64,000 nucleotides of DNA, from positions 4,191,357 to 4,255,356 of the forward strand of contig NZ_CP036343.1 of the NCBI RefSeq assembly GCF_007746795.1, in the 5' to 3' direction. Origin of the DNA: Gimesia algae. GTDB lineage: Bacteria; Planctomycetota; Planctomycetia; Planctomycetales; Planctomycetaceae. Below, piece after piece: positions 1 to 64,000 of this stretch; within the stretch, counting starts at the first letter, position 1; the number at the start of each line of letters is the position of its first letter. The translations under genes and the position numbers were made by a program. The notes below the pieces were generated by a model. The model had not been told where the DNA came from and ran no database searches. It worked only from the letters and a program-made list of their open reading frames with translations.

Positions 1-279
1 GAGAGAGCAACAATCCTGAATTTGAGTTGTTTAGTAATGTGTATTTTGAGGCTGAATCGTATATACCGGGATTTCCCATATGGGTTCCGTCTCTATACAG
101 ATACTCTTTTTCCACAGGCTGAGGCCCAAACTGGCAGTTGTACATCCCGCAGTACAATTTATGCAGCGAGTATCGCCGCCAGCCTAATGCTGCATCTATT
201 CACCCGTTGGCTTCGGGACATTCCTGTTGATTTGGATACCACGTTTAATCTTCTGGCAGGAGAATACACAGTCTACTGA
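1..279 (+). pseudogene. truncated 3' copy of the E1/ThiF-like gene
   Basis: From about residue [11 protein letters not shown] onward the translation closely matches the C-terminal third of the intact E1-like protein at 2890-3555, including the putative catalytic Cys in GSCTSR and the ending LLAGE. Upstream of that the match is lost: the nucleotides around 101-115 align with the intact gene only if about 8 bases are missing, which shifts the frame, and the sequence before it does not resemble an E1 adenylation domain. The GxGxxG nucleotide-binding part is absent from the window. The copy lies in inverted orientation relative to the intact gene and also carries the same downstream terminator. 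I read it as a dead duplication fragment. The gene might continue left of the window, but the frame break makes a functional enzyme unlikely. Confidence 0.75.
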
Positions 280-330
280 CGATTAAACCAAACAGACATA
301 TTTCAAAAGTGCAAACTGAAATGACAATCG

Positions 331-362
331 ATAGCGGGCCACCAGAAGGGGTGGCCCGCTAT
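331..362 (+). terminator. hairpin downstream of the E1 fragment
   Basis: A 13-bp perfect stem (starting ATAGCGGGCCACC) with a 6-base loop lies 50 bases after the stop of the E1 remnant. The same stem, with a different loop, follows the intact E1 gene at 2807-2838. This shows that the duplication carried the gene end together with its terminator. There is no long T-run, only TTTTT a few bases later. Confidence 0.6.
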
Positions 363-896
363 CCCAATTTTTAGCTATCAGAGAATCGATTGAATAGTTT
401 TCTAATTCAATGAATAGTTTCTGAAGCTATTTGTAGCAGCGTCTGTTCGACGAATGTCTGCAAAATCTTTTCTTGCTCAAGTCGAGCATTATTTTGCAGA
501 CAGTATTCAAAAGCTATTACTTCGCTCTCTGTCAAGTTGCAGGCATGGGATGCATTGTTCCATTCCTACTGACGATCTCAGTTTCATGGCTGAGCAGAGT
601 CTTTTGATCCATCATGATGTTCTGTACCTGTGGGAAGAAATTCCGCAATTGAGACAAAACTAGAAACCCGTCCACGTCTATGCCCCCAAGCTATTCGCTG
701 CGCGCTAAGGAGAGCCAAGTCCGCCTGAAGCCATTGATTCCCCCCTCAGCGACTCACCAATCGCCCCCACTTCGGTCACAATTCACACTCGCTAACTCAA
801 CAGCAACCGCCGTGCCGAATACTATTGACTGCGTCCTCTTTTGTTGTCCCCTGAGTTATTCGACTGCATGGATAGCCACTTCGGAACCTGACCTGT
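363..896. other. 534-base stretch without a convincing gene
   Basis: Short open frames exist on both strands, but none has a good ribosome binding site or recognisable product. An imperfect inverted repeat (453-466 with 491-508, core GTCTGCAAAAT) is visible. A minus-strand stretch of about 50 codons ending at 407 reads like protein but starts after a stop codon, so it may be a relic. Confidence 0.4.
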
Positions 897-1304
897 TTAT
901 ATGGCTTTGCTCAACTCTTTTATCAGGCGGTTGATCTCAGCCATGGATTTTCGGTGATGTTCAGCCAGATGCTTGTGAGCTTCACGCGTTTTCTGGTGCA
1001 GGACATCAAATTCCTGATGCTCGGTGATTAGTGTCTTATGCTCAGAGTTTTCGCCGGTCGCCTCGTGTCGTGCGATCTCGTGCTCGTGATGTTGGACGTG
1101 CATCTCATGCCGATTGATTTCCAGGTAGTGATCTTCCAGGACGACATCGTGCTGAAGGATGTAAGCCTGCGCTTGCACAAGTACTGCGAGGGCCTTTTTA
1201 TGCTCCGCTCTCCAAACGCCGATGTCGTCCAGCCAACTGGCATGTTCGCTCTGCGCCTGACGATGGTCCTGATGCATGGCGAGATGTTCTTGTTCGGTAC
1301 TCAT
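897..1304 (-). CDS. histidine-rich helical protein of unknown function
   Basis: A 135-residue, strongly charged protein that should be almost entirely alpha-helical, probably a coiled coil. It holds many histidines spaced along the helix (HVQHHEHEIARHEA, HLAEHHRKS). No signal peptide or membrane segment is seen. The ATG start is supported by GGGAG about 8 bases upstream. I do not recognise the family. The histidine pattern could bind metal, but that is inference. It stands alone between relic genes and is the only apparently intact gene left of 2.8 kb. Its neighbours in transcription direction are the enolase and lactate dehydrogenase relics, about 140 bases upstream, so it may once have belonged to their transcription unit. 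Confidence 0.7.
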   Translation of the reverse strand: MSTEQEHLAMHQDHRQAQSEHASWLDDIGVWRAEHKKALAVLVQAQAYILQHDVVLEDHYLEINRHEMHVQHHEHEIARHEATGENSEHKTLITEHQEFDVLHQKTREAHKHLAEHHRKSMAEINRLIKELSKAI

Positions 1305-1447
1305 TACTTTTCTCCCTGGGATTGAAAGTATCGTTCACGGTACATAACACAAACCAGCCGTCACACTGTACGACGGCGTGTAACATTGAGAGTGATTGTG
1401 TTGCAGTTTCGTTAACCCTTGTTTTCTATCACTACGATAAGATCACC

Positions 1448-1754
1448 TCACGACAGAAACGAGTCGATTCCAGTGCGAATCACGCTGACACTGTTCTGCA
1501 ATGTGGTCTGTTCTTGCTCGCTCAATTGTAACAGCAGCGCCGTGAAAATGCCATCACCGCCCAGCAGGTGCGGCAGCGACAGAGTGACGCCACCGAGGTG
1601 AGCATGTTCTGGACTCTGCGTACTTAACGGTCAGTATCACCCGATGGTCATTGACAATGGCTTTCACAATCCGTGCCAGTGCACAACCGATGTCGTAATA
1701 GGCGGTACCTTTGCCAGCGACCAGTCCGCTACCAACAATTCCGACCTTCATCAC
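1448..1754 (-). pseudogene. L-lactate/malate dehydrogenase relic (internal deletion plus frameshift)
   Basis: The first codons give the Rossmann start of LDH (KVGIVGSGLV). The reading then jumps directly to the C-terminal part GTAYYDIGCALARIVKAI, followed by ILTV, so roughly 200 codons are missing in frame. Near 1610-1625 the frame shifts. In the next frame the typical LDH end continues (LGGVTLSLPHLLGGDG, then LSEQEQ), stopping at 1448. A working enzyme would need about 310 residues, the catalytic His and the substrate-binding Arg, and these lie in the missing part. The start overlaps the enolase relic stop by ATGA, so the two were once translationally coupled. Confidence 0.8.
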
Positions 1755-2359
1755 TCAACTCCCCGTTTCACATCCTGACCTCGATCAAAAGTCGGAGGTC
1801 GTACGTAGGCTTGGCGCCCTGCGTACCGGGCTGCATCACCCAAGTGCTCCTCGATCCGTAACAACTGGTTGTATTTCTCCACTCGTTCACCGCGAGCCGG
1901 CGCGCCGGACTTGAGGTGGCCAGCATCCATCGCAACCGTCAGGTCCGCGATGAAGCTGTCCACTGTTTCGCCGCTACGATGAGAAACGAAAGTCCCCCAG
2001 CCCTGATTCTGAGCCATTCGCACAGCGGTGATCGTCTCAGTCACGGTGCCGATTTGATTGAGCTTGATGAGCACTGCGTTGGCAATGTTCTCGTCAATGC
2101 CGCGCGCGATCAGCGTTGGATTGGTGCAGAAAATGTCATCTCCAACCAATTCGATTCGATCGCCCAATGCGGCATTGAGTTGTTTCCATCCTGGCCAATC
2201 GTCCTGCCCCATGCCGTCTTCCAGCAAGACGAGTGGGTAGGTTGTGGACAGTTTTTCGTAATAAGTCACCATCTCTTCCGGCTCCAGATGGCGTTGTTCG
2301 CGACGCGAGTGATGAGTCTCCTCGGAAGATAACAGGGGCACAATTGAACTCCTTCCCAC
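1751..2359 (-). pseudogene. eno: enolase relic, C-terminal part only
   Basis: Residues from about 30 onward match the C-terminal 40-45% of enolase: EEMVTYYEKL, then the LEDGM and VGDDIFCTNP motifs with metal-binding acids, the catalytic Lys region AVLIKLNQIGT, and SHRSGET near the active-site loop, ending with the usual LRIEEHLGDAARYAG. Enolase is normally about 430 residues; here only about 180 are recognisable and the N-terminal domain is absent. The 5' end is therefore lost, and no start or promoter belonging to enolase is present. The remaining part has no internal stops, which suggests recent loss. It overlaps the LDH relic start by four bases. Confidence 0.85.
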
Positions 2360-2691
2360 TTTTATCCCTGAAAGCGGGCAGGTTCGTTTTTGTTGCCGTC
2401 AAGAAACCTATAAACAGCCTCCGGACCGAATACTTCGACCAGCCCCAAAGTTGACTCGCCGGGAATACTAGAATACCCAAGCTTTCAGAGCAAACAATTA
2501 AATTCATCCAATCAAGCCTGAATTCGAAAAAACGTATGAGTTCACGGATCGTGTACTCATACGTTTTATGGTTCGAAATACGGGACATCGCAAAGCTTAC
2601 GTCTTCAGTCAGCGGATTCCTTAGGAAATAATTCGAGAAACTCATAACGTAATTCAAAAGACCGTAAAGTCGTGCGGGAAGCAGTTACTCG
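2360..2691. other. gene-free junction upstream of the enolase relic
   Basis: No intact gene is visible. On the minus strand, about 2362-2480 encodes roughly 40 protein-like codons (GLVEVFGPEAVYRFLDG) ending in a stop at 2362 but lacking any start. It may be the tail of a lost gene that once preceded enolase. The family is not recognised. Confidence 0.35.
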
Positions 2692-2759
2692 GTTAGCTCC
2701 TTTCGACTCAAATCCCTCCTACGGTTTCGAAGACCGGTGCTCTATTCAGTTAAGCTAAC
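2692..2759 (-). other. degenerate tRNA-like sequence (anticodon TCG?)
   Basis: The minus strand carries a D-arm-like segment (GCTT AACTGAATA GAGC), directly followed by an anticodon-arm-like segment with loop CTTCGAA (anticodon TCG, arginine) and a T-loop-like TTTGAGTC. The outermost 7 bases at each end (GTTAGCT/AGCTAAC) are perfectly complementary. At 68 bases it is too short, the T-stem does not pair, and the D-arm overlaps the possible acceptor strand. It is probably a tRNA relic or the edge of a former attachment site rather than a working tRNA. Confidence 0.35.
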
Positions 2760-2806
2760 TCTGAAGCAGAACCTTGCATCCCTTCTCTGATAGCTAAAAA
2801 TAGGGT

Positions 2807-2838
2807 TAGCGGGCCACCACTGCAGTGGTGGCCCGCTA
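2807..2838 (-). terminator. perfect 32-base palindrome after the E1 gene
   Basis: A fully self-complementary 16-bp stem (starting TAGCGGGCCACC) lies about 50 bases downstream of the E1 stop, with TATTTTTAG following on the minus strand. It fits a transcription terminator for the ubiquitin-like operon. The same stem is found after the duplicated E1 fragment at 331-362. Confidence 0.65.
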
Positions 2839-2889
2839 GTCATTGTTATTTCTGTTTGCACTTCTTAAATATCTCTGTTAGTTTTATCT

Positions 2890-3555
2890 TCATTTTACGT
2901 AGGTTTCACCAGCAAGAAGATTGAGGGTCGTATCAAAGTCAACAGGAATATCTCGCAGCCAACGGGTAAATTGATGGATCATGATTCCGGCAGCGATACT
3001 CGCGGCATAGATTGTGCTTCGGGACGTACAGCTGCCAGTTTGGGCCTCAGCCTGTGGGAACAAAGTCTCTGAATACCGATAGAAGTCAGTTGAAGACGAA
3101 ACCGCCAGGACACGAATAATCTCTCCCAACATTCTTCCGTCCAACCAGAATTCACATTTATTGCTGACCGACCGCCAGATTGCGGACCGCGTGGAAATGG
3201 AATCAACACAACAGAAGACAGCCTCTCCAACTGGTAAAGTTGCACGATAACGATCCGAAACCCTAGTCACCTGGATCGAATCATCAAGTCGATGAATGGC
3301 ATTCGCTGTCGCTTCTACTTTAGACTGCCCTAGATCCTGTGCCCAATACCCTTGAGTCGTGATATTGGTCAATTCCACCGTGTCAAAGTCGATCAACTGA
3401 ATCTGCGGTGTCCCAATGGCCGCCAGTTGCAGGGCGACCTGACGACCAATGGCTCCCACTCCGATAACAGTCGCAGTCATCTGTGAAAGCCGTTCTGCCG
3501 AGATCAGATCACTCTGTCTCTGGAAACGATCCATAGTCATATTTAATGTATTCAA
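2890..3555 (-). CDS. E1-like ThiF-family adenylating enzyme
   Basis: This 221-residue protein should activate the C-terminus of a ubiquitin-like protein by adenylation and thioester transfer. Visible features: the Arg pair DRFQRQ (residues 9-14) that precedes the fold in E1/ThiF enzymes, the nucleotide-binding GVGAIG (32-37), the acidic [11 protein letters not shown] segment (54-64), and a candidate catalytic Cys176 in GSCTSR. It is shorter than MoeB/ThiF (about 250) and lacks the CxxC zinc pairs of ThiF. The probable start is TTG at 3555, overlapping the stop of the JAB gene in TTGA, with GGAGG six bases upstream; an in-frame ATG follows five codons later. It is the last gene of the operon, after the Ubl, E2-like and JAB genes, so its partner is probably the Ubl encoded at 5238-5456. 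Confidence 0.9.
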
Positions 3556-4178
3556 ATCTTTCCTCCTTTCAATTCGTTCTCAGCAAACAGCCAATCCTCT
3601 TCCCAGTCAAAATCTGCGGTCTGATCAAAAGCAGACTGGCGCAGGCGACGATTATGTTGCGGATGTACATGACTTAAATATTCATTCTCCCAACGCTCTG
3701 GATCACATCCGGCAAACGTTTGAGAGTAATCCCGTTTCACTGGGATCTCGAACTCAGCCTTGGGTCCCGCATTAAACCTTAGACGCGCATATGTTTGACC
3801 TGTCCGGGCCAGAATAAACATCACAGCCCAGTCGGATCGACCAAAGACACGATCAAACGTTTCTTCATCAGTTTGACTCGGCAAGGGGCAATCTCCCGGA
3901 TGCGTATGAATCCAGATCCGACCAAACTGTTCAGGACGGAGACCTACATCCACCTGATCGTCAAAGAAATTCGCGACTGCCTCATCGTCGAAAGCCACAT
4001 GAGCCAACGAGCAGGTCTGTTCCACAAGCTGCAGGTCCTGTACCAACAGCAGGTCGTCCTCTGAAGTAATCCCGAATCCACCGACTTCGGTTTCACCATA
4101 ATCACGCAGGTACAACAGTTTCGCCCAGGCAGTCGGGCTGAACCGTAGTCGCGGTAACCGGGTTTGCTGCTGAGGCAT
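3552..4178 (-). CDS. JAMM/JAB metallopeptidase (probable Ubl-processing or deconjugating enzyme)
   Basis: A JAB1/MPN-fold zinc peptidase. With the start at MPQQQ it has 208 residues. The complete JAMM signature is visible: Glu31 in EVGGFG, then HTHP (His91, His93), Ser101 and Asp104 in the spacing H-x-H-x7-S-x2-D. In related operons such enzymes trim the C-terminus of a ubiquitin-like protein or remove it from targets. That role would fit here because the neighbouring Ubl ends in GA rather than a bare glycine. The gene overlaps the 3' end of the E2-like gene by about 77 bases and ends inside the start of the E1 gene, a sign of tight coupling. Longer starts (MQKNSKK or further upstream) are possible, and no start has a strong ribosome binding site. 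Confidence 0.88.
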
Positions 4179-5154
4179 GGGTTTCCGGTAATTCTTTCTC
4201 TGTTTCTTCGAGTTCTTCTGCATCACAATCAGAGCACCTTTCATTTTCAAGTAAACAACGTTGACAGCAGTCGGCATTACACTGCATGCATTGTTTCAGA
4301 CAGGACGAACAGCAGTTGCTGTGACAGCTGTCACAGTGCGACAAACACTCATGGCAAAACGGACAATCGCAGTCCGAACAATCCCGGGCACACTCCGTGC
4401 AGAGTGCGATTTCACAGTTTTCACAGCGTGTCTGTTCGTTGGCTGCAATCACATCAGCGCACTCGGTACATTCGACACTATGCCAGTCAGATAATTCCAC
4501 GTAAGGGCTGCCGGGGTTATAAGTTCGCAACAAGCTGACCACCATCGTGAAAAAATCAAACAGACGTCCCTGTTCCAGCGACCGGCGTATTGCCAGACGT
4601 CCGTCCCCTTCGCAGACGACTTCTGATTGAACGTGCGGATGCGTGACACAGTCATTGACGAACGCCGGATTTGGGTCCGTGGCGATCACCCGATAAGGGG
4701 ATGAAACATCCATTTTTAGATTTCCATATTTGAGACAAATCTCAAATGGCCCTAGATAGACGGCCTCCAGTTCAATCGGCTCTGTGACAACAGAAATGGT
4801 CTGCGCACGTAGATCCAGCTTCAGTTCACCGAATTCTTCTTCTAAAGCCAGCAATTCTGCATAGAGTTCCCTGACGGAAGAAATCTGCTGCTGTGATGAA
4901 TCAGACATCAATTCCGCATGTAGTGCTGTCAGTTGTTGAATTAACTGGGCAAGACCAGTTTTCAGATCTCGTTCCAGCTTTGATGCAGCCAAATCCCAAT
5001 CCCTGTGTTGTGCCCGCTGACGTTTCCGAATCAAGCGATCACAGTGCCACCAGTCTTCGAAAGGCAGTTTTAATTGTGTCGCAGAGTCTTCTGATACCAG
5101 ACGCTGATAAATTTGACTGGCAGTCCGCCAGAGTCGTTTTCGTGGAAGTTGCAT
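4102..5154 (-). CDS. E2-like (UBC-fold) protein fused to a Cys-rich, possibly RING-like zinc tail
   Basis: Starting at ATG 5154 (SD AGAGGAG), the protein has 350 residues. Residues 1-110 are helical and charged, with a probable coiled coil (55-110). Residues about 118-224 show an E2-like pattern: beta strands, then HPHV (172-175), a Cys nine residues after the His (Cys181, where E2 enzymes carry the thioester Cys), and a C-terminal helix with [11 protein letters not shown] resembling the LL-x-x-PNP segment of E2s. Residues 229-310 contain 23 cysteines, mostly CxxC pairs, enough for several zinc sites, as in tandem RING/treble-clef or B-box-like modules. A Pro/Thr-rich tail follows. The Ubl gene lies directly upstream and JAB and E1 directly downstream. 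The E2 assignment is pattern-based. The RING reading is weaker; the tail could be another zinc-binding fold. Confidence 0.75.
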
Positions 5155-5237
5155 TGTCTCCTCTTTCAAAAAATGGATTCCAGAACAGGCTGCCGGGTAT
5201 TAAACCCCGACAGCCTGTGGAAATATAAAAGCCAGGG

Positions 5238-5456
5238 TCACGCCCCCTCGATTTTCGTGGGCGTTATGGAAATCCGGTCCCCATCCTGTAACCGCTGGTT
5301 TGGGGGACATGGCTGGCGATTCACGCGAATCAAGTAATCGCGTGCTTCTGCATCCCCCATCTTCTGTTCGAATAGTTGTGCCACCGTGGTTTCTGCGGAG
5401 ACCTCGATATAATCAGCGAAACCACCGCCATCATTATTGATCAATAAAAGCTTCAT
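5238..5456 (-). CDS. ubiquitin-like beta-grasp protein
   Basis: A 72-residue protein with the beta-grasp pattern of ThiS/MoaD/ubiquitin: an opening strand MKLLLINN, a second strand YIEVSAETT leading into the helix VAQLFEQKM, then YLIRVNRQP, the turn [12 protein letters not shown] typical of ThiS/MoaD (LxDGDxVxxxP) and a short tail ending KIEGA. It should be the protein activated by the E1 and carried by the E2-like protein encoded just downstream. Mature ubiquitin-like proteins normally end in Gly; here one Ala follows the Gly, so removal by the JAB peptidase, or use of an unusual C-terminus, must be considered. The start is supported by GGAAGG eight bases upstream. It resembles the small Ubl (protein C) of PRTRC-type cassettes in size and in company with ThiF. 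Confidence 0.85.
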
Positions 5457-5508
5457 AGAAGTCCTTCCAGTTTCTGTTTAAATTTCGTTAAAAACACACA
5501 TTGTTTGT

Positions 5509-5700
5509 TTATGTGAGAGGCTGCCGTTTGCGACGTCGTTTCCTGCGGCGTGTATTACCTTTCACACCCCGTCGTCCCTTGATGCGACCAGCGTGCAACG
5601 TTTGCCGCAGGACTGACTGCGCATTCGATCGTGCACTGAGGTCCTCTGAGACAGTTCGACAGCATTCGCACGGTTGAAGATCAGGCCACCACCGGTTCAT
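5509..5700 (-). CDS. small Arg-rich protein, unknown
   Basis: A 63-residue frame beginning inside the end of the preceding gene (20-base overlap). It has a Trp/Cys-containing N-terminus (NRWWPDLQPCECCR) and a very basic tail ending RRRKRRRKRQPLT, so nucleic-acid binding or a high pI is likely. The family is not recognised. Its position directly before the Ubl gene and the overlapping arrangement favour a real gene. The overlapping start and absence of a clear ribosome binding site keep confidence moderate. Confidence 0.45.
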   Translation of the reverse strand: MNRWWPDLQPCECCRTVSEDLSARSNAQSVLRQTLHAGRIKGRRGVKGNTRRRKRRRKRQPLT

Positions 5701-5896
5701 GGTGCGCCCCTTGTCGCTGGGAATTCAGTCGATTGGTTTCCAGTTCATCCCAATCGATCACATAGGGCCCCGATTCTTCTGCTACCGGATCAATGAGCTC
5801 ATCGGGCTCCGCCAGTAAAAATCCCAGACGTTTCACTGTTGACATGCTTTCGCCGGTTGCCAGGGCAACGGCCCGATTTAAGTCTGCCTGTTTCAT
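5681..5896 (-). CDS. small conserved-looking protein, possible HTH-like N-terminus
   Basis: A 71-residue protein. The first 30 residues (KQADLNRAVALATGES, then STVKRLGFLL) read like the helix-turn-helix of a small DNA-binding or adaptor protein: an acidic first helix, a turn with TGES, then a basic second helix. The C-terminus is acidic and unstructured. The ATG start has GGAG eight bases upstream. It is the first gene after the hairpin at 5929-5974 and therefore heads the Ubl half of the locus. I recall similar short frames on mobile elements of environmental bacteria, but no function is known to me. A regulatory role is only a guess from position. Confidence 0.65.
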   Translation of the reverse strand: MKQADLNRAVALATGESMSTVKRLGFLLAEPDELIDPVAEESGPYVIDWDELETNRLNSQRQGAHHEPVVA

Positions 5897-5928
5897 CAGT
5901 TGTCTCCTTCGATATGAAAATGTTTAAA

Positions 5929-5974
5929 CAAAAAAAGCCCCGGCCCTGCAGAGACGATTCTGCAAGACCGGGGC
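5929..5974 (-). terminator. strong intrinsic terminator/attenuator inside the locus
   Basis: On the minus strand a GC-rich hairpin (outer stem GCCCCGG/CCGGGGC, inner stem TGCAGA/TCTGCA) runs directly into TTTTTTT. It sits between the stop of the 81-residue gene and the start of the 71-residue gene, only about 33 bases before the latter. Either transcription of the Ubl half depends on readthrough, or a promoter overlaps the hairpin. Confidence 0.75.
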
Positions 5975-5996
5975 GTACTGTTGTGAAATTCAATTA

Positions 5997-6242
5997 TCAG
6001 GGGCTGTGGGAGAGCCAATGCTGCTCCAGCCAGTCCGTTTCTGATTTCAGGGCAGCACTCCGCTGTGTGAAAGGTCCCAGTTGCGGCCCATCCACGGGGG
6101 ACAGATCCACGAGCCACTGACCTGCTACATTCGGTTCGACATAAGAGCCACGTGAAATGGTCAGTCGACCGATGGTTGCCAGATCAATGGCTTCCGAGTA
6201 AACGCAGTGCACTGTCCCCTGTGGCGAGATCAAAATTTTCAT
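5997..6242 (-). CDS. conserved small protein, unknown function
   Basis: An 81-residue soluble protein starting MKILISPQG with a likely beta-rich N-terminal half (VHCVYSEAIDL, LTISRGSYVEP) and a helical end rich in Trp (WLEQHWLSHSP). The segment GQWLVDLSPVDGPQLGPF reads like a conserved core. No catalytic motif is evident. It is coupled to the 313-residue gene, ending that gene's transcription unit before the terminator at 5929-5974. The gene order (AAA+ ATPase, 313-residue protein, this protein) suggests a common complex; its biochemical role is unknown. Confidence 0.7.
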   Translation of the reverse strand: MKILISPQGTVHCVYSEAIDLATIGRLTISRGSYVEPNVAGQWLVDLSPVDGPQLGPFTQRSAALKSETDWLEQHWLSHSP

Positions 6243-6251
6243 CTGGCATCC

Positions 6252-7193
6252 TTATTTTGGAGTTCGGATAATTTGTCGCCGCGGCCGGTCGATCAACAGA
6301 CCATCCAGGGCTGCCTGGACCCCCGATAACTCAGATGCGACCTGCTGACGGAGTTCACCGCGCTTGCGCAATTCCTGGGGCTGGATGCCCTGCACGATCC
6401 CCTGACACTGCGCTACCAGAGTATCCAGCTGTTCGTTGGAACGCACATTCAGGGAGCGGAACCGTTCAAAGAACTCGTGCAGGTTACCGATGGCGGAATC
6501 ACGGAAAACTTTGGGCCGGCCATCGGCCTGACCACTCAAACGGTCCGTCAGATGCGATACCAACTGTGACAGCTCTCCCAGAAAGGCGTCTTCGGCCAGC
6601 CTGACCGCTTCCTCAAACCGCGACTGCACGCGCTGGCATTCCTGCTCATACAGTTCCGGATTGAGCTGTCTTAAATAATCCGGCGGTTCGACGCTGGGAA
6701 AATCCCAGGAAACCTCGAACAGACCAGTCAGCGTCATGGGATAATCATCGTCGTTGAAGAGACTCCCCAGGCGCTCCCGGGCTGCTGACTTCAGGGACAA
6801 GTATTGTTCATCCAGTTGTGAAACCGCTTCGTTAAGCTCAACCGTAAACTGGTTCATCTGCTCCTGAAAAGCAGTCAAGGCATCCTGCCGCAATAACCGT
6901 ATCCCGGGTTCTGGAAACGGCAGGCTGATTGAAGTCCAGTATGATCGCACCCGCTGCCGGACCGCATTTACGGCCCGGAACCGGGGATGCCCCGTATCCA
7001 GCAGTTTTTTTCCGGCACTCAGGAACGTCCCTTCCGCCCCAAACGATTCGGCAGCCTGAGTCTTCTGGTCGCGTGTCAAGGATTTGCGTGTGCCAAACCA
7101 TTCAAAACTGATGCGTGTGGCGCACATCGTTGATCGTAGCCGATCGATGGGATCGGTGCGGGTATTTACTTCATCAATAGCAGTCATGGTCAT
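6252..7193 (-). CDS. conserved coiled-coil protein next to the AAA+ ATPase, unknown function
   Basis: A 313-residue soluble protein, mostly alpha-helical with long charged heptad-like stretches (about residues 110-230 and 270-300) and no signal peptide. Near the N-terminus it has EWFGTRKSL followed by basic and acidic helices; in the middle LTGLFEVSWDFPSVEPPDYL is the most distinctive segment. A good ribosome binding site (AAGGAG) precedes the first ATG, and a second ATG follows two codons later. It lies 25 bases downstream of the AAA+ gene. Proteins of this size often sit beside MoxR- or Ycf46-type ATPases as partners or substrates. The assignment to any named family is not safe from sequence reading alone. 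Confidence 0.75.
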   Translation of the reverse strand: MTMTAIDEVNTRTDPIDRLRSTMCATRISFEWFGTRKSLTRDQKTQAAESFGAEGTFLSAGKKLLDTGHPRFRAVNAVRQRVRSYWTSISLPFPEPGIRLLRQDALTAFQEQMNQFTVELNEAVSQLDEQYLSLKSAARERLGSLFNDDDYPMTLTGLFEVSWDFPSVEPPDYLRQLNPELYEQECQRVQSRFEEAVRLAEDAFLGELSQLVSHLTDRLSGQADGRPKVFRDSAIGNLHEFFERFRSLNVRSNEQLDTLVAQCQGIVQGIQPQELRKRGELRQQVASELSGVQAALDGLLIDRPRRQIIRTPK

Positions 7194-7218
7194 ATTAGCT
7201 CCTTAAATAGAGTGTGGT

Positions 7219-8715
7219 TTAGTTTCTGTGAGGATCGCGTGAGAGATTCCGGCGTGAACGGGAACCGGTACGCTCGTCATTGCTAAATACTCCTGGCTGT
7301 TCTGCTGACAGACAGCGTTTACTGGCCCAGCGTCGTAAACGGGCCACCGATTCGGCGGCGGTAATGGCCACGGGAACCACGTTTTCTGCAGCCTTGATTA
7401 AAGGAACGTCGAGCAGCGCTGCCAGTCGACAGCAAGCCCGGATTTCTGATCCGGTCCAGTGCCGGTCGTCCGGCAAGCGTTGATCTGGTGAAAGCCCAAA
7501 CAGATCACGATACAAACTCCAGATGGCCTGCTTCTGGTCATCGCCCGGTAAATCCAGAAAGAACAAAGCGTCAAAGCGTTCGGCCCGTACAAACTCCGGC
7601 GGCAGTTTGGAAATGTCGTTCGCGGTACAGACTACGAACACATCAGAAGCATGATCGTTCAGCCAGCTGAGTAACGTTCCCAGCATGCGTGTGGAAACGC
7701 CGCTATCAGACTGACCGGAAGAAGCTGCACCACCCAAGCCTTTTTCGACTTCATCAATGAACAGGACGGCGGGCTGCATCGCATCGACGATGCGGAGTGC
7801 TCGTCGAGTTCGCTCTTCGGTTTGACCGACCAGCGCGCCCATTAAAGCTCCGACGTCGAGTGTCAGGGTGGGACGCCCGGTCTCCCTGCCAAGTGCTTTG
7901 GCAAACGCACTTTTCCCGGTTCCGGGAACTCCCAGCAGCAAGACGCCTCTGGGACGAACTGGTGTCTCATCCTGGGGGCGGAATCGAAGAGCTTGCAGGC
8001 AAAAAGCTTTGAGTGCTTCCAAGCCTCCCAGGCCAGCGAATGACTCCGATCCCTCGTGCAGCGATAGCAGACCGCTTTTCAGCAGTGTCTGGGATTTCAG
8101 TTCCAGTACGACCGAAGCTTCGATGCGCTGGTGTCGCACTAGCGACAGACTGAAGGCGCCTTCTGCTTCATAACGTGTCAGGCCCGAGGCAGCGTCCAGA
8201 ACACGTTCGAGTTCTGGTTCCTCCGGCAATTCTCCCGTTTCCGTAGCGATACTGCGGGCAATCTCTAACAGTTGACTTCGATCGGGAAGATCATGTTCCA
8301 AACAGACAAACAGTTTTTCTAACTCCGTGGGGATCTGGACCAGGCTGGAAAGAATAACAATAAACGTCCGTGCCTGTTTCCCCAGATTAATCTGTTGTGT
8401 CAGAGCCTGAACGATTTCAGGGGAATTGATGAACCGATGGAAATTTTTGAGGACCAGCAGCGTGGGGCGGTCCGGATCGTCCTGACTACTCAGACTGTGG
8501 ATGGCCGCCAGGGGATCGGGGGGTGAAGTGTCGTTGCCCTCAGCGAATTCCGTCCCCTGCATACCCCGGTCAATATCCCAGGAGAATAACCGCCAGTCTT
8601 CCGTGTGGCAGAGACGGGCCATCTCCAGCAACGCCTCATCGTGTTCATGACTCTGAATCCAGATCCCGGTAAAGCAGGCGCGTACGTTCTCCGCAAGACG
8701 TTCGGATAGTAACAT
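7219..8715 (-). CDS. Ycf46-like AAA+ ATPase
   Basis: A 498-residue protein counted from ATG 8715; a longer open frame upstream is excluded because it overlaps the TOPRIM gene. Residues 1-220 form a degenerate N-terminal AAA-like domain without Walker motifs (LLVLKNFHRFI is typical of the non-hydrolysing domain in Ycf46). The C-terminal AAA+ module has Walker A GVPGTGKS (262-269), Walker B VLFIDEVEK (318-326), a sensor segment VVCTANDISKLPPEF and arginine-finger-like RAERFD. This two-domain layout matches Ycf46, found in chloroplasts and cyanobacteria, where it co-occurs with Ycf35 (DUF1257). The present locus encodes a DUF1257 protein and DUF2997 upstream. It likely remodels or recruits client proteins, and in this context may feed targets to the Ubl pathway (inference). 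Confidence 0.85.
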   Translation of the reverse strand: MLLSERLAENVRACFTGIWIQSHEHDEALLEMARLCHTEDWRLFSWDIDRGMQGTEFAEGNDTSPPDPLAAIHSLSSQDDPDRPTLLVLKNFHRFINSPEIVQALTQQINLGKQARTFIVILSSLVQIPTELEKLFVCLEHDLPDRSQLLEIARSIATETGELPEEPELERVLDAASGLTRYEAEGAFSLSLVRHQRIEASVVLELKSQTLLKSGLLSLHEGSESFAGLGGLEALKAFCLQALRFRPQDETPVRPRGVLLLGVPGTGKSAFAKALGRETGRPTLTLDVGALMGALVGQTEERTRRALRIVDAMQPAVLFIDEVEKGLGGAASSGQSDSGVSTRMLGTLLSWLNDHASDVFVVCTANDISKLPPEFVRAERFDALFFLDLPGDDQKQAIWSLYRDLFGLSPDQRLPDDRHWTGSEIRACCRLAALLDVPLIKAAENVVPVAITAAESVARLRRWASKRCLSAEQPGVFSNDERTGSRSRRNLSRDPHRN

Positions 8716-8761
8716 AGATGTTTCCTTGATGGTTTGAAGAAATAGAAGGTGTGAAGTGTGC

Positions 8762-9368
8762 TTAAGTGGTTTTTGCCAGTTGGCCGATCGACTCCAGCCA
8801 GGAAATGATTTCCCCGTCCGGATCGCGTTCCTGCAGCAGAGGGACCGACATCTGTTCAACGGCGCTGGTATTGAGCCAGTGCTTGGCCCGAATAGCAAGC
8901 CGGATGCGTGGTCGACGATCGAGCAGTTCCCAACGATAGTCGTCATTTCCGACTGTCAAAGACCCGCTGTGCCACTTCCGACGCCACGCAATCATGGTCC
9001 CCGAAATCGGGACTAATATTGGCAAAGGCCTGAATGGCACGGGGATGCAAGTAGTTCTCCAGGCTCCGTTTCTGTGTTAGCACAGCACGGCATCGAATTC
9101 GTTGATTGATCTGAGCAACCATCTCTTCCCGCTGTTCCGACTCAGGCGACGTTTCCCCGTCATAGATATGAAATTCTGGCAATTGAAGCGGGGCCAGCCG
9201 CCTGACCCAGGCCCGGGGATGGCCGCCGATGGGCAGAAAGACGAGTTCCCCTTTGCGTTCCATCGCGGCCAGGTCAGGGAGTGCGGGCTGATCGGCATGG
9301 AGCAGCGTGGAAATGCGTCTCAGGAATTCGATGTCGTGTGTTCCTTCAACGACTACCAGCACACGCAC
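8762..9368 (-). CDS. TOPRIM-domain protein, split by a +1 frameshift
   Basis: The first 141 codons (GTG start) encode a TOPRIM-like domain: VVVEGTHDIEFL with Glu8, and the acidic FHIYDGE (Asp70, Glu72), followed by KRSLENYLHP. The frame then stops in AAA TGA C at 8943. In the +1 frame the protein continues smoothly (DDYRWELLDRRPRIRLAIRA, then KHWLNTSAVEQM and GEIISWLESIGQLAKTT) to a stop at 8762, which matches the usual C-terminus of about 200-residue relatives as I recall them. The total length is 3n+1. The break may be an inactivating indel, a sequencing error, or programmed +1 shifting as in prfB, since the TGA-C context is the same. TOPRIM proteins of this type are predicted nucleic-acid cleaving or nucleotidyl enzymes. 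Confidence 0.65.
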
Positions 9369-9427
9369 TGGCTGGGGATCTTCGGGAATTGGGTCCGGTA
9401 AGACCTGAATATGTTGATTTGCGAAAA

Positions 9428-9622
9428 CTAATTCTCCTGTGTCAGATGATTGGGTTGGTGTTGGACGGTTTGATGATATTCAGCCGTCAGTTGTTCGGAT
9501 GCGGTCGCGCCCAGCGCAGTTTCCAAAAACCGGCTGGCGTGCTTGCACCGGGAGCCGGTAAAGCCGCGGGTTTCGATGCGGGACTGACCGTCGGCTGAAA
9601 AAATAATGTCTATTGTTTTCAA
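9428..9622 (-). CDS. DUF2997 family protein
   Basis: A 64-residue protein beginning MKTIDIIFSADGQSRIETRG, followed by FTGSRCKHASRFLETALG. This short beta-hairpin plus helix with a conserved Cys after TGS is the DUF2997 signature. The start overlaps the stop of the DUF1257 gene by four bases (ATGA), so the two are translationally coupled. DUF2997 and DUF1257 genes are commonly neighbours and are often accompanied by Ycf46-type ATPases. The molecular function is not known. Confidence 0.85.
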   Translation of the reverse strand: MKTIDIIFSADGQSRIETRGFTGSRCKHASRFLETALGATASEQLTAEYHQTVQHQPNHLTQEN

Positions 9623-9987
9623 TGGTCTGCTCCGATCTGAATGGTGAGTTTGATGGAACCGTCACTGAGCTGGTTTTCCAGGACGGAATGTCCCTTCCGG
9701 CGTGCTTCCATTCGGCATTTTTCCACGCCATAAAATTGTAGTAGTCGATTGAGCTGTGCCGGTTCACCCCAACGACCTTGAAAGTTGTCGTATCTGACCT
9801 GGCCCTGGTCGACATCGAAAACGACGGGGTATCGCCAGTCCGGTAGCCGAACACAGTAGCCAGTGGCTTCACCGCTAAACAGGGGGACGGTTTCGTGAAC
9901 AGGCTCTCCCAGTTCGAGTCGGTGACAGGCCAGGCGCAGCGCCTCGGCATCGCGGACTTCCGTTGTTATTGTGACAATATGTGACAT
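9619..9987 (-). CDS. DUF1257 (Ycf35-like) protein
   Basis: A 122-residue protein with the DUF1257 pattern throughout: MSHIVTITTEVRDAEAL at the start, the central GEATGYCVRLPDWRYPVVFD, then GQVRYDNFQGRWGEP and the C-terminal VEKCRMEARRKGHSVLEN, ending SIKLTIQI. Its chloroplast relative Ycf35 is conserved but uncharacterised. Coupled to DUF2997 downstream. Together with the Ycf46-like ATPase it reconstitutes a bacterial counterpart of the Ycf35/Ycf46 pair. Cytoplasmic; no membrane segments. Confidence 0.88.
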   Translation of the reverse strand: MSHIVTITTEVRDAEALRLACHRLELGEPVHETVPLFSGEATGYCVRLPDWRYPVVFDVDQGQVRYDNFQGRWGEPAQLNRLLQFYGVEKCRMEARRKGHSVLENQLSDGSIKLTIQIGADH

Positions 9988-9988
9988 T

Positions 9989-10558
9989 TCAGTTTTCCCT
10001 TTCTGTAGATGGGTTGGCAGGAGATTGTGGTAAATCCGTCAATCGGCGTTTGTCTGGTTTTGGTGTGACAGGTGGCATCAGGCGTGGTTCCGATGAGACC
10101 AGATCATCCAGCAGTAATTCTGCGATCTCATTCTCGTCCACAGGTTCTACCTTCTGTTGCAGCAACAGCCAGCAGATCAGCAGGGGAAGCAGGCTGACGA
10201 CCACCATGGTCACCCTGGTGATCGCAGCTACAACGATCGGATCTCGGTTTCGGCCGTCGGCAATTTCGCGACGTTCTGCTTCCAGCTGATCGCGCTGGTG
10301 TCCGATCTCGCTCCGTTCGGTCTGAATCGCACGCTGCAAGGCGACCATCTCCCGTCTGGCTTGGGCATCCGCCTCCACTAGTTCCCGTGAACCCGAGGCG
10401 ACTTCCTGCTGGAGATCCGACATCCGGCGATTCTGGTCCGCCTGGCGTTCCAGTTGTTGCGTGGCCAGATCAGCCACGCGACTGTTTTCGTCTGAATTAC
10501 AACTGGCTCCGGTCAGCAGGATCAGAATTAGTGTGATTCGAAGCGTCTGTTTTTCCAT
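9989..10558 (-). CDS. lipoprotein with coiled coil and an internal membrane segment
   Basis: A 189-residue protein. Residues 1-20 form a lipoprotein signal (LILILLTGASC, Cys20 as lipidation site). Residues 25-105 are a long charged coiled coil. About residues 106-135 form a hydrophobic membrane segment (VVSLLPLLICWLLL), and an acidic then Pro/Arg-rich cytoplasmic-like tail follows. Such a layout suggests a membrane anchor or scaffold. GGAGG precedes the ATG closely. It lies one base upstream of the DUF1257 gene and overlaps the end of the preceding small membrane protein. The family is not recognised. Confidence 0.7.
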   Translation of the reverse strand: MEKQTLRITLILILLTGASCNSDENSRVADLATQQLERQADQNRRMSDLQQEVASGSRELVEADAQARREMVALQRAIQTERSEIGHQRDQLEAERREIADGRNRDPIVVAAITRVTMVVVSLLPLLICWLLLQQKVEPVDENEIAELLLDDLVSSEPRLMPPVTPKPDKRRLTDLPQSPANPSTEREN

Positions 10559-10688
10559 GTGCCCTCCAGCGATGAATCAGGTGTCTGAGAATGCCCTGTA
10601 GCGCCAGTCGCAGCCGTCGTTCTTTGACAAAAGCGATGACTGCCAGCAACAGCGCGACAGAGACAAACGTTAAAACAATAATTTCCAA
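10497..10688 (-). CDS. small single-pass membrane protein
   Basis: A 63-residue protein with one N-terminal transmembrane helix (IIVLTFVSVALLLAVIAFV), a basic stretch KERRLRL and a polar tail, so the N-terminus is probably outside and the tail in the cytoplasm. The start is TTG at 10688, with AAAGGAG six bases upstream. It overlaps the lipoprotein gene by about 60 bases. As the first gene of the minus-strand locus it may help place the complex at the membrane; that is inference. Confidence 0.6.
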   Translation of the reverse strand: MEIIVLTFVSVALLLAVIAFVKERRLRLALQGILRHLIHRWRAHGKTDASNHTNSDPADRSQL

Positions 10689-10727
10689 GCAATGCTCCTT
10701 TCTGATGAGAGGTTAAGTGAAAAGCAA

Positions 10728-10760
10728 AACGCCCCGCATTCCTAAAAAATGCAAGGCGTT
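10728..10760. terminator. hairpin in the leader of the minus-strand locus
   Basis: Imperfect stem AACGCC..GCATT / AATGC..GGCGTT with T-rich tails on both strands (TTTTT on plus, TTTTGCTTTT on minus). It lies 40 bases before the first gene of the minus-strand locus and could end transcription from the 52-residue gene or act as an attenuator. Confidence 0.5.
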
Positions 10761-10824
10761 TTTAAATGACGACGGTCTTGAATCGGGGATTGATTTTGAT
10801 ACAGAATAGATAATCCGTGCCCTT

Positions 10825-10985
10825 ATTTATTATGACACGTTTCGGGCTAAAATTCAGGTAATGGGACACGCTCGATGGTGATTGAAGAATCACAGCGAAT
10901 GCCTGATACTTAATTTTCCAGCTTGTGATATTCCCTGGCTTCTATTCCTTCATGTATCATGACACGTTTTTCGCCAATATTTAGG
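10825..10985. repeat. pair of approximately 37-bp imperfect direct repeats
   Basis: Two related segments (10825-10860 and 10948-10985) share the core ATGACACGTTT, followed at similar distance by AATTCAGGT or TATTTAGGT. They lie about 123 bases apart in the non-coding region ahead of the minus-strand locus. They may be binding sites for a regulator or iteron-like elements. Confidence 0.45.
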
Positions 10986-11139
10986 TTTTACCGTAATCTC
11001 GTTTCGTGTCGTCTGGTTCGTACTTTTTGACTATTGATTTGGCAATCAGTTGCAGCAGTCGATGAATGGAGCTTCCCGGTAGGACTGGTCCAGGTTGATT
11101 AGCTTGACTCTTTTTTGATTTAGATTGTCTGGTCTTCAA
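10981..11139 (-). CDS. small basic protein, unknown
   Basis: A 52-residue protein with TTG start at 11139, chosen because AAAGGAG lies 5 bases upstream; an in-frame ATG further upstream falls beyond that ribosome binding site. The N-terminus is Lys/Ser-rich, followed by one amphipathic helix (SIHRLLQLIAKSIVKKY) and a charged tail. The family is unknown. It follows the terminator of the serine recombinase gene and precedes the repeat region, so it is probably expressed from its own promoter or by readthrough. Confidence 0.5.
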   Translation of the reverse strand: MKTRQSKSKKSQANQPGPVLPGSSIHRLLQLIAKSIVKKYEPDDTKRDYGKT

Positions 11140-11164
11140 AGCAGCTCCTTTCAGATGGCGCATT

Positions 11165-11188
11165 AAAAAAACCCGGCATATGCCGGGG
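11165..11188 (-). terminator. intrinsic terminator of the serine recombinase gene
   Basis: Perfect palindrome CCCGGCATATGCCGGG (11172-11187), followed on the minus strand by seven T residues, about 35 bases after the recombinase stop codon. A classic rho-independent terminator. Confidence 0.9.
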
Positions 11189-11219
11189 TCAGAGATTGGG
11201 TTAGAGTGACATTTCATTT

Positions 11220-13184
11220 TCAGAGCGGAGGCCGCTGATAACCGGCCTTCACCTGGAACGAATACTTCTTATTCTTGTGCCTGCGAAGTTTTTTATAGTC
11301 GTCAGGCGGTTCTTTCAGAAACACATACGGACTCGAAAGCCCCTCTTCCTGCATCTGCCGATGCAGCTTCAGGGCGTAATAGACCGCTGTCTGGGTGGGT
11401 TTACATTCCAGCTGACGAGCGATTTCCCGTTGTTCCATACCGACAGTAGCCAGTCTGATGGCTTCTGGACGAATCAACTCGCGTTGAGGAGGTTCAAAGA
11501 GATCCAGGGTCAATTCCCGGGTCAGTAACTGCTGTAACTCTGGAGACGCCGCCGCATCGGGAATGCTCCCGGCTAGATTGAGGCGGATCTTAGCACGAGG
11601 CAGCAGATGACCGCCATCAATGAGGCGTACCTGGTAGACATAGATTTCAGGGACTAGCTCCCTGATTAAATCACCGAACTCATGCGAGTGAATATCAACA
11701 TCTTCGAGGTGATGTTGCAATATTCCCTTGAGCTCTAATGTGGATTTCGGAAGATTAAGTTGCCGGGATCTCGCGTGCTCCAATGCCCTCCGATCAAGTA
11801 ATAACTGTTTTTCTCGATTCTTTAAATCAGAGAGCATCTCAGAGAAAAAATCACTATTAAAGTCATCCGTCTCTCTGATCAATTTTTTGAGTTTATCACG
11901 TTCATGTGCAATTTCTTCCTCTTCCCGATTCAATTGATTTTCACGGGCAAGGAGCTTTTCAGGACCACCAGCTTGCGCTTGCTGCACAATTTCTCGAAAC
12001 TGAGGATCAATTTCATCCAGAGTCGTAAGGCTGTCCAGAATCACCTCCAATAGTTTCTGTGCAGCTTTAGGCCCATTAAACCCAATGGAGTTCCAGCAGT
12101 GCCACTCGCGGGAATTGGAGCACATCAGGTTATCCGTCATGCCGTTGCCTCCCCACACGTAATGACAACCGCAATAGAAGCATGTCGCATGCTGACCAAA
12201 GGCCCGGGTTCGTTTCTTGGGAACTCGAGATCTTGAATCAACGCCGTTCTGGTTCTGCTTACGTTTAAAATGAGCATTTTTTTCAGCTATCGCTTCGAGA
12301 ACGGGATCAATATCATCAGGAGAGAAGAAGGCCAGGTGAGGTTCTTCCCGATAACAGGGGCCATTCGGATTGGGGACCGAGATTCTCCTTCCAGTTTCAT
12401 GATGTTTGATGGAATGCGTTTTTCCACGTTGGGGGAACCCCTTAAGGATCGGGTTACGGTAGAAACGTAATACCATTCGTCCGTCCCATTTATCCTTTTT
12501 GCAATTGGGGCCTGGTGAAAATCCATTTTCATTGAAGTATTCTGCAACGGCTGCGCCATTGAGTGTCCGTTTGAGGATTTGCAGACCTTCGTGTATGAAT
12601 ACAGCTGCATCTTCATCCTTGACCCAGTCTGAATATGACTTGGCGTTGTCAGGTTTGATATATCCAGCGGTAAGACCAGGAGTGGCACCTCCATACTTTT
12701 TAAACCGGTTCATCAGTTTATATTTCAATCGACGTGATGTATGCGTATTGTGTTTCAGATGTTCTTTACATGCATCAAGTACATCGTCTTCCCAATTTTC
12801 ATTGTTAGTGTCAATAAAATCGTTGGGTGAAATCACTCTGGTTCCATGGTCGACTGCAATGCCACAAAGCCGGTGAGCTGCTGGACCACGTACCAGGCGA
12901 CCAAGATCTTCGACGATTAATAAATCCAACTCATCTGATTTGAGCCAGTTTTTAATCTCAAGAAGTTCTGGACGGTCAAGTCGTTCTCCTTTTCCCTTGG
13001 TTGTGATCTTCCTGAACTCAATCTCTCCATCAAACATTTCACGGGCAACCTGTTTGCCATGGTCTACTTGATCGTCCAGGCTGATTTCTTTCTGGTTTGC
13101 ACAACCGGAAATACGCCCAGGAATTCCAACGATCAAGGTATGACCGTTCCGCGGTACAAGTTCAATTTCTTCTCTATAACTCAT
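11220..13184 (-). CDS. large serine recombinase
   Basis: A 654-residue site-specific recombinase. The N-terminal resolvase-like domain (about 1-150) has the catalytic Ser in GRISG, the downstream SLDDQ, and LLIVEDLGRLVRG, which matches the DLSRLSRD-type motif with the active-site Arg residues. A recombinase domain follows (about 150-290, with GATPGLTAGY and RFYRNPILKG), then a zinc-ribbon-like segment (CFYCGCHYVWGG, later CSNSREWHC), a long coiled coil (about 400-480) and a C-terminal helix-turn-helix (GMEQREIARQLECKPTQTAV). The size and order are those of large serine integrases. It may mobilise this element or be an independent integration event; the neighbouring tyrosine recombinase is the better candidate for the tRNA-adjacent attachment site. 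GGAG lies upstream of the ATG. Confidence 0.88.
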   Translation of the reverse strand: MSYREEIELVPRNGHTLIVGIPGRISGCANQKEISLDDQVDHGKQVAREMFDGEIEFRKITTKGKGERLDRPELLEIKNWLKSDELDLLIVEDLGRLVRGPAAHRLCGIAVDHGTRVISPNDFIDTNNENWEDDVLDACKEHLKHNTHTSRRLKYKLMNRFKKYGGATPGLTAGYIKPDNAKSYSDWVKDEDAAVFIHEGLQILKRTLNGAAVAEYFNENGFSPGPNCKKDKWDGRMVLRFYRNPILKGFPQRGKTHSIKHHETGRRISVPNPNGPCYREEPHLAFFSPDDIDPVLEAIAEKNAHFKRKQNQNGVDSRSRVPKKRTRAFGQHATCFYCGCHYVWGGNGMTDNLMCSNSREWHCWNSIGFNGPKAAQKLLEVILDSLTTLDEIDPQFREIVQQAQAGGPEKLLARENQLNREEEEIAHERDKLKKLIRETDDFNSDFFSEMLSDLKNREKQLLLDRRALEHARSRQLNLPKSTLELKGILQHHLEDVDIHSHEFGDLIRELVPEIYVYQVRLIDGGHLLPRAKIRLNLAGSIPDAAASPELQQLLTRELTLDLFEPPQRELIRPEAIRLATVGMEQREIARQLECKPTQTAVYYALKLHRQMQEEGLSSPYVFLKEPPDDYKKLRRHKNKKYSFQVKAGYQRPPL

Positions 13185-13256
13185 TATTTATCACTCCGTT
13201 TTAAATGAATGTTTTTTGTTTTTAAATGTGTTTAAAGCAAGTCAGTATGTTTAGAG

Positions 13257-14627
13257 TCACACTTTGTTAGCACTGGCCCATTGCCTCGCAAAAGCAAGAG
13301 ACTGGGGCCAAAGACGCAGTGCGCGTTCTATCTCACGTTTTTGTGTTGTGGCACGGGTGTGCGTATAAACGCCCGTCATGCCCAGGCTGCCGCCACGGGC
13401 GTCCTCGCTCGGTTTATGCCCCAGTGTGATCTGCCGTATGAGCGGATCAACGTTGGCATCCTGAAGTAGAGTGGCAAAAGAATGCCGCCAGCTTTTGGGG
13501 CAAGATGACTGTTTCAGGCCTGCTGCCTTGGCGGTACGGATAAATGAAGTCCGCACACGCTCAGATCGTACCACGCCTGCTTCACGCCAGACCGATCTGG
13601 CGAGTTTCTCATCCATAGTTTGAGATAGAGTGAGCACACTTCCTGAATCAGTATCCGAGATGCGTTGCTGAAGCAGTTCCTGGAGTGCCATTTGATCCAA
13701 GTTCCCCAAAGGGGAGCTGAAGGCGTCAAACTGGTGCCGGATAAAGACAGGACCTGATGTTCGGTTGCCAATCACCCTGCGTAAGACGGCGACTGCTTCC
13801 TTTACTAAGGGCACAGAACGTTCGCGCCTGGTTTTGACTTTCCAGTGCAACTCAGTCTTATTACGGACGCGAAGCCATCCGTTTTCCAGATCGACATCTT
13901 CTATCAACAGATGAATTAGTTCGCCTGACCTTAATCCTGCCTTGGCAAGAATAAAGTGGATGGGAAACGCCCAGTCGTCTGCATTCTGAAAGAAACGCAA
14001 TTCATCCTCAACATCGAAGACAAAGATGGGCTTAGCGTCTTCAATTTTCATCCGTTCCAGATTGAGTTTAGAGAACGGGTTTTCAAAAGTGGGAGGAAGG
14101 AAGCGTTGTTGGGCGGCGTAGATATAGACCGACCGACAAACTTCCAGAATGAAACGTAGTCCTTTATCACGAAGTGTCCGCCTGGCCGTATTGGGATGGC
14201 CGTTGGGGGAAATCTTCTGCTTCCTCAACCAGGCCACAAAATGGTCTGACCGAATGGAATGGGCCAGATCAGATGGACGACATTCGTTGAAATAATTTTC
14301 AAGATGCTGAGTCGCTGATCGATAGCGCCTGATCGTGGCCGGAGAAGAGTTCACTACAGTTTCATGGTGATTGAGAAAGGCTTGCCGCAGTTTTGAGAAA
14401 CTGACAGACCTGAATGAAAACAGGGTGGGACTGGATGAAGCCAGCTGCGCATTTACTTGTGCTGCAATCTGTGCGGCTTCCTCTTCAGTTTCAGCCACCT
14501 TGGGGCGTCGTTGTACCTTTACTCCACTTTGGTATTCAAGGTAATAAAGATACCAGGCACCGTGATGAAGATAGTACGAAACGCGCCCTACGCGCTTTCG
14601 CTGTGAAGACTTCTTGCGTCGTCTCAT
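13257..14627 (-). CDS. tyrosine recombinase / integrase
   Basis: A 456-residue integrase counted from ATG 14627 (GGGAGG eight bases upstream). The N-terminus is basic (RRRKKSSQRKR), followed by an arm/SAM-like core-binding domain (about 85-190) and the catalytic domain. Visible active-site elements: Arg in LRSGELIHLL, the Lys-bearing beta-hairpin region NKTELHWKVKTRR, WRHSFATLLQ, then LGHK and the Tyr nucleophile in GVYTHT. It points away from, and sits about 120 bases from, the 3' end of tRNA-Ser, the normal arrangement for an element integrated into a tRNA gene. It is therefore the likely integrase of the island. Confidence 0.9.
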   Translation of the reverse strand: MRRRKKSSQRKRVGRVSYYLHHGAWYLYYLEYQSGVKVQRRPKVAETEEEAAQIAAQVNAQLASSSPTLFSFRSVSFSKLRQAFLNHHETVVNSSPATIRRYRSATQHLENYFNECRPSDLAHSIRSDHFVAWLRKQKISPNGHPNTARRTLRDKGLRFILEVCRSVYIYAAQQRFLPPTFENPFSKLNLERMKIEDAKPIFVFDVEDELRFFQNADDWAFPIHFILAKAGLRSGELIHLLIEDVDLENGWLRVRNKTELHWKVKTRRERSVPLVKEAVAVLRRVIGNRTSGPVFIRHQFDAFSSPLGNLDQMALQELLQQRISDTDSGSVLTLSQTMDEKLARSVWREAGVVRSERVRTSFIRTAKAAGLKQSSCPKSWRHSFATLLQDANVDPLIRQITLGHKPSEDARGGSLGMTGVYTHTRATTQKREIERALRLWPQSLAFARQWASANKV

Positions 14628-14638
14628 CAAAACCTCCC

Positions 14639-14666
14639 GTGCACAATGTGTGCACCAACTGTGCAC
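14639..14666. repeat. three GTGCAC sites at exact 11-bp spacing before the integrase gene
   Basis: GTGCAC occurs at 14639, 14650 and 14661, each one helical turn from the next, just upstream of the integrase ribosome binding site. The motif is palindromic, so the array presents three equal faces to a protein. Likely an operator, or arm sites for the integrase or an excisionase. Confidence 0.6.
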
Positions 14667-14697
14667 CAGGAGGTTTATTATGTCGCGCAAAAAATAA

Positions 14698-14727
14698 CGC
14701 TAAGTTATTGAATTCAATAACTTAGCG
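14698..14727. repeat. perfect 30-bp palindrome between integrase and tRNA-Ser
   Basis: A perfect inverted repeat of 15 bp per arm (arm begins CGCTAAGTTATTGAA), AT-rich in the centre. It starts 21 bases beyond the 3' end of the tRNA and could be the tRNA terminator, or a core/arm site of the attachment region. Confidence 0.65.
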
Positions 14728-14746
14728 CGTTTGGTCAGTTTGATAA

Positions 14747-14832
<86 letters not shown>

Positions 14833-15135
14833 TGCAGCCCGAAATTCCTTGAAGGACTGGGCTTCGGTCGAAAGTATATAGACTCTCGGCAAGGTTGTAA
14901 AGTCTCATATTTGTTCTGTTTCTGCAGCATTCCAGCTGAAAACCCGCGGGTTTCCAGTTAAACCGAATTTACGGCATCTGATTGCATAATCCAGCCCGGA
15001 AAAGATCATTTCTCACTTCTCTGATACGTTTCTTATACTAAAACGGACTAAGATACAGTCTTAAACCTTTTATCATCTCACTGTCGGTCCACTGGTGTCA
15101 CACCATGCGATCACAGCCTGTCAGAGGAAACAGCC
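14833..15135. other. 303-base spacer between tRNA-Ser and the adenosyltransferase gene
   Basis: Apart from the tRNA promoter, I see a short AGCCC/GGGCT hairpin next to the tRNA 5' end and no gene. No cobalamin-riboswitch-like structure is apparent. Confidence 0.5.
14873..14901 (-). promoter_or_regulatory. sigma-70-type promoter of tRNA-Ser
   Basis: TTTACA and TATACT separated by exactly 17 bases on the minus strand, about 40 bases before the tRNA 5' end. Good match to the housekeeping consensus. Confidence 0.7.
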
Positions 15136-15789
15136 GTGGCGGAACGTGGAACAGTTCATCTCAATATGATCGTCACCAAAACCGGGGACCAGGGTCAGAC
15201 CTACCTCAATGATGGCTCGCGGATCGCGAAATCCAGCAATCGGATCAAAGCTTTGGCCTTTATCGAACAGGTGGCTGTCAAACTGGGCTACTTCATTCAC
15301 GCCTGCGAAAACGAGATCCTGCAGATTCAACTGCCGGAAGAATGCAGTTGTCAGATCAACCTGACTCAGTTGGCCATTTCATTTCAACAGGAAATGTATG
15401 ACATCGGCTCTGATATCAGCACGCCAATCGCCGACGGCGAAGCCCAGAAACGTTTTCCCCAGGAATCGGTAGAGGAACTGACCGAACTGATTGCCCGTCT
15501 CACGCCGGCGCTGGAACCCCTGGATTCCTTCATTCTCCCTCAGGGGAGTCTGCGTGTGCTCCTCTCTCATGATATCCGCACGCTGGTACGGCAGGCAGAG
15601 ATTCATGTCTGGGACATTGAAGAAGCGGTTAATCCCGCGGTACCTCAGTTTCTCAATCGTCTATCTGATTTCTGGTTCGTACTCGGAAGAATTCTATTCG
15701 CAGAGGAGAATCAAACGGGAGGAGCTGAAAATCAAAAGTGGGAACCCCGGCAGAAACAGGACCGGGGCTTCCGGATCAATCCAGCATGA
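15136..15789 (+). CDS. PduO-type cob(I)alamin adenosyltransferase
   Basis: A 217-residue protein. The PduO-type signature is visible: TKTGDQGQTYLNDGSRIAKS near the N-terminus (ATP-binding loop of the family), followed by the helical bundle (IEQVAVKLGYFI) and the C-terminal segment LVRQAEIHVW, then AVNPAVPQFLNRLSDFWFVL, which corresponds to the R-x2-E-R and P-YLNRLSD-LF motifs. The otherwise conserved Arg of the RRAER motif appears changed (VRQAEIHVW). The enzyme transfers adenosyl from ATP to corrinoid. GTG start with AGGAAA upstream. It is convergent with metH, the cobalamin-dependent methionine synthase, a sensible neighbour although methionine synthase itself uses methylcobalamin. The residue changes leave open a binding or regulatory role. 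Confidence 0.75.
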   Translation: MAERGTVHLNMIVTKTGDQGQTYLNDGSRIAKSSNRIKALAFIEQVAVKLGYFIHACENEILQIQLPEECSCQINLTQLAISFQQEMYDIGSDISTPIADGEAQKRFPQESVEELTELIARLTPALEPLDSFILPQGSLRVLLSHDIRTLVRQAEIHVWDIEEAVNPAVPQFLNRLSDFWFVLGRILFAEENQTGGAENQKWEPRQKQDRGFRINPA

Positions 15790-15810
15790 TCCCTTCCTAC
15801 CCGCTGATGA

Positions 15811-18800
15811 TCAGTCCATGAGTACGGGACGCAACCAGCGTTCCATCTCTTCCAGGCTCATTTTTTTCCGTTCTGCCAGAGATTCCAGCTGATCCCGATC
15901 AATTTTTCCAGTGTGAAAATAACGTGATTCGGGGGCAGAAAAATACCAGCCGGAGACCGCGGCAGTCGGGTACATGGCGAAATGTTCTGTGAGATTCACT
16001 CCGATTTCTGCTTCCGCATTCAGCATCTTGAACAGCGTTGCCTTCTCCGTATGATCAGGACAGGCTGGATAGCCGGGAGCGGGACGAATCCCCTGATACT
16101 CTTCTTTGATCAAGGCATCATTGCTCAAAGTTTCATCTGCGTCATATCCCCAAAATTCTTTGCGGACGCGTGCATGCAGGTGTTCGGCAAAGGCTTCCGC
16201 CAGTCGATCCGCCAGTCCTTTGACCATAATACTGCTATAGTCGTCAAGTTCAGTTTCGAATGATTTAGCCAGTTCCTCCGCACCGATGCCAGCGGTGACA
16301 ACGAAACCGCCAATGTAATCCTGTTGTCCGCTCTCCTTAGGCGCAATGAAATCCGCCAGCGACATCAGAGGCTTCTCCTCCTGTCCCCGTTTACGCACCT
16401 GCTGACGAATATGGTGCAGATCTGCGATAACTTCGCCCCGACTTTCATCTGCATATACCTCAATATCATCTCCCTGTACACGATTTGCAGGCCAGAAGCC
16501 AATCACAGCACGCGCCTTGAGCAACTTTTCGTCGATGATCTTCTTCAGCATCGCCTGCCCGCTTTCGAACAGATCACGGGCAGCTTCACCCACCAGTTCA
16601 TCTTCCAGGATTCTTGGATATTTTCCGACCAGATTCCAACTGATGAAGAATGGAGTCCAGTCGATGTAGTCGACCAGTTTTTCCAGAGGATAATCATCAA
16701 GTACTTGAGTGCCGGTAAAGGAAGGCTTCGGTGGTGTATATTTCTCCCAGTCGATCTGCAATCCCTGTGTCACTGCTTCCGCATAAGGAACCGGAGTTCC
16801 CTGCGGCTTGCGATTAGCCACTCGTTCCCGAACATTCACATATTCCGCTTTGATTTTGGTGACATAGTCATCATGCTGTTCCTCTGAGATCAAAGCCGCC
16901 GCGACTCCCACGGCTCGCGATGCATCGGGAACATACACGACCTGATTTCGCGTGTATTGAGGCTCGATTTTGACCGCGGTATGCGCTTTGGAAGTCGTCG
17001 CTCCACCGATCATCAAAGGTAAATCCATCCTCTGGCGTTCCATTTCAGCGGCCACCGTGACCATCTCATCCAACGAAGGCGTGATCAGACCGGAAAGGCC
17101 AATCACATCGCATTGTTTTTCACGTGCAGTCTTTAAGATCGTCTCACAGGGAACCATCACTCCCAGATCGATGACTTCAAAATTATTACACTGCAGCACA
17201 ACACCCACAATATTTTTGCCGATATCGTGTACGTCCCCTTTGACGGTCGCCATCAAAATACGGCCGTTGGGTTTACTTTCTTCCTGTTTTTCCATTTCGA
17301 TATAAGGCTGCAGATGAGCCACTGCCAGTTTCATCACACGTGCGGACTTCACCACCTGTGGCAGAAACATTTTTCCGGCACTGAATAAATCACCGACCAC
17401 GTTCATACCGTCCATCAGAGGACCTTCGATCACATCCAGCGGTCGATCCATTTCCAGTCGTGCCAGTTCGGCATCCTCAACGATGTACGTTGAAACGCCT
17501 TTCACCAATGCGTGTTCGATTCTCTTTGAGACCGGCAATTCCCGCCATGACAGGTCTTCCAACTTGCTGGAGCCGGCTTTGCCATCACCACGGTACTCCT
17601 CGGCAATCGACAGTAATGCCTCAGTGCCTTCCGGCGTGCGATTCAGAATGACATCTTCGACCCGATCCTTAAGTTTTGCAGGCAGATCATCATAAACCGC
17701 CAGCTGAGTGGCATTCACAATCCCCATATTCATGCCAGCCTGGATCGCGTAGTACAGGAAGACTGAGTGGATGGCTTCACGGACCGGGTTATTTCCGCGG
17801 AATGAAAAAGAGACATTCGAAACCCCGCCGGATACACTCGCATACGGTAGATTCTGACGAATCCAGCGTGTCGCTTCGATGAAATCAACGGCATAGTTGT
17901 TATGTTCGTCAATACCTGTTGCCACCGCGAAGATGTTAGGGTCAAAGATGATATCCTGTGGTGCAAAGTCTAACTGCTCGACCAGCAGCTTGTAAGATCG
18001 CGCGCAGATTTCTGTTTTCCGTTTGTGGGTATCCGCCTGCCCTTCTTCATCAAATGCCATGACGACCACAGCGGCTCCATACATCTGACAGAGCCGGGCT
18101 CGTTCCAGGAATTCTGCTTCCCCTTCCTTGAGACTGATCGAGTTGACAATCGGTTTGCCCTGAATACATTTCAAGCCCGCCACGATGACTTCCCACTTGG
18201 ATGAGTCCACCATGACTGGCACACGGGCTATTTCCGGCTCGGTCGCGACCAGATTTAGAAACAAGGTCATGGCTTTGAGAGAATCCAACATGCCTTCATC
18301 CATGTTGACATCCATCACATGGGCACCGTTTTGAACCTGCTCTAATGCAACTTCCAGGGCCGTATCAAAATCATCTTCCTTAATCAGGCGCTTAAAACGA
18401 GCTGATCCGGTGACGTTACAACGCTCGCCGACATTCACAAACAGACTGTCTTTCGTAACATTAAACGGTTCAAGTCCTGAAAGACGCAACGCAGGTTCAA
18501 TTTCCGGGATCTCGCGCGGATAATGTTTTTCCATTGCCTCCGCGATCGCCTTTATATGCGCCGGTGTCGTACCGCAGCAGCCCCCCAGAATATTCAGGAA
18601 ACCACTACTGGCGAATTCATCGACGATCTCTGCCATCTCTGCTGCAGACTGGTCGTATTCACCAAATTCATTCGGCAAACCGGCATTGGGATGTGCCGAA
18701 ACGTATGTGTCGGCGACTCGTGAGAGTTCTTTCACATACTGGCGCAGTTCCTGGGCTCCGAGCGCGCAGTTTAAACCAATTGAAAAAGGCTTCGCATGCG

Positions 18801-19515
18801 CGAGCGAATTCCAGAAGGCTTCCGTGGTCTGCCCTGACAGAGTACGCCCAGAGGCGTCTGTAATCGTCCCCGAAATCATGATCGGAAGTTCTACGTTTTC
18901 CCGTTGGAAATAGGTTTTTACTGCGAAAACGGCTGCCTTCGCATTCAGCGTATCGAAAATTGTCTCAATCAGAATCAGGTCGGCCCCTCCCTTGACCAGA
19001 CCATCAATCGATTCCAGATAATTTTCGACCAGTTCATCGTAAGTTACATTACGGGCACCCGGGTCATTCACATCGGGAGATATCGAACAAGTCCGACTGG
19101 TGGGTCCCAGAATGCCGGCGACCCAACGTGGCTTGTCCGGATTTTCTGCGGTAATCTCATCGGCAACCTCCCGCGCCAGCCGGGCCGATTCCTGATTGAG
19201 CTCGTGAACCAGTGATTCCATCTGGTAATCACTTTGAGACAAGCGTGTTCCATTAAACGTGTTGGTCTCGATGATATCCGCGCCCGCTTCCAGGTATTCG
19301 CGATGGATATCCCGAATGATGTCCGGTTGTGTCAGGCTCAGCAGGTCGTTGTTCCCCGCGATGTCCATGTGATAGTCGGCAAAACGTGCGCCCCGATAAT
19401 CAGCTTCTTTCAGCTTGTGATTCTGAATCATGGTTCCCATGGCTCCATCCAGAATCAGAATTCGTTTTTGAATGGCAGCGTAGAGAGCTTCAATGCGAGC
19501 AGCGCGATCGGACAT
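15811..19515 (-). CDS. metH: cobalamin-dependent methionine synthase
   Basis: 1234 residues, full length for MetH. Domains in order: homocysteine methyltransferase (1 to about 330) with zinc ligands Cys about 250 (GLNCALG) and the GGCCGT pair near 312; pterin-binding domain (about 360-620, with [11 protein letters not shown] and [11 protein letters not shown]); helical cap; cobalamin-binding domain with the axial-ligand motif DVHDIG near 762; and the SAM-dependent reactivation domain (about 900-1230) with [14 protein letters not shown] and [12 protein letters not shown]. It catalyses methyl transfer from methyltetrahydrofolate to homocysteine via B12. The gene stands alone, converging on the adenosyltransferase. 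No riboswitch fold is obvious in the 218 bases upstream. Confidence 0.97.
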
Positions 19516-19733
19516 ACCTGGGGAACCTGTACTAACTGTCTAAAAGGGGACGGACTCGGGATGAATTATGACTTCACCACGTCGCTGGCTACCATAATGC
19601 TCGCGCCTGGTACAAATGGACAGATGCGGCGCGCAGTCAGACACAGATAAGACACCTGTTCCGACCACCAGGATACGGTGACAGCAGGTATTTTAGCAGA
19701 TCATCTGAAAAGCGAAACCGCTCGTGCACTGCT

Positions 19734-22700
19734 TTATTCAGTAGACAGATTCAAATCTGCTCGTGGCTGCGCACCAATCATGCCTGACAGTTCTTCCAGG
19801 TATGCTGGGGAGGAAACATGAGCCAGTTGTTTCTCGACCCACTCACGCCGTTCTGGAATATGAAGTCGGGTCACTTCCCGATCATATCCCGGATGGACAG
19901 TGAAGGCATCCAGATACTCCAGATGACGACTCAACAAAGCGACCTCACGTTCCTGACGTGCCTGCAGACGTTTATGATACCACTCACTCTTCAGCAGTGA
20001 CTCCCGGGTAAACAGGGACCGGACTTCCGGATCGTGAATCGAATGCCCCTGCCAGTTTCCATGTGCCATAATCGAGAGAATGGCCTGGAGTGGAGGACAG
20101 GCCTCTTCATAGGACCCATCTTCAAAGTACTGCAGAGCCACACGTTGTTGTGCTTCCGCAATATATTGAATACCGTCCACAAACGATTCCAGATCCTGTT
20201 TTTCCGGCTTGAGAATTGTTTCATCAAAGACCGAAGCGGGGTTATCGAACACGCGTCCAAAGAACCTCAGCAGGAATTTGTAGGTGATGCGATATCCCAG
20301 ACGACTCGCGGGAATCTGTTGACCCCCATGATCGAAGTCTTCAATCGGTTCCAGCAGTCCCTCTTTGATCAGGAATTCAGGATCGCGTTCCTCAGGTGAC
20401 ATGCGGCACCAGATTTCAGGAATCAGCAGGCTGATATCATGGTCCACACGGACATTCGGTCCAATATGACCGGCGGCTGTTGAAAAACCGGCATAACCGG
20501 TCAGAATAAATCCGACCAGTGCACTGTTCAGATCTGCTGCCGGTCGTAATGCGTTGAACGGACCTTTGGTCAATGCGCCTTCACTACCTGCGCCGGTTGT
20601 AGAGGGGCTTTTACCGGTCAGAGAACAGATAAAGTCCATGAACAGCTCGGGCAGTTCCTGATAATGAATCGGAGAATAGACGGCCAGACTGCGGATTCCC
20701 TTTTCCTTATCGGGGGGATTGTTGCGGCGTCCCAGCATGACAGCGTTGACCGGATTATGGACCGGCTGATCCGCAGGGATCGCCCGGAATAAACGGGTGG
20801 CCGTCTTGGCGACGTAAGTATTGAATGGTTTCACCAGATCAGGGCGAATCTGCAGATAGCGTGGATTCTTGGTTGGTTTGCCATCGATCTGGCGTGGATT
20901 CGCTGAACAGACGACGTAGCTGCTATTCGATTCTTCCGCGGCTTTTAACATTTCCTGCATAGGGGCACTGAAGGCATCAAAGTCGACCACGTACTTGCTC
21001 ATCTCACGTACCTGCTGATTTGTCAACGGTTCAAAGTTCGAGATGAAATTACCCGGACGAGACAGGTCCGCTTCGGTTTGCTTATCCAGACCGCGGACGA
21101 TCGCATCATCGGGCCGTTGAAACAGACGATACTCGCTGTTGATCACAAACTTGCAACTTTCAAACTTTTCGCCCTCTGCCAGGTGGTTTAAGGCCCGCGC
21201 GGGAACAACGACAGAAGCACTGATATCATCCTCTGTCTGAATCTTCATCGAAGCGATGAAATCCTGACGTACTTTGAACGTACGCCAGCCAGACAGCGAA
21301 AACAGACCGACTCGCAGATACGTTCCCACCAGCTTGCGTTCGCGGTACTTCAATTCATGACCATAGGTGCCATTCACAATATCCACGCCGAAGTGGCTGT
21401 CCCAGTCCTGTCCCCAGTCTGACCAGTAAATCCGCTTGATAATGAAGACCAGAGCCCGGATATGATCAGGGATTGCATTCAGCCAGTCGTTGAATTCAGC
21501 GGTATAAGCCGCAGAAGGAGTCAACAGTTTGATCACACTTCCCAGCGAACGATTCTGATCGAGCACCTTGCGACTGGGGCGCAGATGAGGATGCCCTTCC
21601 GGCAGTGGCTCCAGCCAGCGGTCGGAATAATCCTTCTCAATAATCTCGCGGACATATTCCATGTCCTGTTCATAGTTGGAAACAAACACGGGACCATACA
21701 ACATGTAGTCCATCAGTGACTTACTGATTTCACTCTTACCACCTCCGGACACAGTACACGGCTTGTGGCAGAAAATCCCCTCCCCCGTCGTACCGACAAT
21801 TCTCCACGAGGGAGCAGCCGGATGCTTTTCCATCCGCAGGTGGTATCCGGAAGGTGCCATGTAGACATTTCCGGGGAGCAGAGGAATCGAATGCTGCTTG
21901 TCGTCACGAGTCCAACGGATACACTGCTCAGGCAGACTCGCATATGCGTCTTCCGGGATATAGATCAGTTCCGGATAATTCTGATCGATTCCGTATCCCT
22001 CTGCTTTGGCGTCAATGTGATCACCATAATCATTGATGACATCTTTTAACGTACGCCCGTTATAGCGGACGCTGTTCATCTGAAAACCTTCGCCCAGATT
22101 GTAACTGGGATAGGCCATCGTACCCCCGGCGTGCTCTTCTTCCGCATTTCCAAACAGGTTTGCAGAGTAACTGATCTGGGTTTTGACTTCTTTTTTGCAG
22201 TAGCCAAAATAGTTATCTGCAATCAATGTGACAATCACACCGGCATCGGTGCGACAGGTCATTTTGAATGCCATTCCGTCGTTGTAGAGTTCGTCTTCCG
22301 TTTTCCAGCACATGCTGTCCCGCTGCTGACGTCCTGTTGCATCATCCCAGTGAGGCAGCCCGACTTCTTTTTTCGTGAGTGTCGTCAGATGCGGGGCCAG
22401 GATCACGGCGCCGGTATGCCCGGTCCAGTGCATAATATCCAGACCCGAATCGTTGATTGGCACATAAGGATCGCCCGCATTTCCAAAAATGGATTCCACG
22501 AAATCCAGGTTACTCACCAGTGTTCCCGGAGCAAAGAAACGGACTTCCATCCGTTTTTCCGGAGTTACGCCTTTCACTTCAGGACAGACAATCGGACGCA
22601 ATAGCAGGGAAGCCCAACCTGAAGCTGGTTCTTCCTGTCGAGAAGTAAACGGAAATAGTTTCAGATCTTCAGGTGGTGCCATTGCGCTCTGAAACATTTT

Positions 22701-23285
22701 AACAAATGTAGCCCGAGGAACCGCACGTTTATCACTAGCGATTGGCAAGCCGCCCTCCGTGACATGGAACGTTCCGATTGTCGTCCTTCGGTCATGCTTC
22801 GGGTTATGTAACACGCCGTTCTTGACCCGGTACGACTGTACCAGATCACTGAAAAACTCATCATGCTCAATGGGCAGTGACAATTCGCGTGCCAAACCAA
22901 ACCGATCCAGGACCAGTGTACGACCAGGTAAGTTCAGATCACTACCGCCGGGTACATCACTGAAATGAGACTGTAAAAAATGTTCAATCCGCTGGTCCGC
23001 AGGACAGCGATGGTTCACCAGCAGACGGTTTTTCTGACGGTGATTTTCCAACAGACCTTTAGCGACTTCCGCGAAGGTGCGGTCTGCATCAGTTAATGCA
23101 GCCGGGTATCCGTTGGCAATCAACTGCAGATTCAGGTATCGCAGAATCTCATCACGATCTTCATTACAAGTCGAATTCCCGTTCGCATCCAGACCTAGTG
23201 CCCGGCGAAATGGTTCATTTGTTTTATCGGTGCCGATTTTCAGAGACCGCGGGGGAGAAATTCGTGGACCGTCGCTGTTTAACAT
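19734..23285 (-). CDS. 1183-residue protein, candidate pyrophosphate-type PEP carboxykinase
   Basis: A very large soluble protein without signal peptide or repeats. A glycine-rich [12 protein letters not shown] occurs about residue 513, where a kinase-like phosphate loop could sit. Other notable stretches are [32 protein letters not shown] and [20 protein letters not shown]. The length and the GGGKSEIS loop recall the roughly 1150-residue PPi-dependent PEP carboxykinases known from Entamoeba and Propionibacterium, which interconvert oxaloacetate plus PPi with PEP, CO2 and phosphate. That link is from memory of size and motif, not from alignment. It forms a single-gene unit between metH and a repeat element. 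Confidence 0.45.
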
Positions 23286-23330
23286 AGTGGAAGACTTCTG
23301 GAAAAATGAAGAGCGGTTAAGATTTTGAGC

Positions 23331-23421
23331 GTTTAGACTGTGTCCAGTTTTACTGTAGCGTCTCCAGGGCCATTTGGACCGAGTATAATAGATTGTCAGA
23401 CGCTATGGTTAAATGTGATGC
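23331..23421 (-). repeat. dispersed palindromic repeat, copy A
   Basis: About 91 bp, reverse orientation. Consensus half-sites CACATTTAACCATAGCGTCT and TAGCGTCTCCAG-type ends form a large imperfect hairpin; the central part contains ATTATACTCGGTCCAAATGG. Other copies lie at 30788, 34346, 34621 (partial) and 54249. The surrounding 385-base gap (23286-23670) holds no gene. Confidence 0.8.
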
Positions 23422-23670
23422 GATTTCGAGCGCACTGAGGGCGGGTATCTGAATGAGATCCGGGCGCAAGATCACAACCTCAGTTTAGCCTGCAGTATAT
23501 TCGATAATATTGTAGCGTCAACGGTTCACATTCACAGTTCCTGCCCCCGGATTGAAAAGCCGCAAAACGCTAACCAACTATTTTAAAGAGACTTAGAAAT
23601 CGGATTTCGTCTCAGGACTGCCAGAGGAGAATCGATGTGTGAACGTTAAGAAGACCACAGAGAAGGCCCA

Positions 23671-25035
23671 TTAGTATAGTTCACGAATCGGCTGTTTATC
23701 ATCGTCAATCAGAAAGCGGGGACGACCGGAGAGATCGGTAATTTGAGCTGTGGCAATATCGATTCCCAGATTTTGATACAGTGAAGCGAAGATTTCCTGA
23801 ACATGTACAGGCCGATCCAGAGGAACTCCGCCGACACGGTCGGTCTGCCCCACTATGCGACCGCCCTGTATTCCGCCACCGGCCACCAGTACGGACTGTG
23901 TTCCCGGCCAATGATCACGGCCCCCTTTGGCATTAATTCGTGGAGTTCTCCCAAACTCTCCCCAGACAATAACGGTCGTCTGCTCCAGGAGTCCCCGTTC
24001 CTCCAGATCTTGTAGAAAAACGGCAAGCGCGTGATCAAACACAGGTAAATATTTTCGCGACAGGTATTCAATCGAGCCCTCACGATTAGCATGCCAGTCC
24101 CAGGCACCAAACGCGACACTCACACAACGCACCCCTGACTCAACCAGTCGCCGCGCCAGTAATAAATGCTGCGGGCTTTGCGGGGCGCCTCCAAAACTGG
24201 GATCCGTCTTCTGCAGTTTACCGTAGCGATCGCGTATGGACTGGGGTTCCTGTTCCAGATCCATGGCGGCAGCGAAACGCCCTGAAGACAGCATCTGAAA
24301 AGCCTGTTCCTGAAAATTATCAATCCCGTCGGCAGTAAAACTCAACTGATTCTGTTTAACTGTATCCAGTAAAGCACGACGCTCATTGAAACGATTCAGG
24401 TCAATGCCATTCAAAATCAGATCTGATTTAACTTCTCCTTCCAGCGCAAAGGGAACATGCTTGTAGCCCGTAAAGCCAGGCCAGGATGGATTCCCCTGCA
24501 GATGGCTTCCATTATTATTGTAAGGGCTGTAACTCATTTTGGGGGCGGCATCGACGTAGGGAATCATGCCCTCTCTTCCGGGGCCCAGCAGTTGTGAAAC
24601 GATTGATCCAAACGAAGGCCAGCCACCAGCGGGCTCGCCATCTTCGGTCCGTCCTCCGGCGCGTCCCGTATAACACTGAAATGATTCATGACGATTTTCC
24701 ATCCCGACCAGAGTCCGCACGATCGAGAATTTATCCGCAATTGTCGACAACTCGGGTAGCAGTTCACAAAATTGAACTCCGGGCACACGCGACGGTATCG
24801 CTGCAAAAGAACCGCGAATCTCACCAGGAGCAGCCGGTTTGGGATCAAAGGTCTCAAACTGTGTTGGCCCCCCCGGCAGATAGATCATAACAACCGATTG
24901 CTGTTTCGAAACCTGCGGTATCCCTGCGGCAACTTCAGGTATCCTTCCCAGCGAAATTCCACCTGCGACTCCCAGAGAGCTAAGTTGCAAAAATTGACGC
25001 CGCGATAGCTCTGCTGTAGACAAGAAACATCTCAT
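23671..25035 (-). CDS. DUF1501 family exported protein
   Basis: 454 residues with a twin-arginine signal (SRRQFLQLSSLGVAGG) and the alkaline-phosphatase-like/sulfatase-superfamily core of DUF1501: VMIYLPGGPTQFETFDPKP at the N-terminus, GNPSWPGF, VSVAFGAWDWHANREG, then WGEFGRTPRINAKGGRDHWP and the C-terminal HVQEIFASLYQNLGID. Planctomycete genomes encode dozens of these, usually downstream of a DUF1553/DUF1549 cytochrome-like gene; here that partner is missing. Export by the Tat path and a role in degrading sulfated or phosphorylated polymers are suspected for the family but unproven. Confidence 0.9.
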   Translation of the reverse strand: MRCFLSTAELSRRQFLQLSSLGVAGGISLGRIPEVAAGIPQVSKQQSVVMIYLPGGPTQFETFDPKPAAPGEIRGSFAAIPSRVPGVQFCELLPELSTIADKFSIVRTLVGMENRHESFQCYTGRAGGRTEDGEPAGGWPSFGSIVSQLLGPGREGMIPYVDAAPKMSYSPYNNNGSHLQGNPSWPGFTGYKHVPFALEGEVKSDLILNGIDLNRFNERRALLDTVKQNQLSFTADGIDNFQEQAFQMLSSGRFAAAMDLEQEPQSIRDRYGKLQKTDPSFGGAPQSPQHLLLARRLVESGVRCVSVAFGAWDWHANREGSIEYLSRKYLPVFDHALAVFLQDLEERGLLEQTTVIVWGEFGRTPRINAKGGRDHWPGTQSVLVAGGGIQGGRIVGQTDRVGGVPLDRPVHVQEIFASLYQNLGIDIATAQITDLSGRPRFLIDDDKQPIRELY

Positions 25036-25319
25036 AAATGATCTCCTATATGTACCATAAACTACCAGACCAGTTACGACTTCTCAACCCCAGCTTTTGT
25101 ATCGATCGTTTCAATTTGTTTACCGTTCCTGACTGGAATGGAAAATATCAATAAAGCCGGAAACAAATGACAGATAAACAGTTGTGAGATTTTAAATCTT
25201 TCTTAAAAAGAAAAGCATCGTATTGATTGCTGTTTTCATTTCAGAACTTGATTCATAAAATCACCGATACACCCAGAGTCACCCAGATCGCTCATATTGA
25301 ATCTCAGGATAGATTTATA

Positions 25320-26648
25320 ATGTTTCATGAAGAATATGTGGAACGTCTAGTTAACCTGCTGGACGCCGATGCTAACCTGATCTTTAACATGACGTATGAA
25401 GAAGCTACTGAACTTGTTGGCAGTGGTTCTGCAGAACAGGTACGTCAAATTGACGGACAGTTTGCGCTGGTACATAAGAACGGTACTTGTGTTCGTATGG
25501 CCCGCTCGATTGGCAGACCGATGCGGTTCTTTCTGGCGAAACGGGCGGAAGGCCCATGTCTGATCATTGCCGAACGGATTGATGAAATTTATGAGTTTCT
25601 CAAAAGCGAAGGGCTGGACGATCAGTTCCATCCTTCCTATACCCGGATGGTTCCGGCACACTACATTCTGGAACTGCAATTGATTGGCTGCCCCGATCCA
25701 AATCCGAAAACAACCCGCTTCTTTACACCCGCACGCAATCGGCTTCCTAATCGACTGGATGAGATTGGAAAACAGTATATCACTGCGGTTTCGCAGGAAA
25801 TCCATAAGTGGCTCGACACGATTCCACCACAGCAGCCGATCGGTGTATTGTTCTCAGGGGGAGTCGACAGCGGTGCGATCTTTCTGCTCGTCTATCATGC
25901 CCTGCTGATGCGGAAGGAATCTCCGTCCCGCTTGAAAGCGTTCTCGTTGTCGATCGATGGCGAAGGGAGTGACTGCAGGCAGGCAAAACAGTTTCTGGAG
26001 CAAATGAATCTCAGCCTGTTCCTGGAAATAGTGGATGTCCCCCAGGAAAGTCTCAACTACCTGGAAACGATTCGAATTCTGGAGGACTACAAGCAGTTAG
26101 ACGTTCAGGCTGCAACCATGACTTATGGCTTATGCAAAAAAATTCGAGAGCTCTATCCACGCTGGAAATATCTGATCGACGGCGATGGTGGTGATGAAAA
26201 CCTCAAAGACTATCCGATTGAATCAAATCAGGAACTAACCATTCGCAGTGTCTTGAATAACCTGATGCTTTATCAGGAAGGCTGGGGAGTCGAAGCGGTT
26301 AAACATTCACTCACTTACTCAGGCGGCCAAAGTCGCGGACATGTCAGAACCTATGCCCCGGCGCGCAGCCTGGGATTTTGTGGATTCAGCCCTTATTCAC
26401 TCCCGAATGTCATTGAAGTCGCTGAAGGGATTCCCTATATCGAGCTCACTGAATGGAATCATCAGAAACTGTATGCACTCAAAGGCGATATCGTTTCGCG
26501 CGGTGTAAAACAAATAACAGGACTTTCCATGCCCGTCTATCCCAAACGGCGTTTTCAGGAAGGGACCGTGAATGATGATTCTTTTAATTCGCTGTTTTCC
26601 GATTCAGAAAAAGTCTACCGCCAGTCTCTGCACGCGCTCTATGAATAA
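25320..26648 (+). CDS. asparagine-synthetase-like amidotransferase/ligase
   Basis: A 442-residue protein counted from ATG 25320 (AGGA ten bases upstream); an upstream in-frame ATG at 25227 is possible. The N-terminal half resembles the glutaminase domain of AsnB in fold pattern (QIDGQFALVHKNG, then RSIGRPMRFF) but does not begin with the catalytic Cys2. The C-terminal half has the PP-loop SGGVDSG (179-185) that binds ATP, and the acidic LIDGDGGDENLKDYP of the family. It probably uses ATP to adenylate a carboxylate and form an amide or similar bond on an unknown substrate. It is followed 18 bases later by a radical SAM gene, so the two likely act in one pathway. Confidence 0.75.
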   Translation: MFHEEYVERLVNLLDADANLIFNMTYEEATELVGSGSAEQVRQIDGQFALVHKNGTCVRMARSIGRPMRFFLAKRAEGPCLIIAERIDEIYEFLKSEGLDDQFHPSYTRMVPAHYILELQLIGCPDPNPKTTRFFTPARNRLPNRLDEIGKQYITAVSQEIHKWLDTIPPQQPIGVLFSGGVDSGAIFLLVYHALLMRKESPSRLKAFSLSIDGEGSDCRQAKQFLEQMNLSLFLEIVDVPQESLNYLETIRILEDYKQLDVQAATMTYGLCKKIRELYPRWKYLIDGDGGDENLKDYPIESNQELTIRSVLNNLMLYQEGWGVEAVKHSLTYSGGQSRGHVRTYAPARSLGFCGFSPYSLPNVIEVAEGIPYIELTEWNHQKLYALKGDIVSRGVKQITGLSMPVYPKRRFQEGTVNDDSFNSLFSDSEKVYRQSLHALYE

Positions 26649-26666
26649 TGATCACTGGCAACATTC

Positions 26667-27593
26667 ATGAAAATGCGTTATCCCACTTTCAGTGACGAAC
26701 AGATTCTTTCAGCCCGTCCTCCCAAACACCAAGTCACCCCGCAACGTCCGTATGCGTTCCTCAATGACACCGAGTATAGGGCAGCGGGACAGACGGCCCA
26801 AATCTCAACCATCTTTCTGACGAATCGAGAGTGCCCATTTCGCTGCCTGATGTGTGATCTCTGGAAAAACACGTTAGACGAGTCCCTGGAATCAGGGCAA
26901 ATTATCGAACAGATCCGTTATGCGCTCAAGAACCTGCCCACCGCCAGTCAGATCAAATTGTATAACAGTGGAAACTTCTTCGATGCCAAAGCCATTCCCC
27001 CGGAAGATCTGCCTGGCATTGCTAGGCTTGTAAAAAACTACGACCGGGTGATTGTGGAAAATCATCCCCTGCTCTGCAATCAGTCCTGCCTTGATTTCCA
27101 GCAGCAAATCAGAGGACAACTGGAAATTGCGCTGGGGCTGGAAACTATCCACCCGGAGATTCTAAAGAGATTGAATAAAAGAATGACACTGGGTGATTTC
27201 ACCCGCGCCAACGAATTTTTATTAAAGCATCAGATTCAAACCCGCGCATTTATTTTATTAAAACCTCCGTTTATGGCAGAACAGGAAGGAATAGACTGGG
27301 CAATTCGCTCAGTAGAATATGCCTTTTCACAAGGTGTCACCTGCTGTTCCCTGATCCCGACGCGTGCAGGGAACGGCATGCTGGAACTATTGGAGCAAAG
27401 TGGTCAGTACAGCCTGCCTGCTTTCACTTCGATTGAAACGACACTGAAATCCTGTCTGCAGCTCAACCAGGGACGGGTCTTCATGGACCTCTGGAACCTG
27501 GATCAACTCTATCAGAGTGAACCCGACCTGCAGCAGCGTCTGATGAGATTAGAGCAGATGAATCTCACTCAGACCATTGACTCTGACGCCTGA
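26667..27593 (+). CDS. radical SAM protein
   Basis: 308 residues. The iron-sulfur motif CPFRCLMC (Cys56, Cys60, Cys63) is the canonical CxxxCxxC. Downstream are KLYNSGNFFD, VENHPLLCNQ, ALGLETIHPEILKRLNKRMT and FILLKPPF, conserved in a group of radical SAM proteins reminiscent of the archaeosine-forming RaSEA and Elp3-like enzymes, although no tRNA-acetyltransferase part is present. No SPASM domain is visible. It is coupled to the asparagine-synthetase-like gene. Archaeosine formation in archaea also combines an amide-forming step with a radical SAM lyase, so RNA or small-molecule modification is a reasonable guess, not more. Confidence 0.8.
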   Translation: MKMRYPTFSDEQILSARPPKHQVTPQRPYAFLNDTEYRAAGQTAQISTIFLTNRECPFRCLMCDLWKNTLDESLESGQIIEQIRYALKNLPTASQIKLYNSGNFFDAKAIPPEDLPGIARLVKNYDRVIVENHPLLCNQSCLDFQQQIRGQLEIALGLETIHPEILKRLNKRMTLGDFTRANEFLLKHQIQTRAFILLKPPFMAEQEGIDWAIRSVEYAFSQGVTCCSLIPTRAGNGMLELLEQSGQYSLPAFTSIETTLKSCLQLNQGRVFMDLWNLDQLYQSEPDLQQRLMRLEQMNLTQTIDSDA

Positions 27594-27604
27594 TATGACA
27601 CTGC

Positions 27605-30641
<3,037 letters not shown>

Positions 30642-30787
30642 TGTAATCTATCCTCGAATTGAATTTGGTTCGATTTCTGAAAGCAGGTAAGCACCGGCAT
30701 ACCTGCAGTGTAGTCGGTTTTATCGAAATCGCAATACATGGTCTGCGTGCTGCGTGTCTTCCAGATCGCATTACATTTTACTCCCGG

Positions 30788-30876
30788 GCACATCACATTT
30801 TACTATAGCGCCCCGACCCACAATACTCGATCCAAACGGCCCTGGAGCCCCTACAGTAAAACTGGACACCGTCTAA
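30788..30876 (+). repeat. dispersed palindromic repeat, copy B
   Basis: A divergent copy: it keeps the central ACTCGATCCAAACGG and the end CTACAGTAAAACTGGACAC, but the internal stem is damaged (GCGCCCC against GGAGCCC). It abuts the 3' end of the antiporter gene. A half-site resembling its left end (GATCGCATTACATTTTACT) lies just upstream. Confidence 0.7.
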
Positions 30877-30881
30877 ATGGA

Positions 30882-32588
30882 TCACTTCACTTCATTGCTT
30901 TGAGCAGATCGGTGACCTTTGATGTAATATTTTAATATCTCCCAGCGTCGAATCACCCCCAGCATCCGATGAGGCTGCTCGCGGGAGACAACCGGCAAAC
31001 AGTCAAAAGAATCTTCACGGAATTTGCTCCAGACGCGTGCCAGGGAGTCATCAGGATAGACCACCGTTTCCAGATTATTCGCCAGGTCGGCCGCACGTAC
31101 CAGTGACCCTATCTTCGGGTCAAACAGGGTATTACTCAAATCCTGATAGCGAATCACTCCCACTACTTCCTCCTGAGGACCTAAAACAGGAAATGTGTTA
31201 TCGTGACTGTGTTCAATAAAAGAGATCACTTCATTAAATGTTGCTGTCTGCGAGATGCCTTTTACATTTTTGCGGTAAAGCTGTTCCACTAAAATCTGAT
31301 CCGGGGGTTGATCTATTTCCGAAAGCAATCCAAAAGATACCAGAAAGCGCCGAATCATCGACTGGAATTCACTGATCGGATCACCGGCCGTATGATGGAT
31401 GGCGTTAATCAACGGAACCTCACCCGCCCGCAGCACAGACTGGCGGATCATAATCGGACCGACAATCTCAAAGAACACAACGGAGCCTAAAATGATCGTC
31501 TGTAGATGCCCTCCCAGCACCGGGTCGCGACTGACGGCTATGCCTGAAAGAGCAATCGCGGCTCCCGCCTGGGCAAACAGAGTGGTTCCCAGCCACAGGG
31601 AGACTTCCGGTTCTTCCTTACGCATTCGGGCGGGTACAAATATTCCGATATATTTACCCAGTAGACGGAACACAATATAACTGGTCCCGATCAGCCCCGC
31701 ATCGATGAACTGACTCGGTTTTAATTCTGCACCATGAATAATAAAAAACAGGACGCACAAAAACCCGGTCAGAGGATATAATTCGGCCTCGACTTTGGGA
31801 ACCTCTTCCTCTGTCAATGAGTTGGCGACCGTGAATCCCATCGCCAGAAACGTCAGCATATAAGGCATCCCGGTCGTACGGCATAATCCCAATGCGATCG
31901 CAATCAATGCGATGAACATAATCATTCGGCGGCTACCTTTAATGATTGAACTGCCGTAGCTGATCATCAGACCGCCGAACACACCAATAAAGATCGAACC
32001 AAAAATGTCCAGCCCCAGATGTCCCAGTTGAGTAAATACCGAACTGCTCTGACTGTCTCCCTGAAAGAAATAGACGGCGACAAAGATAATCTCGAAAGCG
32101 ACAATGGAGACTAAATTATTCAGCGCGACCAGGATGCCTGTATATTCTGAAATCGAACCTTCCGACTGCATTTCTTTCAGCACCAGAATCGTGGTGGCAG
32201 GCGCAGTGGCAATCGCCATTGCCCCCAATAGAATCGCAGCGCTCCCGGACTCACCTACCAGCAGTAAGCCGATAAAGACAATAAAAAATGTTGCCAGGAT
32301 TTCACCTACCGAGAGTGGCAGAACGCGCCGAAACAATCGCCTCAGGCGCGAGAGTGTAAAATGGTTCCCCAGACCAAATAAGACCAGCGCCATCGCCAGA
32401 TCAGTCAGTGGTCTCAATTCCTCAAGATGCTTATGGGGAATCAGGTCCAGCAGCGCAGGCCCTAGAATCACACCCATTAATAAATAGGCGGTCACCTTGG
32501 GAAGACGAAACAGCTCTCCCAGTGTTCCTGAGAGCAGACCGGCAGACAGAAATATTCCCAGTGTAAAGATAATGTGCCAAGAGCCCAT
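30882..32588 (-). CDS. CPA2-type cation:proton antiporter with C-terminal CBS domains
   Basis: 568 residues. The first about 390 contain 11-13 hydrophobic helices with the Na+/H+ exchanger (KefB/CPA2) pattern: GTLGELFRLPKVTAYLLMGV at the start, GAMAIATAPATTILVLKE in the ion-binding region and LGTTLFAQAGAAIALSGIAV. Instead of a TrkA-N domain the cytoplasmic C-terminus carries a pair of CBS motifs (about 430-560; FPVLGPQEEVVGVIRYQD and LPVVSREQPHRMLGVIRRWE), likely sensing adenine nucleotides. It exchanges K+ or Na+ for protons in the inner membrane. It stands alone between repeat copy B and an aldehyde dehydrogenase. Confidence 0.88.
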   Translation of the reverse strand: MGSWHIIFTLGIFLSAGLLSGTLGELFRLPKVTAYLLMGVILGPALLDLIPHKHLEELRPLTDLAMALVLFGLGNHFTLSRLRRLFRRVLPLSVGEILATFFIVFIGLLLVGESGSAAILLGAMAIATAPATTILVLKEMQSEGSISEYTGILVALNNLVSIVAFEIIFVAVYFFQGDSQSSSVFTQLGHLGLDIFGSIFIGVFGGLMISYGSSIIKGSRRMIMFIALIAIALGLCRTTGMPYMLTFLAMGFTVANSLTEEEVPKVEAELYPLTGFLCVLFFIIHGAELKPSQFIDAGLIGTSYIVFRLLGKYIGIFVPARMRKEEPEVSLWLGTTLFAQAGAAIALSGIAVSRDPVLGGHLQTIILGSVVFFEIVGPIMIRQSVLRAGEVPLINAIHHTAGDPISEFQSMIRRFLVSFGLLSEIDQPPDQILVEQLYRKNVKGISQTATFNEVISFIEHSHDNTFPVLGPQEEVVGVIRYQDLSNTLFDPKIGSLVRAADLANNLETVVYPDDSLARVWSKFREDSFDCLPVVSREQPHRMLGVIRRWEILKYYIKGHRSAQSNEVK

Positions 32589-32776
32589 TCGAACGTCCTG
32601 TTCTTAAGTAATCGATGACCAGATACGGGCCGATTATAGCAGATCACCAGTTTCGGTCGATCCTCAGACTCTAATCCGCGCCAGAAATATTTGATTCTAA
32701 ACTACTATGTGACAGTAAGTTCGAACACTAGCATGAACGGCATTCCATACAAGAGATGACTTCCGGACCTGATAAT

Positions 32777-34255
32777 TCAGTCCAGGTTCATCGTCACGGT
32801 TTTCAGCTCTGTGTAACTGGCCAGACCCGCAGCACCGAGTTCGCGTCCGATTCCGCTGCGTTTAAATCCACCAAAGGGAGCGGCTGCGTCAAACACATCA
32901 TAACAGTTCACCCAGACAGTCCCCGCTTTGATCCGATCAGCCATCAGATGCGCCTTTTTCACATCACTGGTCCAGACAGCAGCAGCCAGACCAAAATGAG
33001 TGTTATTCGCACGAGCAACAACTTCTTCCATATTCTTGAAAGGCAGGATACTCAATACCGGACCGAAGATCTCATCGGTGGCAATCGACATTTCGTCGGT
33101 CACATGATCAAAAATCGTCGGTTCCACGAAATAACCTTTGGAGCCAAATCGAGATCCCCCTGTGACACACTTTGCCCCAGCATCGGTTCCCTTCTGAATA
33201 TAGCTCAGAATTTTTTCCATCTGGGCCTGATCCACCTGGGGTCCTTGTGTCGTTTCCGGATTCAGCGGATTACCCAGTTTTCGGGCCGCTGCTTTCGCGG
33301 CAATTTTTGCAACGAATTCTTCATGCACCGATTCTTCCACAAACAGTCGGCTCCCGGCACAGCAGCATTGCCCCTGATTGAAGAACAGGCCGAATTCCGC
33401 GCCGGCAACAGCTGCATCCAGATCGCAGTCCGCAAACACGACATTAGGGCTCTTTCCGCCCAGTTCAAATGTCAATCGCTTCAAGGTTGCCGCGGCATCT
33501 GCCATGATGATTTTGGCGGTCGCGTCTTCGCCCGTAAACGCGATTTTATCGACATCCGGATGTTTCACCAGTGCAGCGCCTGCTGTAGGTCCGTAACCGG
33601 GAACAACATTAATGACGCCCGGAGGGATTCCCGCTTCCAGCGCGAGTTCCGCAAGTCGCAGACAGGATAACGGTGTCTGTTCTGCGGGTTTCATTACAAT
33701 CGTACAACCCGCCGTCAAAGCAGGCGCCCATTTCCACGCGACCATTAACAGCGGAAAATTCCAGGGAATGATCTGGCCAGCGACACCCAGTGGTTCGCGC
33801 CGGGTGTAACAGAAATGGTTTCCACGAATAGGAATCGTGGTTCCTTCAATCTTGTCAGCCCAACCGGCGTAATAACGCAGACAGTCAATCACCAGTGGCA
33901 AGTCAGCAGCACGGCTGTCGCGGATCGGCTTCCCGTTATCCAGCGATTCCAGAGCCGCCAGCTCTTCGATGTTTTCCTCGATCAAATCCGCCAGACGATA
34001 GATCAGTCGACCACGATCTCGTGCATCCATTTTAGACCAGGGACCTGATTCAAAAGCTTTGCGGGCGGCTTTCACTGCCAGATCAATATCGGCAGCATCC
34101 CCTTCAGCGACTTCGGCGATGACCTCTTCCGTCGCGGGATTAATCGTTGCGAATGTTTTTCCGCTGATCGCATCCACCCATTTTCCATCAATCAGCAGTT
34201 GCGTCTGTCGGACCTGGGGGGTGTCGGCTACGGTATCAAGAATCTCTGTCGCCAT
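32777..34255 (-). CDS. NAD(P)-dependent aldehyde dehydrogenase
   Basis: 492 residues, standard for the ALDH superfamily. Visible: [14 protein letters not shown] (cofactor site), [11 protein letters not shown], the catalytic Glu in [12 protein letters not shown] and the catalytic Cys in [11 protein letters not shown], then [12 protein letters not shown] and [14 protein letters not shown] at the end. The usual GSTEVG loop reads GEDATAK. Closest in pattern to the cytosolic class 1/2 or betaine-aldehyde-type enzymes that oxidise aldehydes to acids; the substrate cannot be fixed. A single gene flanked by repeat copies, upstream gap 34256-34648 with no other gene. Confidence 0.92.
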
Positions 34256-34345
34256 GACTGAATCTCCTGAGAATATGTTGAGCGTTTAAATTCATCAGGA
34301 CGGGATTAGTTGTCCTGCGAAGGTTGGATACTGCCTTCTAGATCG

Positions 34346-34432
34346 CATCACATTTAACCATAGCGTCTCCCGTACTATTATACTCGATCCATCTGGTTTT
34401 GGAGACGCTACAGTAAAACTGGACACAGTCTT
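34346..34432 (+). repeat. dispersed palindromic repeat, copy C
   Basis: Best-preserved copy: GCATCACATTTAACCATAGC at the left, internal stem TAGCGTCTCC/GGAGACGCTA, central ATTATACTCGATCCATCTGG, and the right end CAGTAAAACTGGACACAGTC. Located upstream of the aldehyde dehydrogenase gene. Confidence 0.85.
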
Positions 34433-34620
34433 GAACGTTCATTCTGATTAAATTGAATCAGGTTCTCAAGAGGGATAGGCTTATGCGCGTAAAAAAGCCT
34501 GAGAACAGATAGAAGAGATGCCACTGAAATCCAATGCAGCTTACACCTGAAAGATTGAAGAGTGTGGTCCAGGCATACTAACAGAACACCCGGGCTTTCA
34601 GGGCTGAGTAAACAGAACGA

Positions 34621-34645
34621 GAGACGCTATGGTTAAATGTGATGC
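34621..34645 (-). repeat. dispersed palindromic repeat, copy D (left end only)
   Basis: Twenty-five bases identical to the left end of copy C, inverted, ending at the stop region of the ketosynthase gene. The rest of the element is missing. Together with copy C it brackets about 190 bases without a gene. Confidence 0.7.
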
Positions 34646-34648
34646 GCT

Positions 34649-35938
34649 CTAGATGGCCCGCAGGATAGCAGCAGCAGTTTGACCAAACGAGGTGCGACTG
34701 ACTGTCATGGCTGTCCGTTTTGACATGGGACGAACGTCGCCATGAATGACATCCAGATTACATAAAGGATCTGGAGTTTCATAATTCAAAGTCGCCGGTG
34801 TAGCACCATGGCGGAGTGAAAGAATGCTTGCAGCCAGTTCGACAGCACCTGAGCCAGCATCAAAATGACCAAAGTAGCTCTTGAGAGCGGTGATCGGAAT
34901 CTTAATCGCATCATCGCCAAACAGACGATGGTAAGCTCTGGCTTCAACCTGGTCATCAATTTTCGTGCTCTTGCCGTGTGCATTAATGTGCCCCAATTGG
35001 TGAGGCATTAAATTAGCCTGACGCATCGCAGATTCAACGGCACGGATCAGACCAGTGTCACTTTCCTGATCACTGTTTGTGTCAGATCGCCCATCACAGC
35101 CAGCGCCCAGCCCAATGACTTCCGCATAAATTTCGGCACCGCGACGAACTGCGTGGTCATAATTTTCGACCACAAAAGCAGCAGCCCCTTCACCGAGAAT
35201 CGTACCAGTGCGAAAACGGTCGAATGGACGACAGGCACGCTTGGGATCTTCATCCCGCGATAACAGATCGATCAGATTTTTGCGAGACAGGTCGACCGGA
35301 TTAATATTGGATGTACAGGCTCCGACGACCATACAGTCGACAGCACCACGTCTGATCCAACGCATCGCTTCTGCTAATGCGAGCAGTGCCGATGAATCCT
35401 GGCTGGTAATGGTATTATTGGGTCCCTGTGCATTATGTTCGATCGAGATATGGCAGGCGGGCATATTGGGTAACTGCCGCAACATCCACAGGGGGGTAAT
35501 CTGTCCCATGGTATCTTCACCCCAGCGGGTGACTTCGAAGGAGTTATCTTCGGCACAAAGTTTGACAGCTGCGACGAGTTCATCAGGAGTGGTAGGAATA
35601 TGTCCTGCACCAAAGGATACGCCAAACCGTTCCGGATCAACCACCCCACGCTTGATGCCTGCATTTTTGACAGCATCAGAAGCAGCGGCTACACCCAGTT
35701 GAATATCTCGAGACATTACTTTCAGGAATTTTTTGTTGTAGAGATGCACCTCGGGATTGAAGTCTTTTACTTCTCCCGCGAGTTTTGAAGGCAAATTCTC
35801 AGTCGGAATCGACTCAAGTCGACTAATCCCCGTTTTGCCTGAGCATATGTTCTGCCAGAAAGTATCGATACCGATACCGATTGGAGAAACAATTCCAATT
35901 CCAGAAATAACTACGCGTGTCTGATTTGACCCAGCCAT
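34649..35938 (-). CDS. beta-ketoacyl synthase-like protein lacking the catalytic Cys
   Basis: 429 residues with the FabF/KAS-II thiolase fold (VVISGIGIVSPIGIG at the start). The catalytic His motifs are kept: NAHGKSTKIDD and KSYFGHFDAGSGA. At the nucleophile position FabF has TACTSG after GPSISIA, whereas here the order is GPNNTITSQDSS, so the Cys aligns with Asp181 preceded by Gln180. It is therefore probably not a condensing enzyme by itself; it may act as a chain-length-factor-like subunit or decarboxylase, or in an unrelated reaction. No acyl carrier protein or partner synthase is adjacent. It is preceded by a 590-base gene-free region. Confidence 0.85.
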   Translation of the reverse strand: MAGSNQTRVVISGIGIVSPIGIGIDTFWQNICSGKTGISRLESIPTENLPSKLAGEVKDFNPEVHLYNKKFLKVMSRDIQLGVAAASDAVKNAGIKRGVVDPERFGVSFGAGHIPTTPDELVAAVKLCAEDNSFEVTRWGEDTMGQITPLWMLRQLPNMPACHISIEHNAQGPNNTITSQDSSALLALAEAMRWIRRGAVDCMVVGACTSNINPVDLSRKNLIDLLSRDEDPKRACRPFDRFRTGTILGEGAAAFVVENYDHAVRRGAEIYAEVIGLGAGCDGRSDTNSDQESDTGLIRAVESAMRQANLMPHQLGHINAHGKSTKIDDQVEARAYHRLFGDDAIKIPITALKSYFGHFDAGSGAVELAASILSLRHGATPATLNYETPDPLCNLDVIHGDVRPMSKRTAMTVSRTSFGQTAAAILRAI

Positions 35939-36531
35939 CTTAGCTTGACCCTCAATCTCCTATAGCGAAACAGTACAAATCCATTAACGGTACTATTTAA
36001 AACCATAGTTATAAGATCTTTGAAACTCTCAGCTTAACACAAGTGTGCTCAGTACTCTGGGAGTAACTTTTGCAGCTTCTATGAGTTCCTTCTCTTTATA
36101 TATATCGGAAAAAGATAACCTCAAAGCTGAGAGCGATCTCAAACCCTTTGATTAATATCCATAAGCTCTAACAATTAAACAAGTTATTCAACAATAACCG
36201 TTTACAGGCCCAGTCGTTACCGGGGACAGAAGTCGCTCCGGATTGAGCCCGCAGAGCTTAAGGAAGGTGCTTTAAAAAGCAAGGGTATGTGAGAGCAAAA
36301 CTCCCGTTTTCAGGTTGGAAATCCTTTTCGCAGGTTCGAGTGAAATCAGTTCAGATCTACTAATACAATTGAGGTCCCCTTCAACTATATCTAGTATCTG
36401 ATTGATACCATTCGATGTGTATTACACACTTTGCCGATTAGTTTGTCAAGCGATTTTCCAGAAAAGCTGATTTCTCTGATACTTCCAGCTCAAAGTCGCT
36501 AAACTCCCTGATCGGCAGTCTCCCGATGGTT
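35939..36531. other. 593-base region without a gene
   Basis: AT-rich sequence with TATATATA at about 36097. No frame with a credible start and codon pattern is seen on either strand, nor an obvious RNA fold. It may contain the promoter of the ketosynthase-like gene. Confidence 0.5.
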
Positions 36532-36975
36532 TCAGGCATCTTTGATCTCAAAAACCGCCTCAATCTCAACGGCAACACCTGTCGGCAATGCGGCGAAACC
36601 CAAGGCACTACGGGCATGATAGCCGTCGCCGGTTTTGCCATATAGATCATGAAACAGGTCCGAGGCACCGTTAATTACCAGATGCTGGTCTGTGAAATCG
36701 GGTGTCGAGTTCACGCAGCCCAGCAGCTTGACGACCTTCAAACCGTCCAGAGAGCCATGCTCATCACGTACTGAGCGCAGAATCTTGATCGCACAGTCGC
36801 GGGCAGCTGCCTGACCTTCTTCCACTGATACATTTTCCCCCAGTCGGCCTTTCTGATCGCTGACATGCCCCGATGTCATCAGCAGATTACCGCTACGGAT
36901 GCAGAGATTTAGATATCCGGGTTCAATCGGTTCAAAAACCAGACCTAACTCAGCCGCTTTTTGCTCAACAGACAT
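36532..36975 (-). CDS. RidA/YjgF family protein
   Basis: 147 residues counted from ATG 36975, where AAGGAG lies six bases upstream. The Rid fold is visible: LLMTSGHVSDQKGRLGENV, then KILRSVRDEHGSLD, and the C-terminal HARSALGFAALPTGVAVEIE, which contains the conserved Arg that binds the carboxylate of enamine/imine intermediates. Archetypal RidA hydrolyses reactive imines made by PLP enzymes such as threonine dehydratase; this longer form, with Cys in VKLLGCVNST, belongs to another Rid subgroup. It is the last gene on the strand after yraN. Confidence 0.9.
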   Translation of the reverse strand: MSVEQKAAELGLVFEPIEPGYLNLCIRSGNLLMTSGHVSDQKGRLGENVSVEEGQAAARDCAIKILRSVRDEHGSLDGLKVVKLLGCVNSTPDFTDQHLVINGASDLFHDLYGKTGDGYHARSALGFAALPTGVAVEIEAVFEIKDA

Positions 36976-37152
36976 ACTCGACTCCTTCAGATGCAAACAG
37001 TTTCTCAAACAACCAGTCAGTGACCGCATTCACCGTGTCAACAACGCCTGGATGCAGCCACTCAAGATCACAAACTCTTGACTGAAAGCGCATCTGCCAG
37101 CGTGGACAGAGCCAATGTAGAAGGATCGTCAGAAGATTACAATCCTGTGGGA

Positions 37153-37551
37153 TTACGTAAAAAACTGAAACTCGCCAGAAGGAGCGAACGCGTTCTTAAA
37201 ATGCCGTATTTCCGGTTGCGACTGGTCGGAACTCCACAAAATCGAGATAACATCAAACCGTGCCGGCTGCGACAACAACTGCTGCTTTTTTAGAAAAACA
37301 CCTGCCAGACGGGTCAGTTGTTTCTGTTTCTGCAGGGTGACCGCCTCAAAGGGCTGGCCTTTCGCATCGCTCTTGCGGGTTTTGACTTCGATAAAAACGA
37401 CCGTTTCGCCATCGAGTGCGATCACATCGATTTCACCATGATCCGTCCTGTATTGCCTCGCAATGATCGAATACCCCAACTGCTTCAAAAAGCGAACTGC
37501 TGCGCGTTCGCCTTTATCTCCCAGTAATCGACTGAGCCATTTTCCAGCCAT
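37153..37551 (-). CDS. yraN: YraN family (UPF0102) endonuclease-like protein
   Basis: 132 residues. The restriction-endonuclease-like core is clear: RFLKQLGYSIIARQYRTDHG, EIDVIALDGETVVFIEVKTRK with the catalytic E/D-x-ExK acidic residues, then VTLQKQKQLTRLAG. The family is widespread next to the ribosomal rplS/rnhB genes; its cellular role is unsettled. The position downstream of rplS matches the usual neighbourhood. Confidence 0.92.
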   Translation of the reverse strand: MAGKWLSRLLGDKGERAAVRFLKQLGYSIIARQYRTDHGEIDVIALDGETVVFIEVKTRKSDAKGQPFEAVTLQKQKQLTRLAGVFLKKQQLLSQPARFDVISILWSSDQSQPEIRHFKNAFAPSGEFQFFT

Positions 37552-37658
37552 GTTCGAATACCGTCAACAGGGGTGAAGTCGCCCCATCTCTAAAGCGCAT
37601 CGGGCAACTGATTCAGGAGCACCGGAACAGGCCCAGTGCTCCTGCTGCATTTTCGATG

Positions 37659-38024
37659 TTACTCGGCGTCTTTGACTTTGGCACGACGTTCGGTCAGGCG
37701 AGTTGCTTTACCAACGCGGTCACGCAGGTAGTACAACTTGGCGCGACGGACACGACCATGTCGTTTGATTTCCAGCTTGGCGATTTTAGGTGAATTCACG
37801 GGAAAAATCCGCTCGACCCCTTCACCGGCAACGATGCGACGCACTGTGAAGTTTTCACGTGTTCCACCACCGCGGCTGGCGATAATCACGCCACTGAAAA
37901 TCTGGATGCGCTCTTTGTCACCTTCCTGGATTCGTGTGTGCACATCAACGGTATCGCCGATTTCAAACTGAAGTGGCTCTTCGCGAAGGCTGGACGCTTC
38001 TACTTTTTTCAATAATTCCTGCAT
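37659..38024 (-). CDS. rplS: 50S ribosomal protein L19
   Basis: 121 residues, normal size. The KOW-like beta-rich core FEIGDTVDVHTRIQEGDKER, IQIFSGVIIASRGGG, FTVRRIVAGEGVERIFPVNS and the C-terminal VRRAKLYYLRDRVGKATRL are diagnostic. It sits at the 30S-50S interface. It follows trmD on the same strand, as in most bacteria. A hairpin (37614-37644, AGGAGCAC/GTGCTCCT) after the stop may end the unit before yraN. Confidence 0.98.
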   Translation of the reverse strand: MQELLKKVEASSLREEPLQFEIGDTVDVHTRIQEGDKERIQIFSGVIIASRGGGTRENFTVRRIVAGEGVERIFPVNSPKIAKLEIKRHGRVRRAKLYYLRDRVGKATRLTERRAKVKDAE

Positions 38025-38099
38025 GACTCAAAGTCCTCTTGGTACATTCTCCGGAGCCCTGACAAGGACACCTCTAATGCACTGTTTACAATATCTGGT

Positions 38100-38801
38100 T
38101 TAAGTTGAATTTGATTCCGATTCAGTTAACAGATCACTGCGTCGTTCACGAGTTCGCAACAGGCTCTGCTCATGACGCCAGCGGGCTATCTCCTGATGGT
38201 TTCCACTTAACAACACTTCCGGAACTTCCATTCCACGAAAGTTTTGAGGCCGCGTGTACTGCGGATATTCCAGCAGCCCCGATTCGGAAAAGGAATCGTA
38301 TTTGGCACTGCTTTCATCACCCAGTACTCCCGGTATTAACCGGATCACAGTCTCAATAATTAACATGGCCGGGACTTCCCCTCCATTGGTAATGAAGTCA
38401 CCCGCCGATATTTCCATTGGCTCAAGACCAATGCGGATTCGTTCGTCGAACCCTTCGTATCTTCCACAAAGCAAAGTCAGTTGTCGTTCTTTCGATAATT
38501 CCTGTGCCAGGCTTTGATTTAATGTCCGCCCCTGGGGGGTTAACATGATCAGTTTACCCGGCTCAGGAATGACTTTCTGAACGTGTTCTACACATTGAAA
38601 CACCGTGTCACAGCCAATCAGCATTCCCGGCCCGCCACCATAAGGGCGATCATCTACCGAGGCGTGTTTGTCTGTGGCCCAGTCTCGAAAATTCCAACGT
38701 TGAATCTCAACCAGTTGATTCTGGATGGCCCGCTTGAGCAGGCCCTGTTCCAGATAGCTGTCAAACAGTTCGGGAAACAAAGTCAGAATATCAAATCGCA
38801 T
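38100..38801 (-). CDS. trmD: tRNA (guanine-N1)-methyltransferase
   Basis: 233 residues of the SPOUT family. [20 protein letters not shown], the [12 protein letters not shown] motif, [10 protein letters not shown], the trefoil-knot SAM site [30 protein letters not shown] and the C-terminal [20 protein letters not shown] are all present. It methylates G37 of tRNAs to prevent frameshifting. The gene directly follows rpsP with a 43-base gap; the rimM gene that often lies between them is absent. Confidence 0.98.
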
Positions 38802-38844
38802 AAAGCTCTCTCAGAGCGAAACTGTTTCAAAACGACTCAGAAAA

Positions 38845-39216
38845 TTACTCTTCTGAGGGGGTTTCTTCTGCAGCAGCTTCTTCTGTTGCTTCTTCAGCTT
38901 CTGGTTCCGGCTCGGGAGCAGGCTCTTTAGGAGCAGTCAGAGGTGCCGGAGCAGCCGCTGTACCAAATTTATTTTTCTTGACCTTCTTGATGAGTGTAGC
39001 CACGTTTTCCGAAGGCTTTGCACCTACAGACATCCAGTAGTCTACGCGTTCCATGTTGATTTCGACGCGTTTTGACTTATCGGCTACTGAAGTATCATAA
39101 GTACCGATTTCTTCAATTGCTGCACCATCACGTTGTTTGCGTGAATCCATTACACAAATACGATAGAAGGGGCGATGCTTACGTCCCATTCTTTTCATAC
39201 GAATACGAACTGCCAC
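38845..39216 (-). CDS. rpsP: 30S ribosomal protein S16 with acidic tail
   Basis: 123 residues from GTG 39216 (AAGGAG eight bases upstream), giving the canonical start MAVRIRMKRMGRKHRPFYRI. The core ends at about residue 85 (MSVGAKPSENVATLI). The last 37 residues form an Ala/Pro/Glu-rich tail (EPEPEAEEATEEAAAEE) not found in short S16 proteins. Longer upstream starts are rejected because they lack the family N-terminus. First of the rpsP-trmD-rplS series after ffh. Confidence 0.96.
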   Translation of the reverse strand: MAVRIRMKRMGRKHRPFYRICVMDSRKQRDGAAIEEIGTYDTSVADKSKRVEINMERVDYWMSVGAKPSENVATLIKKVKKNKFGTAAAPAPLTAPKEPAPEPEPEAEEATEEAAAEETPSEE

Positions 39217-39311
39217 TAAATTCTCCTTTAGGTAACTAACTCTAATCTTATGGAAGATACAAAATGTTGTAAGAGACTCTGACTCGAACACAGCGCTTAC
39301 CGTCAGTCCGA

Positions 39312-40790
39312 CTAACGGTTTTTCTTTCGCTGCTTCTTCTTGTTTTTACGATCTTTTTTCTTTTTCTCTCGCAGCTTCATTGGGTCGCCACCCCGTTTGC
39401 TGCGTTCTTTTTTATTGCTCATGCCTCCCATCGGATCCATCATGGCTCCCGATGACAGTTCCCGCATGGCTTTCATCTTGTCACGCATACCCATGCCGGC
39501 CATTTTTTGCATCATGCCCGCCATGTTATTGAAATCTTTGATCAGTCGACTGATATCCGAAGGATCAGATCCACTTCCCAACGCAATGCGACGACGGCGG
39601 CTGTGATCGATCAGGCCGGGTTCTTCCCGTTCTGCCGGCGTCATCGAACTGATGATCGCGTCGATCCGCTTCATTTCTGAACCAGGATCCACATCCGGAT
39701 TCGTATCCATCAGACCGCCCATGCCGGGAATCATTTTCATGATTTCCCGCATCGGTCCCATCTTACGAATGGTCGCCATTTGCTTCTGGAAGTCATTCAG
39801 GCTGAATTTTCCTGAAGCCATCCGGTTCTGCAGATCAGCGGCTTCTTCTTCATTAAACTGTTCTTGTGCCTTCTCCACCAGGGAGACAACATCGCCCATC
39901 CCCAGGATACGTCCCGCCATCCGGTCAGGGTGGAACGGCTCCAGACGGTCCAAAGCTTCGCCGACACCAATAAACTTGATTGGTACGCCGGTAACTTCTT
40001 TGACACTTAACGCAGCCCCGCCACGCGTGTCTCCGTCCAGCTTGGTCAGGATGACGCCATCCAGTTCCAGCGCCTCATTGAATGCTTTCGCACTGTTGAC
40101 AGCGTCTTGCCCTGTCATCGCATCACAGGCGAAGATCACCTGATCAGGCTGAAGCTTGCGTTCAATCTGCTCCAGCTCTTTCATCAGGTCTTCGTCAATG
40201 TGGAGACGACCGGCGGTGTCCAGAATGACGGTGTCAATATTGCCCAGCTTTTTCGCCTGGGTCAACCCGTTCTGACAGACTTTGACCGCGTTATTGCCTT
40301 GCGGCGCTTCCGCATGTACGGGAACGTCGACCTGGCCGGCAATCACTTTCAACTGCTCAATCGCCGCAGGACGCTGCAGGTCGGCTGCGACCAGCATTGG
40401 CTTGCGCCCCTGTTCCTTCAGCAGGCGTGCCAGCTTTCCACAGGTGGTCGTTTTACCGCTCCCCTGCAGGCCGCACATCATGATAACTGTGATACCAGTC
40501 GGCCTGTATGTAAAACCAGGCTCGACGGGCCCCATCAGATTGATCAGTTCCTGATGAACAATACCGACGATCTGCTCATCGGGTCGAATGGACTTGAGAA
40601 CTTTTTCACCAACCGACTGCTCGGTGACCCGTTCAATAAAGCTGGTGGCAATTTCGTAATTAACGTCTGCTTCCAGTAAAGCCTGTCGTACTTCGCGCAA
40701 CCCGTCCCTGATATTGCCTTCGGTGAGTTTTCCACCACGGGCAAGACCGCTGAGTGCAGTTTTCAGATTGGACGTTAAACCTTCAAACAC
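39312..40790 (-). CDS. ffh: signal recognition particle protein Ffh
   Basis: 492 residues. N-domain ([20 protein letters not shown]), GTPase G-domain with [43 protein letters not shown] and the insertion-box region, then the Met-rich M-domain ([38 protein letters not shown]) that binds 4.5S RNA and signal sequences, and a Lys/Arg-rich end ([16 protein letters not shown]). It targets nascent membrane proteins to FtsY. It lies directly upstream of rpsP, a common arrangement. Confidence 0.98.
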
Positions 40791-41417
40791 GTTAAAAAAC
40801 CAGACCGTTAAGAACTAAATCGAATTTATTTTTCTACTGGGGATGCCAGACATATCTGCTTCACCACAGCTCATTCACAATGGAACCTGAGCGCAAAACC
40901 GGAACCTAAGCCGAACAACGACAGCAGGTTAAGGCATGTCGCCTGCTTCCCCGTCGTTGTCAGTGTTCTCAAAGTTATGATGAGGCAATAACTTGCATCA
41001 AGTCGTGGAGTTTAAAAGCTGACTGAACAATACACAACGGTTCCAGCACTCCTTTTTAAAATTCTTGTCCCATTTACTCAGCAAAATTCCTACAATGTAG
41101 TGGAGAAAGCAGACAATCTTGCAATAATGTCATCACTCAACCCCGGCAGAAGCACAGGATTCTTCGGTTTAACTGTGATTTCCACCACTCTGGCTGGAGT
41201 TTTTTGGATTTGCCACGCTCGGAAACCTTATATTTACTGTCTATTTTGTGTAAGGTTTCTGATCACGTTTTCTGACCTGTAAAACCATGTGACCATGAGT
41301 TCAGAAGACCCATGCACTTGCCAGCGTGTCATCTGGGACACGCCGGTTTCCGTCTGCTTACAAAGCCTGTTATCCCTCTGTCACTGCATATTTGAGTTGA
41401 ACGAAACAAAGAAAAAG
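40791..41417. other. 627-base spacer between ffh and leuC
   Basis: This divergent intergenic region must hold the promoters of ffh (minus) and leuC (plus). An open frame at 41100-41282 encodes a hydrophobic 60-residue peptide but has no ribosome binding site. I find no leucine-rich leader peptide with terminator and no T-box-like feature. Confidence 0.5.
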
Positions 41418-42839
41418 ATGAGTAACACAAAAAATCTGTTTGATAAAGTCTGGGACTTACACTGCGTCAAAACTCTTGAATCCGGGCAGGATCAGTTGCT
41501 GATCGGCTTACACCTGATTCATGAAGTCACCAGCCCGCAGGCGTTTGAAATGCTGCGTGATCGAGGACTGAAAGTGCTGTTCCCCGAACGCACGATTGCT
41601 ACGGTGGACCATATCGTACCGACTCAAAATCAGGCACGTCCCTTTGCCGATCTGCTGGCGGAAGAAATGATGTCCGCCATCGAAAAAAATTGCCGTGAGT
41701 TTGGCGTCACACTGCTGGATGTTGATGATATCCGTCAGGGAATCGTACACGTCGTCGGCCCTGAGCAGGGACTCACACAGCCCGGTATGACCATTGTCTG
41801 CGGTGACAGCCACACTAGTACACACGGTGCCTTCGGCTCGATTGCCTTGGGAATTGGAACCAGCCAGGTCGCACACGTGCTGGCTACTCAGACCATGGCT
41901 TTGGGACGCCCTAAAGTCCGTCAGGTTGTCGTTAATGGCGAACTGGGTCCTGGCGTGACTGCCAAAGACGTGACACTGCACATCATCCGCAAACTGGGTG
42001 TCCAGGGAGGCGTGGGTTACGCCTATGAATATGCAGGCGAAGTTTTCGATCGCATGTCGATGGAAGAACGCATGACAGTCTGCAACATGAGTATCGAAGG
42101 GGGGGCTCGCTGCGGATATATCAATCCCGACCAGACGACAGTCGATTATCTGAAAGGCCGTCCCAATTCCCCACAGGGAGCCGCCTTTGACAAAGCCGCC
42201 GAATGGTGGCTCGGCCTGGCTTCCGGGCCCGACGCCAAATTCGACGATGTCGTGGAATTTGATGCCGCTGACATCGAACCCACAGTCACCTGGGGCATCA
42301 CTCCCGCTCAATCTGTCGGCGTCTCTGAAAACCTGGCCCCCATTTCCAGCTATCCCGCTGATGAGCAGACGCTGATCAAAGAAGCGTTCCGCTACATGGA
42401 ACTGGAAGAAAACCAGCCCATCAAGGGGCAAAAGATCGATGTCGCCTTTATCGGTTCCTGTACCAATTCCCGAATTTCCGACCTGCGTGAAGCAGCGAAA
42501 GTCGTTGAAGGGCGCCATGTCGCCGAACATGTGCGGGCACTGGTTGTCCCCGGATCACAACTGGTACGCAAGCAGGCGATCGAAGAAGGTCTGGACAAAA
42601 TCTTTTCCGATGCCGGCTTTGAATGGCGTGAAGCAGGCTGTTCAATGTGCCTGGCTATGAATCCGGACAAACTCGTTGGAAACGAACTGTGTGCCTCCTC
42701 CAGTAACCGTAACTTCAAAGGTCGCCAGGGAAGTCCCACCGGCCGTACCCTGTTAATGAGCCCGACCATGGTCGCTGCAGCAGCCATCAATGGCTGTGTC
42801 ACCGACGTACGGGAACTCCTCAGCCCCGCAGCGGTCTAA
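41418..42839 (+). CDS. leuC: 3-isopropylmalate dehydratase large subunit
   Basis: 473 residues from ATG 41418, giving the family-like N-terminus [12 protein letters not shown]; a longer frame upstream is not homologous. Aconitase-family features: [32 protein letters not shown], the Cys ligands in [14 protein letters not shown] and [13 protein letters not shown] for the 4Fe-4S cluster, and [20 protein letters not shown] at the end. It isomerises 2- to 3-isopropylmalate in leucine synthesis together with LeuD, encoded 60 bases downstream. Confidence 0.97.
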
Positions 42840-42899
42840 CTCGTTACATAATCTAACTGACAAAATAAATTCGATTGCATAGATCAAAAGAACAGACCC

Positions 42900-43490
42900 A
42901 TGAATAAAGTAGAAAACATTACCGGAACGGGAATTCCGCTTTTACTGGACGATATCGACACCGACCGGATCATCCCGGCCCGCTTTTTACGTTGTGTCAC
43001 ATTCGAAGGTCTCGGCGAGCATGCGTTCGAAGACGACCGCATTCAGGATCCGGAGCATCCCTTCGACAAACCAGAATATCAGGATGCCTCCATCCTGGTT
43101 GGCGGCCGTAATTTTGGTTGTGGTTCCTCTCGCGAACACGCACCACAGTCGCTGATCCGCTGGGGCATTAAGGCGATTATTGCAGAATCCTACGCGGAAA
43201 TCTTTTTTGGTAACTGTACTTCTCTCGGAGTACCCGCCGTCTGTGCCAGTCGCCAGGCCCTCGAAGCATTAGACAAAGCCATCAAGCAGAATCCAAAGCA
43301 GGAAATCACAGTTGATCTGCTGACTATGAAAATCAGCTGTGGCGATCAGCAGTTTGACTGCACCCTGCCTGACAATGCACGTTCGGCCTTGATCTCAGGT
43401 ACATATGACTTTTTAGCGCAACTGCTGAAAAGCACCTCCGAAATCAAAGAACGGGCGGCTGACGTTCCTTACTTCACTTCATTTGCCTGA
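42900..43490 (+). CDS. leuD: 3-isopropylmalate dehydratase small subunit
   Basis: 196 residues. Swivel domain of the aconitase family: [40 protein letters not shown] and [11 protein letters not shown]. It completes the substrate site of LeuC, with which it forms a transcription unit. A long hairpin follows at 43506-43532. Confidence 0.97.
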
Positions 43491-43505
43491 GCACCGGACA
43501 CAGAT

Positions 43506-43532
43506 GCTCCCCTGCTGTTAACAGAGGGGAGC
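43506..43532 (+). terminator. hairpin after leuD
   Basis: Stem GCTCCCCT(G)CTGTT/AACAGAGGGGAGC with almost no loop and no T-run. It may act as a terminator or mRNA-stabilising hairpin at the end of leuCD. Confidence 0.5.
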
Positions 43533-43583
43533 GAGAACTGCTCGAATCAGGCAAACGTTGACTGTAAATTTAAATGTGCTCCC

Positions 43584-44690
43584 ATGCCTGAGAACAAAAC
43601 GAACAGCAATCGTCGCGATTTCCTGACAGGACGCATCCTGAAACAGGCGATTGAGAATACCGGCGATAATCTGGCCGATTATCTCAATCAGTCAACTGAA
43701 GAGTTCGCGGCCCCAACAGGTGGTTCCACCATCCGCTTGAGTACCCGGGCGATGGCAACGGAATTCGCGATGGTCATGAATCCGGGGCCCAGCCAGCAGG
43801 TCATGCGTGCCTCAGACGCGCTGGATCTGATTCATGAATACGAACAACTCATGACGGTCTACCGTAAAAGCAGCGAGATATCGCGCGTCAATGCCACAGC
43901 CGCAGAGGGACCTGTCACCATGGACCTTCGCCTGTTCGAGATTCTTGATCGCGCGCGTCAGATCTGCCTGGATACAGAGGGGGGGTTTGACCCTTCCTCG
44001 GGGCCCTTAATCGCATTGTGGCGTGATTGTCGCCTGGAGGGACGCCTTCCCACACAACCGGAAATTGACGCCTGCCTGCAGCATACCGGCATCGATCAGT
44101 TTCTGTTCGATCACGACGCGGGAACCATCCAATACAAATCACCAGAGAATGAACTGAATCTGGGAGGCATCGGCAAAGGTTATGCGCTGGATCTCGCCGG
44201 TCAGTTTCTGAAGTCAGAAGAGCAGGAACACTGGCTGTTTTATGGTGGATTCAGCAGTATTCTCGCCACAGGAATTCACAACGGGCTACCGGGCTGGCCT
44301 GTGGGGATCAAGAACCCGCTTTTCACCAGCCAGCGACTGGGCACCATCCTGCTGCAGGATTGTGCCATGTCAACCAGCGGTTCTTCGGTACAGCATTTTC
44401 GACATCAGGGGAAGCGTTATGGACATATCCTCGACCCGCGCACGGGCTGGCCGGTCTCGGAATTACTGTCTGTAACGGTTATTGCCCCTGATGCAGCCCT
44501 CGCGGACGCCCTTTCCACCGCTTTTTACGTAATCGGCATCGAAAAGGCACTGGAGTATTGCGAGAAGCATACCCAGGTGGGTACGATTTTAATTCCCCCC
44601 CCTGCCCAAGGCAGAAAACTGAGTCCGGTAATTCGTGGAATTCCGAATGAGTTTCTGTTCCTGGATCGCGACCAATTGTTGTCACAATGA
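43584..44690 (+). CDS. ApbE-like FAD:protein FMN transferase
   Basis: 368 residues. The N-terminus has RRDFLTG in a twin-arginine-like context but no clear hydrophobic segment after it. The ApbE core is evident: TRAMATEFAMVMNP, MTVYRKSSEISRVN, GGFDPSSGPLIALWRD, LGGIGKGYALDLAG and the C-terminal MSTSGSS, then YGHILDPRTGWPV and the metal-binding Asp/Thr region SVTVIAPDAALADALSTAFYV. It covalently attaches FMN to target proteins such as Nqr or Rnf subunits. No such target is encoded nearby. It lies 94 bases after leuD, probably a separate unit. Confidence 0.9.
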   Translation: MPENKTNSNRRDFLTGRILKQAIENTGDNLADYLNQSTEEFAAPTGGSTIRLSTRAMATEFAMVMNPGPSQQVMRASDALDLIHEYEQLMTVYRKSSEISRVNATAAEGPVTMDLRLFEILDRARQICLDTEGGFDPSSGPLIALWRDCRLEGRLPTQPEIDACLQHTGIDQFLFDHDAGTIQYKSPENELNLGGIGKGYALDLAGQFLKSEEQEHWLFYGGFSSILATGIHNGLPGWPVGIKNPLFTSQRLGTILLQDCAMSTSGSSVQHFRHQGKRYGHILDPRTGWPVSELLSVTVIAPDAALADALSTAFYVIGIEKALEYCEKHTQVGTILIPPPAQGRKLSPVIRGIPNEFLFLDRDQLLSQ

Positions 44691-44891
44691 TTTGTCGTTA
44701 TAAAGGATTCTCTGAAGAACAGGTTCGTAGATCGCACGTTTTCTGGTCACGATTGCTCGTTTCCGAGAGCGGTAAGACGGCTGGTTCTGGGTCATCTGAC
44801 TCAGAATTCATGTTCTTTCAGGAGGCATAGACGCCAGGGTACGAACCATAGCCGTTCATTCTTTATTGGAATGAAACACGCCAGAATCGTC

Positions 44892-44933
44892 ATATTGAAT
44901 CAGATTACTGAAATATTGAATCAGATTACTGAA
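44892..44933 (+). repeat. 21-bp tandem duplication
   Basis: Two identical 21-base copies in tandem (unit begins ATATTGAATCAGATTACTGA) about 35 bases before the DoxX gene. Probably a replication slippage product; it alters the spacing in the promoter/leader region. Confidence 0.85.
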
Positions 44934-44966
44934 TTAGAAATCCCCTGAAAAAAAGAGGGTTTACGA

Positions 44967-46208
44967 GTGCAAGATTTAAAGAGAATTACAGGTATTGCTA
45001 TCCTGTTCATCGTCATTTTACGCCTCTGTATCGGCTGGCAACTGCTCTACGAAGGCCTCTGGAAAATTGATACGCTCAGTTCCAATCGCCCCTGGACTGC
45101 CGCTGGTTACCTTAATAATGCCAAAGGGCCATTTCGGGACCATTTCCGAAACATGACCGGCGACCCTAATGACTTGAACTGGCTTGACGCAGACAAGGTC
45201 AAAGCGAAATGGCTGGACTGGGAACAGCGTTTCCTGAACCACTACCCAAACCTGACTGACGCCCAGAAATCGCGGTTAGACCAGATGGTCAAAGGCAGCG
45301 ATTCGTTTGCTGCAGTACTGAGCGCCTTACCCCCCAAGGTCGAATTCAATGGCAGCCTGGGAAAAGTCATTGAGTATGACCCCAAACGCAAACGATTAAT
45401 TGTGAATGGTGAAACACATCTCACCCCTGCTGAAAAACAGCGTCTGCAGAAGATGGTGCCTGTCAAAAAAGGCCCGGATGGCAAATTAACCGGGGGCACT
45501 CCACTCGATCGCGAGTATTACGAAGCAGTTGAAAAAGTCTACGCCCGCTCTGCCCGACTCAGTTACATCGAAAAGATGCAGGCTTCACTGCGAGGCAATC
45601 CGGAATTGGCAGGACAGATCGACGTCGAACAGGAAGGTACAATCGACGGGAAACGCGTCGGAAAAATCGAGCAATACAAAATCGCCTTGGATCGCTATGA
45701 ACAGCGACTTGCCAATGCTGACCAAGATTACAAAGTGGATCACCTCAATAAAATCTGGTCGGAAATTCAGAGCATGAAAGCCAGCCTGGTGAACCCCATT
45801 CGGGCCATGGAAGATGAAATGGAATCGGAAGCCAGCAAATTGCTCACTCCCGAACAACTGGCAGCAGGCCCGGTTCCTCTCGAAAACACGCAGATCCATC
45901 GCGTGAACATGATGACCATCTACAGTCTGACAATATTGGGGGTTCTACTCCTGATTGGCTTCGGTACCCGGATCGCAGCACTTGCTTCAGCAGGAATGCT
46001 ACTCTCCTTCTATCTGGTCATGCCTCCCTGGCCGGGAGTACCTCCAGTCCCGGGACCTGAACATAGTTTTATCGTCAACAAGAACCTGATTGAAGTGTTG
46101 GCACTGCTGGCCATCGCCGCGTTGCCTACGGGAACCTGGTTCGGCATTGATGGACTGGTTTACCGTTTTTTCCATCGTCAAAAAAACAAGACAAACAAAA
46201 CCAACTGA
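44967..46208 (+). CDS. DoxX-like membrane protein with large extracytoplasmic insert
   Basis: 413 residues, GTG start preceded by AGAGGG. A first membrane helix (IAILFIVILRLCIGWQLLYEG) carries the DoxX start pattern; it is followed by a roughly 280-residue polar, charged region (residues 30-310) and then three more helices (TIYSLTILGVLLLIGFGTRI, ALASAGMLLSFYLVMPPW, IEVLALLAIAALPTGTWFG), so the normal four-helix DoxX domain is interrupted by a big soluble domain between helices 1 and 2. DoxX proteins act in redox or sulfur chemistry at the membrane. It precedes the Gfo/Idh gene by 124 bases, a recurrent planctomycete neighbourhood as I recall it. Confidence 0.8.
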   Translation: MQDLKRITGIAILFIVILRLCIGWQLLYEGLWKIDTLSSNRPWTAAGYLNNAKGPFRDHFRNMTGDPNDLNWLDADKVKAKWLDWEQRFLNHYPNLTDAQKSRLDQMVKGSDSFAAVLSALPPKVEFNGSLGKVIEYDPKRKRLIVNGETHLTPAEKQRLQKMVPVKKGPDGKLTGGTPLDREYYEAVEKVYARSARLSYIEKMQASLRGNPELAGQIDVEQEGTIDGKRVGKIEQYKIALDRYEQRLANADQDYKVDHLNKIWSEIQSMKASLVNPIRAMEDEMESEASKLLTPEQLAAGPVPLENTQIHRVNMMTIYSLTILGVLLLIGFGTRIAALASAGMLLSFYLVMPPWPGVPPVPGPEHSFIVNKNLIEVLALLAIAALPTGTWFGIDGLVYRFFHRQKNKTNKTN

Positions 46209-46332
46209 TTCAGTACAATTGACGTAAGAAATAAAGGTACATCTAACAAAGACCTTGTTTCCCGCCTATAATTAACCCAATTATCACTCTCTACGGATCA
46301 CAGCTACGCATTGCGTACCAGGAGAATAAGAA

Positions 46333-47880
46333 ATGAATTTGACTCCCGAACAGGAACAGATCGGCAAAGATAACTTTAACGAAGCCGTTTCTTTTACGCG
46401 TCGTGATTTCCTCACGACAGCAGCAGCAGCGGGTACCGGATTAGGTGCTGCCTATTTTGGATACGAAGAACTCAAAGGGAAACCAGTCAAAGTTGGTTTC
46501 ATCGGCACAGGAGATGAAGGCAGTGTTCTGATCACTCAGCATCCGCCTGAATACATGGAAATTGTCGCGATTGCCGACCTGCGTCCGTCGAACCGTAAGA
46601 AAGCGTTTCACGGTCACGGCAATGAACACCGCGTTGGCCTGATCAACAAATTAGGTCAGGAAAAAGCGTCGAAAATCAAACAGTTCGATGATCATAATAA
46701 ACTGATCGCCGCAAAAAATGAGCTGGGTCTGGAAGCAGTTGTGATTGCAGTCCCTCTCAGCCAGCATGCTCCCATCGCCATGGCAGCGCTCGACGCCGGG
46801 CTGCATGTGCTCTCTGAAAAACTGATGGCTCACAACATCACTGAATGTAAACAGCTCATCAAGAAAGCAAAAGAGAAAAACCTGCTGCTCGCTGTAGGGC
46901 ATCAACGCCACTACAGCGTGCTATATGACAATGCAAATCAACTTGTAAAAACCGGTTTGCTGGGCGACATCCGACACATTCGTGCTCAGTGGCACCGTAA
47001 TAACAGCTTCCCCGGCAGAGACAGCTGGCGTAAAGATGTTCCCAAAGAAGACAAAGCGGCGCTCGCCCAGACAGTCAAAGAGTATGGCTACGACAACATG
47101 GATGAACTTATCAACTGGCGTCTGTATAATAAAACAGGCGGTGGTTTGATGGCCGAGCTGGGAAGTCACCAGTTGGATGCCTGCAGCATCTTCCTGGGCA
47201 AAGTTCACCCATTGGCAGTACAGGGATATGGCGGCAAAAACTTCTACGGAGTCAAAGGCATCGGTTCCAAGGATAAACAGGAAGACGATCGCGAGATCGA
47301 CGACCATGTGTATGTCACCTTTGAATTCCCGGGGCCTCACTACGATCCAGAAACCAATCCCCGCGATATCTGCATTGTGACTTACTCCTCAATCAACACC
47401 AACCGCTGGGAACCTTACGGCGAAACAGTGCTCGGCAGTCGTGGGACCCTGATTATGAAGACAGAAAAAGAAGCGCTGCTCTTCAAGGAATCCAGCCCCT
47501 CTACCGGTGGGGGCGGGCCCGATCAGCGTCTGTGGGTCATCAAATCCAGCGATGGCAGTGGACCGGTTCTGGATGCCTATGAAACGACAGCTCCTTCTGC
47601 TGCTGCTTCAGACACAACCAAAGCCATGGGAGATGAAATCAGCCGAGGATACACCGAAGAAATGGAACATTTCTGCCACTGTATCCGAACGGACAACCAC
47701 AGCGAGCCTAAAGATGGCGGCCTGAAATGTAATGGAACCGTCGCGATGGCCGATGCCATCATGGCATTGACATCCAACCTGGCCATGAAACATAAGGTTC
47801 GCATTGAATTCAAGCCCGAATGGTTTGATCCCGATAATCCGGCCACACCCGAAGCAGATTTTGCTGACAAACTGGCCTGA
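46333..47880 (+). CDS. Gfo/Idh/MocA family oxidoreductase with Tat signal
   Basis: 515 residues. Tat-type N-terminus [20 protein letters not shown], then the NAD(P)-binding Rossmann domain ([16 protein letters not shown]), [20 protein letters not shown], and the conserved LSEKLMAHN corresponding to the EKP motif with the catalytic Lys. The C-terminal substrate domain contains [15 protein letters not shown] with the conserved His. It probably oxidises or epimerises a sugar or inositol in the periplasm-like compartment. GGAGAA precedes the ATG. A terminator follows. Confidence 0.92.
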
Positions 47881-47922
47881 TCGCAGTCTATTGAATTCAG
47901 ACTCAATTTCGATCATGATTCC

Positions 47923-47954
47923 ACAATGCCGAGGAATAAACTCCTCGGCATTGT
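47923..47954 (+). terminator. terminator after the Gfo/Idh gene
   Basis: A 13-bp perfect stem (ACAATGCCGAGGA/TCCTCGGCATTGT) with a 6-base loop, followed by TTCTTT, 42 bases after the stop codon. Confidence 0.85.
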
Positions 47955-48014
47955 TTCTTTATAAATAGTCATCGCAATAATATAGTCATCGCATCCACTG
48001 CAAAGGGGAACCAC

Positions 48015-49313
48015 GTGTCGGAAGGACGCAAGGCAGGCCTGTTTCTCATCTTCGTAACGGTCTTCATCGATCTGCTCGGTTTTGGAATCGTATTACCGTT
48101 ACTCCCTCGCTACGGCGAGCACTTTGAAGCAGGTGGTACCACACTCGGACTGTTGATGGCCTCTTTTTCTGCCATGCAGTTTCTGTTTGCTCCCGTCTGG
48201 GGTCGGGTTTCTGACCGCGTAGGACGCCGCCCGATTCTGATCCTGGGTTTGCTCGGATCAACATTTTTTTATGGTATGTTCGGATTCGCGACTTCTCTGG
48301 GCAAAACCGGTATGTTCCTGGGGATTGATGCCCTCTCCTGGTTATTCATCACGAGGATCGGTGCCGGAATCGCCGGCGCTACGATCCCCACCGCGCAGGC
48401 TTATATCGCAGACATCACCGGCCCGAAAGAGCGTGGAAAAGGGATGGCCTTGATTGGAGCCGCCTTTGGTATCGGCTTTACATTCGGCCCTCTGATTGGT
48501 GCCGCTTTCGTTTCGGCAGAAACAGGCGCCGCACCCAGCGCTGCACCTGGCTATGTCGCATGTGTACTGTCTGGAATGGCTGCTCTGCTCTCGATTTTCA
48601 TTCTGCCTGAATCCCTGACAAAAAAATCGACCGATTCCCTTGCCAAACGTCATCACTGGTTCGATATCGCCAGTTTTCGTCATGCCTTGGCACAACCGCG
48701 TATCGGGCTGATCCTGCTGGCAATCTTTCTGACCACCTTCGCGTTTGCTCAATTTGAATCCACCCTTTCTCTGCTGACTCAAGAACTTGGATTCGCTGCC
48801 CGCAGCAACTTTTTCATTTTTGCTTACATCGGTTTCATCTTAACTCTCAGCCAGGGAATTCTGGTCAGACGACTGATTCCCAGACTGGGTGAATATCGCA
48901 TGGGACTCATTGGAATCGTCCTGATGGTCGCTGGCTTGATGCTGATCGGCGTAGCTGGAACTTCCGGTTCCTACACAATGCTGTATGCCGTACTCCCCAT
49001 TTCAGTGATTGGTTTTTCTGCCACCACACCTTCACTGCAGTCACTGCTCTCTCTGAATACTTCAGATGAAGAACAGGGGGGAATTCTCGGCGTCGGCCAG
49101 AGCATTTCTGCCTTGGCCCGGATTCTTGGGCCACTCGCGGGAATCATTCTGTTTAAGGGAACCAAGGGAGGGCTGATCACAGGCAGCATTACTGCACCCT
49201 ATTGGGTGGGTGCCGGGATCATGTTACTCGGACTGATCCTGATGTCCGTCTTAAAATCAGGTTCGACTGACAATGAAACAGGGTCCGAAATCTCAACACC
49301 AGTTGAAACATAG
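48015..49313 (+). CDS. MFS transporter, TetA/MdtG-like
   Basis: 432 residues with 12 predicted membrane helices, GTG start preceded by AAGGGGA. Major facilitator signature GRVSDRVGRRPILILG after helix 2, and the antiporter motif-C region IGAAFGIGFTFGPLIGAAF in helix 5, both as in TetA-type drug:H+ antiporters. The substrate cannot be read from the sequence. Independent unit between two planctomycete-specific genes. Confidence 0.88.
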   Translation: MSEGRKAGLFLIFVTVFIDLLGFGIVLPLLPRYGEHFEAGGTTLGLLMASFSAMQFLFAPVWGRVSDRVGRRPILILGLLGSTFFYGMFGFATSLGKTGMFLGIDALSWLFITRIGAGIAGATIPTAQAYIADITGPKERGKGMALIGAAFGIGFTFGPLIGAAFVSAETGAAPSAAPGYVACVLSGMAALLSIFILPESLTKKSTDSLAKRHHWFDIASFRHALAQPRIGLILLAIFLTTFAFAQFESTLSLLTQELGFAARSNFFIFAYIGFILTLSQGILVRRLIPRLGEYRMGLIGIVLMVAGLMLIGVAGTSGSYTMLYAVLPISVIGFSATTPSLQSLLSLNTSDEEQGGILGVGQSISALARILGPLAGIILFKGTKGGLITGSITAPYWVGAGIMLLGLILMSVLKSGSTDNETGSEISTPVET

Positions 49314-49421
49314 CTTGTGCCCTGGTCTATTACAGCACGCTCGATCACCTGTGATAACCCGGTCTTGCTCTGTTTTTTTGTTTGTGTTAATGATATGCGA
49401 TGTTTAAGTTGAAACCATATA

Positions 49422-50258
49422 ATGCACACACAAACGGGCACAGATGCGATGCGCGCTAATATTTTCAAATCAAACTGGTCCCGCAGTATTCTGTTGGCTT
49501 TGGCTGTTACCCCCTTTATTACTGCCAGTTTCGCGCACTGGTCTGGCTCACGCGTGCAGCAATCACTGGCAGCAGAAGCAAAACCGGCGTTGGCGTTTGA
49601 AACTTACCTGGTTGATGCCCGTATGGTCAAAGAAACAGCCCGGGTTGTCGGGGCTCGTTTCCGGTTTAAAAACCTGAGTGAACATACCGTGACTGTCACA
49701 GAACTTGTCCCCAGTTGTGGTTGCCTCAAACCACGCTTGGAGAAAAAAGTCTACGCACCGAATGAATCCGGCGAATTTCAACTGAAAATGGAAACAGCCA
49801 GTGAATCACCGGGCCCTAAAGAATACTTCGTTGACTTCAAATATGAAGACACGCAGGAACGTTCCACTCGCCTGACATTTAAACTGGAATTGCCTGTTCG
49901 CAGGCTGGTCGTCAAACCGAAAGCACTGGTGATCTACCAGTTCACACCAGGTCGCACCATTCATCCACTGACCGTTTCCGACTATCGAGGTGGTAAGGAT
50001 TTTGAAATCACCAGCGTCGAAAGTACTTCCAAATACGCCACAGTAAAACTGGCAGAACGGGAGCTCGATAAAGGGGTCACCTCCCAGAAACTGGAAGTCA
50101 TTGTGGAGAACCTGGTGCCTCCGGGAAAACATAACGGGATGATCGTCATCAAAACCAATGACCCCGATTTCCCGGAACTCTATGTCCCGGTTATCATTCA
50201 GGGCCCTGATCAGAAAACAGCCCTGCAGAATCTGCCTGTTTCACCTAACGCCAATTAG
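49422..50258 (+). CDS. DUF1573 exported protein
   Basis: 278 residues. A signal peptide lies at about 15-40 (SILLALAVTPFITASFAHW). The mature part has the DUF1573 immunoglobulin-like domain with the hallmark FRFKNLSEHTVTVTELVPSC followed by GCL, and a second, similar domain (LKVIVENLVPPGKHNGMIVI-like segment near the end) with VIKTNDPDFPELYVPV. Such proteins are periplasmic or surface-located and common in planctomycetes; the function is unknown. A second possible start lies nine codons downstream at MRANIF. Confidence 0.88.
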   Translation: MHTQTGTDAMRANIFKSNWSRSILLALAVTPFITASFAHWSGSRVQQSLAAEAKPALAFETYLVDARMVKETARVVGARFRFKNLSEHTVTVTELVPSCGCLKPRLEKKVYAPNESGEFQLKMETASESPGPKEYFVDFKYEDTQERSTRLTFKLELPVRRLVVKPKALVIYQFTPGRTIHPLTVSDYRGGKDFEITSVESTSKYATVKLAERELDKGVTSQKLEVIVENLVPPGKHNGMIVIKTNDPDFPELYVPVIIQGPDQKTALQNLPVSPNAN

Positions 50259-50424
50259 GGTAACCGCTTCCAGCTCCGCGATGACTTGTGAATCAAAATT
50301 CTCTCTTTTTAGGATTTTTGACTCATTTTTTGTACGGGAAGTACCCTTCAGCCCCACTATTTAAGGGTAGAGAAACCGTACTTTGCGGATCTCCCCACAA
50401 TCCTCTTTCCTACAATGGTGCTGT

Positions 50425-52812
50425 ATGCGTTTAACACTGCGAACCCTGATTGCCTATCTCGATGATGTCCTCGAACCTTCTCAAATCAAAGAGATCGGCC
50501 AGAAACTGGAAGAAAGCAGCTATGCTTCCTCGCTGGTCGAACGTATCAAGGACGTATTACGCAGGCGTCGTCTGACGGCTCCTGAAGTTGAAGGTCCCGG
50601 TTCAAATCCTGATCCGAATACCGTAGCAGAATATCTGGACAATACACTCACGCCGGAAAGCGTCGCCGACGTAGAAAAAATCTGTCTGAATTCGGATGTC
50701 AATCTTGTAGAAGTGGCTGCCTCACATCAGATTTTAACACTGGTTTTAGGCGAGCCCGCCACTATCAACCCGGACACCAGAGATCGTATTTACGCTTTGG
50801 GACCGGCTCCTGCAGGCGCTCAGATAGAGGCTGACACAGCTGGTGCAACACCCTTGCCTCACGCATCCGCTCCTACCTCAGAGACGACAGTACAGCATCC
50901 TTCTGCAGCCCCTTTGCGGAACCCGACACCTGTCAAACAACAGCCGATGCCGGCAGAAGAACCCGAACCCTTCTCTTCGCGCATACCAGATTATCTCAAA
51001 ACCAAACCGCTCTGGAAACGGGTGACACCCTACTTTCTGGTCCTACTGGCCGCCGTGGTTTGGGCAGGCCTGTTCTTCAGCGACAGTACCTACTTTCCGC
51101 CTATTTTTTCCGGCGGTGACAAATCAGACCAGATGGCCAACAATTCCGTAGAGAACCTGGAAGTAGATCTGGGACCGTCCCAAACAATCCATAAGCAGGA
51201 AATGACTCCCGAATCGAGTTCTCCCGCTGTTCCCACACCAAAAAAAGAGCCAGGTGAGAAGCCACCCGTTTCATCTCCGGAGAAAAATGAACCGGCAGGT
51301 GAAGCGGTAGCAATGAATACCAAACCTCCGGCATTTGATCCCCCACCACCGGCAGACGCTGCAACAGCAGCATCCACAACCGGGCCGGTTCCAGCAACGC
51401 CTCCGGTAACGGAACCTCTGCCGATTCCTGCCACTAACGAACCACAGCCACAATCGGCACAGGCAGAACCATCTGAACCCCTTACGACTGATGGTAAAAC
51501 CGTTGCCATGAAAGCCAGCAACAGTAAGGCACCAGCGCCCGCTCCACCGAAAATCGAAATGGCTGATGTCGCGGAACAGGCACCAGCAGCGCAGATTGAG
51601 TCGGAGGACGGCTACTTTCTGGAACAGGTTGATAAAAAACATGAGCTGGCTGATAAAAACGACTGGGTAATACTATCCAAGGTCAGCCCGATTCAGGTTG
51701 GGACAACCATTGCCTCGCCCGAACCGTTTACAGCTAGAATTAATATCCCCGAAGCACTTTGCAAAGTCGTACTTCTTCCTGGAACGGCAGTCACGTATAC
51801 TGGCAAAAATAAAGCCGCAGACATGGGTTTCCAGATCCAGGAAGGCCGCATCCGTATTGAAGCATCCCGTGGCTTGAATGATGCCAGAGACGCAGCCGGC
51901 CCGGTGCTGTCAATCAAAGTAAACAACGAACTCTGGCGCATCGACCTGGTCACCAGAGACAGTGTGTGTGGCATTGAAATTGTTCCAGTTCAACCCAATA
52001 CACCAGGACAGATTCCCGACGCTGATAATTATTCAGGGATCCTGTATGTCTACTCGGGCATGATTCGCTTTTCTGACGGGAAAGGAAAAGTCCAGACGAT
52101 CGACGCCGGACACTGGATGTCTCTGTCAGCCAGAGATCGAGCCAAGGGCCTGATCAATCCCTCTGGCTGGTCTAAACCACTGCGTGTGCCACACTGGGTA
52201 GAACCCGATTACAAAGACAACTCATATCTCTCACGCCGTCTAATCGCCGCTTTCGCCAAAGAACTGAAAGATGGCCAGCTCATTTCACTCACCATGCCGG
52301 CAATTTCCAAGGACCTGAAACCCAATGTGTCTGATCTGGCCACCAAATCACTGGCATTGACAAACCGTTATCAGGAACTGGTGAAAGTACTTAATGAAGT
52401 CGATCACCATGAATCACGTATTGCTGCCATCAATGGCATCCGCAACTGGCTGCTCCGTGACCCGGAAAATGGAAAACTGCTGACAGAATCCCTGCAAAGC
52501 CAGTTCTCCCCTCAGATGGCAGAAATAATTGAACGCCTGCTCTGGGGATTCCAGCAGGAAGATGCACAAGACCGGTTTATCTCAGGCCGACTAGTAGAAT
52601 GGCTTGAGAGTAATAATGTCGCAGTTCGCGAACTGGCTTTCAATCATATCAATCAGTTAACAGGACGCTCAGTCGATTACTCAGCAATCGCGACACCAAC
52701 TCAAAGACGGGCTACTGCACGGCGCTGGTCCACCCACATTGAAAAGCATGGCTCATTACTTGATCCTCAAGAAGTTTCCCCGGCTTCGCCAGATAAACCA
52801 GCCCTCCCGTAA
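50425..52812 (+). CDS. large FecR-like membrane protein
   Basis: 795 residues from ATG 50425. The N-terminal about 110 residues are helical and anti-sigma-like (LRTLIAYLDDVLEPSQIKEI; a second copy AEYLDNTLTPESVADVEKI). One membrane helix lies near residue 200 (YFLVLLAAVVWAGLFF). After it comes a long Pro/Ala/Glu-rich linker (about 225-400), then a beta-rich FecR-like domain (LCKVVLLPGTAVTYTGKNKA, GRIRIEASRG) and a helical C-terminus. It may sense an extracytoplasmic signal and act on a sigma factor, but no sigma gene is adjacent, so it could be purely structural. An in-frame start at 50383 is possible. Confidence 0.75.
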   Translation: MRLTLRTLIAYLDDVLEPSQIKEIGQKLEESSYASSLVERIKDVLRRRRLTAPEVEGPGSNPDPNTVAEYLDNTLTPESVADVEKICLNSDVNLVEVAASHQILTLVLGEPATINPDTRDRIYALGPAPAGAQIEADTAGATPLPHASAPTSETTVQHPSAAPLRNPTPVKQQPMPAEEPEPFSSRIPDYLKTKPLWKRVTPYFLVLLAAVVWAGLFFSDSTYFPPIFSGGDKSDQMANNSVENLEVDLGPSQTIHKQEMTPESSSPAVPTPKKEPGEKPPVSSPEKNEPAGEAVAMNTKPPAFDPPPPADAATAASTTGPVPATPPVTEPLPIPATNEPQPQSAQAEPSEPLTTDGKTVAMKASNSKAPAPAPPKIEMADVAEQAPAAQIESEDGYFLEQVDKKHELADKNDWVILSKVSPIQVGTTIASPEPFTARINIPEALCKVVLLPGTAVTYTGKNKAADMGFQIQEGRIRIEASRGLNDARDAAGPVLSIKVNNELWRIDLVTRDSVCGIEIVPVQPNTPGQIPDADNYSGILYVYSGMIRFSDGKGKVQTIDAGHWMSLSARDRAKGLINPSGWSKPLRVPHWVEPDYKDNSYLSRRLIAAFAKELKDGQLISLTMPAISKDLKPNVSDLATKSLALTNRYQELVKVLNEVDHHESRIAAINGIRNWLLRDPENGKLLTESLQSQFSPQMAEIIERLLWGFQQEDAQDRFISGRLVEWLESNNVAVRELAFNHINQLTGRSVDYSAIATPTQRRATARRWSTHIEKHGSLLDPQEVSPASPDKPALP

Positions 52813-53120
52813 TGGTAACGAGAGATCCAGTGGTTATACAGCAGATTTTCCCTGTTGGGGATGTTCTATCTTCATCTTCAACAGGGACTTGTGTCTTGAG
52901 ACATTTCTCAGTCTTCGCAGAATTTTTGAAGGGATATCGAAAAACTCCTCTTGCTGCAAATCTCACAGACTGCTATCTTCCTCGCACTTCTCTCCCAGTC
53001 ATTTCCTGATCGACTTTTCAATACCATAAATCTACTTCCCCTATCCAAACTATTTTTCCGACAGCATGAAATTCAGAATAGGACTCTGAACCATGCTTAC
53101 AAACGATGGAGCTGTGCACG
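52813..53120. other. 308-base spacer
   Basis: No gene with start and ribosome binding site is seen. The stretch presumably contains the promoter of the TPR lipoprotein gene. Confidence 0.45.
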
Positions 53121-54140
53121 ATGCACTTGACCCGGATCAAATATTCATTTATCGGCAATCTGACCATTCTACTTTCACTGGGAATTGTCACACTTTCCGG
53201 CTGTAATTCGATGCATGGCGTTGCCAGTAATGAAATGGGAAATGGATATTATCAACGCGGTGAATATGCCAAAGCCCGCGAGTCATTCACGCGTGCAGTC
53301 GCCGACAATCCCAGCAACCCGGATTATGTCCATAATCTGGCAGTAGCCATGGAGAAAGAAGGAAATCTGGCAGGGGCCGAACAGACATATCAGAACGCGC
53401 TGCGAATAGACCCGACCCATCAGCCCTCACACCATGGCCTGGCTGAGTTGATGATCAGCCAGGGACGCCAGCAGGATGCTGTTCAGCATATTACTGCCTG
53501 GCGAGATACCCAACCTTACATCGCCGAATCACACCTGGAAATGGCCTGGCTGCTAGAACAGTCGGGAGACATCAATGGTGCAGAACAGTCACTCAAAGCA
53601 GCAGCAAATGTAGACCCGAACCATCCCAAAGTTTTAGCTCACCTGGGACAGGTCTATCAGCAGACGGGTCGCTCGGAAGAAGCGATTGCCATGTATGAGA
53701 AATCACTCTACTCAGAATGGTATCAGCCTCAGGTACAATCCCGTATTGCTTCCATAAAAAAACCATATGACACTGGCAACTCTCAGGATCGCATCGTAGC
53801 AAAAGGCTGGGAACACGGCCCGATGGGGAATGGAAGCCTGTTGCGATATCGAACTCGTACGGCACAGGCAAGTTATACACACCCGCTGCCGACATATACG
53901 ACAGGCGGAACAACAAGTACTGTCGCCATGATGAATGCGGGGCAGATCAGTCAGGCAGGTGGCTACAGTAACCAGGTTGTTACCTCTCAGCCAATGCTGG
54001 TAGCTCCGGGAATGACGGGACAACCAATTCAAATGGGAACTCCGTACATGACCGCTTCTCCAGAACCGATCAATGTCGATCCAGCCCACTTCCCGACCGA
54101 ACCAGCCACAGCAGGCACCCCGATCGTTCAACCATACTAG
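53121..54140 (+). CDS. TPR-repeat lipoprotein
   Basis: 339 residues from ATG 53121 (GGAG nine bases upstream). Lipoprotein signal peptide ending LGIVTLSGC. Four or five tetratricopeptide repeats follow ([80 protein letters not shown]). The last 120 residues are Gly/Ser/Thr/Pro-rich and disordered. A protein-interaction scaffold anchored to a membrane; the partner is unknown. Repeat copy E follows about 110 bases downstream. Confidence 0.88.
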
Positions 54141-54248
54141 TGGAGTGTCATTTTTAAAATTTGGGTTGATAGATATCACGAGAGTGCGACAACGGAGCAC
54201 GTAAACAATACCCCCAACCCTCAATTTGTAGCTTGACAAAGCACTAGA

Positions 54249-54338
54249 GCGATTCACATTTAACCATAGCGTCTCTCAATCGATTATGCTCGGTCTAAAT
54301 GGCTCTGGAGACGCTACAGTAAAACTGGACACAGTCTA
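54249..54338 (+). repeat. dispersed palindromic repeat, copy E
   Basis: Well-preserved copy: CACATTTAACCATAGCGTCT, central GATTATGCTCGGTCTAAATG, GGAGACGCTACAGTAAAACT, end GGACACAGTCTAA. Located between the TPR lipoprotein gene and tRNA-Pro. Confidence 0.85.
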
Positions 54339-54448
54339 ATGCACCATGGTTGAAAGACTGCGGGAATACTATGCTGTTCAAAATCTCTACTCACAGACAT
54401 CCCGGATGCGTTGACCCATCCTGGACTCATGATAGAATAAACGTCCCG

Positions 54449-54522
54449 CGGGATGTGGCTCAGCCTGGTAGAGCGCTGCGTTCGGGACGCAGAGGTCGCA
54501 AGTTCAAATCTTGTCATCCCGA
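54449..54522 (+). tRNA. tRNA-Pro(CGG)
   Basis: 74 bases: acceptor CGGGATG/CATCCCG, discriminator A, D-arm GGCTCAGCCTGGTAGAGC, anticodon stem CTGCG/CGCAG with loop TTCGGGA (anticodon CGG), T-loop GTTCAAATC. A complete cloverleaf. Confidence 0.96.
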
Positions 54523-54689
54523 CTTTTAAGTTTTTTTGTATTAACGACTTGCAAAAACGATTTTTGGTCCGTTATCCACCAGGTCACCCTGGTCCGTTAA
54601 GTGGTCCGTTATTCTGTAATTTTTCATGCAAAATTACAATGTGCTGAGCCGGCCAGAATGGCTGCTCCCGTGCCACTCCAACAAACGAG

Positions 54690-55470
54690 CAGAACAGCCA
54701 TGAAAACAACAGAACACTGAGTCGTGTGACTGGTGTCATTCGTGGGGACACGTCACTGGTAGTCGAGACTGATAACCATTCTGACGACGTTCCACTTCCA
54801 CCAACAGTCTTGAAGCTGGTTCCGGTTGACGGAAAATCCGCCCGACTCACTCTCCAGGCACCGCGGCTCGGCCTTGCTTATAAAGTTCTGGTGGATGAAT
54901 ACCAGCTGGGTCGTCACAACATCCCATGTTTCATCCCGGCAGAAGGCAATCAATTACTCTGCACGATCTTCCAGAGAGTCTTAAAAATTCGGGGCCTCAT
55001 ACAGTGGAAGTGATTAGCGTCAACCGCACGGGCCAGCAGTCGCAACCTGCCCAGGTAAAGGATGAACTCTTCAGAGTCGCACCAATCAGTATCTCGAAAT
55101 TGCGTCCGCTGCCCGCTGCCACGCTACCCATTTCTGGTGTGGAGCGATTCCCGTTACTGACAAGTATGACCGGGAGGGTCGCGCCGTGAGCAACTTGCCC
55201 CCCAGATTATCGGACACATAATTCCCTGTACGATGGACAGCGTATTCACTTGAAGGCCTCCGCTGGTGAAGTGATCTGCTTTCAGGTGCTTCTGCGTGGT
55301 GACAATGAAGTTTCAGTCAATTGCTACCTCAATTCTCTTGACTGGCGTGTGGACTTGATCCAGCCAATTACCGGGCAGACGGGGAGCGTAATTCCTTCTC
55401 AGCGGAGTCGCGGAAAGAATTGTGCGAAAAACTTAAGTGGTCTTTCATTGTGGACAAAAGGTCATTCTTG
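54690..55470 (+). pseudogene. decayed gene for a secreted beta-rich protein
   Basis: Three consecutive frames carry related protein-like sequence: VLKLVPVDGKSARLTLQAPR up to LGRHNIP (about 54815-54925), then ITLHDLPESLKNSGPHTVEV and SVNRTGQQSQPAQVK (about 54950-55060), then KASAGEVICFQVLLRGDNEV up to DWRVDLIQP (about 55250-55370). Each change of frame needs an indel, and stops separate them. The GEV-x-x-FQVLLRG phrase recalls planctomycete exported carbohydrate-active proteins. No intact start remains. It lies right after tRNA-Pro, a typical spot for insertions and decay. Confidence 0.65.
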
Positions 55471-55688
55471 AGGCAGCTGGCCTTGAAGCCTGAGCGATGC
55501 GCCATTGCGTCCCTCAGCATCTCATTTTTAGTATGTGTCCAGTGCTATAAAGACGTTTTACTGAATTATTCTCAATATTATTAAAGAATTTTCAAATTAC
55601 ACCGGGAAGACCAGCCGGGTTTATGCAGATAAGCTGGTAGGTTATTTATTAAATAAAATATGTTTATAAAAAACGTTAATCTTCGACC

Positions 55689-56288
55689 ATGAAACAGATA
55701 TTTACACATTTTTCAGCACCTGGTAACAGATTGGAAGACACACCGGAACAGCGGTCCGAGCGAGAACTCAATTATGAGTTCATTAAATATCTGACTCGAG
55801 ATTATCAAAGGCTGTTTTCCTACATCGTCACATTCAGTCCGAATCGTCAAGATGCGGAAGATTTGATGCAGGAGACGGTGATTCAGATGTGGGGAAAATT
55901 TAGCACCTTTGATCAGGACCAGGAATTCTGTCGATGGGGCATCGGGTTTGCGCGTAATGTGGTGCGGCAGTACCACCGAAACCGCAAGCCCACTCATCTT
56001 GCAATGGATGATGAGTTGCTTTCCAAACTTTCATTTGAACGGCTGGCTGCGGAGGATTTGCTGGAGCTGCGTCGCGAAGCAATGCAGGAATGCATTGCAG
56101 GGCTTCCTCAGTCTCAAAAACACCTACTCAATTCCTGTTACGTGGAACACTCCTCTGTTTCTGGAGCTGCAAAGTCGCTGGGGCGAACAGTCACGGCGCT
56201 TTATAAAGCGCTGCATCGCATCCGTGCCAAGCTGATCAGTTGCATTGACATGCGGTTGAAACGCAGGACTCAGGATGGGGGCTGCTGA
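55689..56288 (+). CDS. ECF RNA polymerase sigma factor
   Basis: 199 residues. Region 2 is clear (YEFIKYLTRDYQRLFSYIVT, then RQDAEDLMQETVIQMW, FCRWGIGFARNVVRQYHRN) and region 4 (LPQSQKHLLNSCYVEHSSVS, then GRTVTALYKALHRIRAKL) carries the promoter-binding helix-turn-helix. The sequence belongs to the ECF type common in planctomycetes and verrucomicrobia, usually paired with a FecR/LamG protein. That pairing is seen here, with the genes overlapping by about 14 bases. Confidence 0.93.
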   Translation: MKQIFTHFSAPGNRLEDTPEQRSERELNYEFIKYLTRDYQRLFSYIVTFSPNRQDAEDLMQETVIQMWGKFSTFDQDQEFCRWGIGFARNVVRQYHRNRKPTHLAMDDELLSKLSFERLAAEDLLELRREAMQECIAGLPQSQKHLLNSCYVEHSSVSGAAKSLGRTVTALYKALHRIRAKLISCIDMRLKRRTQDGGC

Positions 56289-57894
56289 TATGATTGCCGC
56301 TGATTTTGTTTCGCCGTCAGATTTTATACCGTTAATTGACAGGTTCATAGATGGAACCTCTACTCCGGAAGAGGCAGAGCAGCTTAAGGAACTGTTGCTA
56401 GCGCGGTCTGATGTGAGGGTTGAGTATTTCATTCGACTTGATCTGCATGCAACCATTCTTGCCAATCAGTCTCCCGTTTCAAGCGAGCATGATTTATTAG
56501 AATTCAGACAGTTTCCATCAGCGGTCCAGAGTGGATATTCCCATCGACGACCGGTCATGGCTGCTGCAGTGGTCGCAATGATACTTTTTTGCGGCATGCT
56601 CGTATATTGGTTTAATTTACCCCCCAAAGTGGCAGTGATCACTCAGATTGATGAGGATGTGCAATTTGTCGGTGAGTCGTTTGCCGTAAATCGTGAGCTG
56701 AAAGCAGGTCAGGAGGTAAAACTCGAGCGTGGGAATCTGGCTGTTCGATCCACTTCAGGGGCAGAAGTCATTATACAGGGACCCAGTGTTTTCAGATTGC
56801 TGACAGACAATTCTCTCTCTATCGATTACGGTCAATTGAATGCCTATGTCGGGACAGATAAAGCGTTCGGGTTTACAGTCGAAACGCCCGCAGCATTGCT
56901 CAAAGACTATGGAACGCGGTTTGTGCTTAACGTCAATCGAGATGGAAAAACACAGGCTGACATCAGCTCTGGCGAAGTCACACTGGCCTCCCGAGCAAAA
57001 AAAGGCTGGTTTGTCCCCCAGCGATTAGTCGCGAATCAGTCCATGATTGCGGAACGTGGTCAAGAGCTGCGTAAAATTCCCTACCAGATACCAAAGTCTC
57101 ACTTTCCCACACATTGGACTGCTCATCAGAAGCAGAGTGCCCTGGAAATGTTAGATCAAGCCATTGTGAGTGATCAGGCCTATGTTTACTGGCGCGCCAA
57201 TATGGATGATCAGAATAGTTTTTACAGTTTGACGGGTGACCAAATCAGATTACGGGTCAAAGAATTATCAGAACGTTACCCAAAGATCAATGATGCCCCT
57301 GGCTCACTGGATACTGATACCAGAAAAAAACTGCTCTCTTCCAGTTCACGAACCTATCTTCAATCGGGCCAGAAACTGGATTCACTACTGGAGGGTGATT
57401 TTACTATCGAACTGCTGGCATCGACCCCCACCACGAATCAGCAACAATCGATTATACATATGCATGCACTGAATGGAAATCTGAATACCAACATCGGTCT
57501 TGAATTCACGGATTGGGAATACAATCCTCCCAGACTAACCAGTAATTTTGCACTCAGGTGGTATTTGCGAATTCCCGCTGCAGACAATGGCGGGATTGAA
57601 CTTCGTCCAAATATTCCCATCAAAGCGAATCAGATTTATCCCATTACGATCGTACAGCGAAATGGATTCTCATACATCTACATCAACGGCAAGCTGGTTG
57701 ATCAAAGTGAAAACCGGGTATTACCAGATTCTGCCAATTCTAATTTTGTTCTGGGAATGCACGTACTTGGCGAACGTAACCCAGTGCGGGAGTTTATGGG
57801 TAATCTTTATTACCTGGCATTATATAAAAATGCACTAAGTGAAGAAGCTGTCCGCTCTCATGCTCAACTCGCGCTGTCGGCATTTCAAGAATAG
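56275..57894 (+). CDS. FecR/LamG-domain membrane protein, likely sigma-factor partner
   Basis: 539 residues. Residues 1-75 are an anti-sigma-like helical segment (FIDGTSTPEEAEQLKELLLA). A membrane helix lies at about 90-115 (AAVVAMILFCGMLVYWF). A FecR domain follows (about 120-260: VGESFAVNRELKAGQEVKLE, GAEVIIQGPSVFRL, AFGFTVETPAALLKDYGTRF), then a C-terminal LamG/concanavalin-like domain (about 360-535) ending NLYYLALYKNALSEEAVRSH. It probably holds the cognate ECF sigma factor and senses an extracytoplasmic ligand. The start may be ATG 56290 (MIAADF) instead, just after the sigma-gene stop. Confidence 0.85.
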   Translation: MGAADMIAADFVSPSDFIPLIDRFIDGTSTPEEAEQLKELLLARSDVRVEYFIRLDLHATILANQSPVSSEHDLLEFRQFPSAVQSGYSHRRPVMAAAVVAMILFCGMLVYWFNLPPKVAVITQIDEDVQFVGESFAVNRELKAGQEVKLERGNLAVRSTSGAEVIIQGPSVFRLLTDNSLSIDYGQLNAYVGTDKAFGFTVETPAALLKDYGTRFVLNVNRDGKTQADISSGEVTLASRAKKGWFVPQRLVANQSMIAERGQELRKIPYQIPKSHFPTHWTAHQKQSALEMLDQAIVSDQAYVYWRANMDDQNSFYSLTGDQIRLRVKELSERYPKINDAPGSLDTDTRKKLLSSSSRTYLQSGQKLDSLLEGDFTIELLASTPTTNQQQSIIHMHALNGNLNTNIGLEFTDWEYNPPRLTSNFALRWYLRIPAADNGGIELRPNIPIKANQIYPITIVQRNGFSYIYINGKLVDQSENRVLPDSANSNFVLGMHVLGERNPVREFMGNLYYLALYKNALSEEAVRSHAQLALSAFQE

Positions 57895-57935
57895 GCGCGG
57901 TCATTATTTTTTGTGATTTAATTTGGAGGTGACTT

Positions 57936-58910
57936 ATGAAAACAAAAGACATTCGACGACAAGGATTTACTCTGATTGAACTGCTGGTTGTAATTGCTAT
58001 CATTGCCATCCTCATTGCCTTGCTATTGCCAGCAGTACAGCAGGCGCGTGAAGCAGCACGACGAAGTTCGTGTAAAAACAATATGAAACAGATCGGCCTG
58101 GCGCTGCACAACTATCATGATGCCTTCAGTACGTTTCCCATTGGCGCACGGGGGTTGAATGGACCAAACTGGCGAGCCGCTTTACTGCCGTATATTGATC
58201 AGGCACCTGCTTACAATCTGATCGATTTTGAAACAGGCAATTTCAAAGGGAATGATTATTCGAATCTCGATGTTCTCAGAACACTCAGAGTTGCTAATTA
58301 TCGCTGTCCTTCAAGCACACACGAAATGGCGTCTTCGGGCACCGTCTCAGATGCTAATGACAACACGCTCCAGGGGATGAGAATCGATTACGCAGGTATT
58401 GCTGGTGCCCATCCGGCTCCCGGCGGCGCAACCGCCTGTGGCTCTTCCACCACCTATGGCTTGAATTATTATTGTGATAACGGATTGCTCGCACCACACA
58501 GTGTGTTTCGCATTCGAGATGTGACTGATGGATCGTCGAATACCATCATTACTGCCGAACAGTCAGGGCTGGTCAACAACACAGATATGCGAGCCAATTA
58601 TCATGGCGGCTGGTACGGAATGGCCAGTAACCACACCAAGCCTTCCAAGGTGACAGGTTCGGATGGAAAATTTTATGGGGCGGGTACAACTTCGGTTAGA
58701 TACCCTATTAACAGCAGCTGGAAATCGGGAGCTCCTTCAGGAGCGGACAACTCCTATGACGGTAATACGATTATCAATTCTTTTCACACCGGTGGTGTTC
58801 ACGTCGCTCTCGCCGATGGCGCTGTCCGATTTATATCAGAGAATATCGACTTTACAACACTGACACAATTATGTGCCCGCAATGATGGTGAAGTCATTGG
58901 TGAGTTCTAA
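57936..58910 (+). CDS. DUF1559 protein with type IV pilin-like N-terminus
   Basis: 324 residues. The prepilin peptidase and methylation motif [20 protein letters not shown] is followed by [20 protein letters not shown] and [19 protein letters not shown], the universal DUF1559 opening. The C-terminus has the H-X9-DG-like ending [20 protein letters not shown]. These proteins are enormously expanded in planctomycetes and are thought to be pseudopilin-like surface or secretion components. GGAGG lies eight bases upstream of the ATG. Confidence 0.95.
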
Positions 58911-58981
58911 GAAAGTCTCCATAAATCATAATTCCATTCAAATATCTCTAAACAGAAGAAAAAGCGGAAAGAAATATTCTC

Positions 58982-59386
58982 GTGAATAAATTGATTCCAG
59001 GCGCGTTGATGATGAGTCTGATACTTGTCGGCTGTGGTGGAAAAACACCCGGCACTGACAAAAAAATGGGCTCTGTTAAATTCAGCGTTACCTATAGCGG
59101 CGATCCGGTTACTCAAGGCACGATTCAAATTCTCGCAGACGGGGGAAAGGCGGCGGGAGGAGAGTTAAACGATGCGGGTGAAGTTTATCTCTCGGATGTT
59201 GAAACAGGCAATTATACGGTCTGTCTCGCGCCACCGACTGCCAGACCCAACCCCGAAGGCGGACCGCCAATCATGCCGAAAAAAGCTGAAAATGTTCCCG
59301 ATAAATATTATTCACCTGAAACCAGTCATCTGAAAGCGGAAGTGAAAGAAGGCGACAACGAATTTACCTTTGAATTGAAAGAGTAA
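58982..59386 (+). CDS. small lipoprotein with carboxypeptidase-regulatory-like domain
   Basis: 134 residues, GTG start. Lipoprotein signal LIPGALMMSLILVGC (Cys about 19), then a single beta-sandwich: VKFSVTYSGDPVTQGTIQIL, GGELNDAGEVYLSDVETGNY, TVCLAPP, KYYSPETSHLKAEVKEGDNE. This pattern is common in planctomycete proteins encoded right after DUF1559 genes and was probably inherited as a pair. Function unknown, likely cell-surface. Confidence 0.85.
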   Translation: MNKLIPGALMMSLILVGCGGKTPGTDKKMGSVKFSVTYSGDPVTQGTIQILADGGKAAGGELNDAGEVYLSDVETGNYTVCLAPPTARPNPEGGPPIMPKKAENVPDKYYSPETSHLKAEVKEGDNEFTFELKE

Positions 59387-59452
59387 ATTCAGGTAGCGTC
59401 GCTGGAGTAATCTGCAATGCGAACCAACATGAGCCACAACAAGGGAGAAACT

Positions 59453-60466
59453 TTGAAAAACAACATTTATTTTTTGATCATAATCTCATTTTCACTGACA
59501 CCATTAATGGCACTGGCCGATGAGCCTGTTTACAACTGGAAAAAAGTCACTTCCGATGCCGGCTGGCGACCACGAGATTCACAAGGCGAAGTTGTCTTCG
59601 ATGACAAACTCTGGATCTTTGGTGGGTGGTTCAACTCGTTGTCTGCGCCTCCCCGTGATGTGTGGAACTCGGCAGACGGTAAGACTTGGACGCTGGTTGA
59701 GAAAAGTGCTCCCTGGATTCATAGCGATTTGCCCATGTCAATCACATTTAAGAACAAAATGTGGATGATGGGGGGCTGGTATAACGGTCGTCTGGACGGC
59801 CACTCTGCCAGCAATCAGGTCTGGAATTCGACCGATGGTGTCAAATGGGATCAAATCACCAAACAGGCGGGTTGGTCTCCTCGTGCCGCTGCAGCGATTG
59901 TCGAGTTCAAGGGCAAAATGTGGATTCTGGGGGGCACCGAAAACTATTACTTCGGTGATGATTCGAGCCTGAAAAATGACGTCTGGTACTCTGAAGATGG
60001 AAACACCTGGACTCAGGCAACAGCCGATGCGGGCTGGGCGCCGCGTGCCTATCATCAGGCAGCTGTACTGAATGGCAAAATGTATGTCTTTGGCGGCGGA
60101 AATTATGTGCCCCAATACAAAGATTTCAACGATGTCTGGAGTTCGGAAGATGGCGTCCACTGGAAACAGGAGACCGCTAACGCGCCCTGGCATGCGCGAC
60201 TCTGGTTCTCATCGGTCGTTTATCGTGATCGGATGTGGGTCATCGGCGGCTGGTCGAACAATCCCTGGACTAACTGGAATGATGTGTGGTATTCGAAAGA
60301 TGGAAAAGACTGGAAACAGCTGAAATCCGATATCGTCTGGAAAGAGCGCCATGAACACTCTGTGTTTCTCTTTAAAGACAAACTCTGGCTAACCGCAGGG
60401 CACGCCGCACCTTTAAGTAACGAAGTTTGGACTTTGGAACTCCCGAAAGACTGGCCTGGCGAATAA
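59453..60466 (+). CDS. secreted Kelch-like beta-propeller protein
   Basis: 337 residues from TTG 59453, chosen because AGGGAG lies six bases upstream and a clean signal peptide follows (KNNIYFLIIISFSLTPLMALA); an upstream ATG at 59417 is the alternative. The mature part consists of six Kelch-like repeats of about 50 residues, each with a GG-x-W motif (WIFGGWFNS, MMGGWYNGR, WILGGTENY, YVFGGGNYV, WVIGGWSNN) and a D-W-x-S-x-D-G-x-x-W unit. It probably binds carbohydrates or partner proteins at the cell surface. Confidence 0.88.
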   Translation: MKNNIYFLIIISFSLTPLMALADEPVYNWKKVTSDAGWRPRDSQGEVVFDDKLWIFGGWFNSLSAPPRDVWNSADGKTWTLVEKSAPWIHSDLPMSITFKNKMWMMGGWYNGRLDGHSASNQVWNSTDGVKWDQITKQAGWSPRAAAAIVEFKGKMWILGGTENYYFGDDSSLKNDVWYSEDGNTWTQATADAGWAPRAYHQAAVLNGKMYVFGGGNYVPQYKDFNDVWSSEDGVHWKQETANAPWHARLWFSSVVYRDRMWVIGGWSNNPWTNWNDVWYSKDGKDWKQLKSDIVWKERHEHSVFLFKDKLWLTAGHAAPLSNEVWTLELPKDWPGE

Positions 60467-60670
60467 GTCATACATTCGCGGATCGTATCAAACTCCCTTA
60501 CCGGTGCTGAATGATTCCAGCTGCGTTATCATATCCGCCGGTGAGGTCTCCCATTGAAGCATGTTCAAAGGGAGAAGGTACGGAGTCTGCTTTACCTGAA
60601 ATTCCCGGGAAGCGAAATACTTACCCTGGATTGATATTACATTTATCGTACGTAGAGAAAGCCCACAATC

Positions 60671-63600
60671 ATGGTTTCCATTTCAAATAGAAAAGCCCTA
60701 TACCTGGCTGTCTTCTGTTTATCTTTCACGGTGTATTCTGGCAGTCAATTCCTGACGACCGTGATTGCGCAGAAACCGCTGGCGAATGAAGGAGATTTGT
60801 CCAAACGGATGAAACGGGTTCCCCCGACTGAGTCACAGGATACCGCGCAGAATTTTGAGGTGGAGCATGGCTTTCAGATGGAACTGGTTGCTGCAGAGCC
60901 GGCTGTAATGGATCCTGTTGACGCCTGCTTCGACGAAAACGGCCAGATGTATGTCGCCGAAATGCGGGGATACCCCTATCTCCCGGAACAGCGTCCCAAG
61001 TATCTGCCAGGTCCGGTACGGAAGAATGCCGGTGTAATTCGGTTACTGAAAGACACCAACGGCGACGGGAAAATGAATAAAAGCTATGTCTTTGCAGACA
61101 ATATTACCTGGCCGACTTCCGTTTGCTGTTTTAAAGGTGGGGTTTATGTGATTGCACCGCCTTATATCTACTATTTCAAAGATACAGATGGAGACGACAA
61201 AGCGGATGTCAGGGAAATCGTGTTTTCCGGGCTTCCAACAAATAACGTACAGGGACTGGCCAATAATATGAAATGGAGTCTGGATAATCATATCTATTTT
61301 GCCGGCGGTTCTAATGGAGGATCCATTTTAAAAGATGGTAAAGAAGTCATCCCCAAGGGACGTCGTGATTTAAAGCTCAATCCCGAAACACGTGAACTGG
61401 AAGCACTTTCAGGAGGTTCCCAGTTCGGGCATTCGTTGGATGATTGGGGAAACCGCTTTGTCTGCAATAACAGTAACCACATTCAGCACGTCGTATTTCC
61501 CAGTCGTTATTTAAAACGCAACCCTTATTTGGCTGTCCCGAGTGTGCTGAGGACGGCTGCGCGCAGAGGGGCCGTTGCTCGTGTATTTCGGCGTAGTCCT
61601 GCAGAACCGTATCGCGTCGTGCGGACCGCCCGTCGCGTTGCTGATCCGGAATTCAGTAAACGGCTTTCAATCACAGAGAAATTTGCCACAGGTTATTTTA
61701 CATCTGCGACTGGAGTCACCATTTATCGTGGTGGAGCGTATCCTGAACCATTTCAGGGTAATGCCTTTATTGGAGATGTTGGAGGGAATCTGATTCATCG
61801 CAAAACGATGGAATCGAAAGGGGCTACACACATCGCTTCACGAGCTGATAAACAGACCGAATTTGTCACGTCCACCGACAACTGGTTTCGTCCAGTAAAT
61901 TTTGTCAATGCCCCGGATGGGACGCTCTGGGTGCTGGATATGTACCGCGAAACGATCGAGCATCCATTTTCGATCCCTGAAGATCTGAAACGTTATCTCG
62001 ATCTGGAGAGTGGTCATGACCGCGGTCGAATTTACCGACTGTCTCACCCCGATGCAAAACAATTCAAGGTAGAGAAACTGGGAGACATGTCTATTGGCCA
62101 ACTGGTCAGTCAATTGGAGTCACCAAACAGTTGGAACCGAGAGACAGCTCAACGTTTGATCTGGGAGCGTCAGGATAAGTCTGCTGTTGAACCTCTGCAA
62201 AATCTGTTTCACAGTTCAAAACTGCCACTGGCACGCCTGCATTCGTTGTGGGCGCTGGATGGCTTAAATGCATTGAATGCAGAGATCCTGAATTCCGCTT
62301 TGAAGGACTCTGTCCCTGGAATCAGAGAGCATGCAATTCGGCTGGCTGAATCACATGCTCGAATGCATCCTGAACTTGCTGAAAAGCTATTAGAACTGAC
62401 TGACGATCCGGATTATCGAGTGCAACTGCAACTGGCTTTTTCTTTCGGAGAGCTCAACAGTGATGTTGCCGTTTCCGGTCTTACAAAACTGATAAATTCA
62501 GAAAATTTCGACAGTGATATGCAGGTGGCCGTGCTGACCTCTGCTGCCGGTATAGCGGGACCGCTGGCCGTCAATTTTCTTCGAGAAACATCCGCAGAAC
62601 TACCAGACTCGAAACGATCGCTTGTAATGGAATTGCTGAAAATTGCCGGTGCCAACAAAAACGTGGGTGAGTCGCTAACAGTTTTGAAGACAATTTCGAG
62701 CGACCCCAGACCACTGGTACAGAAGCAGCTGATCCTGGCTGCGCTGGGAGAAGGACTGTCCAGAAGAGACACGTCTCTCAGTGCGCTGTTCAGTGACGAG
62801 CGCTTGGATGCTGAAGTGAAGCATCGTTTAGATAAAATGATTGACGAAGTGATTCAGATCACGGGTGATGAAGATCGATCTATTGCCGAAAGAATCGCGG
62901 CGATCAGACTGGCAGGGTATTTCGAATTCCGTGTCACGGGAGAAGTTTTAACCGATGTTTTAAATCCACGCTCTGCCCCCGAGATCCAACTGGCTACCAT
63001 CGAAGCGTTAGCACGTATGGGGTCGGAGAACGTCAGTCAATCCCTGTTACAGAACTGGTCAGGATTCAGCCCAACTATACGAACTGAAGTGATAGATGCT
63101 CTGCTGGGATCATCGGGGCGCATTCAATATTTATTGGCTGCAATCAAAAATCAGCAAGTGAAACTGAATGAAATAACTCGTGATAAAAAAGAGCTATTAA
63201 CAAATCATCCCCATCCGCCGATCAGAGACCAAGCTCGTAGTGTATTCGGAAACGAAGTCAATCCTGATCGGGCCAGAGTTGTACAGGCTTACGAATCAGC
63301 ACTCAAATACCAGGGGGATGTGGAACGCGGTAAACTAGTCTATCGTAAAAACTGTGCTGCATGCCATAAAGTGGGGGATCAGGGATTTCAGGTAGGCCCT
63401 GACTTGACTTCCACAAAGAATAAGTCTGACAGAGACCTGTTGATTGCCATTCTTGATCCGAGCAGAGAAGCACAGGCAAATTTTAATACTTATACAATTG
63501 TCACAACTCAGGGTAAATTAATTACGGGAATGATCGCTGCAGAGACCGCGACGAGTTATACCATACGCAGAGCGGAAGGTAAGCAGGATATCATATTGCG

Positions 63601-63730
63601 TAACAACATCGATACTCTGCTTTCTAATGGTGTTTCATTGATGCCGAATGGACTCGAAAAAGAGATAAACCACCAACAGATGGCAGATGTCATAGCATAT
63701 ATCAAGTCCTTGAAAACCTCCGCAGATTAA
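60671..63730 (+). CDS. PVC-type heme-binding CxxCH protein with dehydrogenase-like propeller
   Basis: 1019 residues. A signal peptide or membrane anchor at 8-35 ([19 protein letters not shown]). About 60-450 form a beta-propeller of the planctomycete membrane-bound dehydrogenase type ([89 protein letters not shown]). About 450-850 are HEAT-like helical repeats, and the C-terminal cytochrome domain has CAACHK at 895-900, the axial ligand region in [16 protein letters not shown] and [10 protein letters not shown]. It probably oxidises a sugar or alcohol outside the cytoplasm. Confidence 0.93.
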
Positions 63731-63805
63731 TGTATTTCGACGGATCTGAATGTAGAATGAAAATAGCATACGAGATATTTACTCACCAGAAAGTACAAAG
63801 GAGTA

Positions 63806-63977
63806 TCATTCAGGTCCCCTGATATTTCCGCCATCTTCAAATGGCACTCCATGAATTTCAGAAGCTTTCTTGAGGAGTCGTCTTATTTTTCCACGACTAT
63901 AATCTAAGATCGAAGCAATCTCTTTGTTCAGTTTTTCCTGCTGGTGGAGTTTCCAGGCTTGCCAGTTGAAGAGTCAT
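63806..63977 (-). pseudogene. C-terminal relic of a recombinase-like protein
   Basis: About 56 codons open on the minus strand (QAWKLHQQEKLNKEIASILD, YSRGKIRRLLKKASEIHG) end at a stop at 63806. The helix-turn-helix pattern resembles the tail of serine recombinases, which end in a similar helix-turn-helix. It is preceded in frame by a stop at about 63978 and has no start, so it is a frameshifted or truncated relic. Its upstream part would lie beyond the window. Confidence 0.45.
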
Positions 63978-64000
63978 TCAGTGATGAAATAATAAAATTG

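Follow-up and report, generated by a model that had tools for sequence, protein, structure and literature searches.

Sporadically distributed operons in which a separate small ubiquitin-like protein (Ubl) with a C-terminal Gly, an E2-like protein, a JAB peptidase, and an E1 are encoded together were catalogued by Iyer, Burroughs, and Aravind in 2006 (PMC1779556, available sections); their type 6d is the nearest to the case reported here. BilABCD operons, reported to tag incoming phage proteins, likewise comprise Ubl, E2, E1, and JAMM components; according to the available portions of PMC11354881, their JAMM exposes the C-terminal Gly of the Ubl. In Caldiarchaeum subterraneum, ubiquitin, E1, E2, and an Rpn11-related peptidase are encoded together, and excerpts of PMC4197634 credit related operons in Actinobacteria, Planctomycetes, and Acidobacteria to Burroughs 2011. 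E1, E2, and JAB-type chemistry is also found in Cap2/Cap3 of CBASS (PMC12355090, available text).

We analysed a 64,000-nucleotide window of the Gimesia algae genome (contig NZ_CP036343.1) that carries four consecutive minus-strand genes at 2890-5456, encoding a Ubl, an E2-like protein fused to a Cys-rich region, a JAMM peptidase, and an E1. A sequence-only reading had located these genes and their intact motifs, and the key residues proved invariant in the homologue sets. Its description of all four genes as overlapping holds for E1/JAMM and JAMM/E2, whereas the Ubl and E2 genes lie 68-83 bp apart.

The locus differs from each described system. The type 6d E2 has its His downstream and not at the usual upstream position (PMC1779556, available sections), whereas here H177 lies upstream of C186 in 82/82 homologues. 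Unlike type 6d, this E2 carries a fused Cys-rich array and is frequently accompanied by an AAA ATPase, a protein we call p313, and a DUF1257-like protein; the strings 'Planctomyc', 'cysteine-rich', 'TOPRIM', and 'AAA' are absent from the main text of PMC1779556. BilA has two Ubl domains, BilB a CEHH motif, and BilD two adenylation domains (inactive and active) plus a Cys domain (PMC11354881, available portions), whereas this locus encodes a single 72-aa Ubl, an E2 with no His after C186 conserved in at least 85% of the 82 homologues, and a 221-aa E1 with one ThiF stretch. The Caldiarchaeum E3 is a separate RING protein, as far as the excerpts of PMC4197634 describe it, and the Cys-rich fingers here are part of the E2. 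Cap2 joins E1 and E2 in one protein and acts on a CD-NTase (PMC12355090, available text), in contrast to the separate E1, E2, and beta-grasp Ubl of this locus; CD-NTase models had no match among the ten cassette proteins scanned (for the E1, among the best 25 of 32 families). The JAMM scored 20.7 bits against the Cap3 model NF050170 (cut-off 200), and the E1 38.5 bits against the PRTRC ThiF model TIGR03736 (cut-off 144.75). Membership in the PRTRC, Bil, type 6d, and Cap2/Cap3 groups was rejected, since the features checked for each were missing, and the kinship with PRTRC or Bil operons suggested by the sequence-only reading is not supported. No description of the cassette or its phage form was found in the open-licence literature searched, mostly judged from listings.

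Core proteins

Conservation was counted in non-redundant, mostly bacterial homologue sets (82 of 108 E2, 71 of 101 JAMM, 74 of 101 E1, and 70 of 112 Ubl sequences) that contain a few rows of the viral loci L151-L154. Completeness and co-occurrence counts omit L034 (the same locus as L033) and the duplicates or near-duplicates L168, L165, and L171; viral residue counts omit L170 as well.

The Ubl (5238..5456, minus strand, 72 aa) ends in KIEG-A, with Gly71 encoded at 5246-5244, and matches Pfam ThiS (25.3 bits, cut-off 22.5). Gly71 is invariant (70/70), and a C-terminal Gly is present in 29/31 viral sequences; the next residue is Ala in 66/70, and the tails are short and variable. A search of solved structures with the Ubl profile, by sequence, found no related one. 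The protein is a predicted beta-grasp modifier with a conserved C-terminal Gly, and the short tail beyond Gly71, in most cases opening with Ala, makes maturation by the JAMM probable.

The E2-like protein with its C-terminal Cys-rich domain (4102..5169, minus strand) comprises 355 aa when read from a TTG start and 350 aa when the ATG at 5154 is taken as the start. In TTG numbering, the catalytic-type residues are H177 (4641-4639) and C186 (4614-4612), the latter being the Cys181 picked out earlier; both, and G188, are invariant in the homologue alignment (82/82 each). Viral E2s retain H177 and C186 in 31/31, with HPN replacing HPH in two members. Foldseek comparison of the predicted structure (pLDDT 90.4) with the PDB returned E2s, by title, in 49 of the 50 best rows with probability up to 0.97, no row at E<=0.001, and a best E2 row at E 0.016. 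VIA-align gave E2-like chains a Z of 6.1-7.3, and unrelated helical rows scoring as high or higher were interspersed among them; many rows match the N-terminal helices only, and all lie within residues 7-223, so that none covers the zinc array, which does not count against any fold there. Its top E2-like row is the TSG101 UEV, which is not known as a catalytic E2. The structure alignment of E2 homologues had 81 rows, with L071 left out. The E2 protein matched no Pfam family even at E<=10, and the Pfam Prok-E2 models were absent for the 81 E2 homologues among the best 25 of 32 families at E<=0.1. By prediction, the protein is a UBC-fold E2 with a catalytic Cys. Failure of the 350-residue protein to adopt this fold had been named beforehand as grounds for abandoning the conjugation reading, which survives, as the predicted structure matches E2s. 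Stop-codon recoding in E2 homologues was rejected; the single TAGs are ordinary stops just before the JAMM-overlapping region.

Ten CxxC pairs (C234-C315) make up the Cys-rich region (4225..4470, minus strand), in which 11 Cys are present in 82/82 homologues and the remaining Cys in 72-81/82. Its only matches are weak ones to B-box, FYVE, and TRIM, on which the array may be a candidate E3-like zinc module, perhaps with the cross-braced binuclear zinc fold of a RING/B-box-type treble clef; no RING or zinc-finger family was matched in the other cassette proteins scanned.

The JAMM/JAB metallopeptidase (3552..4277, minus strand) has 241 aa from the first ATG, and since conservation starts near residue 44, a later start at the ATG at 4178 is possible. 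Residues E64, H124, H126, S134, and D137 are invariant (71/71 each), and the metal site is retained in 32/32 viral sequences. The Prok-JAB match is under the cut-off (19.3 bits, cut-off 25), and the best solved matches are Rpn11-like and weak (E 0.0059). The features point to a JAMM peptidase with a complete predicted metal site.

The E1, a ThiF-type adenylating enzyme (2890..3555, minus strand, 221 aa; C176 at 3030-3028), matches ThiF PF00899 at 83.3 bits (cut-off 28.1). R13, G32, G34, G37, D56, N64, Q68, K79, D118, and C176 are each found in 74/74 homologues, and in 31/31 viral E1s except for R13 (30/31). MoeB is the best solved match; its Arg73 is named among the active-site residues in the available text of PMC12355090, and by our own alignment that position is apparently Thr (55/74), Ser (9/74), or Pro (4/74) in the E1 family. 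The protein is predicted to be an E1 that has the ThiF fold, the ATP site, and the Cys, although MoeB Arg73 is not conserved. An inverted E1 fragment lies nearby.

The 8-kb unit and its mobile context

The four genes had been taken for a complete cassette. Where a Ubl has 4 kb or more of DNA downstream of it, all four occur together in 30/30 relatives' loci, in 52/56 contigs (mostly from planctomycetes), and in 30/31 viral contigs, a constancy that, with the low dN/dS values given below, goes beyond chance. They are not the entire unit, however: the DNA common to the copies spans about 2783-10860, and the core is the 3' part of this ~8-kb stretch, which also encodes, among others, a Cdc48-like AAA ATPase, the helical p313, and a DUF1257-like protein. 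For the contig set, 80 relatives were kept as the best of 129; five of these have titles that name no planctomycete (Emcibacter, Chloroflexota, 'bacterium', Actinomycetes, SAR324), and the remaining titles belong to that phylum.

All further genes of the unit are on the minus strand. Upstream of the Ubl are two small conserved proteins of no family, p71 (5681..5896) and p81 (5997..6242); p71 occurs in 28/28 loci of relatives and in 32/43 contigs that reach far enough upstream. They are followed by p313 (6252..7193; model pLDDT 81, dN/dS 0.03-0.05), whose model has no Foldseek row at E<=0.001, and by the AAA ATPase (7219..8715, 498 aa; PF00004). The best solved matches of the latter are Cdc48/VCP-like (E 7.8e-33), and it matches phrog_8638 at E 1e-81. 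It scores 69.5 against 802.65 bits for the Cdc48 family and has one PF00004 stretch, not two AAA domains; since it falls short of that family, yet its AAA module matches Cdc48/VCP-like chains first, we call it Cdc48-like only. The ATPase and p313 occur jointly in 21/28 relatives' loci, never one without the other, and in 22/43 contigs, with four discordant. A TOPRIM-like gene, recognised by eye and without family match (8762..9368), is frameshifted in this copy into two ORFs in different frames; it is open across 201 aa in five other loci (L032, L036, L037, L039, and L040). Beyond it are the DUF1257-like p122 (9619..9987; DUF1257 E 0.013, under the cut-off; dN/dS 0.06) and p189 (9989..10558), a conserved protein of no convincing family. 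An alternative gene, p156 (9480-9950), was rejected, as change positions favour the p122 frame across most of that interval.

Next to the unit are a serine recombinase (11220..13184, minus strand; Resolvase 24.7 versus 23.3 bits), a tyrosine integrase (13257..14690, minus strand; Phage_integrase 57.1 versus 27.1 bits), and an intact tRNA-Ser (TGA) gene (14747..14832, minus strand; ARAGORN, Rfam), the presumed integration site and the only Rfam match in window positions 1-16000. Serine-recombinase homologues adjoin 13/32 loci, integrase homologues 13/32, and either of them 19/32. tRNA-Ser-like DNA lies within 20 kb of 7/18 copies (0.35 expected); at 12 kb the proximity is weak (2 versus 0.21 expected, P 0.018), and the test treats the orthologous G001 and G013 copies as independent, L033 and L034 being 99.98% identical. 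A search for an att repeat of the tRNA-Ser 3' end gave just one 14-bp match, 45 kb off, and six loci contain no exact internal repeats of at least 13 bp. Matches occur in 17/59 genomes, this one included, with two copies here and six each in two congeners, and patchily in 9/294 genomes of the phylum; the E2 protein has no match in 72,556 plasmid records. Adjoining recombinases, tRNA-Ser proximity, multiple copies, and patchy distribution support carriage of the cassette by mobile DNA. With the predicted E2 fold and conserved active sites, they bear out the earlier proposal of a mobile-element-borne tagging gene set, and we consider it likely that a complete Ubl-conjugation pathway sits on a small, tRNA-Ser-associated integrative element.

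Phage-borne relatives

Six contigs with matches are proven to be phage by terminase, polymerase, or helicase genes. Phage versions of the core are more diverse, and some have a poly-Ubl and a second E1. L153 and L154 encode tandem Ubl units, two of three ending in KV[EQ]GA, a pattern as expected of a precursor that would be cut by the JAMM. A tree (without L031, L165, L171, incomplete genes, and near-identical sequences) separates 25 of the 32 viral sequences from all 84 bacterial and seven viral ones; it is midpoint-rooted, so any direction read from it is tentative. Given these relatives in bacteriophage genomes, a pathway familiar chiefly from eukaryotic cells may also operate in versions belonging to bacterial viruses and mobile elements.

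Among 50,697 annotated phages, neither the E2 protein nor the L153 JAMM had a match, and the E1 matched ten. The E1s of cr85_1 (Crassvirales), bajarodcaudo virus 1, and Xanthomonas phage PhiXhv-12 match the family profile at E 1e-30 to 1e-34, and the E2, JAMM, Ubl, AAA, and p313 profiles had no match at E<=1 in these three regions. By eye, E2-like frames adjoin the E1 of all three among replication genes, and a JAMM-like frame lies beside the E1 in cr85_1 and bajarodcaudo virus 1.

Proposed pathway and possible roles

Judged from sequences and models, the cassette is a real, functional-looking Ubl-conjugation system. In the chemistry that we infer, the JAMM would trim the Ubl precursor after Gly71, and a homodimeric ThiF-type E1 would adenylate Gly71 using ATP and capture the Ubl on C176. 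The Ubl would then pass to C186 of the UBC-fold E2 and be joined to lysines of presumed targets, with the fused zinc array serving either as an integral E3 or as a module that binds substrate or Ubl; a separate E3 would then be superfluous. Where the cassette is full, the Cdc48-like ATPase and p313 might bind and unfold or extract tagged proteins while the JAMM recycles the tag; since AAA, p313, and DUF1257 genes are absent from many core loci, this step is optional or wrong. Should this chemistry be borne out, a compact pathway comprising a eukaryote-like E2, a possible integral E3, an Rpn11-like peptidase, and in some cases a Cdc48-like ATPase would be carried by phages and mobile elements. 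Such a pathway would bear on the origin of ubiquitin systems, would be a small protein set that could be rebuilt in vitro, and would make testable why bacterial viruses would tag proteins.

The benefit would presumably go to the element or phage and not to general host metabolism. A helper role, in which tagging of proteins of replication, packaging, or the host would favour the phage or element and planctomycete elements carry a captured branch, is a serious possibility, if short of an even chance: the full core is present in nearly all viral loci with enough DNA, its viral neighbours include terminase, DNA polymerase, UvsX-like, helicase, and DnaB-like genes, and the viral side of the tree is the more divergent. 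However, the direction read from that tree is inferred, neighbourhood is not function, and the p189, DUF1257, and TOPRIM-like partners occur in only 1/25 viral loci with enough upstream DNA. Somewhat more tentatively, we envisage that phages and their integrative relatives keep a private ubiquitin pathway, large and varied (polyubiquitin-like precursor, E1, zinc-E3-bearing E2, Rpn11-like deconjugase, plus, for some of them, a Cdc48-like unfoldase), that some phages run two parallel systems simultaneously, and that planctomycete elements captured one branch.

Antiphage defence, with the cassette as element cargo that tags incoming phage proteins in the way reported for Bil, seems somewhat less likely than the helper role. 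Patchy, multi-copy island cargo beside integrases would suit it, as would the similarity to Bil chemistry (PMC11354881, available portions), but PADLOC matches only JAB, E1-E2 (CBASS), and AAA-domain profiles, through shared domains, and the core is itself phage-borne, which makes host defence just one of several possible roles. We regard ThiS/MoaD-type sulfur carriage or small-molecule biosynthesis without protein tagging as very improbable: the E1 and Ubl do match ThiF and ThiS, and MoeB leads the solved E1 matches, but they are always accompanied by a predicted UBC-fold E2 whose Cys is invariant and by a JAMM whose metal site is complete, and no sulfurtransferase family was matched in the cassette proteins.

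That the cassette is decayed and non-functional is harder still to credit, for all that the TOPRIM-like gene is frameshifted here and an E1 fragment lies inverted nearby: motifs are intact in the other genes; compared with this genome's second copy, the four core genes have a dN/dS of 0.05-0.26, and the range over ten unit genes is 0.03-0.26, which shows purifying selection; and in that copy all of these genes are open.

Gene layout of the cassette

We regard the cassette as a genuine, apparently functional Ubl-conjugation system that is carried on mobile DNA. The four genes picked out by the sequence-only reading are real and make up the 3' portion of a longer unit at about 2783-10860, the stretch of DNA common to other cassette copies. 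Transcribed from the minus strand, its genes come in the order p189 (9989-10558), p122 (9619-9987), a TOPRIM-like gene split over two frames (within 8762-9368), an AAA ATPase (7219-8715), p313 (6252-7193), p81 (5997-6242), p71 (5681-5896), the Ubl (5238-5456), the E2-like protein (4102-5169), the JAMM protein (3552-4277), and the E1 (2890-3555). The TOPRIM-like gene, named by eye without a family match, is frameshifted in the window copy and has an unbroken frame of 201 residues in L032 (the other copy in this genome), L036, L037, L039, and L040. The E2 frame extends 46 nt beyond the first conserved JAMM codon in 41/71 loci (4102-4148 in the window), a recurring overlap between the two frames.

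The closest solved proteins to the AAA ATPase are Cdc48/VCP-like ATPases (E 7.8e-33), and most of its sequence aligns with the phage family phrog_8638 (E 1e-81). It is Cdc48-like and no Cdc48 proper, scoring 69.5 vs 802.65 bits, far under the NCBIfam CDC48 cut-off. For p313 the prediction is a largely helical fold (model pLDDT 81); its model had no Foldseek match with E<=0.001, and one of 28 members touched DUF3150 (E 0.0046). The sole Pfam match of p122 is DUF1257 (E 0.013, below cut-off). The AAA and p313 genes are both carried by 21 of 28 loci from relatives that have 5.5 kb or more of upstream DNA, and neither occurs singly there; they occur together in 22/43 contigs and singly in 4, and together in 3/25 viral loci and singly in 1. 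By these counts many loci carry the core without AAA/p313, and the two genes are a linked, optional module. An Xre-like regulator frame was seen by eye within two other cassettes (L047, 6441-6728; L064, 6295-6582).

Several smaller features surround the unit. An inverted fragment at 94-385 (+) is 80% identical to 2783-3075, which covers the E1 3' end and DNA downstream, and is a remnant of another cassette copy. Perfect palindromes of 32 bp and 30 bp lie beyond E1 (2807-2838) and between the integrase and tRNA-Ser (14698-14727), respectively. There is also an enolase C-terminal fragment at 1751-2359 (-) and, by eye and without an ARAGORN call, a tRNA-like stretch at about 2680-2745.

The predicted conjugation enzymes and comparable known systems

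In Pfam, the E1 and the Ubl match ThiF and ThiS above cut-off, the JAMM protein matches Prok-JAB below cut-off, and no family matched the E2-like protein. Non-redundant sets, mostly bacterial with a few viral rows, were invariant at E2 H177, C186, and G188 (82/82 sequences), JAMM E64, H124, H126, S134, and D137 (71/71), E1 R13, the GxGxxG glycines, D56, N64, Q68, K79, D118, and C176 (74/74), and Ubl Gly71 (70/70). Compared with L032, dN/dS is 0.16 for E1 (a rough value because dS is >1), 0.12 for JAMM, 0.26 for E2, 0.05 for the Ubl, p313, and AAA, and 0.06 for p122; it ranges from 0.03 to 0.26 over ten genes and two comparisons. Ubl-conjugation chemistry is, in our judgement, quite probably the kind of system encoded.

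The AlphaFold model of the E2-like protein (81-row alignment) has a mean pLDDT of 90.4. Of its first 50 Foldseek rows, 49 are E2s by title; probabilities run as high as 0.97, the lowest E is 0.016, and no row attains E<=0.001. In VIA-align, the TSG101 UEV scored Z 7.3 and UBE2S 6.8; interspersed among them were unrelated helical rows aligned to the N-terminal helices, some with a higher Z. The active-site motif, HPHV-x5-C, resembles the HPN...C motif of E2 enzymes; HPN itself occurs in 2/31 viral members. C-terminal of the UBC domain are ten CxxC pairs, the inner ones spaced every 15 residues. Weak sequence matches of this region (E 0.007-0.05) include Midline-1 B-box, FYVE, and TRIM21 chains among others, and zf-B_box, another weak lead, matched one of 81 members. 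For this region we infer a treble-clef-like zinc array, which might act as a built-in E3.

The window's Ubl ends in Gly-Ala. Ala follows Gly71 in 66/70 Ubls, with 1-49 residues past the Gly, and in the viral set Gly71 is retained in 29/31, with Ala next in 20. JAMM cleavage after the Gly of a Ubl precursor would explain these endings. Two viral contigs, L153 and L154, have three Ubl-like units in one gene, the last two both ending in KVEGA in L153 and in KVQGA in L154, as such a cut would likewise explain; Ubl genes with three profile matches occur in L153, L154, L166, and L168.

Bacterial operons of the same general kind appear in Iyer 2006 (PMC1779556), where the nearest system, type 6d, differs in its E2 active site. 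Bil operons are unlike the cassette in Ubl, E1, and E2 architecture (PMC11354881). According to PMC4197634, Burroughs 2011 reported related operons in Planctomycetes, and these may include a relative of the cassette. Kinship with PRTRC systems and identity with CBASS Cap3 were not supported, the E1 falling under the PRTRC ThiF model cut-off and the Cap3 model likewise giving a score under its cut-off. The literature searched gave no description of the E2-zinc fusion, the AAA/p313/DUF1257 partners, tRNA-Ser elements, or a phage reservoir.

Mobility and distribution

The suggested carriage on a mobile element is supported by recombinase homologues and tRNA-Ser proximity. Integrase homologues (one match in a partly masked frame) flank 13/32 loci, serine-recombinase homologues 13/32, and either or both 19/32; upstream of the window's cassette lie genes for a serine recombinase and a tyrosine integrase as well as an intact tRNA-Ser(TGA). 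ARAGORN found six tRNAs in 33 flanking loci, all tRNA-Ser with three anticodons, to which the window's adds a fourth. In closed genomes, 7/18 copies lie <=20 kb from a tRNA-Ser-like match vs 0.35 expected under random placement (reached in 0/20,000 trials), and 2 lie within 12 kb vs 0.21 expected (P 0.018), P values that are too small because orthologous copies in two congeners, G001 and G013, were counted separately. A search for att repeats around cassette copies gave none useful. In L047, a small HTH/excisionase-like frame (13593-13859) was seen by eye ahead of the integrase.

The E2 gene has matches in 17/59 genomes, including two in the source genome and six each in G001 and G013, and none in 8/17 congeneric genomes, not all of which are complete. 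The Ubl model matches 9/294 genomes of the phylum sample, source genome included. The Ubl of L071, a contig titled Emcibacter MAG, is 90% identical to the window's; this is possibly a mis-binned planctomycete contig.

Phage-borne versions and role

The Ubl alignment yielded 4 viral contigs and the JAMM alignment 32 viral loci, two of them lying on contigs already found with the Ubl. After removal of duplicates, 30/31 viral loci that have at least 4 kb downstream carry the complete four-gene set. Their E2 H177 and C186 (31/31), JAMM site (32/32), and E1 residues (31/31, except R13 at 30/31 with one gap) are retained. Phage-family matches were obtained for 9/10 viral proteins tested, and none for the L182 protein: terminase large subunit (L152, L153, L184), DNA polymerase (L156, L164), UvsX-like recombinase (also L164), helicase and DnaB-like (L166), and primase/helicase (L157). 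These matches give seven contigs phage-gene support; the remaining ones are viral by IMG/VR label alone.

In a JAMM+E1 tree of 116 sequences, one side holds 25/32 viral sequences and the other all 84 bacterial ones plus seven viral (support 1.0 for the split, as given once the tree was re-rooted). Under midpoint rooting the viral side is basal, from which a direction of transfer between phages and bacteria might be read. The more diverse occurrence in phages adds to the cassette's interest. As to its role, a helper function for the phage or element is a tentative possibility, and antiphage defence is another, somewhat less probable one.

A second E1 is present in L153, L154, L166, L168, L180, and L185, the two E1 genes flanking an SbcC-like frame. 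In L153 (3288-15016), E2-like and JAMM-like genes precede it and an SbcC-like gene follows, by eye; this JAMM-like gene falls below the Prok-JAB cut-off. Three further E1 genes, annotated as thiamine biosynthesis/E1 family in Xanthomonas phage PhiXhv-12 (L189), cr85_1 (L190), and bajarodcaudo virus 1 (L191), adjoin E2-like frames and, in the latter two, also JAMM-like frames, seen by eye; these are probably further Ubl systems.
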